A program made the translations under genes and the position numbers. Positions 1 through 64,000 of a stretch of 64,000 nucleotides of DNA are shown here, one piece after another; within the stretch, counting starts at the first letter, position 1, and the number at the start of each line of letters is the position of its first letter. The DNA lies in NCBI RefSeq assembly GCF_023221595.1, contig NZ_CP096567.1, forward strand, positions 1 to 64,000. The letters are read 5' to 3'. The notes beneath the pieces were generated by a model, which was given only the letters and a program-made list of their open reading frames with translations, was not told the origin of the DNA and made no database searches. The DNA is from Rhodococcus qingshengii JCM 15477. GTDB lineage: Bacteria > Actinomycetota > Actinomycetes > Mycobacteriales > Mycobacteriaceae.

Positions 1-457
1 ATCTCCGCGGCGCTCTCCCGATGCTCCGCATCGGGACCGGGAGAGGGGACGCTACGCGCCCCTCCAGGGAGCCGCTACGCGGCTCGTGGTGGGTCCAGTC
101 AGGCTGCCGTCGATCGAGTCGCTGCGCGCCTCTAAATTCCTGAATTTGCGTTCTCACCAAAGGATTCGATCGTACCTGTGAACTCGGTACCCAGGACCCG
201 AACGAGGCTGGGGAGGTCCGAGGGTGGCACGAAACCACCCTCTCTCGCGTCTGCTAGCTCATCGTCGTCATGCTCTCAATCATACAGGGTGCACCCCAAA
301 ATTGCAAAACAATCCGGAAACATAAAACACTGAAAAACTAAGCACCACAACAATATTCGAGTCTCGAACAAAACATCCATGTGCACAACAACCGAAACCA
401 GCACTGCACCAACCGAACACCCAAAGTTTATGCCACACAACAACATTCAAAAACACT
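1..457. other. Left flank, no convincing gene
   Basis: I see no supportable coding frame here. The first 100 bases hold short GC-rich inverted repeats around 18-45 and 70-90. Bases 280-457 are AT-richer than the rest of the window and lead directly into the left end of the IS30 element. Confidence 0.5.
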
Positions 458-484
458 CTTGGTCTCAACAAGTCAACGCATCAC
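458..484 (+). repeat. IS30 left inverted repeat
   Basis: A 27-base end beginning CTTGGTCTCAACA. Its reverse complement is found at 2084-2110 with one mismatch (A for G at the 14th base). Confidence 0.88.
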
Positions 485-497
485 CGACGATAACGGA

Positions 498-869
498 TCA
501 ACCCCAGAAGATCGGATCGCCACCGTTTTCGATGTGATCGAGTAAATCCTGAATATGAGGGCTCGGATCCAAAAACTGGTAGCGGTGAAATTTGAGGTGG
601 CGATCCCGCCAATACAACGTCCACAACCCGGTTTTCTTCGTGTAGTACAGGCGGGCGATCGGAAATCGCGTCCACTCCGGGCCGAAGTCCTCACGCCACG
701 GCGGCCGGCATTCGCAGATCGTCACATGACGGGGCGCGATGTCACATTCGACCCGGATCTCATGCCGATACTGTTCCGGCACTCGACTGGCGCAATACTT
801 CACGACCCGCGCGACATCGAGCTCGGGAAGACCGGTGGCAGCCATGCCCACCATCATGCCAACCGCCAT
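498..869 (-). CDS. DUF3024-like protein carried inside the IS30 element
   Basis: A 123-residue protein rich in Trp, Arg and His. A central stretch carries an ECRPPW motif and the fragments FPIARLYY and LYWRDRHLKFHRY. From memory this matches the DUF3024 family of small proteins often found next to actinobacterial IS30 transposases. The gene starts 15 bp after the transposase stop on the same strand and lies inside the inverted repeats, so it moves with the element. Its role is unknown. The Met at 845 is an alternative start. Confidence 0.65.
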   Translation of the reverse strand: MAVGMMVGMAATGLPELDVARVVKYCASRVPEQYRHEIRVECDIAPRHVTICECRPPWREDFGPEWTRFPIARLYYTKKTGLWTLYWRDRHLKFHRYQFLDPSPHIQDLLDHIENGGDPIFWG

Positions 870-884
870 CTGCGGCCGACTTTC

Positions 885-2066
885 CTATCCGGTTGCGCAG
901 GAATCGAGCACTCGTTCTTCTCGTTGTCGTGGACTGTCCCAATCGAGCACCCGCCGAGGCCGATCGTTGAGTCTCGCCGCGACCTTATTCAGGTCATCCT
1001 GGGCGAAACTGCGCAGGTCAGCGTTCTTGCGCAGGTACTGACGCAGCAACCCGTTCGCGTTTTCGTTCGTCCCTCGTTGCCACGGATGATGCGGCGCGCA
1101 AAAGTAGACAGGCATGTCGAGGGCTGCGGTGATGCGCTCGTGTTCGGCCATTTCCCGTCCCCGATCCCAGGTCAACGACCGACGCAGATGCGCCGGCAAC
1201 CTGCCCAGATAGGTGATCAACGCATCGGCAACCGTCTCGGCCCGATACCCGTCAGGCAAAGCCACAACATGCACGGCGCGGGATTGCCGATCTACCAGCG
1301 TCGCGACTGCTGACGGCCTCGCACCGAACACAAGATCACCTTCCAGATGCCCGGGCTCACTACGATCGTTTGCCGCAGCTCCTCGAAGATCGATCGAGAC
1401 CATGTTTCGTATCCGCCCACGACCGTGGGAGCGTTTCTTCCCGCGAGGTCGACGAATCGGCCGATCGGTACGCAGTTCGTGAAATACGTTACTACCGAAC
1501 ACTTTCCGTGACGGTATGTAAATGCAGCGGTAGATCGTCTCGTGCGAGACCCACATCTGTGGATCGTCCGGGTACTCGCGCCTAAGCCAGACGGAGATCT
1601 GTTGCGGTGACCACTGCTCATGGAGCTTGTCCGTGATGACGGTCCGCAAAATCGGCCGGGCACACAGGATTGACATTTTGGGGCGGCGAGCACGGACATA
1701 GGCAGCTGTATCGGCGTCCATCGCCCGGTACTCCTCGCGCCCGCCGTTGCGGGCGATCTCACGTGCAATCGTGGACGGGGATCTTCCGAGCTTCTCGGCG
1801 ATCGCCCGAGCACTCTCACCTGCGGCGATTCCGCGGGAAATCTCTTCGCGCTCGACTGCGGTGATGTGCCCGATTCGCCGTGCCCGTGGAACCGGTGGGA
1901 TACCGCCAGACTCACGTAGGAAACGACGAATTCGAGGCATCGTTACTCCGAGAACCCGCTCGATTTCTCGAATCGATTCTCCACGGCGGTGGAGATCCCA
2001 GATCAGGTTCTCCTGCTCCACGGTGAATCCGAGCGCCTTACTGCCCATCCATGCCTCCACGGTCAC
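885..2066 (-). CDS. IS30-family DDE transposase
   Basis: A 393-residue transposase of the usual length for the family. The N-terminal third carries two helix-turn-helix regions: one near residues 20-50 (RRGESIREIERVLGV) and one near 75-110 (GESARAIAEKLGRSPSTIARE). The C-terminal DDE integrase fold shows the first Asp in HLEGDLVFG, the second in LTWDRG and the Glu in GTNENANGLLRQY. It cuts and joins the ends of the surrounding element. The frame is intact, so it is probably active. Confidence 0.95.
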   Translation of the reverse strand: MTVEAWMGSKALGFTVEQENLIWDLHRRGESIREIERVLGVTMPRIRRFLRESGGIPPVPRARRIGHITAVEREEISRGIAAGESARAIAEKLGRSPSTIAREIARNGGREEYRAMDADTAAYVRARRPKMSILCARPILRTVITDKLHEQWSPQQISVWLRREYPDDPQMWVSHETIYRCIYIPSRKVFGSNVFHELRTDRPIRRPRGKKRSHGRGRIRNMVSIDLRGAAANDRSEPGHLEGDLVFGARPSAVATLVDRQSRAVHVVALPDGYRAETVADALITYLGRLPAHLRRSLTWDRGREMAEHERITAALDMPVYFCAPHHPWQRGTNENANGLLRQYLRKNADLRSFAQDDLNKVAARLNDRPRRVLDWDSPRQREERVLDSCATG

Positions 2067-2083
2067 GCATCATCTCACCAGTA

Positions 2084-2110
2084 GTGATGCGTTGACCTGT
2101 TGAGACCAAG
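2084..2110 (-). repeat. IS30 right inverted repeat
   Basis: The 27-base right end of the IS30 element, ending TGTTGAGACCAAG. The solitary end at 63723-63748 is identical to this end rather than to the left one over the 26 bases compared. Confidence 0.88.
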
Positions 2111-2245
2111 CTCCAAAACCGGTCCCCAACCCACCCCGCAACAACCGAGCCAACCCCCCACACACCCCGGACACACGAACGCCCCCCACGCCCGAGGGGG
2201 GCAGGGGCCGCCCCCACGACGGGAACGGAGACCGGCTACTAGGGC

Positions 2246-2707
2246 TCACCCCCGGGCCGGCTGAACGAACAACGTCGCACCCCGTGGGGGATCGAACCGA
2301 TCCCACTCCAACGAACCCCAGAAACCGTCTGCATCGCTGTACACGAAGAGCCGCCGATCCGCGTGCCGATCCTCCAGAGCGTGCACCACCGCTTTGCCGA
2401 TACCACGGCAACGGGCCGCCCGAGCCACCTCAAAGAGCTGGATCTCCAACCGCTCACCGCCCAGCTCCGGCACCCCCACGTAATCCGAGCCGATGCCCCC
2501 AAGATCATCCAGCTCGACACGCGCCACCTCCGCATCGCCCTCCAGCACCTGCACATACCAGGCGCCACCGCGGCGAATCGGCTTGTTCCACCAGTCCTCC
2601 CTCTCGTACGCAACCTCGCGGTCGAACGGCGGGCGCCACCAGCGGTCCGCGCCGAAATGGTCGATCAGCTCCAACGTCATGACATCAGTCTGAGGCCCCT
2701 CAGGCAT
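2246..2707 (-). CDS. GNAT-type N-acetyltransferase-like protein
   Basis: A 153-residue cytoplasmic protein. The acetyl-CoA binding signature of GNAT enzymes (R/Q-x-x-G-x-G/A) is visible as ARAARCRGIGKAVVHAL near residues 95-111, after a strand reading ERLEIQLFEV. The C-terminus (GFWGSLEWDRFD) fits the last GNAT strands. The substrate cannot be told. It stands alone on the minus strand between the IS30 element and plus-strand unknown genes. The internal Met at 2680 is another possible start. Confidence 0.6.
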   Translation of the reverse strand: MPEGPQTDVMTLELIDHFGADRWWRPPFDREVAYEREDWWNKPIRRGGAWYVQVLEGDAEVARVELDDLGGIGSDYVGVPELGGERLEIQLFEVARAARCRGIGKAVVHALEDRHADRRLFVYSDADGFWGSLEWDRFDPPRGATLFVQPARG

Positions 2708-3009
2708 TCCCCGATGCGCGGTGTACCGCTAGGCAGGACGCCATATCGGACCCCGCCATATAGGACATCCCCTCTGGCCCGAGTGCTGCGGGCCGTCCCC
2801 TCCTTGACTGCCATGATCAGCTCGATGCGGAGCACGCGGTACGCGGCCTCCGCATGTCGCACGCCGGGGCGACGTCCGCGTGATCGGCGTCCCAACTCGG
2901 CCACCAGACCGAGAGGCGCGGGTCGCCTACCGCCGTACTCCTGTTTTCGGGCCAGCTCACGCCAACGGATAGGTCCGGAAAAACCCGGGCCCCATCCGAG
3001 GGGGCGCCC

Positions 3010-3483
3010 ATGCTCAGTACGACCCATTTCATCATCACCGCGGCCGCGCAGACCGCCGACTTCTTCTCCCACATCGCCGATGCGTTCGGGCGGCCCGACT
3101 ACGCCGACGCGCTCACCGTCACCATGTACCTGCTCGACATCCTCGACGCATCCGTCAAGTACAAGAGCGTTTACGCAGTTCAGGGTATCGTCCAGGCGCG
3201 AATCGAGGCGCAGCAGCACCCTGCCGACGATGCAAGGATGGCAGGCGGGTGTCGAACACGGATCGACGGAATACGATCGCTCGATGCAGACTCCGCCACC
3301 GGCAGAACTCAACTACAACACGTGGGAGGGATGGCTCTGCGACTACATCGGCGGCTACGACCCTGCCGAGGTTCCGCGAGTGTTCCTGTGGAACCTCCGA
3401 GACCGGCTGGTGGATCCCGAGACACTTCAGCGAGCCATCCACTGCATCTGGGTCCACCATGCGGGACCGGCGGGGCTCCTTGA
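3010..3483 (+). CDS. Uncertain open frame, first 80 codons protein-like
   Basis: The frame begins MLSTTHFIITAAAQTADFF and for about 80 codons has the composition of a real helical protein (for example YADALTVTMYLLDILDAS). From about 3250 on it turns Arg/Pro-rich and runs under the better-supported gene at 3284-3895 in another frame. The likely reading is an N-terminal segment that lost its proper continuation by a frameshift, or a short protein with a readthrough tail. No family was recognised. Confidence 0.3.
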   Translation: MLSTTHFIITAAAQTADFFSHIADAFGRPDYADALTVTMYLLDILDASVKYKSVYAVQGIVQARIEAQQHPADDARMAGGCRTRIDGIRSLDADSATGRTQLQHVGGMALRLHRRLRPCRGSASVPVEPPRPAGGSRDTSASHPLHLGPPCGTGGAP

Positions 3484-3895
3484 CCTTCCGGGAATCCCCA
3501 AGCTCACTGCCGAGCTGCACCAACGACTGACACCCGCCGAATGGAACAACCTGTTCGCGGCCGCCGGAGGCTACTTCCCCATCGAGCAGAACGACACCGG
3601 CGACGGATTCGACGGGCCGGGATGCGCGAAGCCCACGACGCTCTACCGGTTCGCCGAGGACGGCAGCGAGGCCGGGTGGTCCTGGACCGCTACTCCGGCG
3701 AACGCCGAGTACTTCGAGACCGGCTACAGCCTCGAGCGACGACACGGACATCTCTGGAGGGTCGACAACGTCGACCCGGATCGGCTGCTCGCGCACTTCC
3801 ACACGGAGACAAAGTCCGGAAATCCGACCAATCCCCAGTACATCGACGAGTTCGTATTCGAGCCGCGCGCCTACGAAATCGTCCGGGCCTACTGA
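3284..3895 (+). CDS. Hypothetical protein, 203 residues
   Basis: A soluble protein starting MQTPPPAELNYNTWEGW. It is Trp- and acid-rich with a coherent composition through to the stop. The middle part (LTPAEWNNLFAAAGGYF) and the C-terminal half (GWSWTATPANAEYFETGY, then LWRVDNVDPDRLLAHF) suggest a compact domain of about 100 residues. The last segment resembles proteins that bind small ligands or protein partners, but I cannot name a family. An in-frame ATG at 3233 is an alternative start. A strong bidirectional terminator follows at 3985. Confidence 0.6.
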   Translation: MQTPPPAELNYNTWEGWLCDYIGGYDPAEVPRVFLWNLRDRLVDPETLQRAIHCIWVHHAGPAGLLDLPGIPKLTAELHQRLTPAEWNNLFAAAGGYFPIEQNDTGDGFDGPGCAKPTTLYRFAEDGSEAGWSWTATPANAEYFETGYSLERRHGHLWRVDNVDPDRLLAHFHTETKSGNPTNPQYIDEFVFEPRAYEIVRAY

Positions 3896-3984
3896 AGGCC
3901 CGTTCGGTGATCGCTCAGGCGCCACACCGCGTGCGTCGGCGAGTTAACAACGAAGGCTCGATGACCGCCGGACTGGCTTCGGAC

Positions 3985-4024
3985 GGGGACGGTGACCCTG
4001 CCATGTCGCAGGGTCACCGTCCCC
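3985..4024. terminator. Bidirectional terminator between convergent genes
   Basis: A perfect 16-bp inverted repeat (3985-4000 and 4009-4024, arms GGGGACGGTGACCCTG) with an 8-base loop. It lies between the plus-strand gene ending at 3895 and the minus-strand gene ending at 4047. Confidence 0.8.
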
Positions 4025-4046
4025 GATACCGCCCCGTCGGCATCGG

Positions 4047-5438
4047 TTAGCTGGCCTCGGGCGCGATCCGGCGCTTCAGCCCGCGGACCTTCCGCCGGAC
4101 CGCCTCTCCCATCGCCGCCGGATACCCGCAATCCTCCGCAGCGTCTGCCCAGGTGATACCCCGATCGGTGGTGGCGAATCGTGCCGCCACGATCTGCTTC
4201 TCGACCGGGTCGAGCTTGGCGAACAGTGCCACCGCCCGCGGATCGTTGAACTCGATTCCAGTGCAATCGACATCCGGACCCGGCACCAGGGTGCCCAGCT
4301 CGACCTCGCCGCCACCAGGCTGGATGACCCGCCGATTCAGCGACGTAACCCTCCTGCCTCTCCACTGGGTTTCACCGATGGGCCTGATGTTCGCGTGGTT
4401 CTTCCAGACGAGTGCCTTGATCTCCTCGATGGCCTCGCTGTCACCCTCGACACTCCAGTCCAACAGCGCCCCGATCACCGCATCGAGAACGTCCACGGTG
4501 ATGCCCTTGATGCCGAGCCACGTGCGTGCGAACCAGTCGACAGCATCATGGTCGCCGCTCAGGACCGCCTCACGTGCCTTGACAGCCGCGACTAACCCCG
4601 ACCGGGCAATGCGATGCCCAACCCCGGCGAGGGTCTGCCAGCCATCCAGGAGCGCGCCGATCATGCTCCGCATGTCTTCCACGATCCTGATCACCGGCGC
4701 CACTTGATTGACCAGGCTCGTCACCGCCTCAGAGATCTGCTGCACACGGGCAAAGGACGACAGGTCGATCCGGGGAAGTACGGACTCCCACTTCGACGTC
4801 GCCTTCAGCGCGTCGAGCACCGGCATGGTGATCGACGGATCAAATCCCCGGACCTGATCGAGAATCCCCGGCATCACGCCCTTGTCGAGGCCGAACCCCG
4901 CGGTCATCCCCAGATCCGGCACCACGGACGGCAGTGGCAGGATCAGCGTTGTCAGGTCCACCGTCGGCAGCACCGACGACAGATCCGACAACGGGGACGA
5001 CACCTTCAGCGCATTCAGCGCATTCAGCAGAGGATTGGGCAGGTCGACCTTCAACGTTGGCAGGTCGAACGCCCAGTTCGGGAGCGTCACGGAGGAAGGG
5101 AGCAACGGCGGCTGCACGAAGCCGAGCTTCTTCAGATCCAGGGGCTTGACCATGTCGGCGGCCTGCATGCCGAGCCTGCTGGCGGCGCTGGCCTCACGGA
5201 TTGCCGAAACAGTCGGCGACAGGCTGGCCGCCGTCTTCTCCACGAGAGCGGCACGCACCGCGGCAAGTGCTCCCGTCCGAGCAGTCGCCGGCAGCGACGT
5301 CTGGAGCGTGTCGACCGCGGGGTCGTCGACACGCGCTGCGGCATCGACCTCCGCCGCGTGGTCCTCGACATACTGCTGAACCTGGCGAATGCGCTGCCGC
5401 TGCTCGGCGGTCAAACGGTCACTGTGATCAATACTCAT
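4047..5438 (-). CDS. Hypothetical protein, 463 residues, with C-terminal HTH-like tail
   Basis: The start is well supported: an AGGAGG Shine-Dalgarno lies 8 bases before the ATG at 5438. The N-terminal 60 residues are charged and helical. Residues about 110-220 are rich in Leu-Pro-Val-Asp runs (PSSVTLPNWAFDLPTLKVDL). Residues about 240-340 look helical. The last 60 residues (DPVEKQIVAARF, then ITWADAAEDCGYPAAMGEAVRRKVRGLKRR) resemble a sigma-factor-type or LuxR-type DNA-binding helix-turn-helix. No signal peptide or membrane segment was seen. The function is unknown. Confidence 0.7.
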   Translation of the reverse strand: MSIDHSDRLTAEQRQRIRQVQQYVEDHAAEVDAAARVDDPAVDTLQTSLPATARTGALAAVRAALVEKTAASLSPTVSAIREASAASRLGMQAADMVKPLDLKKLGFVQPPLLPSSVTLPNWAFDLPTLKVDLPNPLLNALNALKVSSPLSDLSSVLPTVDLTTLILPLPSVVPDLGMTAGFGLDKGVMPGILDQVRGFDPSITMPVLDALKATSKWESVLPRIDLSSFARVQQISEAVTSLVNQVAPVIRIVEDMRSMIGALLDGWQTLAGVGHRIARSGLVAAVKAREAVLSGDHDAVDWFARTWLGIKGITVDVLDAVIGALLDWSVEGDSEAIEEIKALVWKNHANIRPIGETQWRGRRVTSLNRRVIQPGGGEVELGTLVPGPDVDCTGIEFNDPRAVALFAKLDPVEKQIVAARFATTDRGITWADAAEDCGYPAAMGEAVRRKVRGLKRRIAPEAS

Positions 5439-6080
5439 CTCGGCCCTCCTGGCCTTCGGTGGAACTGGTTTCTACCTACTAGTTCCGTCGATCAGCCAAA
5501 ACGACAACAGTGGGATGCAGTTCACATCTATTGGCTATTCGACCAGGTGAGGACCCTCCATCTCAACGGTCTACCGAGCCCGGATGTTCCGCAATCACCG
5601 GATCTGCGCGGCGCGCTCACGAGATCGTCGACGACGGACCGCGACTCGTGTGCACCTCAGCATCGGGACCAAGCCCGGCCCTCACCCGGTTACCGGACCG
5701 ACCGATGAAATGAACTGCGATGCGGTGCGGATAGCATCACGAACCGAATCCGGCCCACCCGTTCCGAGCAGGTAGGCCGGGCGTCGTGTCCCGGGTCAGT
5801 GCGCAGGCCGCGGCACCTCGGGGAGGGGGCGTACGGCCGGGCACTGAGTACAGGTTCCCCTTGCCGTCCAGGTATGTCCGTGGGTATCGCAGAGGTGAGC
5901 CGACATGGTGCCGCCCTTCATTGTGCAGGTTCCCCGACCTTGTGTCGGACCCGCAAACATGTAGGTTAGGGAGATTTCCGTATCTCGCAACTATTTCTGG
6001 AGACCCTGTTCCGCCAGGGCCGATCGACCAGATGCAAGACACCTCGGAAGGCCCTAACGGATCCCGTCCGGTCCAAAGTC
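5439..6080. other. Intergenic region with one possible mini-gene
   Basis: The 640-bp space between two minus-strand genes shows no long coding frame. The only candidate is the short Cys/His-rich frame at 5796-5906, listed separately. Confidence 0.5.
5796..5906 (-). CDS. Possible Cys/His-rich mini-protein, 36 residues
   Basis: The frame starts MSAHLCDTHGHTWTA and continues with a second cysteine pair (GTCTQCPA). This gives a C-x2-H-x-H...C-x2-C pattern that could bind one zinc ion. An AAGGG stretch lies 8 bases before the ATG. An in-frame ATG at 5921 is an alternative. It lies upstream of the start of the helicase operon but far from it, and is placed after its end on the minus strand. Small size makes this tentative. 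Confidence 0.35.
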   Translation of the reverse strand: MSAHLCDTHGHTWTARGTCTQCPAVRPLPEVPRPAH

Positions 6081-9000
6081 CTAGCCACCGAGCGGCAGTG
6101 AAATCAACAACATCGGCGGGTCGGCGACGTCGTCGATCGAGAGAACAACGTCCAAGCCGGTATCGAGAATCGCCTGCACGTCCGCGTGGTCCTGGGACGC
6201 GATGATTGCGACGAGTTCCTCGTCGGCGTACACAGCCAACGGCTTCGGGTCGGGCTCACCGCGTGCCGGCTCTAACAACGGGCGATGCCCGAATCCCAGC
6301 ACGCCACGATCAGCACTCCGCAACTCGACAGTGACGCTTCCAGATTCCAGCATCGTCTTTAGGAGGCTTCGGCTGCGGACTCGCGTGAAGTCGAGCAGAT
6401 CGAGAATCTCGGAGGATGTGGAGTCGTAGCCTGCTCGCCAATCGGCAATAGTCATCCCGGCCAGCCAGAAGCGGAGGTCCTCGTATGTAGGCTCAATATC
6501 CACCGGGACCGAGTTGTTGATGGCGTGCGCCAAACGTCTTGACCGTATGCCCGACGTCATGAGCAGCAACGCGTGAGCGGTGTTCACGCCGTAGCGGATG
6601 TACCCTCCAAGTTCCGCGCAGAGCCGGATCTCGGTATTCTCCTCGTCGAGTCGCATGTTGACCAGTTCCACCACCGCACCCACGGTCCACGCCAGATAGT
6701 GCTGGAACTGTTCAGTGACGGCGTCCACCATTTGCTCGATCCGCCAGGCCGCATCCGGGGCTGCGGAGAGGTACGTGTCAGCAAGATCGGGTAGCGATCG
6801 GCCAGAAACCCATCCCTTCAGCAGATCTCTGGGCCGGACCTCTATGTCAGCTCCACGACGGGTATTGCGGAACCGCCATCGAGGGGCTTCGGGAAGTTTG
6901 AGGAGTTCGTCAAACATCCACGCCAGTGCGTGAATTGCCTTCGCGGGGCTGCGGAGATCAGGTAGTTTGCCGTCGGCTTCTGCCTGGAATATCGCATCAG
7001 TGATACGTCCGGCGAGGTCGTCGATGACCCGGGCCGATCCGATCGAAGTTCCTGTGCGCGGCCACCGACGCCGCGCTTCCGGATCACTTATCACGTAGCG
7101 GCGACGGACAACCTCCGCAATCCGGGTGTAAACAGGGTGGGCAATGTCCGACTGGCGGGCCGCGAGCATTGATCCGACGATCCTGTCGATATCGGCGGAC
7201 TCCGGTACGACGCCGCGTCCCTCTTCTACCGCCAACATCAACCAGACGAAGCTGATGAAGTCGGCCGGCGCATCAGTCGCCGAGTAGAGAGCACTCTCAT
7301 CCTCTCGGAGATCGGCTTCTAGCTGGGCGAATGCTTCCAATGCCGCTTCGGTGGTCAGTGAGGAAGTGACCGCCAGGGCGTCCGGCTCTGGGTTGAGATC
7401 GTGAAAGTCCTTCGGCGTGGGGTTTGCTCCACGCACCAGGACGATCCAACCTTCGGTCTCCTTGCCGGCTCTCCCTGCTCGCCCCATCGCGTTGACCAGA
7501 CGGGCACCGCTGAGTCTGCTGTCCTCGTGTTGGCCGGGAAAGGGCTGGTCATAGATGACGACGGTGCGGACAGGCAGATTGACGCCATCAGTGAGAGTCG
7601 AAGTGCACGCCAGGTACGGCAGGAGGTCGCTGCGCATCGCCTCCTCTAACTCTTCCAGGATCTCGATAGGAAGGCCGGCGTGATGGAATCCCACTCCGCG
7701 GCGCAGCACACTGACCAACGGATGATTGTCTCCGATCTGTTGACGTACGAAATCGACCAGCGGTGCCAGTGACGGTTGTTCGTCGCGCCCGGCGGCCAGG
7801 GCTGTCGCCAGTTGCTGAGCCTCGGCACGCCTAGTGGCGACGACGAGGACCGATCCGGCGTGGCCGAGTGCGGTAATCATCTCGCTAGCGATGACATAGT
7901 TCGCCGTCGACCGACCCTGATCTCTCACCTTTTCCGAATAGCGGCCACCGTCCTCGGATTTGAAGACCAACCGCCAGCCGGTGTCGCCCTGAGTTGAGAG
8001 CTCACGAAAACTGCCGTCGGTCATTCGAAGGCGAATCAGTCCACCGAGGTCGGTAGTGTGCCGGTACTTCCATCTCGTGCCCGCACTACCCTCGATCTGG
8101 GTGGTATCCCATTTCGCCTCCGTGGTGAAAGCGGCGTGAAGGCGGCGTGGTCCCCTCCATTGAGATTCTTGCAGCAGGTATCGATCGTCTGGGCTGAGCC
8201 ACTGCGCGATGGCGCCCGCGTTGCCCATCGCGGCGGAGATCAAGGTGATCTGATGGTCCGTTCCCTTGGTCAGGTAATCCAGCAGTGCAATGACCGACTC
8301 CAGAACAAACCCTCGGCCCGACTCCTTGATCAGTTGCGCCTCGTCGAAGATGAACATGCCAAACCGGTCGAGGACGGTATCGACGTCGTGACGCAAGAGG
8401 TGTCCGAGCCGCTCTGGTGTCATGACTTCGACATCGGCGGGCTCCGGCGCATAGATCTCAAAGAGGTTGTCGAGGAATGTCATTGGATAGTCGGGTTGGT
8501 CGCTACCTGTTTCCTTCTGGAGGATCCGAACGCGGCTGGCCATCGCTCGCCGGACTTCGCGGCCGAGGCTGCGGGTGGGTGCGATGTAACAGACGCTTCG
8601 ATCGGTGCGGACGAGGTGCTCGACGGCGAGCATCTGCGCGACAAGGGTCTTACCTCCGCTGGTCGGTACAGCGAGGACCGTTCGTCTGATATCCGGATCG
8701 AACGGTGACGGCGAACCATTGAGTAGGTCACGCTGCGGCTCCCACAGCGTCAGGATTGGGGGATTACCTACGGTGAATGCTTCGCGGACCAGGGCAGGTA
8801 CCGATGGCGGCAAAACAGCGGGATTCCACAGTGAACCCTCTTCCGCTTCGTCGGAGAAGCGCAATAGATGAGCCGCAACCCACCGCGAATTGAGGTCCCC
8901 CGGACCTGCCTCTCCTGCGGCCACCGCACGGAGCCGCGTGCGGCCGCGTTCGAGGCGAGCAGAATTTCCTCGGGCAAAGTAGTGAAGTAGGTCTTCAGCA

Positions 9001-9584
9001 CCGAGAACCACCATCTGAGTAGGGCCGAATACGGTCGTCGTGAGGTCAGGTATCTCGAAACCTCGGCCTATCGTCTCGAACTGACGGCGCCACCGTGCCA
9101 ACCAACGGAACAGCGTCTTGGTCTCGAACCCGAGGAATGCGAGTCCGGCTTCCAACGACAGTGTGCTGATGTGGTCGGTGACGGCGGAATCGATGTCGAT
9201 GTCACTGCGAAGCCGGTTCATGATCGCAGTCGCGTTCGGGTCCCGGCCGCCGCGGCGGTATCCGATCGCTGCAGCAAATCCATATGAAAGGCGTTGTTCG
9301 GCCGTCCATTCTGCTTGATCAAGGGCCAGGTCGAAGATGTGGGCGCTGACTTGAAACGCCTGTCGCTGCCTCGCGAGGGTGTAGCGCTGGCGAGCTACGT
9401 CCACCGAGGCGACACCGTGCAAGTACCAAGCAGTATCGAACAGTTGAGTGTCAATCTCTGGCTGGCGGAGGATGAGACGGACCTCGACGTCGGCCATCAA
9501 CTGCTGGAGTTCCTCGGCTGTCGGCAGACCCGTCCGCCCGCCGAGGGCGCCATTGAGCAACCCCAGGTCTAGAGACCGCTCCAC
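6081..9584 (-). CDS. HamB-like superfamily 2 defence helicase
   Basis: An 1167-residue DEAD/DEAH helicase. Walker A (VPTSGGKT) is near residue 308, the DEAQ box (FIFDEAQL) near 410, a motif-III-like SAA near 450, and motif VI (NAMGRAGRAGKE) near 700. The GFHHAGLP and TLTDGVNLP stretches are typical of Ski2-like helicases. Long N- and C-terminal regions have no motif I recognise. It overlaps the end of the upstream nuclease gene by 16 bp, so the two are translated together. A large Ski2-type helicase with a small DUF1837-like nuclease is the architecture of the Hachiman (HamAB) and AbpAB anti-phage systems. Assignment to that group is inference. Confidence 0.8.
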   Translation of the reverse strand: MERSLDLGLLNGALGGRTGLPTAEELQQLMADVEVRLILRQPEIDTQLFDTAWYLHGVASVDVARQRYTLARQRQAFQVSAHIFDLALDQAEWTAEQRLSYGFAAAIGYRRGGRDPNATAIMNRLRSDIDIDSAVTDHISTLSLEAGLAFLGFETKTLFRWLARWRRQFETIGRGFEIPDLTTTVFGPTQMVVLGAEDLLHYFARGNSARLERGRTRLRAVAAGEAGPGDLNSRWVAAHLLRFSDEAEEGSLWNPAVLPPSVPALVREAFTVGNPPILTLWEPQRDLLNGSPSPFDPDIRRTVLAVPTSGGKTLVAQMLAVEHLVRTDRSVCYIAPTRSLGREVRRAMASRVRILQKETGSDQPDYPMTFLDNLFEIYAPEPADVEVMTPERLGHLLRHDVDTVLDRFGMFIFDEAQLIKESGRGFVLESVIALLDYLTKGTDHQITLISAAMGNAGAIAQWLSPDDRYLLQESQWRGPRRLHAAFTTEAKWDTTQIEGSAGTRWKYRHTTDLGGLIRLRMTDGSFRELSTQGDTGWRLVFKSEDGGRYSEKVRDQGRSTANYVIASEMITALGHAGSVLVVATRRAEAQQLATALAAGRDEQPSLAPLVDFVRQQIGDNHPLVSVLRRGVGFHHAGLPIEILEELEEAMRSDLLPYLACTSTLTDGVNLPVRTVVIYDQPFPGQHEDSRLSGARLVNAMGRAGRAGKETEGWIVLVRGANPTPKDFHDLNPEPDALAVTSSLTTEAALEAFAQLEADLREDESALYSATDAPADFISFVWLMLAVEEGRGVVPESADIDRIVGSMLAARQSDIAHPVYTRIAEVVRRRYVISDPEARRRWPRTGTSIGSARVIDDLAGRITDAIFQAEADGKLPDLRSPAKAIHALAWMFDELLKLPEAPRWRFRNTRRGADIEVRPRDLLKGWVSGRSLPDLADTYLSAAPDAAWRIEQMVDAVTEQFQHYLAWTVGAVVELVNMRLDEENTEIRLCAELGGYIRYGVNTAHALLLMTSGIRSRRLAHAINNSVPVDIEPTYEDLRFWLAGMTIADWRAGYDSTSSEILDLLDFTRVRSRSLLKTMLESGSVTVELRSADRGVLGFGHRPLLEPARGEPDPKPLAVYADEELVAIIASQDHADVQAILDTGLDVVLSIDDVADPPMLLISLPLGG

Positions 9585-10414
9585 ACGATCTCCTTCACTC
9601 GATCAGCGAAACCCGGGAAGTCGGGAACCGCTACCACGATGCTCTCGGTCTGACTCGCCTCGGTGAACTCTGGGAACTGTGTCCTTATGGATCCAAACGT
9701 GGTCGGCCGTGTCGGCGCGTGGCGGTCCGAAGTACCCACCGACACACCAACCCCCGCACGATGGCTGCGGTCCCACCACCATTCGATCATGTTGGCATAC
9801 AAGTCACCGAGCACAAGGTCCTCCGTCAACGTCTCCGGACCTGCAAGCTTGGAGAGATACTGATCCCCACGATCACGAAGCTGCTTACTCGCCGTGTTGA
9901 TCGTGGACGAAATCCCGGCCTTCGCATCGTGCTTCTTGATCTCCCACAACCGATACACCAGCGTGCCATGAGAATCCTGATAGACCACCAATCCATCACC
10001 ACCAGGCTCAAGCGCATCCATCTTGATCGGATGCGCACGAACGAGCTGCCGGCCGTCACGGCACACTGTCCGCTCGTTCACCAAGCGGTTCCACAGCAGT
10101 TCCGCCACGTGCCCTTGGACATGATCGACGTTCTTCAGCTTCCGAGGAAGACCGAACGCAACCTCCACAATCGACTCCAGGGCCTTCAGCTTGTTCCCAA
10201 CCTGTGCAGGGCCTCCGTCGCGGCGAGTCCGCCACCAGTCAAGAGCAGGCGCACGGCCACACGCGATCGTCATCGACTCTTCGGCAAGAAGCTGGGCTGC
10301 GTCCTCACGCGTGGACCCAGTAAGCGCACTACCACCGACCACGTATTCCACTTCCGATGTGGCCGGGCTGTCTACAAGGGCCAGCATGGACGTCAGAAGG
10401 GGCGGCGCGGTCAT
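9569..10414 (-). CDS. HamA/AbpA-like PD-(D/E)xK nuclease
   Basis: A 281-residue protein from the ATG at 10414 (a TTG at 10438 is also in frame). Near residues 115-150 it reads GHVAELLWNRLV, then PIKMDALEPGGDGLVVY, then LVYRLWEIKKHDAK. This gives the spaced Glu, Asp and E-x-K residues of a PD-(D/E)xK nuclease in the order seen in HamA (DUF1837). The downstream helicase starts inside its last codons. Known Hachiman systems use HamB to sense DNA damage or invading DNA and release HamA to degrade DNA. That role here is inferred from order and motifs. Confidence 0.65.
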   Translation of the reverse strand: MTAPPLLTSMLALVDSPATSEVEYVVGGSALTGSTREDAAQLLAEESMTIACGRAPALDWWRTRRDGGPAQVGNKLKALESIVEVAFGLPRKLKNVDHVQGHVAELLWNRLVNERTVCRDGRQLVRAHPIKMDALEPGGDGLVVYQDSHGTLVYRLWEIKKHDAKAGISSTINTASKQLRDRGDQYLSKLAGPETLTEDLVLGDLYANMIEWWWDRSHRAGVGVSVGTSDRHAPTRPTTFGSIRTQFPEFTEASQTESIVVAVPDFPGFADRVKEIVWSGL

Positions 10415-10596
10415 TGTCGGTACTTCTACCCTTCTCAAGACTGTCGATCATTATTCGCGATTGCCCCGGCCTGCGTTGCCTGCTGCTTACTGGCAGCAGC
10501 ACATGTGCCGGACCGCCGGGTGCATGTACGGCTGCCGCAGACCCACCCGGGCATCCGCATCGAGTTCGGGCAGTACGCCCGCGCAACGTGCGGTCG

Positions 10597-12132
10597 TTAT
10601 GAGGTGACTGCGGCAATGACCACCGGGTGGTGGCGGTCCCTGAGTGTGGTCCAACCTGCTATGCAATCGAACAGCGCACCATCAGAGTACGAAGGCAGAT
10701 GCTTGGCGCTCGCCGAGTGATGCTCGGGTGCTGTACTACCATCCCTCGAATACTCCACTCGTGCAATAAGATCTGCCTGTTCTACCTCGGTGGGAAGAAC
10801 TAACTGTGGTATCAGGTCGAGTGCCCAGATATCGTTGCAAACGTCGGCGTAGAGCTCTTGGTGACCAAGCAGCAACGAAAGATCTGCGATGACGGTGATC
10901 GCATAGGAGGATCGTCCGTTGCCTGCACTTTTTACATGCTCGTACGGTGTACCCAGCAACCGATTGACTACTTCTGACGCGGAACTTCCCACAGGGGCGA
11001 TGCCGTGCCCCTCGTCCGCGCGGTCGAAGATCCACACAGCTGCGGCGCGGAGAATCGGCGGAATAGCGGCATCGTGTCCGCAAGCAGCGAGAAATGTGCA
11101 TGTGGCGAGGAGAGAAATGGCGTAATCGTCTGAGACCAGGTGTGCCGCTGCCTCATCCTTCTTGAATGCTGAATCGATGTGCTGTGCGATTTCTGCAACA
11201 ACCTTATCGGGGTTTTCTGATTCTTCGCTGTAGTTCAGAAGGTAGATTCCGAGCAACGAGAGTATTTCGTTCGCCCGAGCGGTTCGGACAGGGTGGGTGA
11301 CGATGAGATCGATCGCTTCGTAATTTGATTCCTCGGCGCGAGCGGTTTCCCAAAACTCAAGGGCCGTCGCGAGAAAGAGGCGGCGGGCTGCTCGGAGTGG
11401 GCTTCCGTTGGCCTGCGTTCCGCCCTCTGGGGGGTTCTCCCATTCGCGCCGAATGAGGAGGAGGGCGAGGCATGCGGCAAGGTCCTCGCGGCCCGCTTTT
11501 TGAGCTGCTTTCGTCAACATCGCACCAGTCAGGGTCTGTTCCCACCGCTCTCGTGTGCTTAGGCCTGGCTTGAACCAGTCTCGTGAGTAGGCGCGGATTT
11601 CAGCCCATGTTCCTTCTCCTGATCCGAGGCGCCCCCAGAGTTCCACCGTCCGCGCTCGTTGGTGGACCGGAACGCCGGCAATCAGTACTTCTGTCAGTTG
11701 GGGCAGCAAGACATCGATATCCCAGAGTTCAGCAGCTTCGTGTCCACGTGCCTCGCAGTGCTGGTTGTACTCTTGGAATTCGACCAGTGCGGTACCGGTG
11801 AGCCGACCGGTGGTTACCAATACCAAACGGCGACTCAGGTCGGGGTCGAAGTCGGGATGTACTACATTGCCGTAGCGCATTGAGTCAATCTGTCCGCGCA
11901 CTTCTCGCCACTCGCTGAGGCTTATTTTTCCAGCCTTCGATTGGAAGACGTATTGGGTCTCGATGCCCTGTTCCGTTCGTCGAGCGATGAAATCCTTGCC
12001 GAATTCCAACGGCCCGTGTGTCAGGTGGACGTTCGTGAACCCCTGGCTGTACAGCAATGCGATGAAGGGTGCATCGAAGTCTCGTTCGTTGAGCGTTTCA
12101 ATATAGCCGGCGACTGCGTCTGCGAGAAACAT
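10597..12132 (-). CDS. Mrr-like restriction nuclease with helical C-terminus
   Basis: A 511-residue protein. I chose the ATG at 12132, which has an AGGAAG Shine-Dalgarno; the open frame extends 63 codons further upstream but that part is not protein-like. Residues about 15-75 carry a Mrr-type nuclease core: ALLYSQGFTNVHLTHG, then EFGKDFIARR (catalytic Asp), then YVFQSKAGKI (Q-x-K). The remaining 400 residues are helical and repeat-like, with no known catalytic motif, and may sense a trigger. The start overlaps the end of the upstream gene by 35 bp, so the two probably form one unit. It is likely a DNA-cutting defence effector. Confidence 0.65.
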   Translation of the reverse strand: MFLADAVAGYIETLNERDFDAPFIALLYSQGFTNVHLTHGPLEFGKDFIARRTEQGIETQYVFQSKAGKISLSEWREVRGQIDSMRYGNVVHPDFDPDLSRRLVLVTTGRLTGTALVEFQEYNQHCEARGHEAAELWDIDVLLPQLTEVLIAGVPVHQRARTVELWGRLGSGEGTWAEIRAYSRDWFKPGLSTRERWEQTLTGAMLTKAAQKAGREDLAACLALLLIRREWENPPEGGTQANGSPLRAARRLFLATALEFWETARAEESNYEAIDLIVTHPVRTARANEILSLLGIYLLNYSEESENPDKVVAEIAQHIDSAFKKDEAAAHLVSDDYAISLLATCTFLAACGHDAAIPPILRAAAVWIFDRADEGHGIAPVGSSASEVVNRLLGTPYEHVKSAGNGRSSYAITVIADLSLLLGHQELYADVCNDIWALDLIPQLVLPTEVEQADLIARVEYSRDGSTAPEHHSASAKHLPSYSDGALFDCIAGWTTLRDRHHPVVIAAVTS

Positions 12133-12685
12133 GCTCTTCCTGCTTTCGTTGAAAAATTCCCTCCAGGCGTTCCTGGTGTGCGTCGGTGGGTTCGCCCTGG
12201 GCCTCAAGTACTGCTCTGAGATCCGACCCGATATGCATGGCTGGTTGACGTACCGTCCCGTCAATTGGCAGCCAATCGACCTTTTCCAGGGCGTCGAGAA
12301 TGGTGTCCCAGGAAAAATCATCCTTTTTTAGTTGGATACTGTTTCCGACGGCGGCCAAGGCTTCGTCAAAGTGCGTATTGAGCGGTTCTGCAAATTGGTT
12401 CGCGTATGACTCCGCGGTCTCAAAGATGAACTCGTGCATCGCGTCCAGGTTGCCTTGCCGCAACCGATCGGATGGAAGTTCTGCCTCATGCTGAAGCAGA
12501 ACTGTGGGGCTGATCACCGAGGTGCCGCCTGCTTGCACGACGACCTTCTGTGAAACCCCTTCCGGGAGTGGGCCACCACCGCCTAGGGTGCTTATCAGGA
12601 GATTCGATGCGCCCATGATCGAATTAATAGCCTGCTGGACGAATTGGTTGACAGCCAGTTTCAGCTCCGGCGTCGCTTGAATCAC
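12098..12685 (-). CDS. Unknown partner of the Mrr-like nuclease
   Basis: A 195-residue protein starting MIQATPELKLAVNQFVQQ. Residues 20-60 contain a Gly-rich, weakly hydrophobic stretch (GASNLLISTLGGGGPLPEG). The rest is acidic and helical (QGNLDAMHEFIFETAESYANQF cut short here for length). The C-terminus is very basic and Arg-rich. No family was recognised. Because its end overlaps the nuclease start, it may be a regulator, inhibitor or sensor for it. Confidence 0.55.
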   Translation of the reverse strand: MIQATPELKLAVNQFVQQAINSIMGASNLLISTLGGGGPLPEGVSQKVVVQAGGTSVISPTVLLQHEAELPSDRLRQGNLDAMHEFIFETAESYANQFAEPLNTHFDEALAAVGNSIQLKKDDFSWDTILDALEKVDWLPIDGTVRQPAMHIGSDLRAVLEAQGEPTDAHQERLEGIFQRKQEEHVSRRRSRRLY

Positions 12686-12792
12686 GGAATCTCCTGGGTG
12701 GCTTGGGGTCGTTAACGGGCACTGACAACCGCATTGAAGATCGCGTTGAATTGAGGGATCCTTGCATCGCCGATAAAGCGCACTGTCCCTCC

Positions 12793-13221
12793 CTACAAAT
12801 GCATGGCAAACAGCCCGTTCTTAGAAACCCTTGTCTGCACCGGAAGTCTCAGCTTAGTACTCTGCGTACGCGTCAGAGGAAAACAGGGTACATACAGATG
12901 TCCTCGACAGCGATCGTATGAGCGCATTTCAGATCCTCTCACCCCGCATACCGTGATCCGTGGACCACACGTTGCGCTTTGCAACGACACGATGTCCCCC
13001 GCGCGAAACTTCACAGGGCAGCAACGGTAGATGTCGCAGTTGCCACCGAATGCGATGGGGTTTGCATGCCCGTCTGACCTTAGAAACATTTGGAAGAGGT
13101 GGGTCGCGGATGTCTTGCCACAATTATTTGCGCCAACAAAGATCGTACGATCGGTTTCGAGGTCTACCCGCGCGTTTTTCAGACGCCTGAAGTTCTCAAC
13201 CCGGAAACATTTGATGCGCAT
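12793..13221 (-). pseudogene. Truncated OLD-like/AAA ATPase gene
   Basis: The frame starts at the ATG at 13221 with MRIKCFRVENFRRLKNARVD, followed by an SMC/OLD-type Walker A (FVGANNCGKTSATHLF). Such proteins usually exceed 500 residues. Here the sequence loses protein character after about residue 50, turns Cys/Arg-rich and stops. The Walker B, signature and TOPRIM parts are absent. It is the 5' remnant of an ATPase gene, possibly once part of the same defence operon as the genes downstream. Confidence 0.7.
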
Positions 13222-13257
13222 GGTGGTCTCCAGATTGTTGAGTTGCTGCGGTCTCAA

Positions 13258-13638
13258 TAATGCGCCTGCTCATGCTGACTGGCGTCATCCTATGGCAACA
13301 GTTCACGAACCTTGAGGCGATACCCGATAAGCTTCCGCCGGCCAGATCGCGGCAGCACACGCATTGTGTGTCCCTCTCCATCACCCGCGAAGAAAGCAGC
13401 ACCGTTGCACCTGGAACGAGGCGATTCCATACCCTTCAAAGTCTACGACGGTCGAAACCTGTTCTGGCCGGTCATTTACAGCAACTAGCTTCCACCAAAA
13501 ACGCAACATAAACGAAATCTCCGACTACGCTGATTGAACGCGCAACCGGATTTCGATATGTCAGCGACATCAGGAAGCCAGATGCTCGCCGAATTCCCTC
13601 TGGGAGTTAGCGGCCCGAACAGAAACAGAGCAGGTCGA
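13258..13638. other. Intergenic region, nothing recognised
   Basis: The space between the divergent broken ATPase gene and the exonuclease gene. Both promoters presumably lie here, but I see no clear motif, and the short frames across it lack protein character. Confidence 0.45.
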
Positions 13639-15246
13639 ATGATGCTTGACTACACGGCCATTGACTTCGAGACAGCGAATTCGTACCGCGGCTCACCATG
13701 CTCGGTCGGTCTGGTCCGTGTCCGCGACGGAATTCCTGTCGAGGAATGCCACTGGTTGATACGACCGCCGGAACAGGTCGACCATTTCGACCACTTCAAC
13801 ATCGCACTGCACGGCATCACCCCAGAAATGGTGGCCACCGCACCCCGATGGAAAGACGTACTACCGGCCATCGTCGATTTCATCGCGGGCGACGTCGTAG
13901 TCGCGCACAACGCCGGATTCGATATCGGCGTCATCCGCTACGCCTGCGCCGTCGACAACATCGAATGGCCGGAGATCCAGTTCCTGTGCACGATGGTGCT
14001 TGCGCGTCGTGCACTGTCGCTACCGACCTACCGGCTGCCGTACGTCCTCGAAGCGCTCGGAGGGGTCATCGTCGACCACCACGACGCGCTCGCCGACGCT
14101 CGCGCCGTCGTCGATGTCGTTCGCGGACTCGCAACCGCCCAAGACGTATCGGACCTCGACGCGCTCGCCGCCACGGTCGGTGTCAGCATCGGCCGAATAG
14201 CCAGCGGCATATACAAAGGCAGCGTCGCGGCCTCCCCCAGCACAGGCGGTTCTTCCCCTCTCGTTCAGCCCGACCTCAACCCGAACGCCGATCCCGACGG
14301 CTATCTCTACGGCCGAGTGGTGGTGTTCACCGGAGCGCTGATGTCGATGACACGGCAGATCGCGTGGGAAGAATGCGCACGCGTCGGCGCCATCACCAAC
14401 GAATCGACAACCAAGCGGACCAACGTACTTGTCGTCGGCGACATCAACCCTGCGGTCCTTCAGCCTGGCTCGAATATCACCGGCAAAGCCCGGAAAGCGT
14501 TCGAACTCCAGGAAAAGGGCCAAGACATCGAAGTGATGACGGAAGATGATTTTCTTCGCTGCCTGGGCGGGAAGCCCCTCGACGAACCCGAAATTTTGCT
14601 CTCGAACGAGGGCATCGACGATGCCGTTGCACCTGCACCCATTCCCAGTCGCCTCCGCATGGTCCCGATGGCTCTACGCCCGAAACCCCAACCGCCGAAA
14701 CAACCAAAGCCCCCGAAACCGCCCAGGCAGCTTCGCCGAACACCAATTCCGACCACCCAGAGATGCTCCATCGACAACTGCACCACCACCGCGGCATTCA
14801 AAACCCGAACGAAACCGACCTGGTGCGAGCAGCACATCATCGAGCAACAACGCCGCGGCGGAATTTCGCCGTTGGAATCGTTCACTCACCCCGACGACTG
14901 GCAACTGACCGAATGCCTGACCTGCACCATCCAAGCGCACTACCGGTTCGAATACACCCTCGACAAGAACAAATACGACGAACCGACGTGCCGTGCCTGC
15001 TTCTGGCGAGGGTGGGCGGCGCAGTCCAGAGAAATGCACGGCGCGTGGGCCAAGGTGGAACCCGTTCCGTACGAAAAGGCCAAATCCGTTGCGGAAGAAC
15101 ACGGGTACGAGTACCTCGGACCGCTGACGGCGCCGTCGCTGCCCGACGACCCGCACCACGTACGCTGCCGTCGATGCGGACGGATCAGCGCCGAACGCCT
15201 CGGCGATATTTCATTCGGTTGCTCGACCTGCAAACCCCGCAACTAA
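13639..15246 (+). CDS. DnaQ-like 3'-5' exonuclease with BRCT and zinc-binding C-terminus
   Basis: A 535-residue protein; two ATGs in a row at 13639 and 13642 start it. Residues 5-165 are a DEDDh exonuclease: Exo I YTAIDFETAN, Exo II VVVAHNAGFDIGVI, Exo III DHHDALADARAV. Residues about 230-330 are a BRCT domain of the ligase/RFC type (GRVVVFTGALMSM, then TKRTNVLVVGD). A Pro-rich linker with KPPKPP repeats leads to a Cys/His-rich end with at least four CxxC-like pairs (CTTT..., CLTC, CRAC, CRRC...GCSTC), so zinc binding is likely. Nuclease, BRCT and zinc parts in one plasmid protein suggest a DNA repair or defence role. Confidence 0.8.
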   Translation: MMLDYTAIDFETANSYRGSPCSVGLVRVRDGIPVEECHWLIRPPEQVDHFDHFNIALHGITPEMVATAPRWKDVLPAIVDFIAGDVVVAHNAGFDIGVIRYACAVDNIEWPEIQFLCTMVLARRALSLPTYRLPYVLEALGGVIVDHHDALADARAVVDVVRGLATAQDVSDLDALAATVGVSIGRIASGIYKGSVAASPSTGGSSPLVQPDLNPNADPDGYLYGRVVVFTGALMSMTRQIAWEECARVGAITNESTTKRTNVLVVGDINPAVLQPGSNITGKARKAFELQEKGQDIEVMTEDDFLRCLGGKPLDEPEILLSNEGIDDAVAPAPIPSRLRMVPMALRPKPQPPKQPKPPKPPRQLRRTPIPTTQRCSIDNCTTTAAFKTRTKPTWCEQHIIEQQRRGGISPLESFTHPDDWQLTECLTCTIQAHYRFEYTLDKNKYDEPTCRACFWRGWAAQSREMHGAWAKVEPVPYEKAKSVAEEHGYEYLGPLTAPSLPDDPHHVRCRRCGRISAERLGDISFGCSTCKPRN

Positions 15247-15341
15247 CACTTCCGACAGCGCCCCACACCATGGCAGTGACAGTGACGGCCCTCACCTAGA
15301 GTGAGACCGCCACTGCCTAATCCCTTCTCGTAGGAGTTCCT

Positions 15342-15899
15342 GTGACCACCGCACCACACACTTATCTACTTCCCCTCGCGGTGATCGACGAAGCCTCCGG
15401 GAAAATATGTATCTGGCACATCGACGTCGGGCCGGACGTCGGACTATCCCGCCTCTCCGGAGCATGGGTACTCGAACCTGACGACTCCGACACCATCGTC
15501 AACCTGATCCGGGGCCGGCACGTCGTGTTGTCCAACGACACCGACATCCTCACACGCGAAAACATCACCACCGCAGGAAAAGTCGACATCGACGCAACCG
15601 TCGACGCCGTCATTGCTGAACGTGATGCTTTGCAGGCCCGCTTCAACTCCCACGCCGCGACACGCAAGACTCTCGTGCCGCCGACGTGGCCGGAAATCGT
15701 ACATCCGAAGCAAATCGCCGCTGCTGTCCCCCGCACCGAGAACATCATCGAGCAAACCGGAGACTCGTTCCCGCTGGCCCGAGGATTGAACGTACTCGCC
15801 CAAGCGTGGACGCAACTCGAGAAACAGCGACTGGCACGGCCTTTCCTCATCGAACCCGTCGGCCCGAATCCGCGACCATTGCCCCTGGTCCTGCGATAA
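15342..15899 (+). CDS. Hypothetical protein, 185 residues
   Basis: It starts at a GTG preceded by TAGGAG at a good distance. The protein is soluble and acidic, starting MTTAPHTYLLPLAVIDEASG. A helical middle part (VDAVIAERDALQARFNSHA) could be a coiled coil. No motif or family was recognised. It follows the exonuclease gene on the same strand after 95 bp, so it may belong to that transcript. Confidence 0.65.
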   Translation: MTTAPHTYLLPLAVIDEASGKICIWHIDVGPDVGLSRLSGAWVLEPDDSDTIVNLIRGRHVVLSNDTDILTRENITTAGKVDIDATVDAVIAERDALQARFNSHAATRKTLVPPTWPEIVHPKQIAAAVPRTENIIEQTGDSFPLARGLNVLAQAWTQLEKQRLARPFLIEPVGPNPRPLPLVLR

Positions 15900-16147
15900 C
15901 GACTGCTGCGCTGTCGGCACTCGCAGAACCTCATCGATCACGACGTGCCGTGCACACGGCAGATTTGCGAAAATCGGCGTCCGGTTGCACTTAGCCGCTT
16001 GCCGGTCAACGAGGCGACTGATTCGCCGCACGGGTCGACCATAAACGGAACACCACCCACCGGACGGCCCGTACCGCACCACAAACATGCACCTTTGAAG
16101 GTGTGGAGACGCGGTTCGTTTAGACCGAAGTCACTATCGCCGATAAA

Positions 16148-16438
16148 CTAGTGTTCGGCGATAATTGCAGTGAATGCAGAATCGAGTCGTGTATAGCCAG
16201 GCTGTGCGAAGTTCGAAAACATGGTGCCATGCAAGACCGGATTAACTATCTTCGACACGCTATACAGTTCCCAGCAGGGTGGAGTGTTCCGACGACTACT
16301 GCCGTCGATCTGGCACGCGCGAAGCGAAAGCTTGCCTGTGGTTGTATGACCAAATGTGGCTGGCTGCACTATGCGAGGCAACCCGTCATATGCAAAAGAA
16401 ATCAACTGTCGGTTATGAATCGCTGACTCGAAGTCCAT
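16148..16438 (-). CDS. Small WYL-like domain protein
   Basis: A 96-residue protein with GAGGAG before the ATG at 16438. The pattern runs AIHNRQLISFAYDGLPRIVQPATFG, read here in two parts (AIHNRQLISFAYDG and LPRIVQPATFG), then LRACQIDGSSR, ELYSVSKI and QPGYTRLDSAF. It matches stand-alone WYL-like ligand-binding domains that turn up in actinobacterial defence neighbourhoods. There is no helix-turn-helix, so it may sense a nucleotide or nucleic acid for a partner. The neighbouring OLD nuclease is divergent. Confidence 0.6.
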   Translation of the reverse strand: MDFESAIHNRQLISFAYDGLPRIVQPATFGHTTTGKLSLRACQIDGSSRRNTPPCWELYSVSKIVNPVLHGTMFSNFAQPGYTRLDSAFTAIIAEH

Positions 16439-16801
16439 GGCCACTCCTCGGTAAGGTCCCCAAACATACCCTGCTATGACGCATTCCTGGACGGCGGGGC
16501 ACATCTGATTGCTCCCACTGCTCTCACGCGGGAGGTGGAAGTGAACGCCCTCGATCAAACCTGTCGCTTTGAGCGTCACCAGCCACAGTCAATCTGGAAT
16601 CGCAGTGATAAAACGAACCACGTAACAGAAATGGGGTGCCCGCGCGGATGGGCCGGCGAGCTGTTCTAGTCTTGAGCTCGCTGTCAGAATCTGTTGGCCG
16701 TTAACCATCCCCTATTCCCCATCGAACCTTCGTGCATCCCACCACAGCCCAATAGCCAGCCGCCGCGAGAAGTGCAGTTCAACAAAACTATCCAGGAGAA
16801 T

Positions 16802-18688
16802 GTGTTGCGCATCAAATCTGTTGGCATCGTCAATTTTCGGTGCCTCGATAACGTTGAGGTTGATTTCTCGGAGATTACAACGTTCATTGGACCGAATGGG
16901 GCTGGCAAGAGCTCCGTTCTCCGCGCGCTGGATTGGTTTTTCAATGGCGGCAAACTCGACGAGCGCGACGTATGGTCCGGCCATATCGGATCGCCGAAAA
17001 TTCGCGTCCGCGTCACATTCACTGATCTGACGGACCAGGATCGGGAGGCGTTGGGCCCCCGGTACGCTCCAGCCACAGCATCTACGTTCACTGCGTGGCG
17101 GACTTGGGAGTCCGGCGAAGACAAGATGAGCGGTCGCGCCGTCTCGTTTCCTCCGTTCGAAGTGATTCGGTCCGCGACTTCGGCGGCTACAAAGAAGACA
17201 GAGTACAACGCGCTCCGTGATGAACGTGAGGATCTTAACCTGCCGAAATGGACGTCGGCCGGCAATGTTGATGCGGTGATGGATGTTTGGGAGCGTGACC
17301 ATCCTGATCGTCTTTCCGATACCGAATCCGGTGGTACGCACCTATTTGGGTTTAACGGACAGAACAAGCTGTCAGGACTCTTCGATTTCGTTTTAGTCAC
17401 TGCAGACTTGCGCGCGAGCGAAGAGAGCAGCGATGGACGTGGCACCATCATCGGTCGAATCCTGGAAAGGACCATCGATCGTGGAGAGGCCGACGCCGAA
17501 TTCGCGAAACTCGCGGATGAGATCGCGGGGAAACAAGCGGCCATCAATGCGGAACACCTCACGGGTCAGCTGGCAGATCTGGCGAAGAAACTCAGCGCCG
17601 AGGTTGGTTCGTTCACTCGCGGTCGATCCGTCAATCTACAAACAGTCGAGCCTGAGCTGAAACCGCAGTTGACTAAGATCAAGGTTTCAATTCAAGACCA
17701 TCTGACGGAGACCGACGTCGAGCGTCAAGGGCACGGATTCCAGCGCGCACTCCTTATCTCAAGTCTCAAATTGCTAGCAGATCACGGTACCCAAGACGGG
17801 AGCAAGAGCGTAATTTGCCTCGCTATCGAGGAACCGGAATTGTTCCAGCATCCGACGCAAGCAAGAGCATTCGCCACGGTCCTTCGGGAGTTAGCGTCTC
17901 ACCCCGAGAACAACCTTCAGGTCACCTACGCCACTCACAGTCCGTACTTCGTCGACGAGCGGTATTTCGATCAAGTTCGACGCGTGCAGCGGACGACGGA
18001 TACGGATAGTGCCCATGCACAGGTGCAAATTCGCCATGCCACACTGGAGTCAGTTGTATCCAAACTGAATGGCTATGTGAAAGAAGACGTAGTTAATTCT
18101 CGCTGGAAACTCGTGTGCACAAGCCAACTCGCGGAGGCATTTTTTTCGAACGCCACTATCCTTGTCGAAGGAAACAATGATCGGGCAATTTTCGAAGGAA
18201 TAGCTGCACGAACCACCCATCTATCGATAGACGGAATTACGATCGCAGCAGCGCAAAGCAAAGATCATTTATATCTACCACATGCAATACTCTCCACACT
18301 TGGAATACCGGTCCTCACCGTGTTCGATAACGATTCAGGATCCGATGAGCGCATGCGGTCGGGAAAGAAGAAACCGTCAGACATTAGGGCAACGACAGAG
18401 AAAAATAAAAAGGGAAATCGAAATTTACTCCGATATCTCGGATTAGTTGAGGAAGACCACCCTATTGGCCTCCTAGCACCACATGTCGTAGCAATCCCGG
18501 ACACACTCGAAAGTGTTCTCACAAACGAGTGGCCGGAATTCGAGATCGAACGCCAGAAAATCGTCGACAACGGCCAAGGCGTGGACGGGAAGAACTCGCT
18601 CACATATTCGATTGCAGCCCAGAGCTGTTCCCACGACCCTACCGGAATCATTCTCAATGTGATTACAGCAGCACGCTCACTCATCTAG
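16802..18688 (+). CDS. OLD-family ATP-dependent nuclease (ATPase plus TOPRIM)
   Basis: About 628 residues. AGGAG sits just before a GTG at 16802 and a TTG at 16805; the TTG has the better spacing. The N-terminal ATPase starts RIKSVGIVNFRCL with Walker A FIGPNGAGKSS near residue 30 and an ABC-type Walker B, VICLAIEEPELFQHP, near 340. The ATPase ends THSPYFV. The C-terminal TOPRIM domain shows ILVEGNNDRAIFEG (Glu) and VLTVFDNDSGSDE (DxD). OLD proteins act as nucleases in phage defence. GajA of Gabija has this architecture, but no GajB helicase is next to it, so it is more like a stand-alone class 1 OLD protein. Confidence 0.85.
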   Translation: MLRIKSVGIVNFRCLDNVEVDFSEITTFIGPNGAGKSSVLRALDWFFNGGKLDERDVWSGHIGSPKIRVRVTFTDLTDQDREALGPRYAPATASTFTAWRTWESGEDKMSGRAVSFPPFEVIRSATSAATKKTEYNALRDEREDLNLPKWTSAGNVDAVMDVWERDHPDRLSDTESGGTHLFGFNGQNKLSGLFDFVLVTADLRASEESSDGRGTIIGRILERTIDRGEADAEFAKLADEIAGKQAAINAEHLTGQLADLAKKLSAEVGSFTRGRSVNLQTVEPELKPQLTKIKVSIQDHLTETDVERQGHGFQRALLISSLKLLADHGTQDGSKSVICLAIEEPELFQHPTQARAFATVLRELASHPENNLQVTYATHSPYFVDERYFDQVRRVQRTTDTDSAHAQVQIRHATLESVVSKLNGYVKEDVVNSRWKLVCTSQLAEAFFSNATILVEGNNDRAIFEGIAARTTHLSIDGITIAAAQSKDHLYLPHAILSTLGIPVLTVFDNDSGSDERMRSGKKKPSDIRATTEKNKKGNRNLLRYLGLVEEDHPIGLLAPHVVAIPDTLESVLTNEWPEFEIERQKIVDNGQGVDGKNSLTYSIAAQSCSHDPTGIILNVITAARSLI

Positions 18689-19827
18689 CGTAAACGAAAA
18701 ATACCTCACTAGGACTCGATTGACATGCTGAAACAGTTCATGCCCGAAACATAAGTCGTTTATGTAAACTCGGATGAGGCAACCATCTCAAGCGACTGGA
18801 CGATCATCCGTCTTCACACCGTCAAGGACGACCACGGAGCCACACAGGGCGGTTACGCCCACGTTCTGCTGAAAAGTACGGCACTGCTGGTGCGACCCGT
18901 CGGAATGCTGCGAGTATCAAACCCAGATAGATACCTGCGAGCACGGTCACTGTTGGAACGGAAGCGCAGTTGCGCCCGCAGGCGCTGTGACTAGCCATCC
19001 CGCAGGCGTAACGCACGGTCGAACTTCGCGGCCGAGATCTCGGACTTCGGGGGGTGCGAAAAGTTTTCCACCAACCCAATAGCCGCCCTTGATCAGTTGA
19101 GCGGGTGTCGCCGTTGCCTGATAGATGCCCTGCGGGATCTGATTCGGGGCCAGTACCGACAACTTAGGTGCCACTGCCAATGCCGACCCCCCGTTCGGTG
19201 GCACCGGCCTGAACACGTCGGTCGGTCCCTTTGATCGCGTCGCTACCTGACCCGGTGTTTCCACAATTCACTGTGTCGGCCTGAAGCCCCCCATCAGGCT
19301 TCGGGCCGAACACACTTGGCGTGACCGCGGACCTAGCCTGGAAACTCGCGTGCGACCTGCACAGCACACACCAGCAACCGCTTGGATCATCGCCGTGCCC
19401 CACCGCGCATCCCGACCTGGACCCATATCTCATGGGGAAAGAACTGAAAAACTCCAATCACGTTGGCCAGGCAACGATATACGCCTGATCGCCGCAGCAA
19501 TGGGCATCAGTGTGGGCTCGTCGCAGACGATCGCGACATTCGCCCGGCGTTCTAGCCGTTGCGATGCATCCACTTGTGTGGGTCGGATTTTGCCGACAAG
19601 TTTGGCCGCAGCATGACCACACCCACACCCATGCCCAGCGCATCGCGATGCTTGCGGCGGCAGGAACACGATGGTGATGGCGACATTGACGTACGGCGAA
19701 CGTATCACATTCGACGAATTCGGCTGGCGCAGAGCAAATTCTGGCTCAGCCGCGTCACTGTCGCACTCCTTCGGTAAGAACCGATGAAGACTCGAGGTAC
19801 GCGAAAAGCGAACCTGAAAGATTGAAG
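18689..19827. other. Long region without a confident gene
   Basis: This 1.1-kb stretch lies between the OLD nuclease and a lipoprotein gene. A minus-strand frame at 18947-19264 has some protein-like sequence (QGIYQATATPAQL, then GGYWVGGKLFAPPEV) but no family, good start or neighbours, and may be a gene relic. An ACATAA/TTATGT inverted repeat sits at 18749-18765, just after the OLD gene. Confidence 0.4.
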
Positions 19828-20382
19828 CTAATTTCCGGTTAATTCCTCGATATTGAACCATGACGGTTGATATCCAGCGGTCGTGCACGCGGCGAGCGCT
19901 TGAGTGTAGGAGGTCATTGCATCAGTCACATCATTATCGGGAGCAAATCTTTTGTCAGCGGCGTCAGCAAAATGCTGCGCCTTACGATCCGCGTCTTGAA
20001 TCATCTTTGTAATTGCTAGACGGATTTCTGAACTGGCTTCGTTGATGATTTTCGATCCGTCTTCATTTTCGCCGTTCGACGCTATCATTGTTAGATCAGT
20101 TAATTGTCGAGCGAGGGTAACTGCGGTCATCGAGGAATCTCTCCCCTGGAGAAGGTCTTTGTACGTCGCATAGATACCCAGCCCCCAGCGTTCCAGGCCT
20201 TCGTCACCGATGCATACGAGCCGGTCAACTTGCGATTCGGTCGACACTTTCGCGGGAGTTGAAGTGCTCGTATTTTTCGTACTACTCGAGGCCTCTGGTA
20301 TCGCATTGGAACTTTCGGCCGAGCACGCAGTCAGCAACATACCGGCACAAGCGAGAGCTACTAGATGGCTGAACTTGATCAC
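19828..20382 (-). CDS. Lipoprotein of unknown function
   Basis: A 184-residue protein starting at a GTG (20382) with AAGGAC at a good distance. The first 25 residues are a signal peptide (IKFSHLVALACAGM) ending in the lipobox LTAC, so the mature protein should be lipid-anchored outside the membrane. A Ser/Thr-rich linker follows. The rest is helical (SSEIRLAITKMIQDADRKA), with cysteines near LVCIGDEG and AACTTAGY that may form a disulfide. No family was recognised. The gene is AT-richer than the conjugation genes. Confidence 0.75.
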   Translation of the reverse strand: MIKFSHLVALACAGMLLTACSAESSNAIPEASSSTKNTSTSTPAKVSTESQVDRLVCIGDEGLERWGLGIYATYKDLLQGRDSSMTAVTLARQLTDLTMIASNGENEDGSKIINEASSEIRLAITKMIQDADRKAQHFADAADKRFAPDNDVTDAMTSYTQALAACTTAGYQPSWFNIEELTGN

Positions 20383-20651
20383 GGTCGTCCTTAGTGAATG
20401 GTGCTCACCAAATTGAGCGTTGGTCGATTCTGATTGCAAATTCAACTGCAATCAGACTGCACAATACCGTACAGTCGCTGGTCCGCTGCCAATTGCGGTC
20501 CGCTGCCAGTTGCGCCGTGCAGGAAGGACCTCGATGCGTTTATTCTTCCCTGCCGCACAAAGTCGCCGTCGGCACGGGCGCAAGTTCGCAACACTCAGGG
20601 CGGGTTAGCTAAATTCCATCGCAGTTATCGGGCTCTGTCACAATCAGCTCC

Positions 20652-20900
20652 ATGACCGATTCTGACGCTCAACGCACCCGCCCGATTGCGGTCGGTTCTC
20701 GGGTCACCGTAATCCCGACACCCGGATCACGGACCGGCGTAACCGAACCGCAGGTCGGGGTCGTGGTCGACGACTACGCCGATACCGTGATCGACACCTC
20801 TGATCTGGGTCGGGACTGGGCGCCGGTGCTGCGGTGGGCGATCGCCCTCGACGACGGCCGTCTGGTTTTCGCCGCCGAGGGTGGTCTCGAGCCCGCCTGA
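20652..20900 (+). CDS. Small protein of a plasmid paralogue family (copy 1)
   Basis: An 82-residue acidic protein. Its second half reads DYADTVID, then GRDWAPVLRWAIALDDGRLVF. The same core occurs in the 81-residue protein at 49759-50004 (GRDWAPVHRWAIALDDGRLVF) and in a decayed form at 22384-22527. The strong conservation of this short core suggests a functional small beta-rich protein. No known family. It is convergent with lsr2, 89 bp away. Confidence 0.7.
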   Translation: MTDSDAQRTRPIAVGSRVTVIPTPGSRTGVTEPQVGVVVDDYADTVIDTSDLGRDWAPVLRWAIALDDGRLVFAAEGGLEPA

Positions 20901-20988
20901 ATCCTTCCGTATCTCATCAAAGGAGATCACGGGATATTAGGGGCGCGACTAGTAGGCGTCAGTGCGAGAAGATGCTGTTCACTAGCTT

Positions 20989-21348
20989 TCAGTGTGCGGC
21001 GTCGAACGCATCGATGACCTCGGCTTTGATCCGCCCGCGCGGAGAGACCTCGAAGCCGTTGTTGCCGGCCCAGTCGCGGATTGCTTTGAGTTGCTCGGCG
21101 GATCGACCGGAACCCGACGCCTTGGCCGCGGTCGGCGTTTTCGTACGGGGCTTGCCGGTAGAGGAGATCTTCTCAGCGACCTTGATGTACGGAGCGAACA
21201 CCGCTTCGATCTTGTCGGCATTGGCCGGGCGTAGATCGATCCGGTAATCAGCTCCCTGGTAGGAGAAGGTGACTTCGTGTCCCAATCCGGTGTCGATGGG
21301 TTTTCCGTCGAGATCGTCGATGAGTTGGCGAATAATGATTTCGGCCAC
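20989..21348 (-). CDS. lsr2: Lsr2 nucleoid-associated protein
   Basis: A 119-residue protein starting at a GTG with GAGGATT upstream. The N-terminal dimerisation domain ([10 protein letters not shown], then [14 protein letters not shown]) leads through a [13 protein letters not shown] linker to the C-terminal DNA-binding domain ([29 protein letters not shown]), which carries the Arg-Gly-Arg hook that grips the AT-rich minor groove. Lsr2 is the actinobacterial H-NS-like silencer of foreign DNA. A plasmid copy probably silences AT-rich cargo on this element or the host. A decayed partial second copy lies at 22616-22672. Confidence 0.95.
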
Positions 21349-21465
21349 AGGAATCCTCTTCGTTGTATTGCTGAATGAATATGGCGTTCATGTTATCTGC
21401 AGTATCTGATAATCCAGGACACTCCTGTTGTCCCCGGGCATGTCGTTACTTAGTGCTTGCGCCCC

Positions 21466-22104
21466 TCATGTTTTCGACGTGCCGGGTTGGTACGCCTGGG
21501 CGCGGGCGATACCGATGTCGTAGTCGTCGACGTACTCCCCCGTCCCCGGGCGTGTACATGCCTCCGACGCGATCGGGGACATACGCCATGAACACCACGT
21601 CGGGCCGACCGCCGTTGAATCGGCCGAACTGTTGATAGTCCCAACCGTCGGGTGCGTAATCATCGTTCCACGCCAGGCGCGCAACCGGGACGAACCCGGC
21701 ATCGGCATACAGCGTCGGCAGGACGGTATCGAAGCAGTCCAGACGATGACCTCCCAGCCGGGTGGCCTGCCGGATCATCGACTGCACCGCCTTCGGGTGC
21801 GCGCAGTCCTTGTGCCCGAAGGCCGAGACGATTTCGTCGTCTTTGAGTGCGACGCCGGCCTTTCCATCGTCGGTGACCAACAATCGCACCTGCCGGTACT
21901 CGGTTTCCTCGTAGACGTGGACCGACGCCGCATAGGGATTTTTTCGAGTGAGCTCGAGCATCTGCTCGCGGTAGACACTCGCGTCGGCGGGGTCCAGTTC
22001 GTAGAGCGTGGGAGCGGACAATCCGCGCGCAGCGAAACGTGCGCGTTCCTCAGCGGAGAGGGTGTGGTCGGTGACCGGTTGGATCTGGCGGTCGCCTATC
22101 AGAA
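21466..22104 (-). pseudogene. Frameshifted GNAT-like domain gene (family C, copy 1)
   Basis: From 22104 down to about 21545 one frame encodes a protein closely similar to the C-terminal half of the 24070-25194 gene: LYELDPADASVYREQM, RLLVTDDGKAGVALKDDEIV, RLDCFDTVLPTLYADAGFVPVARLAWNDDYAPDGWDY (cited in parts) and GGRPDVVFMAY. After the run of C's at about 21537-21548 the matching C-terminus (GEYVDDYDIGIARA) continues in another frame, so a one-base frameshift is present. The YADAGFVPVARL stretch resembles GNAT motif B, so an acyltransferase-like fold is possible. Confidence 0.65.
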
Positions 22105-22244
22105 GCCGAAGGCTTCGGCTTCCTCGATCCCCCAGTCCGGAAAGCGCGCTTCGATCGCCTTGCGCTTGGCCTCCGGCAGTTCCGGACTCCAGCCGTACTG
22201 CCTCCAAACTTCTCGCGGCGTTCCTGCGTCATCGGTTCGTCCAC
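22099..22244 (-). pseudogene. Frameshifted small protein (family B, copy 1)
   Basis: The C-terminal frame reads WRQYGWSPELPEAKRKAIEARF, cited in two parts (WRQYGWSPELPEAKR and KAIEARF), and the N-terminal part (MTQERREKF) lies in another frame; one missing T near 22209 separates them. Rejoined, it matches the intact 52-residue protein at 24690-24848 (FWRRWGWSPELPKVER). It ends GF-stop exactly where the family C frame begins, as in the other copy. Confidence 0.6.
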
Positions 22245-22383
22245 CGTGTTCCCTCCTCTCGTTTCTCTCGTTGTCATTGCCCACACGAGTGCAGATCGAT
22301 GACGATCGCCCCGCCCGCATACGTGCAACCGGTTCCCGACGGCGGCGGCGCCGGATCGAGGTCCAGCAATCCCCAACCACTGG

Positions 22384-22527
22384 ACCGTGTTGTGGTCGAG
22401 GACTTCGCCGAGTCCGTCATCGACAATTCCGAACTACGGCGGACCGGGCGCCGGTGCAGCAGTAGGTGATCGCCCTCGACGACGGCCGCCTGGTCTTCAC
22501 CGCCGAGGGTGGCCTCGAACTCGCCTC
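22384..22527 (+). pseudogene. Decayed copy of the 82-residue family gene
   Basis: The sequence VVVEDFAESVIDNSEL followed, in a shifted frame, by VIALDDGRLVFTAEGG matches the intact gene at 20652-20900 (DYADTVID ... AIALDDGRLVFAAEGG). An internal TAG and the frameshift break it. Confidence 0.7.
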
Positions 22528-22615
22528 AACTTCCCTTTCTCTCACCCACAAGAGCCACCGGACTTGACGTGCTATTTGTCGGGCGTCAGTGAAAAAAGAT
22601 GCTGTTCAATGCTTT

Positions 22616-22672
22616 TCAAGATGCGGCGTCGAATGCATCGATGACTTGGGCTTCGATCCGATCACGCGGACT
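22616..22672 (-). pseudogene. Relic of the 3' end of a second lsr2
   Basis: The last 18 codons before a TGA read [18 protein letters not shown], against [18 protein letters not shown] in the intact Lsr2. The hook Gly is changed to Asp. Nothing upstream of these codons resembles Lsr2. The bases after the stop (GATGCTGTTCA) also match the intact copy. Confidence 0.75.
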
Positions 22673-23433
22673 ACCACCTTCCACACACGCATCCGTGCAT
22701 GCTCGCATCTACGCAAGCACGGATGCGCGCAGCCGTGCATGCACTCGCCGCAAGGCTGATCGAAGATGTGAAAAGCCCCGAGAGTTCACAGCGTCGCGGC
22801 GACAGATCCCAGCAGTTATTCCCCAACGGTTTCGTCAGCGACATTCGCCTGTTGGGATTCAGGTTTTCACTGTTTGGGCATACAAGGTGCGGGCGGCATT
22901 TTCGCGGGCGTGAGGCTGCCGCGCTGACCCACCAACCGACCGCTACGGCCGGAGGGTGGCAGAAGGAGAAGGTGCACCGTGATCAGTTTCGGTGCGCTCC
23001 GCTCACCGGCGTTCCGCATTCACACGCTTGCGCCGGTGAGCTTTCCGCTGACGACCGAGAACCACATACCCCCGCAATTGCAGGCAATGGACCGGGGTGT
23101 CGCCGTGATGGACGCGTTCTGAAGCCGCAATTCTTGCAGGCCAGCTGCCGGGCGCAAGACATCGCCCTCTCACCGGGAACCAGCAGGGAAGACGCAACGT
23201 TGCGCTTGTCGTTTAAGCCGGGCCGGTCTCGACGGCCACACAAGATAGGGGACCGACGAGACCGGGAAGACGCCGACAGCGGCATCAAGGCTTACACTTC
23301 GACCATACATGTAAACACCGCTATGCGGTTGGCGCCGCACCTTCAACAGTTCCCGGGCGGTTTATCTAGCGCCCTCGTTCACAGGGCGGGTTGGAATCAA
23401 CCCGAGGACAGCGGACAGGGATAACGCCATTCC
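22673..23433. other. Non-coding region with Ala/His-codon-like repeats
   Basis: Bases 22680-22745 are dense in GCATCCGTGC/GCACGGATGC inverted repeats and CATGC/GCATGC steps. Translated on the plus strand they give Ala-Ser-His-Ala-Arg runs of a kind I have seen in small actinobacterial plasmid partition-type proteins, but no complete gene is present. Nothing else convincing is seen up to 23433. Confidence 0.35.
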
Positions 23434-23946
23434 TCAAGCGCTTCCTGCAGCGATGAGTGTAAATCCGCTAGCGCCGACTAACTTGATAGTGTTGGCCTGG
23501 TGGCGGTTTCGGCGAAAGAAGCCTCGGCTCCGAATGGGTGTGACGGCGAAAACGTACCTTCTGTCCTCGCCGATGACGCAGGACGGCGTCGCGGTGATGG
23601 AATCGGTGTGTGATTCGAGTGTTTCCCAGAGAGCCGTAACTTCCGTGTGGAGCGCTACGAGGAAGTCTTCAGTGATCAGAGCTGTGGCGACGCGTTTTTC
23701 GAAGACGAGGTCACCGCAGGTTTGGTGGTTGGCAATGAAGGCTTCGACTCGAATTCGTGCTTCTCGAGCTGGTTCAGATCCACGCGCGCCGTAATGCTGG
23801 TAGGTCTCCCCCATCAGTTTTGGAAGATTATTCGTAAACTCCGTGGACTGTTTGCCGGCACTGCAACTGTGCACGTAAGTCCCTGTGGTCGGCGACTTTC
23901 CGGCTGCTGTTGCTTGTTGTTCGGCATCGCTGGTCATTGCATCCAA
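23434..23946 (-). CDS. Hypothetical protein, 170 residues
   Basis: A soluble protein starting MDAMTSDAEQQATAAGKSP, with a charged middle part (EAREARIRVEAFIANHQ approximately) and a basic C-terminal patch (RSRGFFRRNRHQ) before a hydrophobic end (IKLVGASGFTLIAAGS). No family was recognised. The Met at 23937 may be the real start. It is followed by the family A/B/C gene cluster in reverse order upstream. Confidence 0.55.
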   Translation of the reverse strand: MDAMTSDAEQQATAAGKSPTTGTYVHSCSAGKQSTEFTNNLPKLMGETYQHYGARGSEPAREARIRVEAFIANHQTCGDLVFEKRVATALITEDFLVALHTEVTALWETLESHTDSITATPSCVIGEDRRYVFAVTPIRSRGFFRRNRHQANTIKLVGASGFTLIAAGSA

Positions 23947-24069
23947 TCTTAGCGGTCCGGCAATTTTTGAGTACTCGACCCTGGTCGACTAGACAAACTT
24001 TTCACTTCAGATCGTTATCGCAATTCGCAGGACCAATGGGCGGACTCGCGCGCTTTGCCGGCCCATCTC

Positions 24070-25194
24070 TCATAGTCCGAGCCGGGCGCGGACCGCGTCG
24101 ATTCCGTCATCGTACGAGTTGACGTAGCGACCGGATCCGCGCTGGTAGCGCGAACCCGCCGATGCCGGGTCATGGGCCATGAAGACCACGTCAGGGCGAC
24201 CACCATTGAACGCCGCGTATGTGTTGTAGTCCCAGCCGTCGGGGGCGTAGTCGTCGTTCCATTTCAATCGTGCGACGGGGACGAATCCCGACTTCGCGTA
24301 GATGGCAGGTAGAACGGTGTCGAAGCAGTCCAGCCGCCGCCCGCCTGCGGCGACGGCTGTTTCGAGCATCGAGTTCGCGGCGCCGGGATGGTTGCTGTCT
24401 CGGTGGGCGTAGAGGGAGACGATTTCGTCGTCTTTGAGCGCTATACCGGATCTGCCGTCGTCGGTCACGAGTAGCCGCATACCTGCGTACTCATAGTCGC
24501 TGTAGACATAGACGGAAGCTGCGAACCTGTTGCCATCACGCAGTGTTTCCATTTGGCGTCGGTATGTCTCAGCATCCCGCGGGTGCAGCTCGTACAGCTC
24601 CGGTGTGCTTTCCCCCAGACTGCGAAGATGCCGGGCGCGTTTGTCCTGCAGTCGATGCACTGCGACCGGCGTGATGTGCCGGTCGTCGATCAGAAGCCGT
24701 GGAACTTCGCCAGTTCGATTGCCGTGTCGTGCCACTCCTTCTCGATCGCCAAGCGCTCGACTTTCGGCAACTCCGGACTCCATCCCCACCGACGCCAGAA
24801 CGCTTCGCGCTCTTCCTGCGTCAGAGTCGATATCTCGTTCGTCGCCATCGTTGTTGTCCTTCGGGTCGTCGTGGATGAAACCTGATGCTGCTCTAATCTG
24901 CTGCTCGCGTAGCGCTTTGCTCACTTGGAGGCGACGCTGCAGCTTTTCTCGCTTACCTGGATCGTCCTCTGTGCCGAGTTGGTTGCGCAACTCGGTTTGT
25001 CCGCCGGGGGTGGCGTCGTATTCGGCGGATCTGGCGTCGAGGTTCGCTTTCGCGGCGTCCAATCGTTGTCGGTTGCGGGTGATCGCCGGGTTCGCGTCGA
25101 ACGATGCCTGGGCGGAATCGAGTCGCCGGTGGGCGCTGTCGAGGCGTGCTCGCACGTGTGGGGTGCAGCGGGGGCCGGGGTATTTCTGGCACAT
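24070..25194 (-). CDS. Two-part protein: MCxKYPGPRC domain plus GNAT-like domain
   Basis: A 374-residue open frame. Residues 1-105 (MCQKYPGPRCTPHVRARLD, then a helical Arg/Ala/Asp-rich stretch with LEREQ-like repeats) belong to a family I know from actinobacterial mobile elements with the MCxKxPGPRC start. Residues about 170-374 are the family C domain also seen in the pseudogene at 21466-22104 (RLLVTDDGRSGIALKDDEIV, AKSGFVPVARLKWNDDYAP, GGRPDVVFMAH). The linker, residues about 105-168, has no protein character because a separate small gene (24690-24848) occupies that stretch in another frame. So two proteins rather than a fusion may be made. The ATG immediately follows the TAG of the upstream gene. 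Confidence 0.6.
   Translation of the reverse strand: MCQKYPGPRCTPHVRARLDSAHRRLDSAQASFDANPAITRNRQRLDAAKANLDARSAEYDATPGGQTELRNQLGTEDDPGKREKLQRRLQVSKALREQQIRAASGFIHDDPKDNNDGDERDIDSDAGRARSVLASVGMESGVAESRALGDREGVARHGNRTGEVPRLLIDDRHITPVAVHRLQDKRARHLRSLGESTPELYELHPRDAETYRRQMETLRDGNRFAASVYVYSDYEYAGMRLLVTDDGRSGIALKDDEIVSLYAHRDSNHPGAANSMLETAVAAGGRRLDCFDTVLPAIYAKSGFVPVARLKWNDDYAPDGWDYNTYAAFNGGRPDVVFMAHDPASAGSRYQRGSGRYVNSYDDGIDAVRARLGL
24690..24848 (-). CDS. Small protein nested in the 24070-25194 frame (family B, copy 2)
   Basis: A 52-residue protein, MATNEISTLTQEEREAFWRR followed by WGWSPELPKVERLAIEKEW and ending KFHGF. An AAGGAC Shine-Dalgarno lies 8 bases before the ATG. The same protein, frameshifted, is present at 22099-22244, so this frame is under selection even though it lies inside a longer open frame. 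It is Trp/Glu-rich and has no known family. Its TGA overlaps the point where the family C frame becomes protein-like, in the sequence GGCTTCTGAT in both copies. Confidence 0.7.
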   Translation of the reverse strand: MATNEISTLTQEEREAFWRRWGWSPELPKVERLAIEKEWHDTAIELAKFHGF

Positions 25195-25992
25195 CTACCG
25201 CCTCCCCCGATCCGCCGCATCGACGAGGCGACCGAGCATGGCTCCGAGTTTTTCGGCGGCGATGTCGACGAGTTCGCCGTTCTCGGTGAGGTATTGGTCG
25301 CGGCGTAGTTCGATCATCACCGAGTACACGAGGGGATCTGTGCGGTAGTGGTCGAGTGGTACGTACGTACCACCGAATGGGGTGTTTCTGCCGATGTCGG
25401 TCAGGGGGTAGAACGCGGCGTGGGCAGCGTCGGTGAGCCATTGTGGGGTGTGGTGTGGGTCGGTGCCGATGCACAGCGTTGGGCGGGGCCCGTCGGTGTG
25501 CAGCTCGTACGCCGACGGCAGGGTCGGGTAAGAGTGGACATCGATGATCACGGCACGGCCTGTGGCAGCGATCCGATCGGTGACGAGATCGGACATCGCG
25601 GCAGCGTACGGGTGAAAGTAGGTATCGAGCAGCGCAGTTCGTGCGTCATCATCCTCGTTGCGGAGGACGGCTCCGTTGCAGGTTCGGGTGTAGACCGCAC
25701 CGCGCCCGACGGCATTGAGTTCTTCGCGGTCGTCGGGGAATCGTTCAGGATCGATCACCAAACGGGAGAGGTCGTTGCGCAAGATCCACGGTGGGACACC
25801 GGTGGATCGGGCGGCGTGCTGCGCGATGACGTCAGTGTAGGCATCGGTGATCTCGTCCAGCTCTGCGGTGAGTTGAGCATCGGTCACGGTCAGTGACGAG
25901 CGGACCTCGCCGGGAATTGTGCGGGAGGCGTGCGGGACATGCAAGATGACGGGCGAGGATGAATCGCCTGCTATCAGTGTTCTGGGGTTCAC
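25195..25992 (-). CDS. N-formylglutamate amidohydrolase-family protein
   Basis: A 265-residue protein from a GTG at 25992 with AAGGAGA upstream. The family motifs are visible: VILHVPHASR near residue 14, NDLSRLVIDPERF near 85, and IIDVHSYP near 155, the last two carrying metal/substrate ligands. Family members hydrolyse N-formylglutamate or similar amides with zinc. On a conjugation operon its substrate is unclear; it might act on a cell-wall or metabolic amide. It lies directly next to the gene downstream (TAG then ATG) and 40 bp from the upstream gene. Confidence 0.75.
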   Translation of the reverse strand: MNPRTLIAGDSSSPVILHVPHASRTIPGEVRSSLTVTDAQLTAELDEITDAYTDVIAQHAARSTGVPPWILRNDLSRLVIDPERFPDDREELNAVGRGAVYTRTCNGAVLRNEDDDARTALLDTYFHPYAAAMSDLVTDRIAATGRAVIIDVHSYPTLPSAYELHTDGPRPTLCIGTDPHHTPQWLTDAAHAAFYPLTDIGRNTPFGGTYVPLDHYRTDPLVYSVMIELRRDQYLTENGELVDIAAEKLGAMLGRLVDAADRGRR

Positions 25993-26030
25993 GAAATCTC
26001 CTTGTCCGTGTGCGGAAGTGGTGTGGGTTT

Positions 26031-26693
26031 CTAGCTGATGACGTCGACGAACCACCGGCCGTCGATGTTTTTGGTGGTGATGGTCTGTGGGAACTGTGCA
26101 GGCTCGGCTCCGGGGCGCATCTCTGCAAGTGCGACGGAGTAGACATCGGTCGTGATTGGGGTGATCCGTACGCAGTGGGTTGTTCCTGTTGGGACTGTGT
26201 CGATTCCGGCTTGGATTTTCTCTGCCGGCGGCAGTGAGGTGTCGGGGGTGGTGAGTGCGCGGACCGCTGCTCCGGAGCGGGTGATGTAGTAGGCGTACTC
26301 GAATGCTGCGATGACTCCGGGGCCACTCTTCTGGTCACCGCGGTCCGTGCGGCAGGCGCCGGGATCTGCCTCGGAGGTGGGTTCGGCCACGAGTGTCTGC
26401 GGAGCGGTGTCCACGGGTTGATTCGATGCGCCTGACCCCTCTACGAGGTGCGCCGGCACGGTGTCGCCCTGGCCGGAGAGGATGCGCAGGAGGAACCACC
26501 CGAGCAGCGCGCCCACCACGATCAGGGCAGCTACGTAGCGCAGGTGAGGTGATCGAGAACGCTTCTGGCGCGGCGGTTTCGACACTTTGTCCGGTTGGGG
26601 CGAGGTGACACCTGAGGGCGTGCCGGTGCGTGTGGGCAAGGGCTCGCTGGCGAGTAGGTCGATCACTGCGGGGTGCCGGCTCGTGTTCTTCAT
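26031..26693 (-). CDS. Single-pass membrane protein of the conjugation operon (VirB8/TcpC-like position)
   Basis: A 220-residue protein; AAAGGG precedes the ATG at 26693. The basic cytoplasmic tail (KPPRQKRSRSPH) is followed by one membrane helix (YVAALIVVGALLGWFLLRIL). The outer domain ends with TTHCVRITPITTDVYSVAL, QFPQTITTKNIDGRWFV and so resembles the small NTF2-like outer domains of Gram-positive conjugation proteins. It probably forms part of the transfer channel. Paralogue-like proteins with the same layout occur at 39304 and 41699. Confidence 0.6.
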   Translation of the reverse strand: MKNTSRHPAVIDLLASEPLPTRTGTPSGVTSPQPDKVSKPPRQKRSRSPHLRYVAALIVVGALLGWFLLRILSGQGDTVPAHLVEGSGASNQPVDTAPQTLVAEPTSEADPGACRTDRGDQKSGPGVIAAFEYAYYITRSGAAVRALTTPDTSLPPAEKIQAGIDTVPTGTTHCVRITPITTDVYSVALAEMRPGAEPAQFPQTITTKNIDGRWFVDVIS

Positions 26694-26745
26694 CGCTGTT
26701 GCCCTTTCAGTGGTCGAGCCTGGTTCTGCGGTAGTGGAGGAAAGG

Positions 26746-26780
26746 TTCGGGGCGGGCGGCAAGTTGCCACCCGCCCCGAA
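26746..26780 (-). terminator. Strong intra-operon hairpin
   Basis: A 15-bp stem with one mismatch (TTCGGGGCGGGCGGC with GCCACCCGCCCCGAA) and a 5-base loop, between the stop at 26800 and the next start at 26693. It may end part of the transcripts and protect the mRNA of the secreted protein gene upstream, so setting unequal expression along the operon. Confidence 0.6.
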
Positions 26781-26799
26781 TGTCTCTGATCGAACGGGC

Positions 26800-28032
26800 T
26801 TACGCCGGAATGCCTGCTCCGACTGCGTCGCTGATCAGCGAGGAAGCCAGGCCAGGAGTGGCAGTGGTGAAGAAGTCCGTCAGTGCGGAATCGACTTGCT
26901 CGATGATCTGCTCACCTCCGGGTTGTGCGGCGACGAAACCTCGGACCTGCGCATCGATCGCAGGAGCGGCGGCAACGGTGTCTCGAACAGTGGCGGCGAC
27001 GGCGCCGCCGACAGGTCCGGAGTTCTCCCACTCGGTGAGGATCTGCTGGGTCTGGGTGGTCACTGCGGGCCGGTCGACGTCGGGGATCTCGATGTCGACG
27101 GGTTCTCCGAGTTCGCCGGCCCCGTAGGCCGTTGCGGCGACAAAGCCAGCTGCTCCCCCGCCGAGCGCACCCGCGATGAACGCTGGAGCGCCTAATGCCA
27201 GTGCGCCGATACCCGCGCCTGCGCCGGTGCCGGCCAATCCTCCTGCCACCCAGCCGATGCCGGGGACGAAGACGTTACCCAGGCCCATTCCGATATTGCC
27301 GCCGATGGTGCCGCCGATCAACGCGCCACCCATCGCGAACGGCGCTGCAAGCGCTAATCCGCCGGTCAATGCGCCACCGGCGGCGCCGGCGACCTGCGCC
27401 GCGGACTCACGGCTTGCCTTGTCCACGGGAACACCGAGTGAATGCCAACCCGTCGCAACCATCGACTCGACAACGGCAGTGGTGTTGTTGGTCCGCTCGA
27501 GGTCGGCGTCGGAAACCCAGTTCGGCTGCGCCATGTGGAATGTACCGAAGCGGAGGGTGTCACGCGGAGCGATGATCGGCGCAATAATCTCGACCGGGCC
27601 GGGGAGGTGGAGCTGGCTGTAGTCGATCGATGTGGCGTCATCGGTGTTGTTCGGTGCTGTGTAGGTATTGGCGTCGTAGTCCCAGTTTTGTAGCGGCTGA
27701 TAGGTGATGTTCTGGTACTGCGGGGGCGGGGCGACCCAGTAAATCGGCTCGGTTTGAACCGGCGCACTCGCAGCAGGGGGTGGGGCGGGTTCGGTGGTCA
27801 CACCGGACTGGCCGCCGCCACCGGCACTGATGCCGGCCTGTCCCCCGCCGTCGGTGATCCCTGCTTGGCCGGGGGCTGCGATCGCTGGCGGTGCGAGGGC
27901 AATACCTGCGGCCACTGCCGCCGCTGCAAGCACGGCGACGGCGGCGTGACGGCCTGCTGTCTGTCCGCGACGGCGGCCTCCCTGCTGTGCGCGGCGCGTT
28001 GCTCGGTTGCCTGCGGTGATGTCGACATTCAT
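26800..28032 (-). CDS. Secreted glycine-zipper protein
   Basis: A 410-residue protein; AAAGG precedes the ATG at 28032. The N-terminus is a long signal peptide (basic start, then AAVAVLAAAAVAAGIALAPP, cleavage near AIA-AP). Residues 55-90 carry QAGIT/QAGIS/QSGVT Gly-rich repeats. Residues about 220-330 are packed with small residues and GxxxG steps (GGALIGGTIGGNIGMGLGN), like glycine-zipper domains that insert into membranes. It may form an envelope pore or a coat for the transfer apparatus. No family was firmly recognised. Confidence 0.65.
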   Translation of the reverse strand: MNVDITAGNRATRRAQQGGRRRGQTAGRHAAVAVLAAAAVAAGIALAPPAIAAPGQAGITDGGGQAGISAGGGGQSGVTTEPAPPPAASAPVQTEPIYWVAPPPQYQNITYQPLQNWDYDANTYTAPNNTDDATSIDYSQLHLPGPVEIIAPIIAPRDTLRFGTFHMAQPNWVSDADLERTNNTTAVVESMVATGWHSLGVPVDKASRESAAQVAGAAGGALTGGLALAAPFAMGGALIGGTIGGNIGMGLGNVFVPGIGWVAGGLAGTGAGAGIGALALGAPAFIAGALGGGAAGFVAATAYGAGELGEPVDIEIPDVDRPAVTTQTQQILTEWENSGPVGGAVAATVRDTVAAAPAIDAQVRGFVAAQPGGEQIIEQVDSALTDFFTTATPGLASSLISDAVGAGIPA

Positions 28033-28110
28033 GGTGAAGCCTTTCGTGAGAGCGGGATTCGAGTTGTGTGAACGTAGTGCGCGAAACAGAGCTTCGCTGC
28101 GCGGAGTTGT

Positions 28111-29475
28111 TCAGTCCGGCGCGCCCGCGATCAGGCCGATGACCGTGGCCGCGATCAGGCCGATGACCGTGGCCGCGAGAACGGTCAAAGCGTCAGTGGT
28201 GTTGCGGCGCAGCTGGTTCGCGGCGATCCGCTCGCCGGAGGCGAACAGCGGCTCGAACGGCATCCGCAGAACCGCGCGCACACCGAGTTCGATGAACGCG
28301 TCGACAGCTTCGGTTTCGACCATCGGCGCATCCCCAGGCCCGTCCGTGATGACGACGACGGTGTAGGCGAGTACGTGCGGGCCAGCAGTGGCGATGATGT
28401 CGAGGAGCATGCGGTGCGCTGCTGCGGCAGCGTCGCGGCGTAGCGGAACAGGAACAACAAGTACGTTCGCGGCCGCGGCGGCCCATTGCCAACTTCCGGC
28501 GAGGCTGCTGTTGCCGGTGTCGGCGATGAGGATCTCGCGGTGCTGGGCCAGAACATTCGCCAGGCTCGTGCCGTCGTCGTATCCCAGTGCGGCGGCGGTG
28601 TTTGTCTGGGTTCCGGCGATGATGTCCTCTCCGCTGGGCTGGCGGACGAGGTACCGCGAGAGTGTCGATGGACGGATACTGCCCCCTGCGGTTGCGGCGG
28701 CGGTGAGAAGTGCGGAGACGTCCTGTTCTTGGTGGGGCGGCACGGCGACGCGGTCGGCGAGGCTGCCACCGATCTCGGCGAGATCGGCGCAGACGAGCGT
28801 TCCCGCTCCTCGGTGCTCTGCGATGACGGCCGCTAGTCCCGCAGCAAGCGGGGTTTTACCGACGCCGCCCTTGGGATTGGCGAGAGTTATTACCGAGAAG
28901 TCCGGGATCGGGCCGGTGATCGCGGCGACGGCGGCGCGGTGACGCAATTCGGCGGACCCAGCTTTCGGCGCCATTTGTAAGTTGAGGACGGCATTGAGTC
29001 GGCCGCGGATTCCTATGCGGGCGGGCTCGTTTGACCCTGAGTTGATCTGTGGGGCTGCCAGTACCGATGTCGTCGGGCGCTGCCCGGTGTCGGCGTGGTG
29101 GAGGTGTGGGGGCTCGCGGCGCTGATCCTGCGTCGGGACTGGCGGGCGTTGCGGGTTCACGGCGGCGGCGCGCACGCTCACCGGTTCGTCGACTGTGGGC
29201 GCGGGTACGGGTACGGCTACCGGGGCGGGTGGTGGCCCGGAGACCGCGACGTGCCCTTCGGGGGTGACGGTCAACCGTGTGGTGGCGCCGAACCCGCTCA
29301 CCGATACCTCGACGGACTCGCCGGAATCGGCAGCTTCCGTCTTGGCGAATTCTTCGATCGCGTGAAAGAGTGCATTTTCGTCCTCGGCTGCCAGTTCTAT
29401 GTCCGCAGTTCCTGATCCACCGCTCACGCGTGCGGTCGTCTCCGAGGTGACCTCAACAGACAGCCCCGCCGTCAC
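28111..29475 (-). CDS. ParA/MinD-like ATPase of the conjugation operon
   Basis: A 454-residue protein starting at a GTG. The first 90 residues form a beta-rich domain (VEVTSETTARVSGGSGTADI). A Pro-rich linker follows. The ATPase starts near residue 195 with a deviant Walker A (ANPKGGVGKTPLAAGL), and a switch-like Asp stretch reads LIADTGNSS. It probably positions plasmid DNA or the transfer machine rather than serving classical partition, as no ParB was seen. The C-terminus contains an exact 24-bp tandem repeat that doubles ATVIGLIA. Its start overlaps the stop of a 24-codon mini-gene. Confidence 0.75.
   Translation of the reverse strand: MTAGLSVEVTSETTARVSGGSGTADIELAAEDENALFHAIEEFAKTEAADSGESVEVSVSGFGATTRLTVTPEGHVAVSGPPPAPVAVPVPAPTVDEPVSVRAAAVNPQRPPVPTQDQRREPPHLHHADTGQRPTTSVLAAPQINSGSNEPARIGIRGRLNAVLNLQMAPKAGSAELRHRAAVAAITGPIPDFSVITLANPKGGVGKTPLAAGLAAVIAEHRGAGTLVCADLAEIGGSLADRVAVPPHQEQDVSALLTAAATAGGSIRPSTLSRYLVRQPSGEDIIAGTQTNTAAALGYDDGTSLANVLAQHREILIADTGNSSLAGSWQWAAAAANVLVVPVPLRRDAAAAAHRMLLDIIATAGPHVLAYTVVVITDGPGDAPMVETEAVDAFIELGVRAVLRMPFEPLFASGERIAANQLRRNTTDALTVLAATVIGLIAATVIGLIAGAPD
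28129..28176. repeat. 24-bp tandem duplication
   Basis: Two exact adjacent 24-base units (28129-28152 and 28153-28176, starting GATCAGGCCGATGACC) keep the frame of the ParA-like gene and double eight residues near its C-terminus. This looks like recent replication slippage. Confidence 0.9.
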
Positions 29476-29546
29476 GTGTTCACCCCAGTTGATGCGGCGG
29501 CGGACCGGTCGTTGTCCGTTGTGGCGACGATCTGGTCGGTCCTCAT
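29472..29546 (-). CDS. 24-residue mini-gene coupled to the ParA-like gene
   Basis: The frame runs from the ATG at 29546 (MRTDQIVATTDNDRSAAAST) to a TGA that overlaps the GTG start of the ATPase gene as GTGA. AAAGGAC lies 6 bases before the ATG, a better ribosome site than the ATPase start has. It is probably a translational leader that couples ATPase synthesis to ribosome flow. Whether the peptide itself acts is unknown. Confidence 0.55.
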   Translation of the reverse strand: MRTDQIVATTDNDRSAAASTGVNT

Positions 29547-29597
29547 GATGGTCCTTTCGTTTCGGATGCGATACAGGGGGTTTGGACGTGAGTTCGG

Positions 29598-30164
29598 TCA
29601 GGTGCAGTCGACGTGGAGGGAGACGTACATCTGCTGGTTCGCGCCGTAGGGCGAATACCAGTCGTCGGGCACTCGGGGTGCGGCGGCGATGTCGACATGG
29701 TCAGGGGTGGACCAGTCGATTTCCCGCAGATCCGGGTAGTACTGGTTCGAGGTGTCCAGCTCCGCGGTGAGGTCTTGTTCGGTGTTCTCAACGCTCAGGA
29801 CTTCGGAGGGGTGGGAGACGGAAATCTTCCATCCGTAGGGAGCGGTGATCACGGCGGAGAGGTCATCGCCGTTCCCGAAGCACCGTGCGGTGACGTCGTC
29901 GGGCGAGGGCGTGGTGATTTCGGCGGGCGAGTGCTTCTCGCCCCAGCCGATGATGATGCTGTCGTAGTCGTTCCTGGACTGGCTGACGATCTGCCCGGTG
30001 TTGGTGGCGGAAACGCTTTTCGCGTCTCGACCTCCGTCGCCGCCACATCCGCTGAGCATCAGTGTTGCACCGATCAGCACGACGCCGGCCGCGGGGATGC
30101 TGCGGCGTTGACGAGGCCATGACGCTCCGGTGATCTCCGTGTGCGGCGTGAGGCTGGTGTTCAT
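29598..30164 (-). CDS. Lipoprotein of the conjugation operon
   Basis: A 188-residue protein. The ATG overlaps the upstream stop as TGATG. The N-terminal signal peptide (AAGVVLIGATLM) ends in the lipobox LSGC followed by Gly/Asp residues, so it should be anchored to the outer face of the membrane. The mature part has two cysteines (ARCFGNG and the final VDCT) that could pair. No family was recognised. Its place in the operon suggests a surface part of the transfer apparatus. Confidence 0.75.
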   Translation of the reverse strand: MNTSLTPHTEITGASWPRQRRSIPAAGVVLIGATLMLSGCGGDGGRDAKSVSATNTGQIVSQSRNDYDSIIIGWGEKHSPAEITTPSPDDVTARCFGNGDDLSAVITAPYGWKISVSHPSEVLSVENTEQDLTAELDTSNQYYPDLREIDWSTPDHVDIAAAPRVPDDWYSPYGANQQMYVSLHVDCT

Positions 30165-30517
30165 CAGGAACCCGCTCCGAACGCGCCGACGGCGCCCAGT
30201 TCGCTCAACATTTCGTCGATTGTTTCCTCGGTCCGAACCAGCTGCGTGAGGGCGTTGTCGCGGGCTGCTCCTGCGGGTAACGCTTCGATGATCGCGCGCC
30301 GAAAACCTGCCGATTCCTTGATCTGGGCCAGGCGCTCGACCGTAAGTTCTACCTTCTCGTCGAGCTTGGGCAGCCACTCCGGCGTTCCCTCTTTCAGGGC
30401 GGTACGCAGTTCGAGGATGACGGGATCGTTGGCCCCTTTGGCCACGAACGGTCCACGGAGTGCCTCGACATCGGTGGATGTGGGGCTGATGGACTGGGAG
30501 ATTCGGCGGCTGGCCAT
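30164..30517 (-). CDS. Small helical protein of the conjugation operon
   Basis: A 117-residue soluble protein with GAGAGGAAA before the ATG. It is largely helical (LDEKVELTVERLAQIKESAGF, cited approximately, and LTQLVRTEETIDEMLSELG), which suggests a coiled-coil scaffold or adaptor. It follows the coupling ATPase gene by 100 bp and overlaps the lipoprotein start. No family known. Confidence 0.65.
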   Translation of the reverse strand: MASRRISQSISPTSTDVEALRGPFVAKGANDPVILELRTALKEGTPEWLPKLDEKVELTVERLAQIKESAGFRRAIIEALPAGAARDNALTQLVRTEETIDEMLSELGAVGAFGAGS

Positions 30518-30616
30518 GTTTGGTTTCCTCTCGGTGGGACAGATCGGTGTTTGTGGTCAGTTCGCGGCGTCGATGCGGGGGGTTGGGCGCGAATTCGGCT
30601 AGTTGGCTGTGCCGGG

Positions 30617-32695
30617 TTACACAGCGAAGTCGGCGTCATGATCGGCGCCCGCGAGAAGCACGATTTCGCCCGGATCGAAAGTCACCTTGGCCCGGGTACG
30701 GCCACCGGTGTCGATGGTGATGGTGGTTCCGGTGGGTTTGGCGTCGACGGAGGCAACGGTGACGATGTCCGAGCCACCGTGCTCGTCCGTGAGCAAGATC
30801 GTGGTCCCCGGCTTGAGTGCGTGGGCGGGTATCGCATCGGCGATATCGGCGACCGGGACATCGCCGAGGAGGACGGGTTCTGCCACGCTTCCGTGCTCGC
30901 GTTTCTTCGTCGCCAGCGCGCTTTCCGTTTCGAGGAATTCGCGCAGTTCTCGTGAGTAGCACATGAATTCCGGTGCTCTACTGGGTTGCAGTGCGTCGAT
31001 GATCGCGATATCCGCGGCCGAGAGTTGGTTCCACTTGTTCGGGTGGCGGTCGACATTCGGTGTCCACCACACCTGCGCTTCCATCGGTGTTCCGTCAGGG
31101 CCGGTGGCCATGGCGCGGCCGGGGATCGAGGTGTCGATGCTGCGGCCTTGGTGCGCGTCACCCCACACCATCTGTGCACCGTCCTGGGAGAGGTTCGCCA
31201 GCGAGAGGCGAGTGCCGAAGTTGTCGCGCGCGTTTCCCGAGGCCCCACCGAACAACGACGCGTCCGGACGCTGCACCCCCAGGAGGAGACGGATTCCGGA
31301 AGATCGAGCGAGCACGGACAGTTCCGCCCACGCTCCGAGGGGGTCCAACGTGGCGATCAGGGTACGAGTTTCCTCGTCGGGATCTTTTTTCAGGCGTGTC
31401 CACGCAGCGGAGAGGATGAAGAACTCGTCGAGGACCGCGATCAACAGCGGAAGTTGGGACGGTTCGATTTTCTTCACGTGGACGTACTGGTTGCGCGCCA
31501 TCATTTCCGCGTGCAACGCGCGGATGAAGATCGCTGCCCGGATTGGGTCGTAGACGATCGCGCCGCAGCCGGGGTAGCCCTCGAGGCCGTCGAGTTCGAT
31601 CATTTTCGGGTCGACGCCGATGAACGGGATTCCGCGTAAGGATGCTTCGGTCAAGATCGTGCGGATGGCGGAGGTTTTGCCGCCTCCGGTCGGGCCGACG
31701 ATCAGGCAGTGCGGCTTGTTCGATTTGGTCGAGACGTCCCAGTAGGCCACCGTGCCGGCCGCCCCGGTTGCGTACGGCAGATAGCGGTTGGCGATCGACG
31801 TCAGCTCGCTGGGTGCGGGGTGCGATACCCGTGTGGGTAGAGGCGCTTTGAGGGTCAGCAGCAATTCTCCCGCGTCGGGTGACCATTGCACGTCCCAGTT
31901 CTGTCCGGATTCGTGTTCGCCGGCGATGGCGATCAGGGCTTCGTTGACGCGGTACTGAAACGCCCCCGATCCGCTGTTGAGGTTGGGAGTGAACCCGATG
32001 CGGTATCCGGTCTCGACTCCGTCGTCGCCGTACGAATGCACGCTCACCTTCGCGTCTTTGAGGATCGAGGCGCCTTCGAGTGAACCGGCGAGTGCCTTGT
32101 GTCGGACGCTGCGCTGATCTGCCACGGTCAACGCTCTCGCGATCATCAGCCGATTCTTGTGTGCTTCGTGCGAGATGTTCATCGTCCACTTCGAACCGCG
32201 AACACTATTCGCCACTGCCGCTGTGAACTCTTCCATCTGCTTCGGGCGGATGACCGCGCCGACCGGGAGCTTGATGCGTGCGGACTTGATCGCTGAGCGC
32301 CGCGAGAGCATCGGCACGCGCACCGCGAGTGCGCTGTGCCCGGTGGTTTGGCGCAGTTGGGCGGCCACGGTGACGCGGTGGCGGTGTGAGTGGAACCGGC
32401 CGGTGTCGAGCACGGCCGCGGCGATGGTGATCGCGATCAGCGGGCCTGCGGCGCTGTGCACGCGATCGAGTACGGCAACGATCTTCGCGAAGCTCTCGAC
32501 TGGGAGTTGTGTAGCGAGATCCGGTGCGATGTAGGCCAGTGCGGCCAGGGCGGCGAAGAACGGGGAGACGGGGCGGAAGCGGCGCGCTGTCAGGTCGTCG
32601 ATGCCGTCGACGGTCGGACGTTTCTTGTCGCCAGCGAACACGTCGACGAACAGGTCAGCGATGAAGTCGCGGATCGGATCTGGTTCCGCCATCAT
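30617..32695 (-). CDS. FtsK/TraB-like DNA translocase or coupling protein
   Basis: About 692 residues; GGGGGAGA precedes two ATGs in a row (32695 and 32692). The N-terminal 120 residues contain hydrophobic stretches (FFAALAALAYIAPDLA and GPLIAITIAAAVL), probably membrane helices. The motor core has Walker A CLIVGPTGGGKTSAI near residue 337 and Walker B LIAVLDEFF near 423. A QRPDAS stretch and GRAMATG complete an FtsK/HerA-type ring ATPase. It is the first gene of the minus-strand operon and has its own promoter box at 32747-32790. It probably moves DNA to the type IV channel. Confidence 0.88.
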   Translation of the reverse strand: MMAEPDPIRDFIADLFVDVFAGDKKRPTVDGIDDLTARRFRPVSPFFAALAALAYIAPDLATQLPVESFAKIVAVLDRVHSAAGPLIAITIAAAVLDTGRFHSHRHRVTVAAQLRQTTGHSALAVRVPMLSRRSAIKSARIKLPVGAVIRPKQMEEFTAAVANSVRGSKWTMNISHEAHKNRLMIARALTVADQRSVRHKALAGSLEGASILKDAKVSVHSYGDDGVETGYRIGFTPNLNSGSGAFQYRVNEALIAIAGEHESGQNWDVQWSPDAGELLLTLKAPLPTRVSHPAPSELTSIANRYLPYATGAAGTVAYWDVSTKSNKPHCLIVGPTGGGKTSAIRTILTEASLRGIPFIGVDPKMIELDGLEGYPGCGAIVYDPIRAAIFIRALHAEMMARNQYVHVKKIEPSQLPLLIAVLDEFFILSAAWTRLKKDPDEETRTLIATLDPLGAWAELSVLARSSGIRLLLGVQRPDASLFGGASGNARDNFGTRLSLANLSQDGAQMVWGDAHQGRSIDTSIPGRAMATGPDGTPMEAQVWWTPNVDRHPNKWNQLSAADIAIIDALQPSRAPEFMCYSRELREFLETESALATKKREHGSVAEPVLLGDVPVADIADAIPAHALKPGTTILLTDEHGGSDIVTVASVDAKPTGTTITIDTGGRTRAKVTFDPGEIVLLAGADHDADFAV

Positions 32696-32746
32696 TCTCC
32701 CCCTTCTGTTCACCGCTACCGCGACGTTCGCGGGGTGTCAGGGCAG

Positions 32747-32790
32747 ACGCTACGAGGGGCGAAAATTCCATGCAATGTGACTGTGGATAA
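32747..32790 (-). promoter_or_regulatory. Promoter with conserved TTATCCACAG box, coupling-protein operon
   Basis: Read on the minus strand: the box TTATCCACAGTCAC (32790-32777) touches a -35 element TTGCAT (32775-32770), then 17 bp, then a -10 element TAGCGT (32752-32747). The ATG is about 50 bases further on. The same arrangement occurs at 33274-33317 and 50914-50956. The box and spacing are seen directly; promoter function is inferred. Confidence 0.6.
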
Positions 32791-32985
32791 CTATTTTTCG
32801 AAGCGCATGTCGGAGCGCTCTCAAAGGCGTTCGGAGAGCACTCTTCCGAACGGTCAACGAGCCAAGCCGTACCGCTCGCAGAAGCGGCCAGGTCAGTGAG
32901 TGCGAGATCGCTCGCCGTAGCGTCTGATCTGGCAATACTCGAGCACCCTCGAAACTGACTGTGCGCGACGCAATTTCAGCAAGTA

Positions 32986-33016
32986 CACTCCCCCCGGAGG
33001 AACGGAGGGGGGAGTG
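32986..33016. repeat. Perfect 10-bp inverted repeat in the divergent intergenic region
   Basis: Arms CACTCCCCCC and GGGGGGAGTG with an 11-base loop that itself contains GGAGGAACGGA. It lies near the middle of the 680-bp gap between the two conjugation operons, followed by a further ACCCCC/GGGG run. It is a candidate transfer-origin structure, operator or terminator; nothing decides between these. Confidence 0.4.
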
Positions 33017-33273
33017 ACCCCCGCCAGGGGCGCTCGTTCGGACGCCTGCCCCACCCGCCCCGTCCCGCGTACACCCAGCCCGCCATTGTGAGCGCTGTTC
33101 GTACCGCGATCCCTCGACACGCTCGGCGCGCCCGCACGGCAGCATTCGATCAGCTCGTTCGAGGTGAATTCGCCGACCCACAGACACAACTCGCTCACCG
33201 CACCTGTTCGATCGCTCCGCTGCCGCCGCCGTATCCGATGTTCGGCGACCGCCATTTTGGTCGGTGGCGCGAG

Positions 33274-33317
33274 TTATCCACAGTCACTTTGGAAACCGGG
33301 CCCGCGCTACCTACCGT
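33274..33317 (+). promoter_or_regulatory. Promoter with conserved TTATCCACAG box, VirB4 operon
   Basis: The box TTATCCACAGTCAC (33274-33287) is followed at once by -35 TTGGAA (33289-33294), a 17-bp spacer and -10 TACCGT (33312-33317). The first gene of the plus-strand operon starts at 33374. The box is identical over 14 bases to the one driving the opposite operon. Confidence 0.6.
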
Positions 33318-33373
33318 CTGCACTCATCCCGCCCATGCGGGACGCCGCAGAATCACACACGTTGGAGACGAAG

Positions 33374-33685
33374 ATGATTGCCCTCGCACACGCCGTCAGC
33401 ACAATCGCACAGAGCGCCTATCGGCCCGTCCACCAATCCACGGTCACCTATCTCGCCGAGCCGAGCACCGAGGGGTTGACCGGCTGGATCAGATCGAACG
33501 GTGCGGTCACCATCATCGCGATCATCGCCTGCGCGCTTCTCCTCGGTGCACTCAAGGGCAATGTCTCGAAGGTCGTCACGATCGGCGGACTCTCGGTGGT
33601 CGGACTGCTGTTCGTTGCGCTGGCAGCCAATCAATCCGCTCAAGACGCCCTCGGTCAGTGGGCGTTGGGGTTGCTCGGCATCTGA
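33374..33685 (+). CDS. Small two-helix membrane protein (VirB2/TcpD-like position)
   Basis: A 103-residue protein starting MIALAHAVSTIAQSAYRP. Two membrane helices are clear (AVTIIAIIACALLLGAL and TIGGLSVVGLLFVALAA), joined by a short basic loop (KGNVSKV). Size, helix pair and place as first gene before the VirB3/TcpE-like and VirB4-like genes match pilin-like or small channel proteins of type IV secretion. The assignment by position is inference. Confidence 0.65.
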   Translation: MIALAHAVSTIAQSAYRPVHQSTVTYLAEPSTEGLTGWIRSNGAVTIIAIIACALLLGALKGNVSKVVTIGGLSVVGLLFVALAANQSAQDALGQWALGLLGI

Positions 33686-33733
33686 AAATCCTTGACCGCC
33701 AACCGCATCAGAGTTCACCGCCGAGGAGCACCC

Positions 33734-34138
33734 GTGATCGAAACCGACGACCTGATCTACCGCGTCGACAACCACTACCTGGGCCCGACCGGCAAGACAC
33801 TTCCTGTGCCGATCCGCTACTCGGCGGTGGGCGTGGGCCTGAGCACGTTCTTCGTACTGTTCATCATCGCCCGATCCGTCCTCCACCTCTCCTTGAGCTA
33901 CGGCACGTTTCTGATTCTTGTCGTCTCGACGGTGGCGGTGTCGAGCCGGATCACCAAGTACATCAGCGCGGACCGGCCGTTGCGCTCGGTGATCACAGCC
34001 GCCTATAACGACCTCACCTCTCCGCGCCCACCCAAGGCCGGCGAAAGCATCTACATCACCCTTCCACCACCGGATCGGACTCGCCGTGGCGTTGGCGGCC
34101 ACAACCATTGCGCTACCACCGGTGAGGCGAACATCTGA
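33734..34138 (+). CDS. TcpE/VirB3-like membrane protein
   Basis: A 134-residue protein; GAGGAG sits 5 bases before a GTG at 33734. The N-terminal part (IYRVDNHYLGPTGKTLPV) leads to two adjacent membrane helices (VGLSTFFVLFIIARSVL and FLILVVSTVAVS). Proteins of this size and layout precede the VirB4-type ATPase in Gram-positive conjugation operons. Its TGA overlaps the ATPase ATG as TGATG, so the two are coupled. Confidence 0.65.
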   Translation: MIETDDLIYRVDNHYLGPTGKTLPVPIRYSAVGVGLSTFFVLFIIARSVLHLSLSYGTFLILVVSTVAVSSRITKYISADRPLRSVITAAYNDLTSPRPPKAGESIYITLPPPDRTRRGVGGHNHCATTGEANI

Positions 34139-37100
34139 TGACCACGCACGAGAACGACGTCGCGTCTCTGTTCGACCCACGCAGCACCGGCCACATTCCC
34201 GTCGTTCCGCCCGGCGCTCTGCCTCCGTCCTGGGCGGCGGGGCGCACCGCCGCGCCACCGGATCGTCATGAGCCTGACCCGCCGCACACCCCCGATGTGT
34301 GGGCCGGGCCCGAACCGGTCGAGACAGACGACGCCGCGAGCATCACAACCGCCGACGAGATCCCCGACAAAGGTCGCGTTCGACGACGTGGGCGCGGCAG
34401 GAGCGGTAAGTCCGCCCGCACGAAAAAGTCCGAGACCGTCAAGGACCAGGAACGTGCTGCCCGCACCGTCGCGAAAGACCGCAAGAGCGTGAAGTTGGAA
34501 CTGTGCGGCACAGCAGGACACATCACCCGCACACCGAGGACTGCGACCGCATGGTTCGTGCAGCCACCCGGGCCGTGGAACATGCGCCCGACACCCAAGC
34601 AGCGACGCTACATACGCGACGAAGCGCTGATCCTGGCCAACCTGCGCGAGGCGGGCGTCGAACACCTGCACCGTCGGCTCACCCGCGCGCCGTGGCCGGT
34701 CCGAGCATGGGCACGCTCGCATCACGAGTGGGCCACACCCCTACCCGACGTCGACGGCGCGCTCTCGTGGAACGACTACCTGCGCGGTCAGCAGCACGGC
34801 ATGCTCTGGTCCGAACCGACGATCAAGGGCCGATACTGGGGCATCGAATTACCCCCGCGCTCGATGTCGAGCAGGGGCCTCGACTACCTCGCCCTGTGGC
34901 TGTCCGGATTCGGCAAGATCGGCGCAGCCGTAACGCGGTGGGCGGACGAGTCGTTCGACCGCGAAACAACCATGCTCGATGAGCATCTGGCGACCCTGGC
35001 CCGGATCATGGCCGCCCGCGGAGCCGATGCACGCCCGGCCACCGCAGGGCAGATGGACTACCTGTTGCGGCGCTCCGCGGCGATCGGTCTCCCGCTCGAC
35101 ATCGACGGCGTGATCTCAGGCGGCGGCGATTGGACCGACACCGACATCGCATCCCTCGAAGACCTCGCCGATCTCTCGCTCACCCCGGGCGACGGCTTCA
35201 CCACCGTCTCCGGTCTCGTCGACGGGCGCCGATACAGCGCTGCCGTGATCGTCTTGACGATCGGCCGGATGGCGCCAATGCCGATCCCGGAGCAAATGTT
35301 GCCGTGGCAGGTGATCGGCGACGGATCCGGCGAGCCTCTCGAATGGTCCGAACGCATCACGCTCGAAGAGAAGACCGCGACCGCCCGCGCGATGCGCTTC
35401 GTGACCGACAAGATCACCAACCAGTTCAAGCACTACACGGTCGAACACGACGAAAGCCCGCCGACGGAATTGCAGGAACAACATGCGGCGGCGCAGAAGA
35501 TCAAAACGCATCTCGAACACGATCATTCGGGGCTCTCGACCCGGGTCAAGGGGTGGTGGCGGATGGCGGTCGTGGGAGCAAACGCCGACGAGGTACGCCG
35601 CAAGGTCTCGACCCTGCAGGAGATGTACTCCCCGCACATCATCCTCGAGCACGAACACGGGCAGTACCAACTACTCCGCGAGTTCATTCCCGGCCAGCGG
35701 CAAGCGAACATCGCACACGCGCGCCGCATGAGCGTCTACGACGCCTCCGCCGGCATGGCGGCGGTCGGAGACCGTATCGGTGACCGGACAGGACTGATCG
35801 TCGGACAGACTGCGTCGATCGCACCGAGGCCAGCTGTGTGGAACTGCTTCGCCGGCCCGGAGAACAAAGACAAATCCGGCCTCACCCCGATCGTCGCCGT
35901 CCCCGGTTCGGGCAAGACGTTCCTGGCCGGAATGACGGTCTACCAAGCTGTCCGCGCCGGCGCCTACGGAGTGATCCTCGACCCCTCCGGTCCGCTCGCC
36001 CGGCTTGCCACACTGCCGGAACTGGCACCGTTCACGAGGGTCTACGCATTGACCGGGCGCTCACGTCCGGGCGCACTCAACCCGTACCGCGTGATCGCCG
36101 ACCCGGACCCCGACGACCCCGAATACTCCCCCACACATTCGCACTACGCACTCGATCCCGATCCGGCCGCAGCAGCGGAAGATCAGTACCAAGCGGACCT
36201 GCGTGCAGCTGCCGCAGAACGCATGGAATGCGCTGTGTCGGTGCTGAAAATGATGCTCACCGACAAGGACGTCGAGCAGCGATGGACGGAAAGTGTCCTC
36301 CACACGGCAGCACACAACGTCGGCGGCGACGCCGAACATCACCTCGGTCAGGTTCTCGATCAACTCGCCGCAATGGCGGAAAACGAACAGGACACAGAGG
36401 TCAAGACGACTGCCCGCAGCATTCATCAGAAACTGCACATGATGTCCCAACTCGCTGAAGCTCGGGTGCTGTTCCCCAAGCCCGGCACACTCGGCGGCTT
36501 CGACGCCGACACTACCTTCGACGAGCGCCTGACCATCCTGACGATGCCCGGCTTGCAGCTCCCTCCAGAGGGAGTCCCATCCTCGCAGTGGACACCGCAA
36601 CAACGGATGGCCGCGCCGCTGATGCATATGGCTGCGTGGCAAGCCAACCGGCTCATCTACGACAAGCCGCGACAGGCCCGCAAAATCCTGTTCCTCGACG
36701 AAAACAAGTACCTCGAACAAACCGGCGCGGGGCGCACTCTGAATCTCCGGATCGCACGTGACAGCCGCAAATTCAACGTGCGTGCCCTGGTGTGCTCGCA
36801 GCTACCCGACGACTACCTCGGCGTCGACGGCACCGACGACAAGTCTGCGCTGACATACGAAGTCATCATCGGAGACCTCGGCGGGAACGAACACGCTATC
36901 GAGGGCGCATTGAAGTTGCTGAACCTGCCGGCCGGGCAGGGATACGAGGCGACATTGGCCGACCTCGGGGGCGGCGGCGAAGACACGTTGGACCCGGACA
37001 CGGACACCTCGCACGTCGACCAAGCTAGGCGGTTCATGATGAAGATGGCCGACGACATCGAGATCGTCCGCTGCGATTGGACCAATTTCACCCACCTCGC

Positions 37101-37170
37101 GCACGTCTTTCAAGCCCTCGACTCCCGTCCACGAGCAGGCGCAACCATCAAGTCCGGTGGTGCGCCGTGA
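34138..37170 (+). CDS. VirB4/TcpF-like conjugation ATPase
   Basis: A 1010-residue protein. The first 110 residues are charged and probably flexible (RRRGRGRSGKSARTKKS). The ATPase has Walker A IVAVPGSGKTFLAG near residue 590 and Walker B KILFLDENKYLEQ near 850, followed by ARDSRKFNVRALVCSQLPDDY, which is typical of VirB4/TraC motors. It powers assembly of the transfer channel at the membrane. It is coupled to genes on both sides by overlaps (TGATG upstream, GTGA downstream). Confidence 0.88.
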   Translation: MTTHENDVASLFDPRSTGHIPVVPPGALPPSWAAGRTAAPPDRHEPDPPHTPDVWAGPEPVETDDAASITTADEIPDKGRVRRRGRGRSGKSARTKKSETVKDQERAARTVAKDRKSVKLELCGTAGHITRTPRTATAWFVQPPGPWNMRPTPKQRRYIRDEALILANLREAGVEHLHRRLTRAPWPVRAWARSHHEWATPLPDVDGALSWNDYLRGQQHGMLWSEPTIKGRYWGIELPPRSMSSRGLDYLALWLSGFGKIGAAVTRWADESFDRETTMLDEHLATLARIMAARGADARPATAGQMDYLLRRSAAIGLPLDIDGVISGGGDWTDTDIASLEDLADLSLTPGDGFTTVSGLVDGRRYSAAVIVLTIGRMAPMPIPEQMLPWQVIGDGSGEPLEWSERITLEEKTATARAMRFVTDKITNQFKHYTVEHDESPPTELQEQHAAAQKIKTHLEHDHSGLSTRVKGWWRMAVVGANADEVRRKVSTLQEMYSPHIILEHEHGQYQLLREFIPGQRQANIAHARRMSVYDASAGMAAVGDRIGDRTGLIVGQTASIAPRPAVWNCFAGPENKDKSGLTPIVAVPGSGKTFLAGMTVYQAVRAGAYGVILDPSGPLARLATLPELAPFTRVYALTGRSRPGALNPYRVIADPDPDDPEYSPTHSHYALDPDPAAAAEDQYQADLRAAAAERMECAVSVLKMMLTDKDVEQRWTESVLHTAAHNVGGDAEHHLGQVLDQLAAMAENEQDTEVKTTARSIHQKLHMMSQLAEARVLFPKPGTLGGFDADTTFDERLTILTMPGLQLPPEGVPSSQWTPQQRMAAPLMHMAAWQANRLIYDKPRQARKILFLDENKYLEQTGAGRTLNLRIARDSRKFNVRALVCSQLPDDYLGVDGTDDKSALTYEVIIGDLGGNEHAIEGALKLLNLPAGQGYEATLADLGGGGEDTLDPDTDTSHVDQARRFMMKMADDIEIVRCDWTNFTHLAHVFQALDSRPRAGATIKSGGAP

Positions 37171-39302
37171 ACGACGCTGCGCCGAACGTCCCGACATTGG
37201 GCGTGCCCGCAAAGCTCATCCGGTTGTTCGCAGTATTCACGATCGTGGTGATCTCACTGGTAGGCCCACAGTTGGGCATGGCGCACGCGGGCGGTTTCGA
37301 CTGCAAAGAAGCTCCCTCGCCGCAGTTCCCGAACGCAGTCTTTCCCACGGTCTTCGACTCCCACAGCGCCACCGAGCCACCCCACAACGGCAACCCCACC
37401 GGTTACCAGACCTACGGGTGGGCCGGATTACGTTGGTACACCTACGACCTCGGATGCGGTGAAGACTTGGTCCGCGCACCCGGCGCTGTCGCGGACACGA
37501 GCACCGGCAACGCGTTTCTGATGGTCGGGCAGTCGTTGGCCGCGATCGCGTTCTGGCTCGACGATCAAACGAAGTCCGGGACCGAAGCAGCCCAATCCGG
37601 AATCACTCCCGCGCTCGATCAGTTCGACACGATCGTCGCCTCCATCGCCACTGGCACATCCGGTGTCTACGGAAAATGGATCGGCCTGGCATTGATGTGC
37701 GGGGCAACAGTCATCTTGTGGAACGCGCTCAAGTCCAACGCGGCTGCTGTCACCAAGACGGTGATGCTCGCCGCCGCCGGTGTGACATTGGGAGCGCTGA
37801 TGGTCGGAGCGCCACAGAAGGCGATGAGTGTCGCGGACGAAACGTTTGGGCAGTTGATCACCGGCACCCAAGGTGAAGTGTTCGAGGCGGCGGGTCTGGA
37901 AACCGATCCGCGCAACATCCTCATGGACAAAATTCTCCTGCCGGACATCTCCAAAGGCTGGTTCGGGCCGAACTTCGACGAATCCGGCGTACCGCCGGAT
38001 CAGCAACTCCAACCCAAACTCCGCGACACACTCGCCTTCACCTACGACGAGCAAGAACGGGTCAAGGGAGACACCGAGGCCGCGAACGAACTCGCCGATT
38101 CGAAAGCAGCGCGGTTCCAGGACGAGATCATCAAACCCCTTTCCGCACAGAACCTTTCATACACCCAGTTTCAAGGAAAGGACAGTGGCCGAACCTCGAC
38201 CGGGTTCCTGGCCATGATGAAGGTCGGTTTGCCATCACTTCTGTGGTCCGGCGCCTCAATCCTGAAAATTGTTGCGCTGCTTTCTATCCGATTCGCGATC
38301 CTGTTCGCTCCGATGTGGGTTCCGTTCGTCGTACTCTCCGGAGGATTCCTCGAACGTGTCATGCGGATGATCGGCACCGCCTACCTCTGGGGTGTCGCAG
38401 GAGCGACGATCGTGGCGCTGTATCTCGTTGCCCTCGTCAAGCTCTACTACGTCGACAACGGCTCGGTCGACGGTTCGTGGCGCCTGTGGTTCATGGTGAT
38501 TCTGTCGTTGATCTGCTGGTTCATCATGCGCCCGTTCAAACGGATCTCGAGCACCTTCCGACAAAACTCCGCCGGTGCACTCAACCGCAAAGCTGTCCGC
38601 GCGAAATCGTCGATCAAACACAAAGCGTTCGATGCCGCATCGTTTGCCGTCGGTGGACCTGCCACGACGATGGCGAAAAAGACAGTCGGAGCGTTCCACC
38701 GCAGCAGCGACAACAACGACGGCGACGACGAGACCACCCTGGTGCGCCCCGAAGGCCGCGGACTCATCGCCCGACGTCAGCAAGACTCCGACAATGCCCG
38801 CGCTGCCGCCCGTACCGCCTCCGACCGAATACCGGGCACCTCCCTCGGACGCGAAAGCGAGCGCGATGCACGTATCGCCGGGCTCGCTGCCGCATCAGGT
38901 GCGGCAGCACTGCGACCCAAAGCTGGGATCTCCTCTGTTGGAATCGGTACCGATTCCGACAACACCGCAGATGACGGCACTGATTGGCCGCGCCGTCGCG
39001 GCCACGACGGACATTCCCGTACCGAGGCCGACCTCCATGAAGAGCGCAGCCGAGGACTCAGGCCGGCTCCACAACGTCCGTCGGTCGACGAGGAATGGAA
39101 CGGCGGAACCAGCTCGGTCATCGCGCCGATGAAGGTATTCACACCCACCCCCATGTCGAGCGAACACAGAGCCCCCGAAGCCGCGACTACCGGAGGCATG
39201 TCCGGCTCCAGCGATTCATCTCGAAGAAGTGCGCGCCCACCCACCTCATCAGTGTGGACTCCGCCGGCGCGGCCTGCCGTCGATCGGGAGAGGTCGAACT
39301 AA
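37167..39302 (+). CDS. VirB6/TcpH-like polytopic membrane protein
   Basis: A 711-residue protein starting at a GTG that overlaps the VirB4-like stop by 4 bases. An N-terminal hydrophobic segment (LFAVFTIVVISLVGPQLG) may be a signal or anchor. Membrane helices follow near WIGLALMCGATVILWNAL, VMLAAAGVTLGALMVG, LLSIRFAILFAPMWVPFVVL, TAYLWGVAGATIVALYLVAL and FMVILSLICWFIM. The last 200 residues are a long charged, Arg/Ser-rich cytoplasmic tail. This layout is that of the channel scaffold of Gram-positive conjugation systems. Confidence 0.75.
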   Translation: MNDAAPNVPTLGVPAKLIRLFAVFTIVVISLVGPQLGMAHAGGFDCKEAPSPQFPNAVFPTVFDSHSATEPPHNGNPTGYQTYGWAGLRWYTYDLGCGEDLVRAPGAVADTSTGNAFLMVGQSLAAIAFWLDDQTKSGTEAAQSGITPALDQFDTIVASIATGTSGVYGKWIGLALMCGATVILWNALKSNAAAVTKTVMLAAAGVTLGALMVGAPQKAMSVADETFGQLITGTQGEVFEAAGLETDPRNILMDKILLPDISKGWFGPNFDESGVPPDQQLQPKLRDTLAFTYDEQERVKGDTEAANELADSKAARFQDEIIKPLSAQNLSYTQFQGKDSGRTSTGFLAMMKVGLPSLLWSGASILKIVALLSIRFAILFAPMWVPFVVLSGGFLERVMRMIGTAYLWGVAGATIVALYLVALVKLYYVDNGSVDGSWRLWFMVILSLICWFIMRPFKRISSTFRQNSAGALNRKAVRAKSSIKHKAFDAASFAVGGPATTMAKKTVGAFHRSSDNNDGDDETTLVRPEGRGLIARRQQDSDNARAAARTASDRIPGTSLGRESERDARIAGLAAASGAAALRPKAGISSVGIGTDSDNTADDGTDWPRRRGHDGHSRTEADLHEERSRGLRPAPQRPSVDEEWNGGTSSVIAPMKVFTPTPMSSEHRAPEAATTGGMSGSSDSSRRSARPPTSSVWTPPARPAVDRERSN

Positions 39303-39303
39303 A

Positions 39304-40101
39304 ATGCCCGCAATCGGCCAAAACCCAATCCTGACCCCGATTCGTCGGTGGGCCCTCTACTCACGAACGAATCTTGCAATCTCCATCGTCGGTGTCTTCG
39401 CCGGACTCGTCGTACTCGGCCAGATCCCCGGAACACCGGAAACGACGAGGACTGCCGAATCACCGTCAACCGCAGCGTCCAGCCTCGAGATCACGGACAC
39501 CACCCAGCCTCCGAGTGCGCCGGATGCAAGCGAGGAAGTCACGCAAGCGCACACCGCTGCGATGTCGAACGCCGACGTCGCGTCGAGCGCGCAAGCGACA
39601 GCGATGACATACGCGCACCTCTACACCGATCACGCCGCAACTGCCGACGCCTGGGCTTCCGCACTCGCAGTGCTGGTCCCTGACGGCGCACTGACACCGA
39701 ACTTTCGCGCCGCCCGCCCAACCGTTGCCGTAGCGATCACCGGCCCGACACACACGGCACCAGCGCCTGCAGACGGGCCCAACGCGACGACAGTGACTGT
39801 GCCCACGTCCGCCGGAGCATTGAAGATCCACCTCGTGCAGAGCGAATCCGGGACGCGGCCCTGGGTCGTGACCACACCTCTGCCGACCCTCGATACCAGT
39901 TCCGATAATTCGGAACTCAACGCGACCGCTACCCCGACTACGACGGAACCGAACAGCACAACGACGCCCACGCGGGACCCTCAGAACCCCGCGCCAACCA
40001 CATCGCAGCCGCCGTCGACCTCGCAAGAACTTCTTCCCATCCCGGCACCCGGCCCGATCCCGATTCCCAATCTGGATACCCCGTTGCCGGGGGCGATGTG
40101 A
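39304..40101 (+). CDS. Membrane-anchored conjugation protein with Thr/Pro-rich tail
   Basis: A 265-residue protein with one membrane helix near residues 22-40 (LAISIVGVFAGLVVLGQI). The outer part (YAHLYTDHAATADAWASALA, then AVAITGPTHTAP) looks like an NTF2-like domain of the VirB8/TcpC kind, followed by a long low-complexity Thr/Ser/Pro tail ending in PIPAPGPIPIPNLD that could span the wall. It sits between the VirB6-like and wall-hydrolase genes with essentially no spacing. Confidence 0.6.
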   Translation: MPAIGQNPILTPIRRWALYSRTNLAISIVGVFAGLVVLGQIPGTPETTRTAESPSTAASSLEITDTTQPPSAPDASEEVTQAHTAAMSNADVASSAQATAMTYAHLYTDHAATADAWASALAVLVPDGALTPNFRAARPTVAVAITGPTHTAPAPADGPNATTVTVPTSAGALKIHLVQSESGTRPWVVTTPLPTLDTSSDNSELNATATPTTTEPNSTTTPTRDPQNPAPTTSQPPSTSQELLPIPAPGPIPIPNLDTPLPGAM

Positions 40102-41702
40102 TGACGAAAACGCGTACCCGACAGCCCCTTTTCGCCACTCGCACGAGGATCGTTCTGTCCCTGCTCACCGCCGCAACCACGCTCGCGCTCACTGCTTGTG
40201 GCGGTTTCGCGGCACAACCGGTGATCAAGAAATCACGCTGCGGGACATCGTCGACATCCGATCGAAGTCCGGCAACTCTGCCGGGCACTACGGAACTGAA
40301 AGCATCGGGGCCGATCACCCAGCCCACCAAGGACGGCACGACGACGTTTACTTCCGGATTCGGGCCTCGCTGGGGAACCGAACACAAGGGGGTCGACTTC
40401 GCCGGGCCCGTCGGGACACCGATCTACGCTGCCCTTGACGGCGTCGCCGTCAAGGGCGGGCCTGCCTCCGGGTTCGGGAACTGGATCGTGCTCGATTCGC
40501 TCGTCGACGGCAAGCCCGTGAGCACGGTCTACGGCCACATGTTCGACGACGGCGTCCTCGTCAAGGAAGGCCAGCAGGTCACAGCCGGTGATCACATCGC
40601 GAACATCGGAAACAACGGCCAATCCACTGGCGCGCACCTGCATTTCGAGTACTGGGAAGGTGGACGGTTGCAGGGCGGAACAGCCGTCGATCCGATGACC
40701 AAACTCGGCGGCGCGCCCTCTCCCGCAGATGAAACGGGCAGCAGCGCGCCTGCTATTGAGCTGGCGGCATCGTCATGGTCTATCGACTGCGCCGGCTTCG
40801 GTGTGGCAGGTGGCGGTGACCTCAAGGCCGGATCGGTTCCTCCCGAGATGGAACCGTGGTTCCGCAAAGCCGGGTCGCTGTGCCCGCAGATCACACCGTC
40901 GCTGTTAGCTGCGGATGCGAAGGCAGAATCCGGGCTCGTGCGTGGTCGGACCTCCAAGAGCGGCGCGAAGGGCATCACGCAGTTCATGGACCCTACGTTC
41001 GCCTCCTACGGCCGGGACGACGACGGCAACGGCACGACCTCGATCTGGGACGACGGGGACGCGATCATGGCTCAAGGCCGGTATTTCTGCGCCATCGCAG
41101 CGCAGGTCGACGGGTGGCTCGCCGACGGATCCGTCACAGGCGATCCGAAATCGCTCTACATCGCCTCATATAACGCGGGTGAAGGCGCGGTCAAGAACGC
41201 CGGCGGCATGCCCAGCGGCGGTGACTACACCACCCAGACACAGCCGTACGTCGCGAAAGTTCTTGCCTACGAAGCGGAATTTGCGGCACCTGGAGGTAGC
41301 GGAGAGTTGGTCGTCTCCCCTGGCTCTGCTTCCGGTGCGCAGGTCGTCGAGGCTGCACGCCAATACCTCGGTACCCCGTACGTCTGGGGCGGCGGCGGAA
41401 CCGGAGGACCGACCGGCGGCGGCTTCGACTGCTCCGGACTAACCAGCTACGCCATCTACACAGGCAGCGGGAACACGGTCACCTTGCCTCGCACGTCGGA
41501 GCAGCAATGGTCCGTCGGAGTCGAGATCCCCATCAGCCAAGCACAACCCGGCGACCTGGTATTCGGCGCATGGTCAGGATCTGGACCCGGCCACGTCGGA
41601 ATCGCGATCGGAAACGGCCAGATGATCCACGCCCCCACCACCGGGGACATCGTCAAACAAGCTCCGCTGCAGAACGATATGAAAGCCCGGAGGGTCATAT
41701 GA
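40101..41702 (+). CDS. Three-domain peptidoglycan hydrolase lipoprotein
   Basis: A 533-residue protein (ATG at 40101; GTG at 40098 also possible). The signal peptide ends in the lipobox LTAC. Residues about 80-200 are an M23/LytM peptidase (TEHKGVDF and HLHFEYW, the zinc ligands). Residues about 250-370 are a lytic transglycosylase domain (DAKAESGL with the catalytic Glu, GITQFM, YIASYNAGEGAV). Residues about 410-530 are an NlpC/P60 domain (GGGFDCSGLTSYAI and GPGHVGIAIG, Cys and His). It opens the wall for the transfer channel, as VirB1 and TcpG do. Three different cutting domains in one protein is unusual. Confidence 0.88.
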   Translation: MTKTRTRQPLFATRTRIVLSLLTAATTLALTACGGFAAQPVIKKSRCGTSSTSDRSPATLPGTTELKASGPITQPTKDGTTTFTSGFGPRWGTEHKGVDFAGPVGTPIYAALDGVAVKGGPASGFGNWIVLDSLVDGKPVSTVYGHMFDDGVLVKEGQQVTAGDHIANIGNNGQSTGAHLHFEYWEGGRLQGGTAVDPMTKLGGAPSPADETGSSAPAIELAASSWSIDCAGFGVAGGGDLKAGSVPPEMEPWFRKAGSLCPQITPSLLAADAKAESGLVRGRTSKSGAKGITQFMDPTFASYGRDDDGNGTTSIWDDGDAIMAQGRYFCAIAAQVDGWLADGSVTGDPKSLYIASYNAGEGAVKNAGGMPSGGDYTTQTQPYVAKVLAYEAEFAAPGGSGELVVSPGSASGAQVVEAARQYLGTPYVWGGGGTGGPTGGGFDCSGLTSYAIYTGSGNTVTLPRTSEQQWSVGVEIPISQAQPGDLVFGAWSGSGPGHVGIAIGNGQMIHAPTTGDIVKQAPLQNDMKARRVI

Positions 41703-42289
41703 GCAACACACGCACATTTGCTCTTCTGGGCGTAGCCGCAGCAATCATTGTAGGGATGGTGTTCTTGTTCTCCGACTTCGGCGGCAAGGACACTGGCACC
41801 GCGGCACCCAGACATACCTCGGCGACACCGTCCACGGTCACGACAACAACGGTGACATCGCCCGCAGTCGTCGATGTCTCGTCGAATCCGGATACCGATG
41901 CAGCGGAAGACACTGTGCGTCAAGCACTCTCCGTCGCGTTCACGTGGTATCCGGCTACCGATAGCAGCCCCACCGATGCCTATGCACGCGCACGGAAGTG
42001 GTTCACCGAGCCCCTGGCCGCCTCGCTGCTCGTCGACGTCGATGCCGGGCGTGGCCCCGGCGCACAATGGAGTCAGTGGGCGTCGGACAACGCAAAAATT
42101 GTCGCTGACGTGAGCGTGGGGTGCTCGGGCTGCCCACCCGATACCGACATCCTCATTCACCGCGTGGCCAGCATCCACCAAACCGCAATTGCCGACGACG
42201 AGACCACCACGCTCACAACGGAAACCACCGTATGGATCACCCTCACCAAACATGGTGGAGAGTGGCTCATCGACAACATCCGGTACTGA
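41699..42289 (+). CDS. VirB8/TcpC-like membrane-anchored protein
   Basis: A 196-residue protein; GGAGGG precedes the ATG, which overlaps the hydrolase stop as ATGA. One N-terminal membrane helix (FALLGVAAAIIVGMVFLF) and a Thr-rich linker are followed by a domain of about 130 residues (YPATDSSPTDAYARARKWFT, then WITLTKHGGEWLIDNIRY) with the spacing of NTF2-like VirB8 domains. It is the last gene of the plus-strand conjugation operon. Confidence 0.65.
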   Translation: MSNTRTFALLGVAAAIIVGMVFLFSDFGGKDTGTAAPRHTSATPSTVTTTTVTSPAVVDVSSNPDTDAAEDTVRQALSVAFTWYPATDSSPTDAYARARKWFTEPLAASLLVDVDAGRGPGAQWSQWASDNAKIVADVSVGCSGCPPDTDILIHRVASIHQTAIADDETTTLTTETTVWITLTKHGGEWLIDNIRY

Positions 42290-42383
42290 TCAGTGCAATG
42301 CTCGACGGCGAGTATGACCAGGGGTTTCTTCGTTAGTTCTTCATGATGCATCGCGTGGAAGGTTGTCGAGACGGCCCGGTTGT

Positions 42384-42401
42384 ACTGACCCGCGGGTCAG
42401 T
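42384..42401. promoter_or_regulatory. Perfect 18-bp palindrome, probable operator
   Basis: The sequence ACTGACCCGCGGGTCAGT is an exact palindrome about 125 bp before the nucleoside hydrolase gene, within an otherwise empty stretch. A TTGTAC that could act as a -35 element overlaps its left edge (42380-42385). Perfect palindromes of this length at such places are usual operators for dimeric repressors such as TetR or XRE types. Confidence 0.6.
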
Positions 42402-42526
42402 CCGGGACTACGACGGGATCCCATATGTCCGATATTCTGACCCGATCACACAAAAACATGGACACGTAGCACGACTACGTTAGCGATAAGCAAGCACAGA
42501 GACAGCTCAAACGATGCGGGGTCAGT

Positions 42527-43420
42527 TTGCGATACGTTCTTGTCGATACCGACTGTGGCGTCGACGACGCACTTGCGCTCGGTTACGTCGCGCACACCGC
42601 GGACATTGTTCTCGCTTGCGTGGTATCCACGTGGGGCAACTGCACAGCGACCGAAGCCGCATCCAATGCGAAGTACATCTTGGATATGGCCGGCGCGATC
42701 GACATTCCTGTTGTCGCCGGTTCCCCTCCGAAGGCTTCGTGGCAGCGCGGTGATGCGCACGGCTCTGACGGGCTCGGTGACACCGAGCAGCCTCGGCCTT
42801 CCTGGACTGGCCCGCAAGGTGCAGCTGAGAGGATTGTGCAATTCGCCAGAGACCATGCCGGCGAGGCGGAAGTGCTGTGTATCGGCCCACTGACCAATTT
42901 GGCAGCTGCACTCACGCTCGAACCTCAGCTACCCGAGTTATTGGCCCGTGTGGTGGTCATGGCCGGCCACGGACAGAACCGCGACGATTGGCTGAACGAG
43001 GTAGGAGATACCAATACCCGCCACAATCCTCGAGCTACGCAGACTGTCGCGGATTCTGCGCTTCCGGTGGTCTGGGTGGGAATCGACGTCACCCGCGCAG
43101 TCCTCCTCGAGGACGGAGATTTCGGTGAAGGCACTCTCGGCGGCTCGCTGCGCCGTATCCACCACGCATATGGGGTCCAACGAGGCGGTACGTACGGATA
43201 CAACGCTCAGGTGCTGTGGAAAGTCCCGGCACACGACGGCGTCACCGCTGCCTGCCTAGTCGACCCTCTCAGGGCAGGCCTGTCGACCGTTACCGGCCGC
43301 ATGACTGTCCTCGACGAAGGCCAAGGCCCGGTGCTACGCAGGGTGGGTACCGGACCGCATGAGGTCGCGGAATGGATAGCCCCGGACTCCGTCCGCGCAA
43401 TGCTCAGGAGTGCGACATGA
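42527..43420 (+). CDS. Nucleoside hydrolase (IUNH family)
   Basis: A 297-residue protein from a TTG at 42527. The calcium-binding hallmark YVLVDTDCGVDDALAL opens it, a change of only one residue from the DTDxGxDDA pattern. GNCTATEAASNA near residue 40 and CIGPLTNLAAAL near 120 follow, and later VVWVGIDVTR and VPAHDGVTAACLVDP (the His-Asp region). It should cleave nucleosides or related N-glycosides to ribose and base. It is the first gene of a three-gene operon with an ImmA/IrrE-type protease and a membrane protein, joined by ATGA overlaps. That context is not the usual one for nucleoside salvage. Confidence 0.85.
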   Translation: MRYVLVDTDCGVDDALALGYVAHTADIVLACVVSTWGNCTATEAASNAKYILDMAGAIDIPVVAGSPPKASWQRGDAHGSDGLGDTEQPRPSWTGPQGAAERIVQFARDHAGEAEVLCIGPLTNLAAALTLEPQLPELLARVVVMAGHGQNRDDWLNEVGDTNTRHNPRATQTVADSALPVVWVGIDVTRAVLLEDGDFGEGTLGGSLRRIHHAYGVQRGGTYGYNAQVLWKVPAHDGVTAACLVDPLRAGLSTVTGRMTVLDEGQGPVLRRVGTGPHEVAEWIAPDSVRAMLRSAT

Positions 43421-43956
43421 CAGGAATAAGAAAGCAACTCACCCGACTGAAGGCCCGTCGGATCGTTGCTCAAGCAATGAAACGGCAAGTCGTCACCATC
43501 GACGACCTGCGTCAGTTTTGTTTCGATCGCACTGGCAGAACCGTCGTTCTAGTTCCGTTCCCGGTCACCGAAGTAGAAGATCGCCCTTCCGGATTCCTGC
43601 TCCGCGCTCGCAACAATGTCGACTATGTGTTCTACGACCACAGGACGGGATCCTGGCGCGCGACATTGATCATCTGTCACGAACTCGCGCACATCCTTCT
43701 CGATCACAGCTGTGCAATGACCGAAGTCTTAGACGACCAGATGCTCAGCGCATGGTTTCCGTCATTGTCACCGGCACTGTTGAAAAACGCCCTCAAACGC
43801 ACTGACTACGACACGACCACAGAACATGGTGCCGAGTATCTGGCGACAAAGCTCCTACTCTTGACGCTTTTCGATGATCTCGACTTCGAGGCTCTGCGCA
43901 GCTCGGTACAGGTAATTTGTGCCAACAACATGATTCAAGCGTATGGAAGCCGATGA
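43417..43956 (+). CDS. ImmA/IrrE-family metallopeptidase
   Basis: A 179-residue protein. The zinc motif CHELAHILLDH (HExxH) lies near residue 88, with the downstream acidic helix EHGAEYLATKLLL that supplies the third ligand. ImmA/IrrE proteases cut a partner transcription factor, often an XRE repressor, to switch on mobile-element or stress genes. The XRE gene at 45290-45880 is a plausible partner. The ATG overlaps the hydrolase stop and the stop overlaps the next ATG. Confidence 0.88.
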   Translation: MTGIRKQLTRLKARRIVAQAMKRQVVTIDDLRQFCFDRTGRTVVLVPFPVTEVEDRPSGFLLRARNNVDYVFYDHRTGSWRATLIICHELAHILLDHSCAMTEVLDDQMLSAWFPSLSPALLKNALKRTDYDTTTEHGAEYLATKLLLLTLFDDLDFEALRSSVQVICANNMIQAYGSR

Positions 43957-44972
43957 GAAACCACCTCCCACTTTCGATTGATCTTGCCATCCTTGTCTTT
44001 GCCTGGCTCGTTGTTTCCGCTCGATTTGTGCTGGTACGCACACGGCATGCGCAGATTGTCACCGTATTGATTCTGTGCTTCACCGCAGTGAACACTCTGA
44101 AGTTCGGACCGATCAACGATGTACTGACCTCAGCGATAGACGCCCGGGCCGTCCGACTGATAGCTCACATTCTCTGTGTAGCGGCCGCGGCCGCCGCTGC
44201 ATGGGCGGCTGCCAGCGCGGTAGGACGGCTTCGGCCAGGGCTTCTGATCTTCGGCCTCGTTGCCGCGACAGTCGGTCTGGCATCTCTTGATGCTTTTGCC
44301 GGCAATCGGGCGCAGGTCATCGAATCCGTCGATCCTGAGGTGTTCTCGCTGTCCTACTTCACCATTTACGCCGGCGCGATCGTGGTCTTCGAGGTCTACG
44401 CAGTGATAGTCCTCGCCGCTGCCATTCGAACCGACAAGCCACATGCGGGGCTGCTTGCGCCGGCCGCGGCGACAGCTGCGCTCTTTCTGGCGACAGGCCT
44501 CAATGCAATAAGTCTGCTTTGGTACGCCGTGCGGGCAGCGACTGGTGACATCGGTCCTGCCGAGCAATTGCAGCGAAACACAAATGGCAACCTGTTTGCG
44601 TACTTCACCTTGGTTGTCGCACTCGTGGGTTCTGCCGCCGTAATCCGACGCACGGCAGAGCGGTCGTCTGTTCGATCCGCCGTTAACGTCACAGAGCTAA
44701 GACGACTATGGGAAGACCTCACTGATGCGGCACCAGGTGTGAAGTTCGATATGCGGCACTTCGAGCCTGACGCCCGGGTTGTCCGGATGATCACCGAGTG
44801 CATCGATGCCATCTACGAACTAGGAATTGATCCCGAAACAGCCACCCGCTCTGATCTTCTGGAACGCAATCTCGACGGCAACCGATCCGAGCTTCTCGCA
44901 GAGACGCACATCAGCGCTCGTGACGTGTTCAATCTTGCGAAGCGGTGGGATGCGAAATCCCTTCAAGGCTGA
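43953..44972 (+). CDS. Seven-helix membrane protein, MAB_1171c-like
   Basis: A 339-residue protein. Seven membrane helices can be traced from LSIDLAILVFAWLVVSARF to YFTLVVALVGSAAVI. The soluble C-terminal 100 residues contain LRRLWEDLTDAAPGV and RVVRMITECIDAIYEL, matching the end of the MAB_1171c family of putative transporters as I recall it. Such proteins often sit beside XRE regulators and IrrE proteases in actinobacteria. Its function is unknown; a signal-sensing or channel role fits the operon. It converges on the minus-strand gene at 44929, overlapping by 44 bp. Confidence 0.7.
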   Translation: MRNHLPLSIDLAILVFAWLVVSARFVLVRTRHAQIVTVLILCFTAVNTLKFGPINDVLTSAIDARAVRLIAHILCVAAAAAAAWAAASAVGRLRPGLLIFGLVAATVGLASLDAFAGNRAQVIESVDPEVFSLSYFTIYAGAIVVFEVYAVIVLAAAIRTDKPHAGLLAPAAATAALFLATGLNAISLLWYAVRAATGDIGPAEQLQRNTNGNLFAYFTLVVALVGSAAVIRRTAERSSVRSAVNVTELRRLWEDLTDAAPGVKFDMRHFEPDARVVRMITECIDAIYELGIDPETATRSDLLERNLDGNRSELLAETHISARDVFNLAKRWDAKSLQG

Positions 44973-45297
44973 CAAGAAGCGCCTTGCGCTGGCTGGCGTT
45001 GGCAGAACCTCGCAACATCACGCATTCCGGTCCGGCGGCAACAAGCACCTGCAATAACCGCAGCTCTGTGTACGCCTCATTTTCTCCAGAAACCCCGAAA
45101 TAGGTGGCGTTGGCCGTGCTGCTGCTTTTGAAAACCTCACTGAAATCAACAAAATGTTGTTGCTGTTCGGCCGTGAGGTCTCCGGCGCGGAGCTGCGCTT
45201 CGGAGCACCCGAGAGCCTGCGCGACCTCTCCACTACTCAAGCCGGTCACACTCAGCAGAAGCTCGACTTTCTGCTTGGTGGTGACTTCCTCAATCAT
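44929..45297 (-). CDS. Small protein with weak HTH, coupled to the XRE regulator
   Basis: A 122-residue protein. Its first 40 residues (KQKVELLLSVTGLSSGEVAQ, then ALGCSEAQLRAG) resemble a helix-turn-helix. The remainder (AYTELRLLQVLVAAGPECVML) is helical with no known match. The ATG overlaps the end of the upstream XRE gene by 8 bp, so the two are made together. It may modify or antagonise the regulator. Confidence 0.6.
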   Translation of the reverse strand: MIEEVTTKQKVELLLSVTGLSSGEVAQALGCSEAQLRAGDLTAEQQQHFVDFSEVFKSSSTANATYFGVSGENEAYTELRLLQVLVAAGPECVMLRGSANASQRKALLVSLEGISHPTASQD

Positions 45298-45880
45298 CGC
45301 TCTCCTCCCGTCTTAGTTCCCGAGCCAATGCGCGACGTCGCTTGTTGGCGTTCGTGCGCGCCGGAGTGATGTCGTCCGGCGGCACTGCCCAGAAATCCTC
45401 AAGCGCTTGGGCAACCCAGGCGGGGCTGACATGGCCGCTTTCACCCTGGCTGCGGAGCATCGCTGACGCTACTTTGCCGATATGTGGCGAGATGAGAGTA
45501 CGCAACCGGTCGACTACGTCCGAAAGTTCAGAGTTGTCGATCTCATCGGCCAATCGCCTAAGTTCCGCACTCACCTCAACGAAATCACCCAACGCCGAAT
45601 ATGAAATAACAACTTCACCGGCGGGGGCACCCACGACTTCCGATCCGCGCGGTGTCGGGTGGCCACCTTCGTAGGCAGTGGCCGCACTGCCCTCAGTCCA
45701 CTGCAGTACACGGTCCAGTTTGGAGAACGTGGCCATTCGGAGAGGGGGCGACTCGCCACTCTCGATCCGCACCATCGTCGGTTCAGATGGGCCACCCTGT
45801 GCAGCGACTGCAGCAAGGCTCAGGCCCAACTGTCGTCGACGCACGTGGACCACGTCGGCGAACTGCTGCATATCGGGCAT
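45290..45880 (-). CDS. XRE-family transcriptional regulator
   Basis: A 196-residue protein from the ATG at 45880. Residues 5-60 are a Cro/C1-type helix-turn-helix (FADVVHVRRRQLGLSLAAVA, then GPSEPTMVRIESGES). The C-terminal 130 residues are acidic and helical and may sense a signal or be cut by the ImmA/IrrE protease encoded next door. It faces the intergenic region at 45881-46176 and probably represses its own promoter, and possibly the palindrome at 42384. Confidence 0.8.
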   Translation of the reverse strand: MPDMQQFADVVHVRRRQLGLSLAAVAAQGGPSEPTMVRIESGESPPLRMATFSKLDRVLQWTEGSAATAYEGGHPTPRGSEVVGAPAGEVVISYSALGDFVEVSAELRRLADEIDNSELSDVVDRLRTLISPHIGKVASAMLRSQGESGHVSPAWVAQALEDFWAVPPDDITPARTNANKRRRALARELRREESDD

Positions 45881-46176
45881 GGGAGCAGCGTACTTAAAGA
45901 AAACCCAATTGCTTGAAACTGTCGCTTCACACGTCATCACATATTCAACTATATAAGTGTTGCGTAAACGTATGTGCATTAGATATGTTCACAACATCAA
46001 TATGTGCGCTTTACGTAAGTGCTAGCAGCGAGTCGAACGCCCAAAGGCAACCGTCCCGCCAGATGATTGAAACGAGATGAAAAGGAGTCCCCCAGCCGCT
46101 CCAACGGCCAGGGGACCAAGCCACACGGGTTACAGCCCGTCCAGCGGTTTCCTCTACGCAGAAAGCGAGTTCTGCT
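45881..46176. promoter_or_regulatory. AT-rich divergent promoter region and structured leader
   Basis: The stretch 45900-46020 is clearly AT-richer than its surroundings and lies between divergent genes. It holds two TATGTGC repeats (45971 and 46001) and the palindrome TTACGTAA (46011-46018), possible operator sites. Before the WhiB-like gene the transcript could fold into two hairpins, at 46087-46116 (GTCCCC with GGGGAC) and 46125-46140 (ACGGG with CCCGT). AT-rich spacing also suits Lsr2 binding. Confidence 0.45.
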
Positions 46177-46767
46177 ATGCCCAGGTTAGCTGACGCTCCG
46201 CACGTTAAGAAGATCCAAACGCGAGGTCAGGCGAATGTTCTCCACGCTTCGTCATCGGATCAACTCTTTCGTATCGCTGCGCAGCACTGCCCAGTCCCGG
46301 GTGGCGGGCGTTGCGCGCGTTGTGGATTCGTCTACACCGACGAGCTGATCGACTGCCCCACATTGCGATGTGTCCGCAAGGAGTTCAATCGTCGGGGCGA
46401 GTTCTCGATCACACCCCACCCGCGCCCACTTTCCCCCGCCGCCGACGCGCGGATGATCGCACGCGAGCAGCGGCCGTGTCAGGCGAATCCGGCGCTGTGG
46501 GATATGGATCAAACCACTCATCGAGGCGCACTCGCTGCCATCGGCACCTGCACCACCTGCCCGCTACTGACGATGTGTCAGATCGCTGCAGCTCATGAGT
46601 TCGCGACCGGCCGCCCGCCCAGCTCAATGATCTGGGCAGCAATTCCCTACGACGAGTTCGGAACTGAAATCCGCATCGATTTCCTCAAAGAGTTCATCGC
46701 TCGCCGCGACGGTCGCTCCAGCTCAGCCAAGCGGACCTCGCCTCAGCGGTCGGGTGCAGCAGCATGA
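46177..46767 (+). CDS. WhiB-like iron-sulfur protein
   Basis: A 196-residue protein, longer than the usual 80-130. The WhiB cluster-binding pattern is near residues 94-132: PCQANPALW, then GTCTTCPLLTMCQIAAAHEF, giving C-x(n)-C-x2-C-x5-C. The usual G-V/I-W-G-G turn appears altered as SSMIWAAIPY. The first 70 residues add another Cys-rich group (RCARCGFVYTDE, IDCPTLRC) that may bind zinc. WhiB proteins sense redox or NO and control transcription. It leads a six-gene overlapping operon. Confidence 0.75.
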   Translation: MPRLADAPHVKKIQTRGQANVLHASSSDQLFRIAAQHCPVPGGGRCARCGFVYTDELIDCPTLRCVRKEFNRRGEFSITPHPRPLSPAADARMIAREQRPCQANPALWDMDQTTHRGALAAIGTCTTCPLLTMCQIAAAHEFATGRPPSSMIWAAIPYDEFGTEIRIDFLKEFIARRDGRSSSAKRTSPQRSGAAA

Positions 46768-47159
46768 ACAAAACGCCGACATTGATCGTCGAGACCTTCG
46801 ACGCGGTATGGGGTGCGTACCTAATGCTTGCAGATTCCGCAGGTCACGTACCCGTTCGGGACCGCTATCACCGTCGGTGGGTACTCGTGGAAGTCACCGG
46901 ACGGCTCCGCAGTAGGCGTGCGTTTGTTCGCGATACTCCACAGGTCAACGACTCGCCCGACATTTACGGCCTGATCGATGTCGATTCCCGAGCCGTACTC
47001 AGCGCCCACGATTTGATCGATGCACACGGACTTTTGACGGTCGAGCCCACGCACTCGCCGGTCCCTATGCCATTGCACCTGGGATACAGCGATCTCCCCC
47101 TGTGCGCAAGGCTCGTACCCCGTGCGGTCGGTGCCACCGGATCGGAGTCCCTGGTATGA
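46764..47159 (+). CDS. Hypothetical protein of the WhiB operon, 131 residues
   Basis: It starts at an ATG overlapping the WhiB-like stop (ATGA). The protein is soluble, with GRLRSRRAFVRDTP and DIYGLIDVDSRAVLSAHDLI. No family recognised. Its own stop overlaps the next start in the same way. Confidence 0.65.
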   Translation: MNKTPTLIVETFDAVWGAYLMLADSAGHVPVRDRYHRRWVLVEVTGRLRSRRAFVRDTPQVNDSPDIYGLIDVDSRAVLSAHDLIDAHGLLTVEPTHSPVPMPLHLGYSDLPLCARLVPRAVGATGSESLV

Positions 47160-47710
47160 GTGCCGACCGACTGCTGTGCGAACTCGAGGACGGAAGACGT
47201 CCTCTTTCCGAGATCGTGTTCGGATTGAGCAGTGGAGAACTAACTTCCCCGGCGTCCACCGGTCTGGCGGCCGATCGGTGGCTGTGGTTGGCGGACCTTC
47301 TTACGCATCCGACGTGGGGAATGGCTGCGATCGTCGACGGCATCGACGACGTCTGTGTGCCGGTCGCCCGGCTCTGCCAGCTGACAGCCAATGCAATCCA
47401 CCCCCTGAACTTGCGTGAATTGTGGTCCGCCGAGCAGTTGCCCGCGAAAGAACAGATAGCCGATCACACTCCAGGCACAACCGGCCATTGGGAAGCACTC
47501 AGCGCTGCCATCGACCTCATCACTGATGGACTCGACCATTGCGAAGGACTCGACGTCTCCGGCAGTGAGGCCGCCGCATCCGCCTTCACCGCGATCATCA
47601 ACGCCCAGGATGCCAATACCGCCCGCTCAACCATCACAGCCGCTGTCGAGCACTGGGCACAGCCGCCCACGATCACCGTCCAAACAGAATATCTAGGCGT
47701 TGCATCATGA
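47156..47710 (+). CDS. Hypothetical protein of the WhiB operon, 184 residues
   Basis: A soluble acidic protein starting MSADRLLCELEDGRRPLSEI. It is mainly helical, with a conserved-looking WLWLADLLTHPTWGMAAIVD stretch and a C-terminal AFTAIINAQDANTARSTI. No family known. It is coupled to both neighbours by ATGA overlaps. Confidence 0.65.
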   Translation: MSADRLLCELEDGRRPLSEIVFGLSSGELTSPASTGLAADRWLWLADLLTHPTWGMAAIVDGIDDVCVPVARLCQLTANAIHPLNLRELWSAEQLPAKEQIADHTPGTTGHWEALSAAIDLITDGLDHCEGLDVSGSEAAASAFTAIINAQDANTARSTITAAVEHWAQPPTITVQTEYLGVAS

Positions 47711-48030
47711 CCACCATCTACCGCTCCCGCGTCATCGACTCCATGATCACCACCGTCGCGAACTCACTGTTGAGGGAAAGCAGCATCAACTCCCCCGCAG
47801 GGAACGAAACCGAAGAAGTCCGGCGACTCGCCGAAACCATCATTCGAGAGACCATCGACATGCTCGCCGGCTCCCGCGACGGCCTCGCGTACAGCACCCT
47901 CACAGACGTCACCAACCTCGTCGCGAGCGATCCCGAAACAGCCTCGGTCGACCAGATCAGAGAAGTCGCGATCGCGCTGCGAGGACTCCTCGATCTTCGC
48001 GAAGCTCTCGCGGAAGTTGGTCAACGATGA
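47707..48030 (+). CDS. Hypothetical protein of the WhiB operon, 107 residues
   Basis: A helical protein starting MTTIYRSRVIDSMITTVANS with long amphipathic helices (VRRLAETIIRETIDMLAG and QIREVAIALRGLLDLREALA). It could be a small oligomeric scaffold. No known family. Overlaps both neighbours by 4 bases. Confidence 0.65.
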   Translation: MTTIYRSRVIDSMITTVANSLLRESSINSPAGNETEEVRRLAETIIRETIDMLAGSRDGLAYSTLTDVTNLVASDPETASVDQIREVAIALRGLLDLREALAEVGQR

Positions 48031-48110
48031 CGGCACTGATTCTCACTGTGGCCCTCGGGCTGGTAGGCGTTGTGGGAGCACTGTTTCCGCTGTCCGAGGC
48101 TCACTCATGA
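48027..48110 (+). CDS. 27-residue membrane peptide
   Basis: The frame from ATG 48027 to TGA 48110 encodes a single hydrophobic helix (LILTVALGLVGVVGALFPL) with a short polar end. It is linked to the genes before and after by ATGA overlaps, which makes it a real translated frame rather than chance. It may be a membrane-acting regulator or toxin-like peptide; nothing decides this. Confidence 0.55.
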   Translation: MTALILTVALGLVGVVGALFPLSEAHS

Positions 48111-48289
48111 CGATGCATTACACCATCTCCGGAACGGTGTTTGAGCTGCCCCGACGGCTGAATCCGGCTCCGCGTGGCTCCCCGAAAAAGGTCCTTGCGC
48201 GGGCTGTGATGTGGGGTGGCTATGTCCATCTACCGAAAGGCTTTTTGCACACCACTAAGTACGCGCATGTGAACGACCTCGATATCTAA
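48107..48289 (+). CDS. Small basic protein, 60 residues, last gene of the WhiB operon
   Basis: It starts at the ATG overlapping the membrane-peptide stop (MTMHYTISGTVFELPRRLNP) and ends just before a terminator. It is basic, with KKVLARAVMWGGYVHLPKGF. No family known. The chain of overlaps and the following terminator support it. Confidence 0.6.
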   Translation: MTMHYTISGTVFELPRRLNPAPRGSPKKVLARAVMWGGYVHLPKGFLHTTKYAHVNDLDI

Positions 48290-48322
48290 CTCCATAGCCG
48301 CAGTACCACCCCAGATACGACG

Positions 48323-48342
48323 AAACCCCCTTGCGGGGGTTT
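48323..48342 (+). terminator. Terminator of the WhiB-like operon
   Basis: Perfect 8-bp stem AAACCCCC/GGGGGTTT with loop TTGC, 34 bp after the last stop codon. The T-run after it is short, as usual in actinobacteria. Confidence 0.75.
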
Positions 48343-48457
48343 GTGAAACAAAGTTCGTCGAGCTAAACGAGAGCCTGGCCGGGCTCCGGTCGTAACTGGT
48401 GAAGAAGAAGTTTGCCGCTTCCACTTCGGTACTGCATATCCCCGAAGGGACAAAACC

Positions 48458-49744
48458 GTGCAGGTCTTGTCTCAGGGTAGCGCACACCCTGAACCAGGCA
48501 CAACAGTTCACAAAAACAGCACTTTCGGCGCGTCGCATACCAACGCCGCCGCCACGAGTGCTGCCAGACGCACGACAGAAGACACCGACGCATGGGCCAC
48601 AGCAGTACGTGAGGCCACCGAAAACGTCGCCCGCATCGAAACGCTGAACGCCGAAAGCGGGCAGCGAGGAAACTCCTGGGCTCTGCCAGTAACCACTGGC
48701 AAGCATGCCCGAACCCCCATCTGGACGAGCCGTGCCCAATGGCAGCACCAAGTCCGAACCCTGCTCAACTCCCCCACCGGCACCGAACTCTGCAAGAAAA
48801 ACACCATCAGCACCGAAGCAGCATTCGCTATCGCCGTCACACATGCCTCCCTGGCAGAGGGAAAGACCGGGCGCGGCGTCACCGCCTCCCGCGAGACCAT
48901 CGCCAACCGCGCCGGAGTCAGCGTTACTGTCGTCAAACGAGCCAGGCGCGTCCTGGGCGCCCTCGGCATGGCCGTCGAACAAGAACGAGGCCGTTACCTC
49001 ACCACCCTCGAATCGACGGCCGCAGAAGCGCACCACGGGCACAGGCAGTTCCGTGCAGCGTCCGTCTGGGCACTGACCTCCCCTCGCGCTGCTGTCACAA
49101 CCATCACCGCGCCCTTCAAGAAGTCCAGAAAGCCCTCTCGCGCAACACTTCGCACCGCCGCGCACCGCGCCCGCACAGCGCCGCGGACTTCTCCACACCC
49201 GAGCGGTCGTGGCCCCCTATCCCCCTCTGGGGGATTTGTTCTTCCATCTCTTGTATTCAAGTTCTCACCAACGCACGCGCACACGCGAGCGGGCAAGCCG
49301 AAGAACACACAAAGTTCCACACCACGACCAATCGAGTTGCAACGCACCGCAGCCCAACTGATCGCCCACATTCCCGCGCTGAAAACGGGCAGGCACGTGG
49401 GCCAGATTTGCGATGTCCTCGACCGAGCTGGCATCGCCCCCGCCCGATGGACCGGTCGCGACATCGCACGTGAACTCACCGCAGACACCCAAACTCGAGG
49501 CTGGGTATGGCCCACACAACTCACACGACCCACCGCGTTCCTACGCTGGAGACTGGCACACATCGACTGGTCGAAACTCTCCCCGACAGAACGTTCCCGT
49601 CAAAACGATCAAACTCGTCTAGCCGAACAAGCAGCGCGACACCGCGAGACGCGGGAGCGGGACTCACATGTCGCTCACGCTCACACTCGTGCCCAGATCA
49701 TGCGGCAGTTGCGGGAGCAGTTCTCGACGAGAACGCCCGCATGA
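48458..49744 (+). CDS. Probable plasmid replication or HTH DNA-binding protein
   Basis: A 428-residue basic protein from a GTG or nearby start with AAGGGA upstream (the annotated start codon at 48458 lies just after). Near residues 75-185 it reads SWALPVTTGKHARTPIWTSR, then VTHASLAEGKTGRGVTASRE and TIANRAGVSVTVVKRARRVLGALGMAV, a clear winged-helix DNA-binding domain. A Ser/Arg-rich linker leads to a second helical domain (TAAQLIAHIPALKTGRHVGQ). I recall this layout from replication initiators of Rhodococcus and Gordonia plasmids, but no iterons are visible nearby, so a regulator is also possible. Confidence 0.5.
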   Translation: MQVLSQGSAHPEPGTTVHKNSTFGASHTNAAATSAARRTTEDTDAWATAVREATENVARIETLNAESGQRGNSWALPVTTGKHARTPIWTSRAQWQHQVRTLLNSPTGTELCKKNTISTEAAFAIAVTHASLAEGKTGRGVTASRETIANRAGVSVTVVKRARRVLGALGMAVEQERGRYLTTLESTAAEAHHGHRQFRAASVWALTSPRAAVTTITAPFKKSRKPSRATLRTAAHRARTAPRTSPHPSGRGPLSPSGGFVLPSLVFKFSPTHAHTRAGKPKNTQSSTPRPIELQRTAAQLIAHIPALKTGRHVGQICDVLDRAGIAPARWTGRDIARELTADTQTRGWVWPTQLTRPTAFLRWRLAHIDWSKLSPTERSRQNDQTRLAEQAARHRETRERDSHVAHAHTRAQIMRQLREQFSTRTPA

Positions 49745-49758
49745 GCCCGAGCTATCCA

Positions 49759-50004
49759 TCAGTCGGCGGCCGCAAGATCTTCGTCATCGGCAAAGACCAG
49801 TCTTCCGTCATCGAGTGCGATCGCCCACCGATGTACTGGGGCCCAATCGCGCCCCACCGACTCCGAATCGATGACCATGCTCGCGTAGTCCTCGATCACC
49901 ACACCGGTATATGCCACGCCGCCGCTGTCAGGACCGGGCACAGTGACCTTGACCCGAGAGCCAACACCCGTCGCGCTATTGGTTCGGCCGTTCTGTTCGT
50001 TCAT
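49759..50004 (-). CDS. Small protein of the plasmid paralogue family (copy 3)
   Basis: An 81-residue protein convergent with the replication-type gene. Its core DYASMVIDSESVGRDWAPVH and RWAIALDDGRLVF matches the protein at 20652-20900 almost residue for residue, while the ends differ. The N-terminal half (GVGSRVKVTVPGPD) looks like a small beta-barrel start. Function unknown. Confidence 0.7.
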   Translation of the reverse strand: MNEQNGRTNSATGVGSRVKVTVPGPDSGGVAYTGVVIEDYASMVIDSESVGRDWAPVHRWAIALDDGRLVFADDEDLAAAD

Positions 50005-50116
50005 TCACGGATTCTCCCCGACCACACCCACTCGCGCGCACCATCCGTCACACACTCGCGACGGAAGTACCGTGGTAGGCGGTGACGGCGTCAGAGCAAA
50101 GGCCCTACAGACAACA

Positions 50117-50148
50117 CCAACGCCGTCCCGGAACCGGGGCGGCGTTGG
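50117..50148. terminator. Rho-independent terminator
   Basis: A GC-rich hairpin (CCAACGCCGTCCCG with CGGGGCGGCGTTGG, one bulge or mismatch) followed on the plus strand by TTCTTTT. It lies between minus-strand genes at 49759 and 50198 and also reads as a terminator for plus-strand transcripts. Confidence 0.7.
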
Positions 50149-50197
50149 TTCTTTTCAGGATGCGGCCGGATTGCCGGCCGAGCGTTGAATTGAGAGG

Positions 50198-50740
50198 TCA
50201 GCTGGCGATGAGGCGCCGCTCACCACTGGTTTTGGGCTGAGCCAACCGCTTGATCTGAGGCTTCGACGCCCTCTTCAACTTCTTGTCGATGAACAACTTG
50301 GTCCGCGCCGCATTGATCTGCGCTTCAGTTACATGCGCCGCGCCTTGTGGTGTCGAGTCCGTCATGACTGATCCTGGAGAGTCTTCACTGTCAGTATCGC
50401 CCAATGCGAGCACTTCATCAAGAATGACGTCCGCAGCGGCCAACTCATCCGGACCAGCAAGAGTGCTGGTCACCATCTCCCGCACCATCAGAACACCGAT
50501 GTTGGCGCGGCGCTCGTTACTCTCGTCCAAAGCAAGCTCAGCGGCGTACTGAAACCGCCGCCACCACTCTTCACGTTTAGCCTGCAGCTCACACTGATCG
50601 GTTGCTCCAGTATTCGCTTTCCACACCAAGAATCCGGTGATCAGGGCAACGATCAAGGTAAGCGAACTCAGGATAATCTGGGCGATCGGCACGGCACCGA
50701 GTCTTCCACAACTGACCTGCGCGTCGATTCTTACCGCCAC
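50198..50740 (-). CDS. Membrane-anchored hypothetical protein
   Basis: About 180 residues. One membrane helix (AQIILSSLTLIVALITGFLVW) near residues 20-40 is followed by a charged coiled-coil region (QAKREEWWRRFQYAAELALD). The C-terminus is basic (DKKLKRASKPQIKRLAQPK). This layout resembles small actinobacterial membrane proteins next to mobile-element regulators. The start is uncertain; later in-frame GTGs exist. Confidence 0.65.
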   Translation of the reverse strand: MAVRIDAQVSCGRLGAVPIAQIILSSLTLIVALITGFLVWKANTGATDQCELQAKREEWWRRFQYAAELALDESNERRANIGVLMVREMVTSTLAGPDELAAADVILDEVLALGDTDSEDSPGSVMTDSTPQGAAHVTEAQINAARTKLFIDKKLKRASKPQIKRLAQPKTSGERRLIAS

Positions 50741-50913
50741 CCAGATCCGGCATTAGTGGCCAACACCCCGGACGCCAACGTTCAAGCCTGCGATGAACGG
50801 CGGGATCGAGCGCGAGATCGGCCGAAGTTAGTCCCTCCGACAGTCGCGGAGCAGGATGTCCGTCCACCTCCCTCGACTGGACACTGCCGCCACACACCGG
50901 CCCACCAGCAAAG

Positions 50914-50956
50914 TTATCCACAGTGACTTTGCCGTCCGCACCCACTGCCGTAAACA
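50914..50956 (+). promoter_or_regulatory. Promoter with conserved TTATCCACAG box, cutinase-like gene
   Basis: The box TTATCCACAGTGAC (50914-50927) is followed by -35 TTGCCG (50929-50934), a 16-bp spacer and -10 TAAACA (50951-50956). The gene starts 43 bases later. The box differs by one base (C to G) from the two conjugation promoters. Confidence 0.55.
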
Positions 50957-50998
50957 CTGAACGCAATATCATCCCGGCAGAAACGGACACCACCTCAC

Positions 50999-53005
50999 AT
51001 GTCGACCGCACCAACATCATTCGGCCGTCGACCTACCAGAAAGACGGATTCGAGCCGACGCGCACTAGCGCTCGGGCTCGCCGTGTCGACGCTCGGTGCC
51101 GGGACTTTGGCGCTCACTGTTCCCTCACTCGCATCCGCGACGACGCCGGGGTGCACCGACGTCCTTGCAGTGATGACCCCTGGGACGTGGGAAACGACGT
51201 CCGACGCCGATCCCAGCGTTCCTGTCGGAATGCTCGCAGCGGTGGGTAATTCTCTGAAGACGAAGTACAACAACAAAGTTGAGATCTTCTACACCCCGTA
51301 CTCTGCTTCGGCGTTCGATCAGGGGAAAACTTACGGCGACAGCAAGGCATCGGCCATCGACGCCATCAACGACAAAGTCAGCACTGTCGCCGCGAACTGT
51401 CCTCAGACGAAATTCATCTTCTCCGGCTACTCCCAAGGCGCGGATGCCGCCGGAGACATCGCATCCGCCGTCGGAAATGGGAAAGGCTCGATCAGCGCCG
51501 ACAAGGTCCTCGCCGTCGGTCTGCTCGCGGACCCTGGCCGAGGAACTGAAGGTGAATCCGTCGTCGGACCATCCGTCGCCGGGACCGGAATTGCCGACCC
51601 GCGCCCCCAGGGAATGGGCATGCTCAGAGGGCGGGTCGCGACGATCTGCGACCCGCAAGACCTCTACTGCTCCATCGACAAAGGACGCAACAGCATTCTC
51701 GGGGCGCTCGGAACCGTTCTGAGTAAGTCGCCGGGCGCATCCACCGACTCCACAGTCGTCGGCGGCGGCTCACGTCTGGCGACCGCCCTGACGTCCGATT
51801 TCTCCCACGCCAACCTGAGCGGCATCGGCGACGACGTTGCCGACCTGACAGCAGCGCTCAACCCTCCCGCGCGGCAATCGGTCAACGTCTCCAGCGTCGC
51901 CCACAGCGCGACAGCACTGCTGGGCACTTTGAGCCCGCTGGCGGAGCTTCTCACTTCCGCGGCTGCGAACCCAGCATCGACGAGCCGACTCGCCGCCGCC
52001 CCGGCAGGTACTTCGGAGAACGCGGCTAACCAGGTACTCGCAGACGCCCAGGCTTCGGATCTGTCGGGCGCGTTGTCAAACGTAAACAGGATCGCGTCCG
52101 TTGCAACGCAATTGATCGACACAGGGAACACATCCCTGGCGACAAGTTCACCGGAAGCTGGCACGCTCGCCGGCACCGCCACGGCACTAAACAACCAGGT
52201 AGCACCCTTGGCCACCACCCCACCGGATGTCCTCGGCCAGGCATCGAGCGTGCTGGCAGTTCTCAAGCCGCGGGTCGTGGTCGATCAAGTTCTCAACATC
52301 GCAACCGGTATCACCTCCATCAACTACCCAGCGATTCTGAATGATCTCGCGATGCTGCCGCAGAGAGTGACGGCTCTCGACGTCGCCGGAGCCCACCAGA
52401 TCGCAGGCGATCTCAACAACCAGTTCGCACCACTGGTGAAAATGGCCGCCGACGTCGACCTCGCATGGATTTCGCAGATCCTTTCCGCCATCCCGGACGC
52501 GACCGGCACCGCGCAAATCGCGGCAATCGTCTGCAACATCCTCTCCAGGATCGATATCATCGCGACCGCCAACAGTGTCGGACAGATCCAAGAAATCGCC
52601 TGGCAGGTTCTCGAAGGAAACCCGGCCGCGCTCGCCGGACTGTTACCAATCGGACTCGACCTCGCCTCCGCCGCAACAACAATGCTCACCGGGACAGCGA
52701 GCAAGACCGAGGCATCACTACTGGGCAAAGAAAGTTCCCCATCCGTCTCGCCCACGCAGATCAGCCGCCAAACCCAGAACATGGACTTGAGCGGGCTGAC
52801 CAGTTCCCTGACCGCGATGGCCGGAACGCAAGACACGGAAGACTTGGCAACCCTCGTCGGCCAAGGACTCAACGCCGCCACGTTCGTCGCCTCCGGCGCA
52901 CACACCAACTACACACAACTCACCGTCGACAACACCGGCCGCAACGCAATCCAATGGCTCACCGACTGGTTCGCACTCCAAATCCAGCAAACCGCATACC
53001 GTTAG
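50999..53005 (+). CDS. Secreted cutinase-like esterase with long C-terminal extension
   Basis: A 668-residue protein. The signal peptide (RRALALGLAVSTLGAGTLAL) ends near LASA-TTPG. Residues about 50-240 are a cutinase/alpha-beta hydrolase domain: first cysteine in PGCTDVLAV, nucleophile in FIFSGYSQGADAAG near residue 141, and acid region ICDPQDLYC. The usual His shortly after the acid is not evident; the nearest is SDFSHANL. The following 400 residues are helical, Ala/Leu-rich and low in complexity, and unlike any family I know. It shares a promoter box with the conjugation operons, so it may loosen the mycolate envelope for transfer. Confidence 0.75.
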   Translation: MSTAPTSFGRRPTRKTDSSRRALALGLAVSTLGAGTLALTVPSLASATTPGCTDVLAVMTPGTWETTSDADPSVPVGMLAAVGNSLKTKYNNKVEIFYTPYSASAFDQGKTYGDSKASAIDAINDKVSTVAANCPQTKFIFSGYSQGADAAGDIASAVGNGKGSISADKVLAVGLLADPGRGTEGESVVGPSVAGTGIADPRPQGMGMLRGRVATICDPQDLYCSIDKGRNSILGALGTVLSKSPGASTDSTVVGGGSRLATALTSDFSHANLSGIGDDVADLTAALNPPARQSVNVSSVAHSATALLGTLSPLAELLTSAAANPASTSRLAAAPAGTSENAANQVLADAQASDLSGALSNVNRIASVATQLIDTGNTSLATSSPEAGTLAGTATALNNQVAPLATTPPDVLGQASSVLAVLKPRVVVDQVLNIATGITSINYPAILNDLAMLPQRVTALDVAGAHQIAGDLNNQFAPLVKMAADVDLAWISQILSAIPDATGTAQIAAIVCNILSRIDIIATANSVGQIQEIAWQVLEGNPAALAGLLPIGLDLASAATTMLTGTASKTEASLLGKESSPSVSPTQISRQTQNMDLSGLTSSLTAMAGTQDTEDLATLVGQGLNAATFVASGAHTNYTQLTVDNTGRNAIQWLTDWFALQIQQTAYR

Positions 53006-53065
53006 GGCCGAAAATGGGCCACTTTCCAGCCGCCGTCGACGATAACTTTCCCATCCCAACGCCAA

Positions 53066-53251
53066 TCAGGCAGAAGCGAGACGTTCGGAGACCAACGCGT
53101 TAAGCGACACACCTTCCTCAGCAGCGTCACAGGCAAGCTTGCGATGCAAAGTCGGCGTGATCCGCACCTGAAACTTTCCCGAATATCCACGCTCACTGAG
53201 CGGTTCGGGGATCCGCTCACTGGTCGGAGTTGCGATCACGCCGGACGGCAA
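53066..53251 (-). CDS. Orphan HicB/Arc-type antitoxin-like protein
   Basis: A 61-residue protein. Its second half, YSGKFQVRITPTLHRKLACD followed by AAEEGVSLNALVSERLA, is the ribbon-helix-helix end of HicB antitoxins. The N-terminal pseudo-nuclease domain that normally precedes it is missing, and no HicA toxin lies nearby. It is either a truncated antitoxin or a free-standing repressor. Confidence 0.65.
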   Translation of the reverse strand: MPSGVIATPTSERIPEPLSERGYSGKFQVRITPTLHRKLACDAAEEGVSLNALVSERLASA

Positions 53252-53342
53252 CTACTCACGCGCCGACAACCTCATCTGGATGCTCGGCGCCTATCTCGAG
53301 AAGAAGAACAAGGAATCGAACGTGGAGTACATCCACGAATGA
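53223..53342 (+). pseudogene. C-terminal gene fragment
   Basis: The plus-strand frame reads VGVAITPDGNYSRADNLIWM, then LGAYLEKKNKESNVEYIHE and a TGA. It has clear protein character but no start of its own, and it overlaps the 5' end of the HicB-like gene on the other strand. It looks like the tail of a gene whose front was lost in a rearrangement. Confidence 0.45.
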
Positions 53343-53592
53343 GGACGTCGGCCGGCGGTCAGTCACACGGATCTGACAGATGACGACACGATCTTGTACG
53401 CCGAGAACTACAGTTCCTTTCCCGACTCACGGATTCCTTCGAAGTGTGTGGAACCCCGCACTGAATCAGGGAAAACGTGTCCACATTTGGGCGATGCAGA
53501 TGTGATGGCTGATGAGATCGCGGCAGCTTCCCCGGCCTGGATGACGTAGTCAGAACCGAATCTTCAATGCGTCCATCGGCTCCCATAGGTTC

Positions 53593-53916
53593 TCAGTCGC
53601 AGGTATCGCATGTGCCGTTGAGGGGCGTGGAGACAAAGCAGGTCGGGCACAGCGGCCCGGTGGGGCCGGCGGAGCCTCGTGCCTGCGATTCGCGTTCGGC
53701 GGAGGCCGTTCTGCTCACACAGTCCCGGCAGGGAGGCACATCTCGCATCTGTTCTTCGGTAGCCAATTGTGGTGAACCAAGAACCGTGTCGCCATCGAAT
53801 GTGAAATGTCCGCAGTCCACGTCATGCCGCTTTCGTGGCGCGTGGCCTGTCGCCACCCCGTTCATATCAACCGGCGGCACAACGTACCTGATCTCTGGAT
53901 GACCGATCATGTCCAT
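53593..53916 (-). CDS. Small Cys-rich (zinc-ribbon-like) protein
   Basis: A 107-residue protein. Cysteines occur as DCGHF, VPPCRDCVSR, LCPTCF and GTCDTCD, so at least two CxxC knuckles can form, fitting a zinc ribbon. The N-terminal half (IRYVVPPVDMNGVATGH) is beta-like. No family name. It stands alone on the minus strand. Confidence 0.6.
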   Translation of the reverse strand: MDMIGHPEIRYVVPPVDMNGVATGHAPRKRHDVDCGHFTFDGDTVLGSPQLATEEQMRDVPPCRDCVSRTASAERESQARGSAGPTGPLCPTCFVSTPLNGTCDTCD

Positions 53917-54145
53917 ATCGACGCCTTTCGCGCGGGTTTTGCCCCACGCAGGTTAACCCGAAAAGTTGAGAGCGATCGCTTACCCTCAGACCGACACCGT
54001 CGTTGGCCCGATTCGATTCTTGTCCGTAGAGGTTCTTTTCCGCCCCTTTCCGAGCGCCACCGTCACCGACGCCTGCTGCACCACGGCACCCGGCCTAGCA
54101 GCGAATCTCAAGTCGACGCTGCCCGGCAAACGAGAATGAGGACGA

Positions 54146-54739
54146 ATGACCGTAAAAGCTCCGATGTGGAAATCTCAATCGACCATCACCATTCCGTGGA
54201 AGGGCAACGCCGAGATAACCGTCACGGAATTGCTGTCAACGACGCTTGATGCCGCTCGTTCCGTCCTCATCGACGTCGCGAAAAGCGTTAACAAGATCAC
54301 GTACGGGGAGCTCGCAAAGCATTCAGGAACCGGATATCCAGCGCAGTCGATGGGCAAAGTTTTGGACGTGCTCAGCCTGGACTGCAGCGACAGAGGTAGC
54401 TCTCCTGCGGCAAACACGACACTCGCACGAGGTCAGGAAGTTGTCGTCAGCGCCAACGGAATGAAGAAGAACTCCGCCGGAAGGGCGCTCCTGGCGTCCG
54501 ATCCCGTCCTGGTCGGCGAATTCACCACTGACGATCAAGGTTCCGCAGTGGTTTCCTTCCATGTTCCTTCCGACGCCCACGACGGGGATCATCGGATCAT
54601 CCTCGAGACGGACGGAGGAGACCACCTCGAGGTCAACGTGCTCGTGTCCGATACGCAGGATTCCGCGCCGCAAATAATTGGCATCTCAGCTGCTGAATCC
54701 AATAGTGGTGGAGGTGGCGGGGGGAAACCCCGGCGATAA
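54146..54739 (+). CDS. Chimeric protein: YGELA-type domain joined to Ig-like surface domain, frameshifted end
   Basis: A 197-residue frame. Residues 20-80 (TVTELLSTTLDAARSVLIDV, then ITYGELAKHSG and SMGKVLDVLSLDC) resemble cytoplasmic proteins with an ITYGELA motif. Residues 85-170 (LARGQEVVVSANGMKKNSAG, PVLVGEFTTDDQGSAVVSF, DAHDGDHRIILET) are an Ig-like repeat of exported actinobacterial surface proteins. No signal peptide precedes it. The frame ends at a TAA just after a six-G run; one base less would continue into a Gly/Ser-rich end (NPGDNDGGSNTAGSSGS) stopping at 54806. So it looks like a fusion of two gene pieces with a frameshift. Confidence 0.55.
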   Translation: MTVKAPMWKSQSTITIPWKGNAEITVTELLSTTLDAARSVLIDVAKSVNKITYGELAKHSGTGYPAQSMGKVLDVLSLDCSDRGSSPAANTTLARGQEVVVSANGMKKNSAGRALLASDPVLVGEFTTDDQGSAVVSFHVPSDAHDGDHRIILETDGGDHLEVNVLVSDTQDSAPQIIGISAAESNSGGGGGGKPRR

Positions 54740-54836
54740 CGACGGCGGCTCGAACACCGCCGGAAGCTCCGGTTCGACCAGTTCGGGAAGTCCCTTCGGC
54801 AGCTAACCAGTAGTTGCGCTCTCCGGATCCGTAAGA

Positions 54837-54864
54837 GGAGGCCCTTGCCATGGCAGGGGCCTCC
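54837..54864 (+). terminator. Hairpin terminator
   Basis: A near-perfect 28-base palindrome (arms GGAGGCCCTTGCCA and TGGCAGGGGCCTCC, one G-T pair) followed by TTCT. It lies 31 bp after the alternative stop at 54806 and closes that transcript. Confidence 0.65.
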
Positions 54865-55403
54865 TTCTGGAGGGTAGTCACTGCCTCACGATGCCGAAAC
54901 ACATCCTGGTATAGCGAACGCCTAACTCCGAGCAGCCATCGACCGGAATTCCACCGCAGCTGCACAGTACGAGAAAATGTTTATAACCAGCCTTAGCCTC
55001 AACAACCAACCCATCCCTTGCTGGTGACACGATGCTGGCGGGCATTGCTCTGGCCTGATGTGGATCACCGCCACAAGAACGTCGCCTAATTAACGTCGAA
55101 AACGCCATGCCATGCAGCAATCCGACATAGATTCTCGACACGAGTTCTCGACAGATCCGAACAGATCTGAACTGCACGAATGCAATAGCTACTCAAGCGT
55201 CGAATACCGATCGATTTTCGACTGGTGGTAGCGGATTCTGATTCCTTCGCAATCAACAATCCACAACGAGGCAAAGCGCAATCGCTGGGATAATCGAGGT
55301 GCAGCCGCCACTGGTAGAGAGCACCGTTTCCACAGTTGATCTTCATCTCGACTCAAGCTGTTATAAACAGCCTTCGTCGGTACTTCACAGGATCACGGAC
55401 AAG
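54865..55403. other. AT-richer gap without a confident gene
   Basis: This 540-bp stretch has lower GC than its surroundings. A minus-strand frame at 55086-55346 (MKINCGNGALYQWRLHLDYP) has no recognisable family or good ribosome site. I see nothing else. Confidence 0.4.
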
Positions 55404-56354
55404 CTAACTCTTACCCTTGCTCTTACGAGCCGTCTTTCGAAGGAAATCAAGTGGTCGGCCGTCCGTTGTGTGCCATGCGATCCAGCCGTTGCTTGAACTT
55501 CCGGTAGCTGCCACCGCTGCACCGGATGGTGACGGATACCGCCTGTTTTGGAACCGCAACGCACCGTCAGGCTCGACTGTGGCCTGGTGAGTGACGCCTT
55601 TCCGTGGCTGAGGCAGCTGGAGCAGCTGTCCGCCCTTGAGTAACCCGAGTTCGAGGAGGAGGTGCATATCTTCGTCGTAGTACGCCTTCTCCGTCATCTG
55701 ATTAGATCTGGCTTGTGAAGGTCGTGCAGGCGGAGGGCGTGTATCGGCCGACGCAGAACCAGATCTCCCGTGTCGGCCGGAACCGATAATCGGCGCATTC
55801 GTGGTTGTGCAGCTGGGGCCCTGAGATGCAGAGGGTTCCCTCTCAATGGTCGTGTCGAAGATCGTTACCCCACAGAGCGCCAAGAAGACCATGGCTTCTC
55901 TTGTGAAGGCATCGACCTCGTCTCGCACAGCCGCCCGAACTGGCTTAGGCGGAGTGGGATACGTTTCGACAACTTCGACCTGCCCATGGCGACGAGCTGC
56001 CTGGATGAGACGTAAGGCTACTTGGCGGGCGAATACCTGAGGAAAGTCGGACTCTCGGCCGAGCACGAACATATGGGTCCACAGTTGATCTGAGGCGAAG
56101 GCACCCAGTTGGGCTACAGCTGGGCTGGCATGTGTGAGACGCACACGGAGTCTGCCGTTTTCGGCCGGACCCAGCATCACGACGGTGCTGATTCGGTTCA
56201 GCTCCTCGTCGAGCTCTCGCGCAATGTCAGCTTCAGACGAGGGAATTACGAGGAGATACCCGTCCCAGCCGGCACGGCTAACAACCCGAATACCGTGAGG
56301 ATCTCCATTCCACAAGTGAACCTGAATAGTGCATCCCCGAGAGCGACTTCGCAT
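55404..56354 (-). CDS. Degenerate GIY-YIG-like protein with RAMA/DUF4357 C-terminus
   Basis: A 316-residue protein; AAGG lies before the ATG. Residues 8-150 follow the pattern of GIY-YIG-type proteins found beside restriction genes (VHLWNGDPHGIRVVSRAGWD, then DFPQVFARQVALRLIQAARR, AFTREAMVFLALCGVTIFD). The catalytic G-[IV]-Y and Y-I-G strands are replaced by STVVMLGP and RVRLTH, so cutting is unlikely. Residues about 225-305 are a RAMA/DUF4357 domain (LLLELGLLKGGQLLQLP, HQATVEPDGALRF, YPSPSGAAVAATGSSSNGW), linked to modified-DNA reading in methylase systems. It diverges from the restriction-modification genes to its right. Confidence 0.7.
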   Translation of the reverse strand: MRSRSRGCTIQVHLWNGDPHGIRVVSRAGWDGYLLVIPSSEADIARELDEELNRISTVVMLGPAENGRLRVRLTHASPAVAQLGAFASDQLWTHMFVLGRESDFPQVFARQVALRLIQAARRHGQVEVVETYPTPPKPVRAAVRDEVDAFTREAMVFLALCGVTIFDTTIEREPSASQGPSCTTTNAPIIGSGRHGRSGSASADTRPPPARPSQARSNQMTEKAYYDEDMHLLLELGLLKGGQLLQLPQPRKGVTHQATVEPDGALRFQNRRYPSPSGAAVAATGSSSNGWIAWHTTDGRPLDFLRKTARKSKGKS

Positions 56355-56573
56355 GGCCGTTTACCTTAGTCGTGATCGTTGAGCTGATCGGGATCGGCAG
56401 TCCTGCTTGAACCCGATATGCAGCCGTTAACCTCGCGCTTTCACGGTGAGTGCTTCGAAATCCTGAGTCGGACATAAAGAAAGGCGACCCGACCTGGAAG
56501 AATGCGGAATATTGAGGCCCGTATTCATCCGAACAGAAGGATCACCTTTCAGGTGCACAAGTCTACTTCCTGC

Positions 56574-56732
56574 TACCCGAAACTCTCCATCGACACCACC
56601 GGCAACGCCCTCGTGTCGCACGGCGGAGCCATCACCCTGATCCGCACCACCGAAAAAACCGGCCTGACCACAGCTTTGTCCGAAGCTTTGTCGCCGTGGC
56701 GCAAACCCAGCACCCACCACGACTCAGGCATC
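56574..56732 (+). pseudogene. N-terminal fragment of an IS1380-family transposase
   Basis: The frame YPKLSIDTTGNALVSHGGAI followed by LIRTTEKTGLTTALSEALSP and WRKPSTHHDSGI matches the conserved start of IS1380 transposases (AG-x-L-L...GL...L...PWRKP...HDPGK). The rest of the transposase is gone. Immediately after it, another protein-like frame (FGTEQGQIGANVKIADDFAD) begins in a different phase and stays open into the restriction gene. Confidence 0.7.
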
Positions 56733-57054
56733 ATTCGGCACAGAGCAGGGGCAGATCGGAGCCAATGTAAAGATTGCCGACGATTTTGCTGACTACTTCC
56801 ACCGGAATGGCGAGATCACGGAGGTCATCAGAAAGTATCGAGGCCCACCCATCTCTGACCCGAAAAAGCCGAGTATCCGAGCTCTGGCTACTCAAAGTAC
56901 CGAGTGTTCAAATGTTTCAACTGGCGACCCGGTAGCGTCTCTTGTACTGGAGGTTCATCGTCCACCAGCGGTAAGGACTGCGTCACACTGGCGCAGCGAG
57001 GGAGGAGTTCGCGGCAGTGCGAAAGAGCGTGGAACGACAGATTTGCAGCCTACG

Positions 57055-60000
57055 ATGAGTGGGACAATCGCTCAGCCGATCCTCAACAACCCGTACGAGA
57101 TCCCGAGCAGGCACCACGAACTCGGTCAGCAAGGCCCAACCGGCACAATCGTTGATGGACGCAGACCTTCGGAATCGTTCGTTCCGATTGCCAAGGCGAA
57201 GAAGGGTTCCACGCCCGCAGCGGCGATGTCAGTCCCTGCCGCTGAGCAGCAGTCTCTCGATCTCGACATCACGCGCGAACGCCGTGAAACCAACGATCTG
57301 ATCAACTCTTTGCGCCGCGAAGTGGGATTATGGCGGATGCGTGGCTATCCGACCGTCACGCCATACACTCGCAAACTCCTCGAACACTGGTCCAACCCGG
57401 ACAAAGAGAACCGCGTGCTTTTCGCCCAACGAGAGGCCGCCGAGACAGCGATCTACCTCGCTGAGGTCGCGGGCCGAGCAGGCAATACCGACTGGCGTAC
57501 TCGCATGGATGCGATCAACGCAGAGCACAACCAGGATCTGCCACGAATCGCACTCAAGATGGCGACCGGTGCCGGCAAGACTGTTGTCATGGGCATGCTC
57601 ATCGCCTGGAACACCATCAACAAAGTGCATTCGCCTCGCGACGGACGCTTCTCCAAACGGTTCCTGATTGTGGCGCCAGGCGTTACGATCCGTGATCGGT
57701 TGCAGGTACTGCAACCCTCAGTTCCGGACAATTACTACGACGAACGCGATCTTGTCCCGCCTGACCTGCAGCATGCCCTCGGACAAGCTGAAATCAAGAT
57801 CATCAATTACCATCAATTACAGCTTCGTTTAGTCAATGAAGCCAAGGGGATTGCCAAAAACACTCGAACACTGCTCAACGTCGGTAAGTCCGTCGACCCG
57901 TTCACCGAAACCCCAGAGCAGATGGTCTCGCGTGTGCTGCGTGGCTTCACAGGTAAAGGAAAGCTTTCTGAAATCGTCGTGTTCAACGACGAGGCACACC
58001 ATTGCTACGTAGATCGCGCCACCGATGAGGCCGCGGCCGAGGTGAAAAAACTTTCCACGATCGAGAAGACTGAGGTGAAGGAAGCCACCGAAGCGGCTCG
58101 AATGTGGTTTCGCGGCTTGCACTCGATTGCTAAAAAAGTTGGCATCAAGACGGTCTATGACCTGTCCGCCACACCGTTTTACCTAACCGGATCCGGGTGG
58201 CCGGAAGGATTCATCTTCCCATGGGTTGCGTCTGACTTTTCCTTGATGGATGCCATCGAATCGGGTCTTGTCAAGGTGCCGCGCACCCCCGTCAACGACG
58301 ACGCTGCCAGCGCTACTGTGGCGTATCTGAACCTGTGGGACAACATCGATCCGAAGCTACCCGCCAGGAATACTGACAAGGCAATTAACCCGGATACTTG
58401 GATGCCGCCACCGGTGGTCCAAGGTGCGCTCGAGTCGCTGTACGCGGACTATGAGAAGGCATACGCGCTCTGGGAAGAACAACTCCGCGACCTCGGTGAA
58501 CCGCCCCCAGTCTTCATCGTAGTGTGCTCGAACACCTTGGTCTCGAAGCTGGTTTACCAGTGGGTCGCCGGCGTAATTTCCCTTGCCGACGACGAGGACG
58601 GCCGCGACCATTACAAGTCGGGCAACCTGCCGCTGTTCGCGAATGGGATTGGTGATCGACCCCATGCACGGCCGCTTTCACTGCTTATCGACTCGAAAGC
58701 CATCGAGTCCGGCGAATCATTCACCAGCGATTTCGCACAGACCGCGGCCGCAGAGATCGAGGCCTTCAAAGCTGACTATCGCATCCGCTACCCAGGTGCA
58801 GATGCCGACTCGATCACCAATGAGGATCTGCTACGCGAAGTGCTTAACACCGTCGGCAAGCGCGGCAAGCTCGGTGCCGACGTTCGCTGCGTGGTTTCGG
58901 TATCGATGCTTACCGAGGGATGGGACGCCAACAACGTCACCCATATCCTCGGTATCCGTGCGTTCCGCTCCCAACTTCTGTGTGAGCAAGTGGTGGGCCG
59001 AGGCTTGCGCCGTCGTTCCTATGCACTCAACGACCAAGGGATGTTCGATCCCGAGTACGCCAACGTTTACGGAATCCCGTTCGCATTCATTCCCTCTGAT
59101 GGCACCGTCGTAGACACACCACCGTCCCCTCCCGCTGTCGAGGTTTACACAAAAGTTGAGCGGGAAAGCATGAAGATCGTGTTTCCGCATGTACAGGGCT
59201 ACCGGATCGAACAGCCGGACCTGCCGCCGACAATCGACATCACGACCGCCCGCAACTACCTGCTGTCTGCATCTAATGTTCCTACCTGGACCGAAACCTC
59301 CGGGCTGGTAGGAGAATCGGTCGTCATCGAAGGAAGGAACATGCGCGGCATCCGTGAACAAACGGTCGCATACAAACTTGCTGAAACTCTGATCGCCCGT
59401 CAACTGACGGCAGACGACAACTCCCGCCGACCATGGTTGTTCGGTGACATATCCAAGCTCTGCCGAACTTGGCTACGCGAGTGCGTCACCATCGAAGCTG
59501 GCCGCCACATCGGTGAAATCATGCAAACCACCGAACGTCTCGTCGAGGCCTCCGAGTACATCTACCAAGCACTCACCGAACAAGACGAAGAGAAGCGCAT
59601 CACCTGGCTTCGCCCCGTACTGCGGGAGTTTCGGCCAATCGGTTCCACCGACAACGTGTACTTTCAGACCCGTAAACCCGTGATCGACACTGAGCGATCA
59701 CCGATCTCCCACGTGGTCCTAGACCCAGCACGCGCAGGCGGTGTCAACCAGTGGGAGAAAACCATTGCCGAGACACTTGAGGACATGGCTGAGCTGGTGG
59801 CGTCATACGTGAAAAACGACCACCTTGGGTTCACAATCCCTTACGTCCATAAAGGCAAGGCAGCCGAGTACCACCCGGACTTTCTCGTGAAGCTGGTCGA
59901 ACGCGACGGCGACCCGCACACTCGAACCCTCATCGTCGAAGTTTCCGGAGGTCAGAAGCCCGCCGGCCCGACGTTGGCCAAGGCGGAAACGGCACGTAAC

Positions 60001-60168
60001 ACCTGGATCCCCGCGGTTAACAATCACGGTGGACTCGGCAGATGGGGCTATGTCGAGATTCGATCCATGAGCGGCGCGCGTCATGCGCTTACCGAAGCGA
60101 TCCGACACCTCAACAACGATCTTCCGATCCCCGCAGACCTGTCAACACCCGACCAGCTAACCCTCTGA
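57055..60168 (+). CDS. res: Type III-like restriction subunit (Res helicase-nuclease)
   Basis: A 1037-residue protein from the ATG at 57055; the start QPILNNPYEIPSRHHEL is typical of BPTD_3080-type Res proteins. Walker A KMATGAGKTVVMG is near residue 170, the DEAH box VVFNDEAHHCY near 311, and motif VI CEQVVGRGLRRR near 645. The C-terminal nuclease region reads EYHPDFLVKL then LIVEVSGGQKPAG: the Asp and Glu of a PD-(D/E)xK site are present, but the usual Lys is Ser. It cuts DNA after ATP-driven movement when the partner methylase finds an unmodified site. The Mod gene starts 16 bp after its stop. Confidence 0.85.
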   Translation: MSGTIAQPILNNPYEIPSRHHELGQQGPTGTIVDGRRPSESFVPIAKAKKGSTPAAAMSVPAAEQQSLDLDITRERRETNDLINSLRREVGLWRMRGYPTVTPYTRKLLEHWSNPDKENRVLFAQREAAETAIYLAEVAGRAGNTDWRTRMDAINAEHNQDLPRIALKMATGAGKTVVMGMLIAWNTINKVHSPRDGRFSKRFLIVAPGVTIRDRLQVLQPSVPDNYYDERDLVPPDLQHALGQAEIKIINYHQLQLRLVNEAKGIAKNTRTLLNVGKSVDPFTETPEQMVSRVLRGFTGKGKLSEIVVFNDEAHHCYVDRATDEAAAEVKKLSTIEKTEVKEATEAARMWFRGLHSIAKKVGIKTVYDLSATPFYLTGSGWPEGFIFPWVASDFSLMDAIESGLVKVPRTPVNDDAASATVAYLNLWDNIDPKLPARNTDKAINPDTWMPPPVVQGALESLYADYEKAYALWEEQLRDLGEPPPVFIVVCSNTLVSKLVYQWVAGVISLADDEDGRDHYKSGNLPLFANGIGDRPHARPLSLLIDSKAIESGESFTSDFAQTAAAEIEAFKADYRIRYPGADADSITNEDLLREVLNTVGKRGKLGADVRCVVSVSMLTEGWDANNVTHILGIRAFRSQLLCEQVVGRGLRRRSYALNDQGMFDPEYANVYGIPFAFIPSDGTVVDTPPSPPAVEVYTKVERESMKIVFPHVQGYRIEQPDLPPTIDITTARNYLLSASNVPTWTETSGLVGESVVIEGRNMRGIREQTVAYKLAETLIARQLTADDNSRRPWLFGDISKLCRTWLRECVTIEAGRHIGEIMQTTERLVEASEYIYQALTEQDEEKRITWLRPVLREFRPIGSTDNVYFQTRKPVIDTERSPISHVVLDPARAGGVNQWEKTIAETLEDMAELVASYVKNDHLGFTIPYVHKGKAAEYHPDFLVKLVERDGDPHTRTLIVEVSGGQKPAGPTLAKAETARNTWIPAVNNHGGLGRWGYVEIRSMSGARHALTEAIRHLNNDLPIPADLSTPDQLTL

Positions 60169-60184
60169 AACGGAGCCCCCGAGA

Positions 60185-62920
60185 ATGAACGCACGCAAGG
60201 CTTCCGTACCCAAAGGCCCAACACCGGTCGAACGGATTGAACATGGCGACAAGCGCACCAATCTGCCCACGGCAGACGCTCACGCATTCGTGACACCCGA
60301 GATCGAAGCACCGAGGGTAGTGCTTTATCCCCGTGACACATCACTGGATCCTCAACTGGTGTGGAAGGGCAAAGACGCCCAAGATGCCCAAGACCTCAAA
60401 GTCGACGCCCCGCCGATCTTCATCCAGGAGAAGATCGACCCCCGAGTGCTGATCGAAAATCTCCGTAAAACTGCCAAGGCTGACGAACTCGAACCCGAGA
60501 TAGCCATGTTCGATGTATTCGATGGACTCGACGAATACGACTCCGTCGACTTTTACCGCCACTCGGCCAACTGGTCAAACCGGATGATCTTGGGCGATTC
60601 ACTGCAGGTCATGGGATCACTTGCTGAACGAGAGAGCCTTCGCGGACAAGTTCAAATGGTCTATCTCGATCCTCCTTATGGAATCAAGTTCGGATCCAAC
60701 TTCCAAACTGCTGCGAGTGATCGCACTGTCAAAGATGGCAAGATCGAGCACATTACTCGCGATGTCGAGATGATCAAGGCGTTTCGCGACACCTGGGAAT
60801 ATGGCATCAATTCATACCTCGCCTACCTGCGAGACAGACTGGTCGCCGCACACGATCTCCTCGCAGCCTCCGGATCAATATTTGTGCAGATCAGCGAGGA
60901 GAACCTGCACCTTGTCCGCAGCCTGCTTGATGAGGTTTTCGGAGCCGAGAACTACTATTCGACGATCGTCGTTCAGAAGACAACAGGTGCAGGAAGTCCT
61001 GGAGAACTAAAAAGCATTCCGAGCGTCGTCGACTATGTGCTCTGGTATGCAAAGAGCAAAGATCGAGTCAAGTATCGCGCGCTATGGAAAGAGAAAAAAG
61101 CAGGGCAAGAAGGGGGAAGCCTCTACACCAGCGTGAGATTGGCGGACGGGACAACTCGGCCACTCTTGAAAGAGGAAAAGCGCGGCCAACCAGTACCAGA
61201 TGGCGCACGTATCTTCGGCGTAGACAACCTGACGTCGACTTCTGGAGTCGATAAGACTCGTTACCCCGTGACCGTGAACGGCCGAACGTACCGTCCCCAT
61301 CCCGGGGTCTGGAAGACCAGTGAAGAAGGTATGCAGCGACTACTTCTCGCTGAGCGCGTACATGCGGGCAGCGGAAAGAACCTGGGCTACATTCGCTACC
61401 TTGACGACTTTCCCGCCTATCCGCTGGTCAATGTCTGGACCGATACCGTTGGCCAGAACCAGTTCGGTGGCGACAAGGTCTACGTCGTCCAGACCGCGAA
61501 CAAAGTGATCGAACGCTGTATTCTTATGAGCACTGATCCTGGTGACTTGGTTCTGGACCCTACCTGCGGGTCGGGGACCACAGCCACGGTTGCTGAGCAG
61601 TATGGACGCCGCTGGATAACAATTGACACCTCACGAGTAGCAATTGCACTTGCACGTCAACGGCTGATGGCGTCAAAGTATCCGTACTACATTCTCGCGG
61701 ACTCGGACGCGGGTCGCCGCAAAGAGTGGGAGCTATCCGCGCACCCGGCATCAAGCGGTCTTGCAACCAACGATATCCGTCACGGATTCGTATACGCACG
61801 GGTTCCTCATGTGATGCTTCGTTCTATAGCCAATAACCCTGACGTTGTAGAGGGGATGGCTAGAGACGAGATCGATAAGGCGATATCGCGACACGCTGAC
61901 CAGGAGTTGCTGTATGACCGACCTTATGAAGATCCTCGTCGAGTTCGCGTGGCGGGACGATTCACGGTCGAGTCGTTATCACCGCATCGGGCTGCTTCCT
62001 TCAACGGAGGAGAGGATACGAGCGGGGAACAGCGTGCCAGCCTGAATCAGCAGTACGAACTCGGTGATGACGTTTCCAATAATGAATCATTCGAACAGAT
62101 GATTCTCTCGAATCTGTCCGCGTCAGGGATCCAAAATGGCCGAAAGTCAGAGCGTATGGAGCTTGAGGCTCTAGAACCTTACGCAGGACAGTTCGTACAG
62201 GCAGTAGCAGCGCAGAGCACCGAGTCTGGTGAGGCACCTCTGCGGGTCGGGTTGGCGATAGGTCCGCAGTATGGGACGGTTTCACCGCGGTTCGTGAAAG
62301 ATGCTGCCCGCGAGGCGATCACAGCCGGCGATATCGATGTCCTCGCAGTACTCGCATTTGCATTCGATCCAGCTGCAAGCGGCGTCAAGACAGTAGACGG
62401 TGGTGGCGACCTGGAGAAGACTGACGACTTCGCGGAAGTAGCAGCCTCACGGAACCTGGGCCGGTTACCTGTCCTGTTCGTGCGAATGAATGCCGACCTG
62501 CTCATGGGTGACGAACTCAAAAAAACCGGCGCCGGGAACTTGTTCATGGTGTTCGGTGAGCCGGACATCGAACTGAACGTCGATGGTGACACCGTGGTAG
62601 TAGACCTGCTCGGCGTCGATGTCTACGACCCAAACACAGGGAAAGTTCGCACCCATGATACTTCGCAGATTGCCTTGTGGATGATCGACAGCGACTACAA
62701 CTCGGAGTCATTTTTCGTCCGGCATTGCTACTTCACCGGCGGGAGCAAGCCCTATGAACAGCTGCAACGGTCACTTAAAGCTGATATTGACGCGGAGGCG
62801 TGGGATTCACTGTACTCCACGACGTCACGACCGTTCCCGAAGCCCAGTACTGGACGAATCGCAGTGAAAGTGATCAACGACTATGGCGACGAAGTCATGA
62901 AGATCTTCGAAGTCGAGTAG
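60185..62920 (+). CDS. mod: Type III-like DNA adenine methyltransferase (Mod)
   Basis: A 911-residue protein. The catalytic motif IV (MVYLDPPYGIKFG) near residue 161 precedes the AdoMet motif I (LVLDPTCGSGTTATVAEQYG) near 458, the order of beta-class methylases such as type III Mod. The region between, residues 230-430, probably reads the target sequence. The C-terminal 380 residues extend beyond a typical Mod of about 650; they are acidic and beta-rich (VDVLAVLAFAFDP, VNVDGDTVVVDLLGVDVYD approximately). It both protects the plasmid and supplies site recognition to Res. Confidence 0.88.
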   Translation: MNARKASVPKGPTPVERIEHGDKRTNLPTADAHAFVTPEIEAPRVVLYPRDTSLDPQLVWKGKDAQDAQDLKVDAPPIFIQEKIDPRVLIENLRKTAKADELEPEIAMFDVFDGLDEYDSVDFYRHSANWSNRMILGDSLQVMGSLAERESLRGQVQMVYLDPPYGIKFGSNFQTAASDRTVKDGKIEHITRDVEMIKAFRDTWEYGINSYLAYLRDRLVAAHDLLAASGSIFVQISEENLHLVRSLLDEVFGAENYYSTIVVQKTTGAGSPGELKSIPSVVDYVLWYAKSKDRVKYRALWKEKKAGQEGGSLYTSVRLADGTTRPLLKEEKRGQPVPDGARIFGVDNLTSTSGVDKTRYPVTVNGRTYRPHPGVWKTSEEGMQRLLLAERVHAGSGKNLGYIRYLDDFPAYPLVNVWTDTVGQNQFGGDKVYVVQTANKVIERCILMSTDPGDLVLDPTCGSGTTATVAEQYGRRWITIDTSRVAIALARQRLMASKYPYYILADSDAGRRKEWELSAHPASSGLATNDIRHGFVYARVPHVMLRSIANNPDVVEGMARDEIDKAISRHADQELLYDRPYEDPRRVRVAGRFTVESLSPHRAASFNGGEDTSGEQRASLNQQYELGDDVSNNESFEQMILSNLSASGIQNGRKSERMELEALEPYAGQFVQAVAAQSTESGEAPLRVGLAIGPQYGTVSPRFVKDAAREAITAGDIDVLAVLAFAFDPAASGVKTVDGGGDLEKTDDFAEVAASRNLGRLPVLFVRMNADLLMGDELKKTGAGNLFMVFGEPDIELNVDGDTVVVDLLGVDVYDPNTGKVRTHDTSQIALWMIDSDYNSESFFVRHCYFTGGSKPYEQLQRSLKADIDAEAWDSLYSTTSRPFPKPSTGRIAVKVINDYGDEVMKIFEVE

Positions 62921-63094
62921 TACACCTAGAGAAAGTGACGGGCAGCTCCACTTTCGGTGGAGTTTCCTTATCTCTATCAGTCACCTTCGTCAGTCGCATT
63001 TCGATCTTGATCGGGTATGTCAGTTTCAGAAGACTGCTGCATTAAGTCAGAATTACTGTGCACGAACATGCACTACTGTTTCGACGAGTCGATA

Positions 63095-63247
63095 CTAATG
63101 CCAGGCTGTTGCCTTCTCCATCGCGCGGCTTGTTCGAGGGTCCTTAATGAATGCCCGCCAATCGTGGATGGTGCGGGGCCTCCACGTTGCCAGCTCCGGG
63201 ATCGGTGGATAATAGTCACGCCCGTTCAGACCGAATGGGACGGACAT
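63095..63247 (-). CDS. Possible small protein, 50 residues
   Basis: The frame starts MSVPFGLNGRDYYPPIPELA, continues TWRPRTIHDWRAFIKDP and ends KATAWH-TAG. It has good protein character (aromatic and Pro-rich). It overlaps the last 22 bases of the upstream 94-residue gene in another frame. It may be a free small gene coupled to it, or the displaced end of a longer protein. Confidence 0.4.
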   Translation of the reverse strand: MSVPFGLNGRDYYPPIPELATWRPRTIHDWRAFIKDPRTSRAMEKATAWH

Positions 63248-63510
63248 CCTATGAACCCAGCTTTGCTGGCATAAGTATATTTTATAGCAACCAACTGGAC
63301 ATTTCGGTTATAGACTGAAATATTGACCTCCAGCGAATCATCAATTTTTCCCGACGCTGCAACCAAGTCAAAGTTTACCAATAATTCGATGAAGTAACCG
63401 TCATTTTCGTAGACAGCAAATAAATCTTCTAATTCGATACCCAACCTATCTTCTAGTGCGTCCATTCGTTCAATGCGATCTGTTAGTTCAATGCTGATAT
63501 CTTTTGCCAT
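63226..63510 (-). CDS. Hypothetical protein, 94 residues
   Basis: GGAGAG precedes the ATG at 63510. A soluble acidic protein (MAKDISIELTDRIERMDALE, then LGIELEDLFAVYENDGYFIE) with a beta-rich second half (ISVYNRNVQLVAIKYTYASK). No known family. The base composition is AT-richer than the restriction-modification genes next to it. Confidence 0.6.
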   Translation of the reverse strand: MAKDISIELTDRIERMDALEDRLGIELEDLFAVYENDGYFIELLVNFDLVAASGKIDDSLEVNISVYNRNVQLVAIKYTYASKAGFIGCPSHSV

Positions 63511-63722
63511 TGCAATCTCTCCATTCAGCGTTGGTCGGGCGCAATTTTGCTATTGATGCGGACTGGAGACTTCTCCCTCACGGAAACTGCTACAGGGGTG
63601 GGCCCACGACATACATGCGGATGGCTAACCATGCAGGCAACCGCTCAAGCGGGGCCCAGGACGATCTCTGCAGTCGATCGGCTCCGATTTTCCGCTTCTC
63701 CGAACGACGTTTCATAAACGCT

Positions 63723-63748
63723 CTTGGTCTCAACAGGTCAACGCATCA
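63723..63748 (+). repeat. Solitary IS30 end
   Basis: A 26-base match to the right inverted repeat of the element at 458-2110 (CTTGGTCTCAACAGGTCAAC and on to CATCA), preceded by CT as at both element ends. The bases after it are unlike the element, so no second copy follows inside the window. Confidence 0.85.
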
Positions 63749-64000
63749 TGCAGCGTAGCGGGCGGCCCCGAGGATTCTGCTGTTCATGGGAGCGGCATAA
63801 GCGATCGGAGCCCTACATCACCAATTGACGCTCGTGGAAAGTTCACCGATCCGAGCGATCACGCTACCGGTATGAGGGTCGAGTCAGACGGCTGTTCCGT
63901 CGATCTGCCGCGGCACCAGCAGATAGCGACCTTGTGAGGGCCACTGGACGAATGGCATGACCCCAGTCAAGTGACCCGCAAGTTATGAGAATCCTTCCGC
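63749..64000. other. Right edge, no confident gene
   Basis: A minus-strand frame at 63884-63958 ends VQWPSQGRYLLVPRQIDGTA and could be the tail of a gene running in from outside the window, but a stop lies shortly upstream. Nothing else was recognised. Confidence 0.35.

Follow-up and report, generated by a model that had tools for sequence, protein, structure and literature searches.

In the accounts of pSAM2 and of other Gram-positive elements compared here, transfer genes are under element-encoded control, by KorSA/Pra and by XRE proteins (PMC3218068; reviewed in PMC6540685), as is probably the case in the plasmid family considered below, but these descriptions include neither a box shared by transfer promoters at the -35 hexamer nor a cutinase in the regulon. 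Plasmid-borne Wbl proteins are described from SCP1 (PMC6282962), and a putative WhiB-like gene is reported on one Frankia AICE (PMC3218068). With respect to promoter architecture, the closest analogs are the WhiB7/SigA promoters of Mycobacterium, where the site is directly upstream of the -35 hexamer, as it is here, although the boxes described here are long, GC-containing and lineage-specific, and the DnaA-regulated promoters of Escherichia coli dnaA and mioC, whose TTATCCACA is shared by one class of the plasmids (type A) but is absent from the other box classes and is present here as a single box beside the -35 hexamer. No description of the control of conjugation in rhodococcal or nocardial plasmids was found in searches of an open-access library. 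Genes for catabolism, virulence and resistance are carried on plasmids related to this one. Three promoters that form a defined regulon, an operator that can be read and a named candidate for the activator make this control testable.

The box and its three promoters

In the window, that is, the entire 64-kb stretch of DNA that was analyzed, the 16-letter word AGTTATCCACAGTSAC followed by WTTG makes a 20-mer with three exact occurrences: box 1 (AGTTATCCACAGTCACATTG, 32773-32792, minus strand) upstream of the tcpA-like operon, box 2 (AGTTATCCACAGTCACTTTG, 33272-33291, plus strand) upstream of the VirB4 operon and box 3 (AGTTATCCACAGTGACTTTG, 50912-50931, plus strand) upstream of the cutinase gene. 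Box 1 has the same position in L011, L012 and L085, and boxes 2 and 3 are likewise supported in relatives. With up to three mismatches allowed, AGTTATCCACAGTSAC matches the window at these places only, each time with 0 mismatches, and exact matches are found in none of 100 dinucleotide shuffles of the window. No further copy with up to two mismatches is present on contig C5 (516,925 bases, ∼517 kb), and the remaining seven matches in the genome, with one or two mismatches, are all on C1. The preliminary description of this DNA had listed the same three copies and no other, in agreement with these searches; in related plasmids, the same gene trio again has a box in common, often with another spelling. 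The left half of the box, GTTATCCACA, occurs on C5 solely in these three promoters and 14 times on C1.

Each box adjoins a -35-like TTGNNN hexamer followed, after a spacer of 16-17 bp, by a -10-like TANNNN: TTGCAT (32770-32775) and TAGCGT (32747-32752) on the minus strand at box 1, with 17 bp between them, and, on the plus strand, TTGGAA (33289-33294) and TACCGT (33312-33317) at box 2, also with 17 bp, and TTGCCG (50929-50934) and TAAACA (50951-50956) at box 3, with 16 bp. The start codons lie about 42-56 bp beyond the -10 hexamers, with the tcpA start set at about 32695, its likely position judging from the comparison with L011 and from the sequence. This arrangement had been predicted from the letters of the window, with a distance of 40-60 bp to the start codons, and the interval originally singled out runs from the end of the tcpA -10 hexamer (32747) to that of the virB -10 hexamer (33317). 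A sigma-70 consensus scan that required 9 of 12 matches detected no promoter within 32600-33420, so the -35 and -10 hexamers are weak, which is compatible with promoters that need help, without proving so.

The left operon encodes, among others, an FtsK/SpoIIIE-type, TcpA-like coupling protein as its first gene (30617-32713, minus strand, the coordinates being those of its longest ORF; Pfam FtsK_SpoIIIE, 7.9e-10), a small conserved protein of 117 amino acids (30164-30517, minus strand) and a ParA-like ATPase (28111-29475, minus strand), named from the annotation of relatives and a CbiA match (6.5e-5) below the cut-off. The right operon begins with the gene for a 103-amino-acid protein (33374-33685) and continues with those for a second small protein, a VirB4-like ATPase (34138-37170; Pfam AAA_10, 1.2e-17; TcpF, 8e-10, below the cut-off), a large protein and a cell-wall hydrolase with M23, SLT and NlpC/P60 domains (40098-41702), all coordinates being on the plus strand. 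The gene for the cutinase-family protein (50999-53005, plus strand; Pfam Cutinase, 3.9e-14) is separate from both operons. Two other minus-strand stretches, 21536-21961 and 24088-24552, ∼2.5 kb apart, code for members of one conserved backbone family of 160-amino-acid proteins, 71% and 66% identical to the L014 protein; the pairing suggests a duplication.

All three boxes are found also in pRLCBG43 (L011), in the CX-1 plasmid (L012) and in Rhodococcus globerulus (L020/L034), with one change in the cutinase box of L011 and one in that of L012. An exact search of the GTDB genome contigs with an 18-letter box returned 36 stretches, of which the only two from Rhodococcus (L020, L034) are both on a single R. 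globerulus contig; the remaining 34, spread over unrelated organisms, were taken as chance matches.

Box spellings in distant relatives

The comparison with more distant relatives covers 39 divergent tcpA/virB pairs, namely, the window, 17 similar plasmid records (of 61, with no record named Prescottella equi among the 17) and 21 loci from genomes of the genus and family; L160, which is the L014 plasmid, and the distant L173 were set aside. The common word was sought solely in the stretch from 170 to 50 bp before the start codons, with the tcpA starts set using the L099 protein and that of the window entered one base away (32694 instead of 32695), and several of the loci are closely related, so that the counts are not independent. 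A box is clearly common to both promoters in 35 of the 39 pairs, and in 33 of these TTG adjoins it on both sides of the pair (L164 and L165, which have no TTG pair, were kept out of the TTG counts), and in the other four (L098, L169, L170 and L172) the shared word is weak or interrupted by mismatches. The best common word is located 84-123 bp upstream of both starts in the 39 pairs, the exception being the virB promoter of L166 (66 bp), where the start codon may be misplaced.

Four spellings of the box can be distinguished. Type A (22 pairs) consists of GTTATCCACA, 6-7 nucleotides and TTG; in three virB promoters of this type, the script picked an earlier TTG, and the aligned one is 7 nucleotides on. 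Type B (six pairs) reads GGACACCCCGTTGAG, with L170 and L172 as its relatives, type C (seven pairs) reads TCACCNNNTTGG, and the fourth spelling, GACACGCCCGAG-GCGTGCGGGGGTC, is that of L164 and L165, in which no TTG pair was found. Three genomes carry two loci with different boxes on different contigs: one of type A and one of type B in both G005 and G006, and two type C subtypes in G053.

Within one plasmid, the two promoters tend to agree. Among 17 representatives hand-picked from 37, the 7 nucleotides before TTG match between tcpA and virB at 99 of 119 positions, compared with a mean of 52.6 (s.d. 6.8) and a maximum of 83 in 100,000 permutations of the pairings. The excess is seen within type A alone (50 matches versus 29.9 permuted, p 8e-5) and within types B/C (49 versus 38.8, p 6e-4). 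There are counter-cases: in the erythropolis group, GGCGGG at tcpA stands against GTTGCA or GTCGCA at virB, and the right halves also differ between the two promoters of L093. When the entire promoter stretch is compared, the plasmid's own virB promoter is the best or tied best match in 16 of the 39 loci. As far as the alignments indicate, the spelling of the box is lineage-specific, yet concordant inside one plasmid. It is highly improbable that the common sequence is a mere extended promoter element of an ordinary sigma factor, or inherited similarity, with no dedicated regulator. TTG is present at the box in both promoters of 37 of the 39 pairs, in an analysis that looked for TTG, and a TACNNT-like hexamer follows downstream in most virB promoters, as this explanation would have it, but the box differs among lineages and matches inside a plasmid beyond permutation, the distant cutinase gene included, and loci within the same genome differ in the box despite common sigma factors.

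The cutinase promoter

Across 48 kb of pNSL1 (type C), a scan with the plasmid's own 17-letter box and up to two mismatches hits exactly three places, namely, the promoters of tcpA, virB and the cutinase gene; shortened to 12 letters, the box matches three additional places. The wider set consists of 28 cutinase promoters, each with a tra pair on its own contig or replicon. They were classed by eye, and the sites were picked for their resemblance to the tra boxes of the plasmid concerned, which biases them towards a match. The box of the same plasmid, with one or two changes allowed, is present in 19 of these (window, G003, L011, L012, G011, G005 C2, G005 C4, G009, G008, G053 C63, pNSL1, G164, G006 C2, G027, G015, G010, L328, L329 and L330), with TAG in place of TTG in G006 C2 and G027. 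In the other nine, the box belongs to the plasmid's class but has diverged (G017, G143, G150, L331 and five of the erythropolis group, L327 and L332-L335), the most doubtful being G143, which is a pattern match only, and L332; a box of another class is the sole candidate in none of the 28. For classes B and C, the cutinase scores (23-31 of 44) are not above the shuffle maximum, with the exception of G150 (29 versus 26), and the evidence is an exact core of 8-14 letters.

Outside this set, additional cutinase genes with other subtypes are found on G005 C2, G015 C2 and G017 C2, and cutinase genes on other contigs in G023 (with the subtype of G015), G002 (with a degenerate erythropolis box), G118, G191, G053 and G004, the last with two, one of them of a different class than the G004 pair. 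The second cutinase gene of the genome under study (G000:C5:126616-128553, L235; 56% identical) has no class A-C box in the upstream stretch scanned.

Taken together, these comparisons indicate that the window box and its counterparts in relatives very probably define a conjugation regulon made up of the coupling-protein and VirB4 operons together with the cutinase gene. A single regulator for these three units had been proposed from the window alone, and the comparison supports it, given that the trio shares a box even when it is respelled and the tra promoters co-vary. The presence of a cutinase in the regulon would make sense in that it may aid the passage of DNA through the envelope, a role suggested for a secreted cutinase in a paper that also cites, from another study, the promotion of pFiD188 conjugation by cutinase (PMC6794481). 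The box would then be the operator part of three co-regulated promoters in a Rhodococcus/Nocardiaceae plasmid family, and the cutinase would be induced together with the transfer machinery, aiding DNA across the mycolic-acid envelope.

Candidate readers of the box

The box is probably read by a plasmid-encoded protein. Such a reader is likelier than DnaA alone, and reading by host factors only is unlikely, because G005, G006 and G053 each hold two loci with different boxes. DnaA had been offered originally as a second possibility. Under this explanation, host DnaA binds TTATCCACA in the left half, coupling the transcription of transfer genes to replication or the cell cycle, and the rest of the box is promoter sequence. 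TTATCCACA is given as a strong E. coli box (PMC5835720), GTTATCCACA is found at virB in all 22 loci that have it at tcpA (the presence at tcpA defines the class), unchanged though the right half varies, and on the host chromosome TTATCCACAGATGTG, which contains TTATCCACA, occurs twice next to dnaA, in the 4-kb stretches that flank the contig ends, and a three-box cluster at C1:29483-29522 has GTTATCCACA twice. However, the DnaA box TTWTNCACA, although present in both tra promoters of 22 of the 39 loci, is missing from the box of the remaining 17, which lack GTTATCCACA at the tcpA promoter and share another box instead, and G005 and G006 each have one locus with GTTATCCACA and one without. Furthermore, TTATCCACA is always preceded by G in these tra promoters, where the two copies beside dnaA have C or A, although C also stands at this place in the G015 cutinase box; and four of the five erythropolis-group cutinase promoters have GTTCTTCACAG, which is outside TTWTNCACA. 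On balance, control by DnaA of this kind is unlikely; DnaA cannot be the general reader of the box, and the earlier suggestion is weakened for a sole regulator but retains merit for the left half, in that DnaA, or a factor with a similar sequence preference, may well be involved in type A. The chromosome also has clusters of DnaA-like boxes away from dnaA, composed of TTATCCACA, TTGTCCACA and near variants, at C1:29483-29522 and near 192433 (L314, L315).

The principal plasmid-encoded candidate is a WhiB-like protein (46177-46767, plus strand) with four conserved cysteines and, at its C terminus, a basic tail. Backbone genes were compared in 24 sets of loci, and all 24 encode this protein, beside an HTH gene, although the gene is fragmented in G005 C4 and, in its long form, in G027; in the former (L309), it is apparently in two pieces, 5590-6009 and 7367-7765, ∼1.4 kb apart. 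An alignment of 24 sequences, chosen from 34 ORFs with short pieces excluded, has invariant C101, C125, C128 and C134, and four invariant cysteines are described as a criterion of the Wbl family (PMC6282962). The predicted fold is WhiB7-like, aligning to WhiB7 over 72 of 73 residues, in keeping with the Wbl fold, and a single-sequence structure model (pLDDT 36) was useless. The G[V/I]WGG turn is absent, with MIWAA in the window protein and MIWAG-like sequences or no Trp in relatives, and the protein is therefore named WhiB-like rather than a full Wbl member. Pfam Whib matches three relatives below the cut-off (E 0.005-0.026) and not the window copy, an NCBIfam search with three of the proteins gave no WhiB match, a PDB sequence search gave two Cys-rich ribbons (E 0.47 and 0.8) and no WhiB, and a protein sequence search retrieved six close relatives only.

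The other candidate is the Xre-type HTH protein encoded beside the WhiB-like gene, which might act as activator or repressor, alone or as the partner that reads DNA for the WhiB-like protein, in a WhiA-WhiB-like pair. In most plasmids, this is a double-HTH protein (two HTH_3 domains, E 4.2e-21; 20 of the 24 backbones, adjoining the WhiB-like gene); in the window, its place is taken by a single-HTH, HTH_31-like protein (45290-45979, minus strand), divergent from the WhiB-like gene and overlapped by a gene for a small protein (44929-45297, minus strand) with weak sigma-region-4 likeness (Sigma70_r4_2, 4.9e-4, below the cut-off). Yet four window-type backbones without the double-HTH protein nevertheless keep the type A box, and among 13 hand-picked plasmids with all genes its similarity does not correlate with that of the right half (rho 0.05). 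G015 and G023 form the most telling pair. Nine of the 11 compared backbone proteins are 76-94% identical between them, the double-HTH protein being 93% identical with near-identical HTH segments. What differs is the right half, at tcpA as well as at virB, together with the WhiB-like (39% identical) and rep-like (44%) proteins. G015 and the G005 type A locus agree at 13 of the 14 right-half positions, and the G015 WhiB-like protein is closer to its counterpart at that G005 locus (49%) than to that of G023. Judged by these sequences, the WhiB-like protein changes with the box and the double-HTH protein does not, although the rep-like protein changes too. The double-HTH protein was put aside as a reader of the right half on the grounds of this identity and of the missing correlation, and an Xre-type reader in general is improbable. 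Across all pairs of the 13 plasmids, the correlation is as good for tcpA and for the hydrolase as it is for the WhiB-like protein.

The WhiB-like protein, more likely than any other single candidate, is by a slight preponderance the reader of the box, an estimate that was lowered somewhat because the gene is in pieces at one or two loci. By analogy with WhiB7, the direction would be activation. A plasmid-encoded regulator would read the 5-7 bp that immediately precede the -35 hexamer and recruit or stabilize sigma-A RNA polymerase at the box promoters; less certainly, this would be the WhiB-like protein, acting like WhiB7, docked on sigma-A region 4, its basic tail, a feature of WhiB7 as well, inserted into the DNA immediately before the -35 hexamer. 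It differs from WhiB7 in being plasmid-encoded, in its N-terminal Cys-rich extension and in the lack of an exact G[V/I]WGG. The left half, GTTATCCACA, would be a second element, for DnaA or another factor. The complete model, with a three-promoter conjugation regulon, a plasmid-encoded WhiB-like reader at the -35 hexamer and GTTATCCACA as the second element, seems somewhat more probable than its negation. A broader generalization is conceivable but falls short of being probable, namely, that each plasmid has its own WhiB-like activator and a matching box at three transfer promoters, that co-resident plasmids run insulated, orthogonal conjugation programs, and that activator exchange and operator respelling have been coupled repeatedly. 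The lineage-specific boxes form a natural series in which to study how DNA might be chosen by a WhiB-like protein.

The L214 and L014 scans show no box before the WhiB-like gene of the kind that autoregulation would call for. Several type A plasmids (L013, L175, L177, L181, L191, L195 and L307) have a second, short WhiB-like gene, and none was found in type B and C loci. Near the double-HTH gene, L013, L175, L177, L205 and L213 encode an additional 118-amino-acid single-HTH protein, which may be EspR-like. Many of the WhiB-like proteins have an N-terminal Cys-rich, zinc-ribbon-like extension, and the C-terminal residue is Ala in 23 of the 24 aligned proteins, with Ala-Ala in 18, an ending reminiscent of C-terminal Clp degrons.
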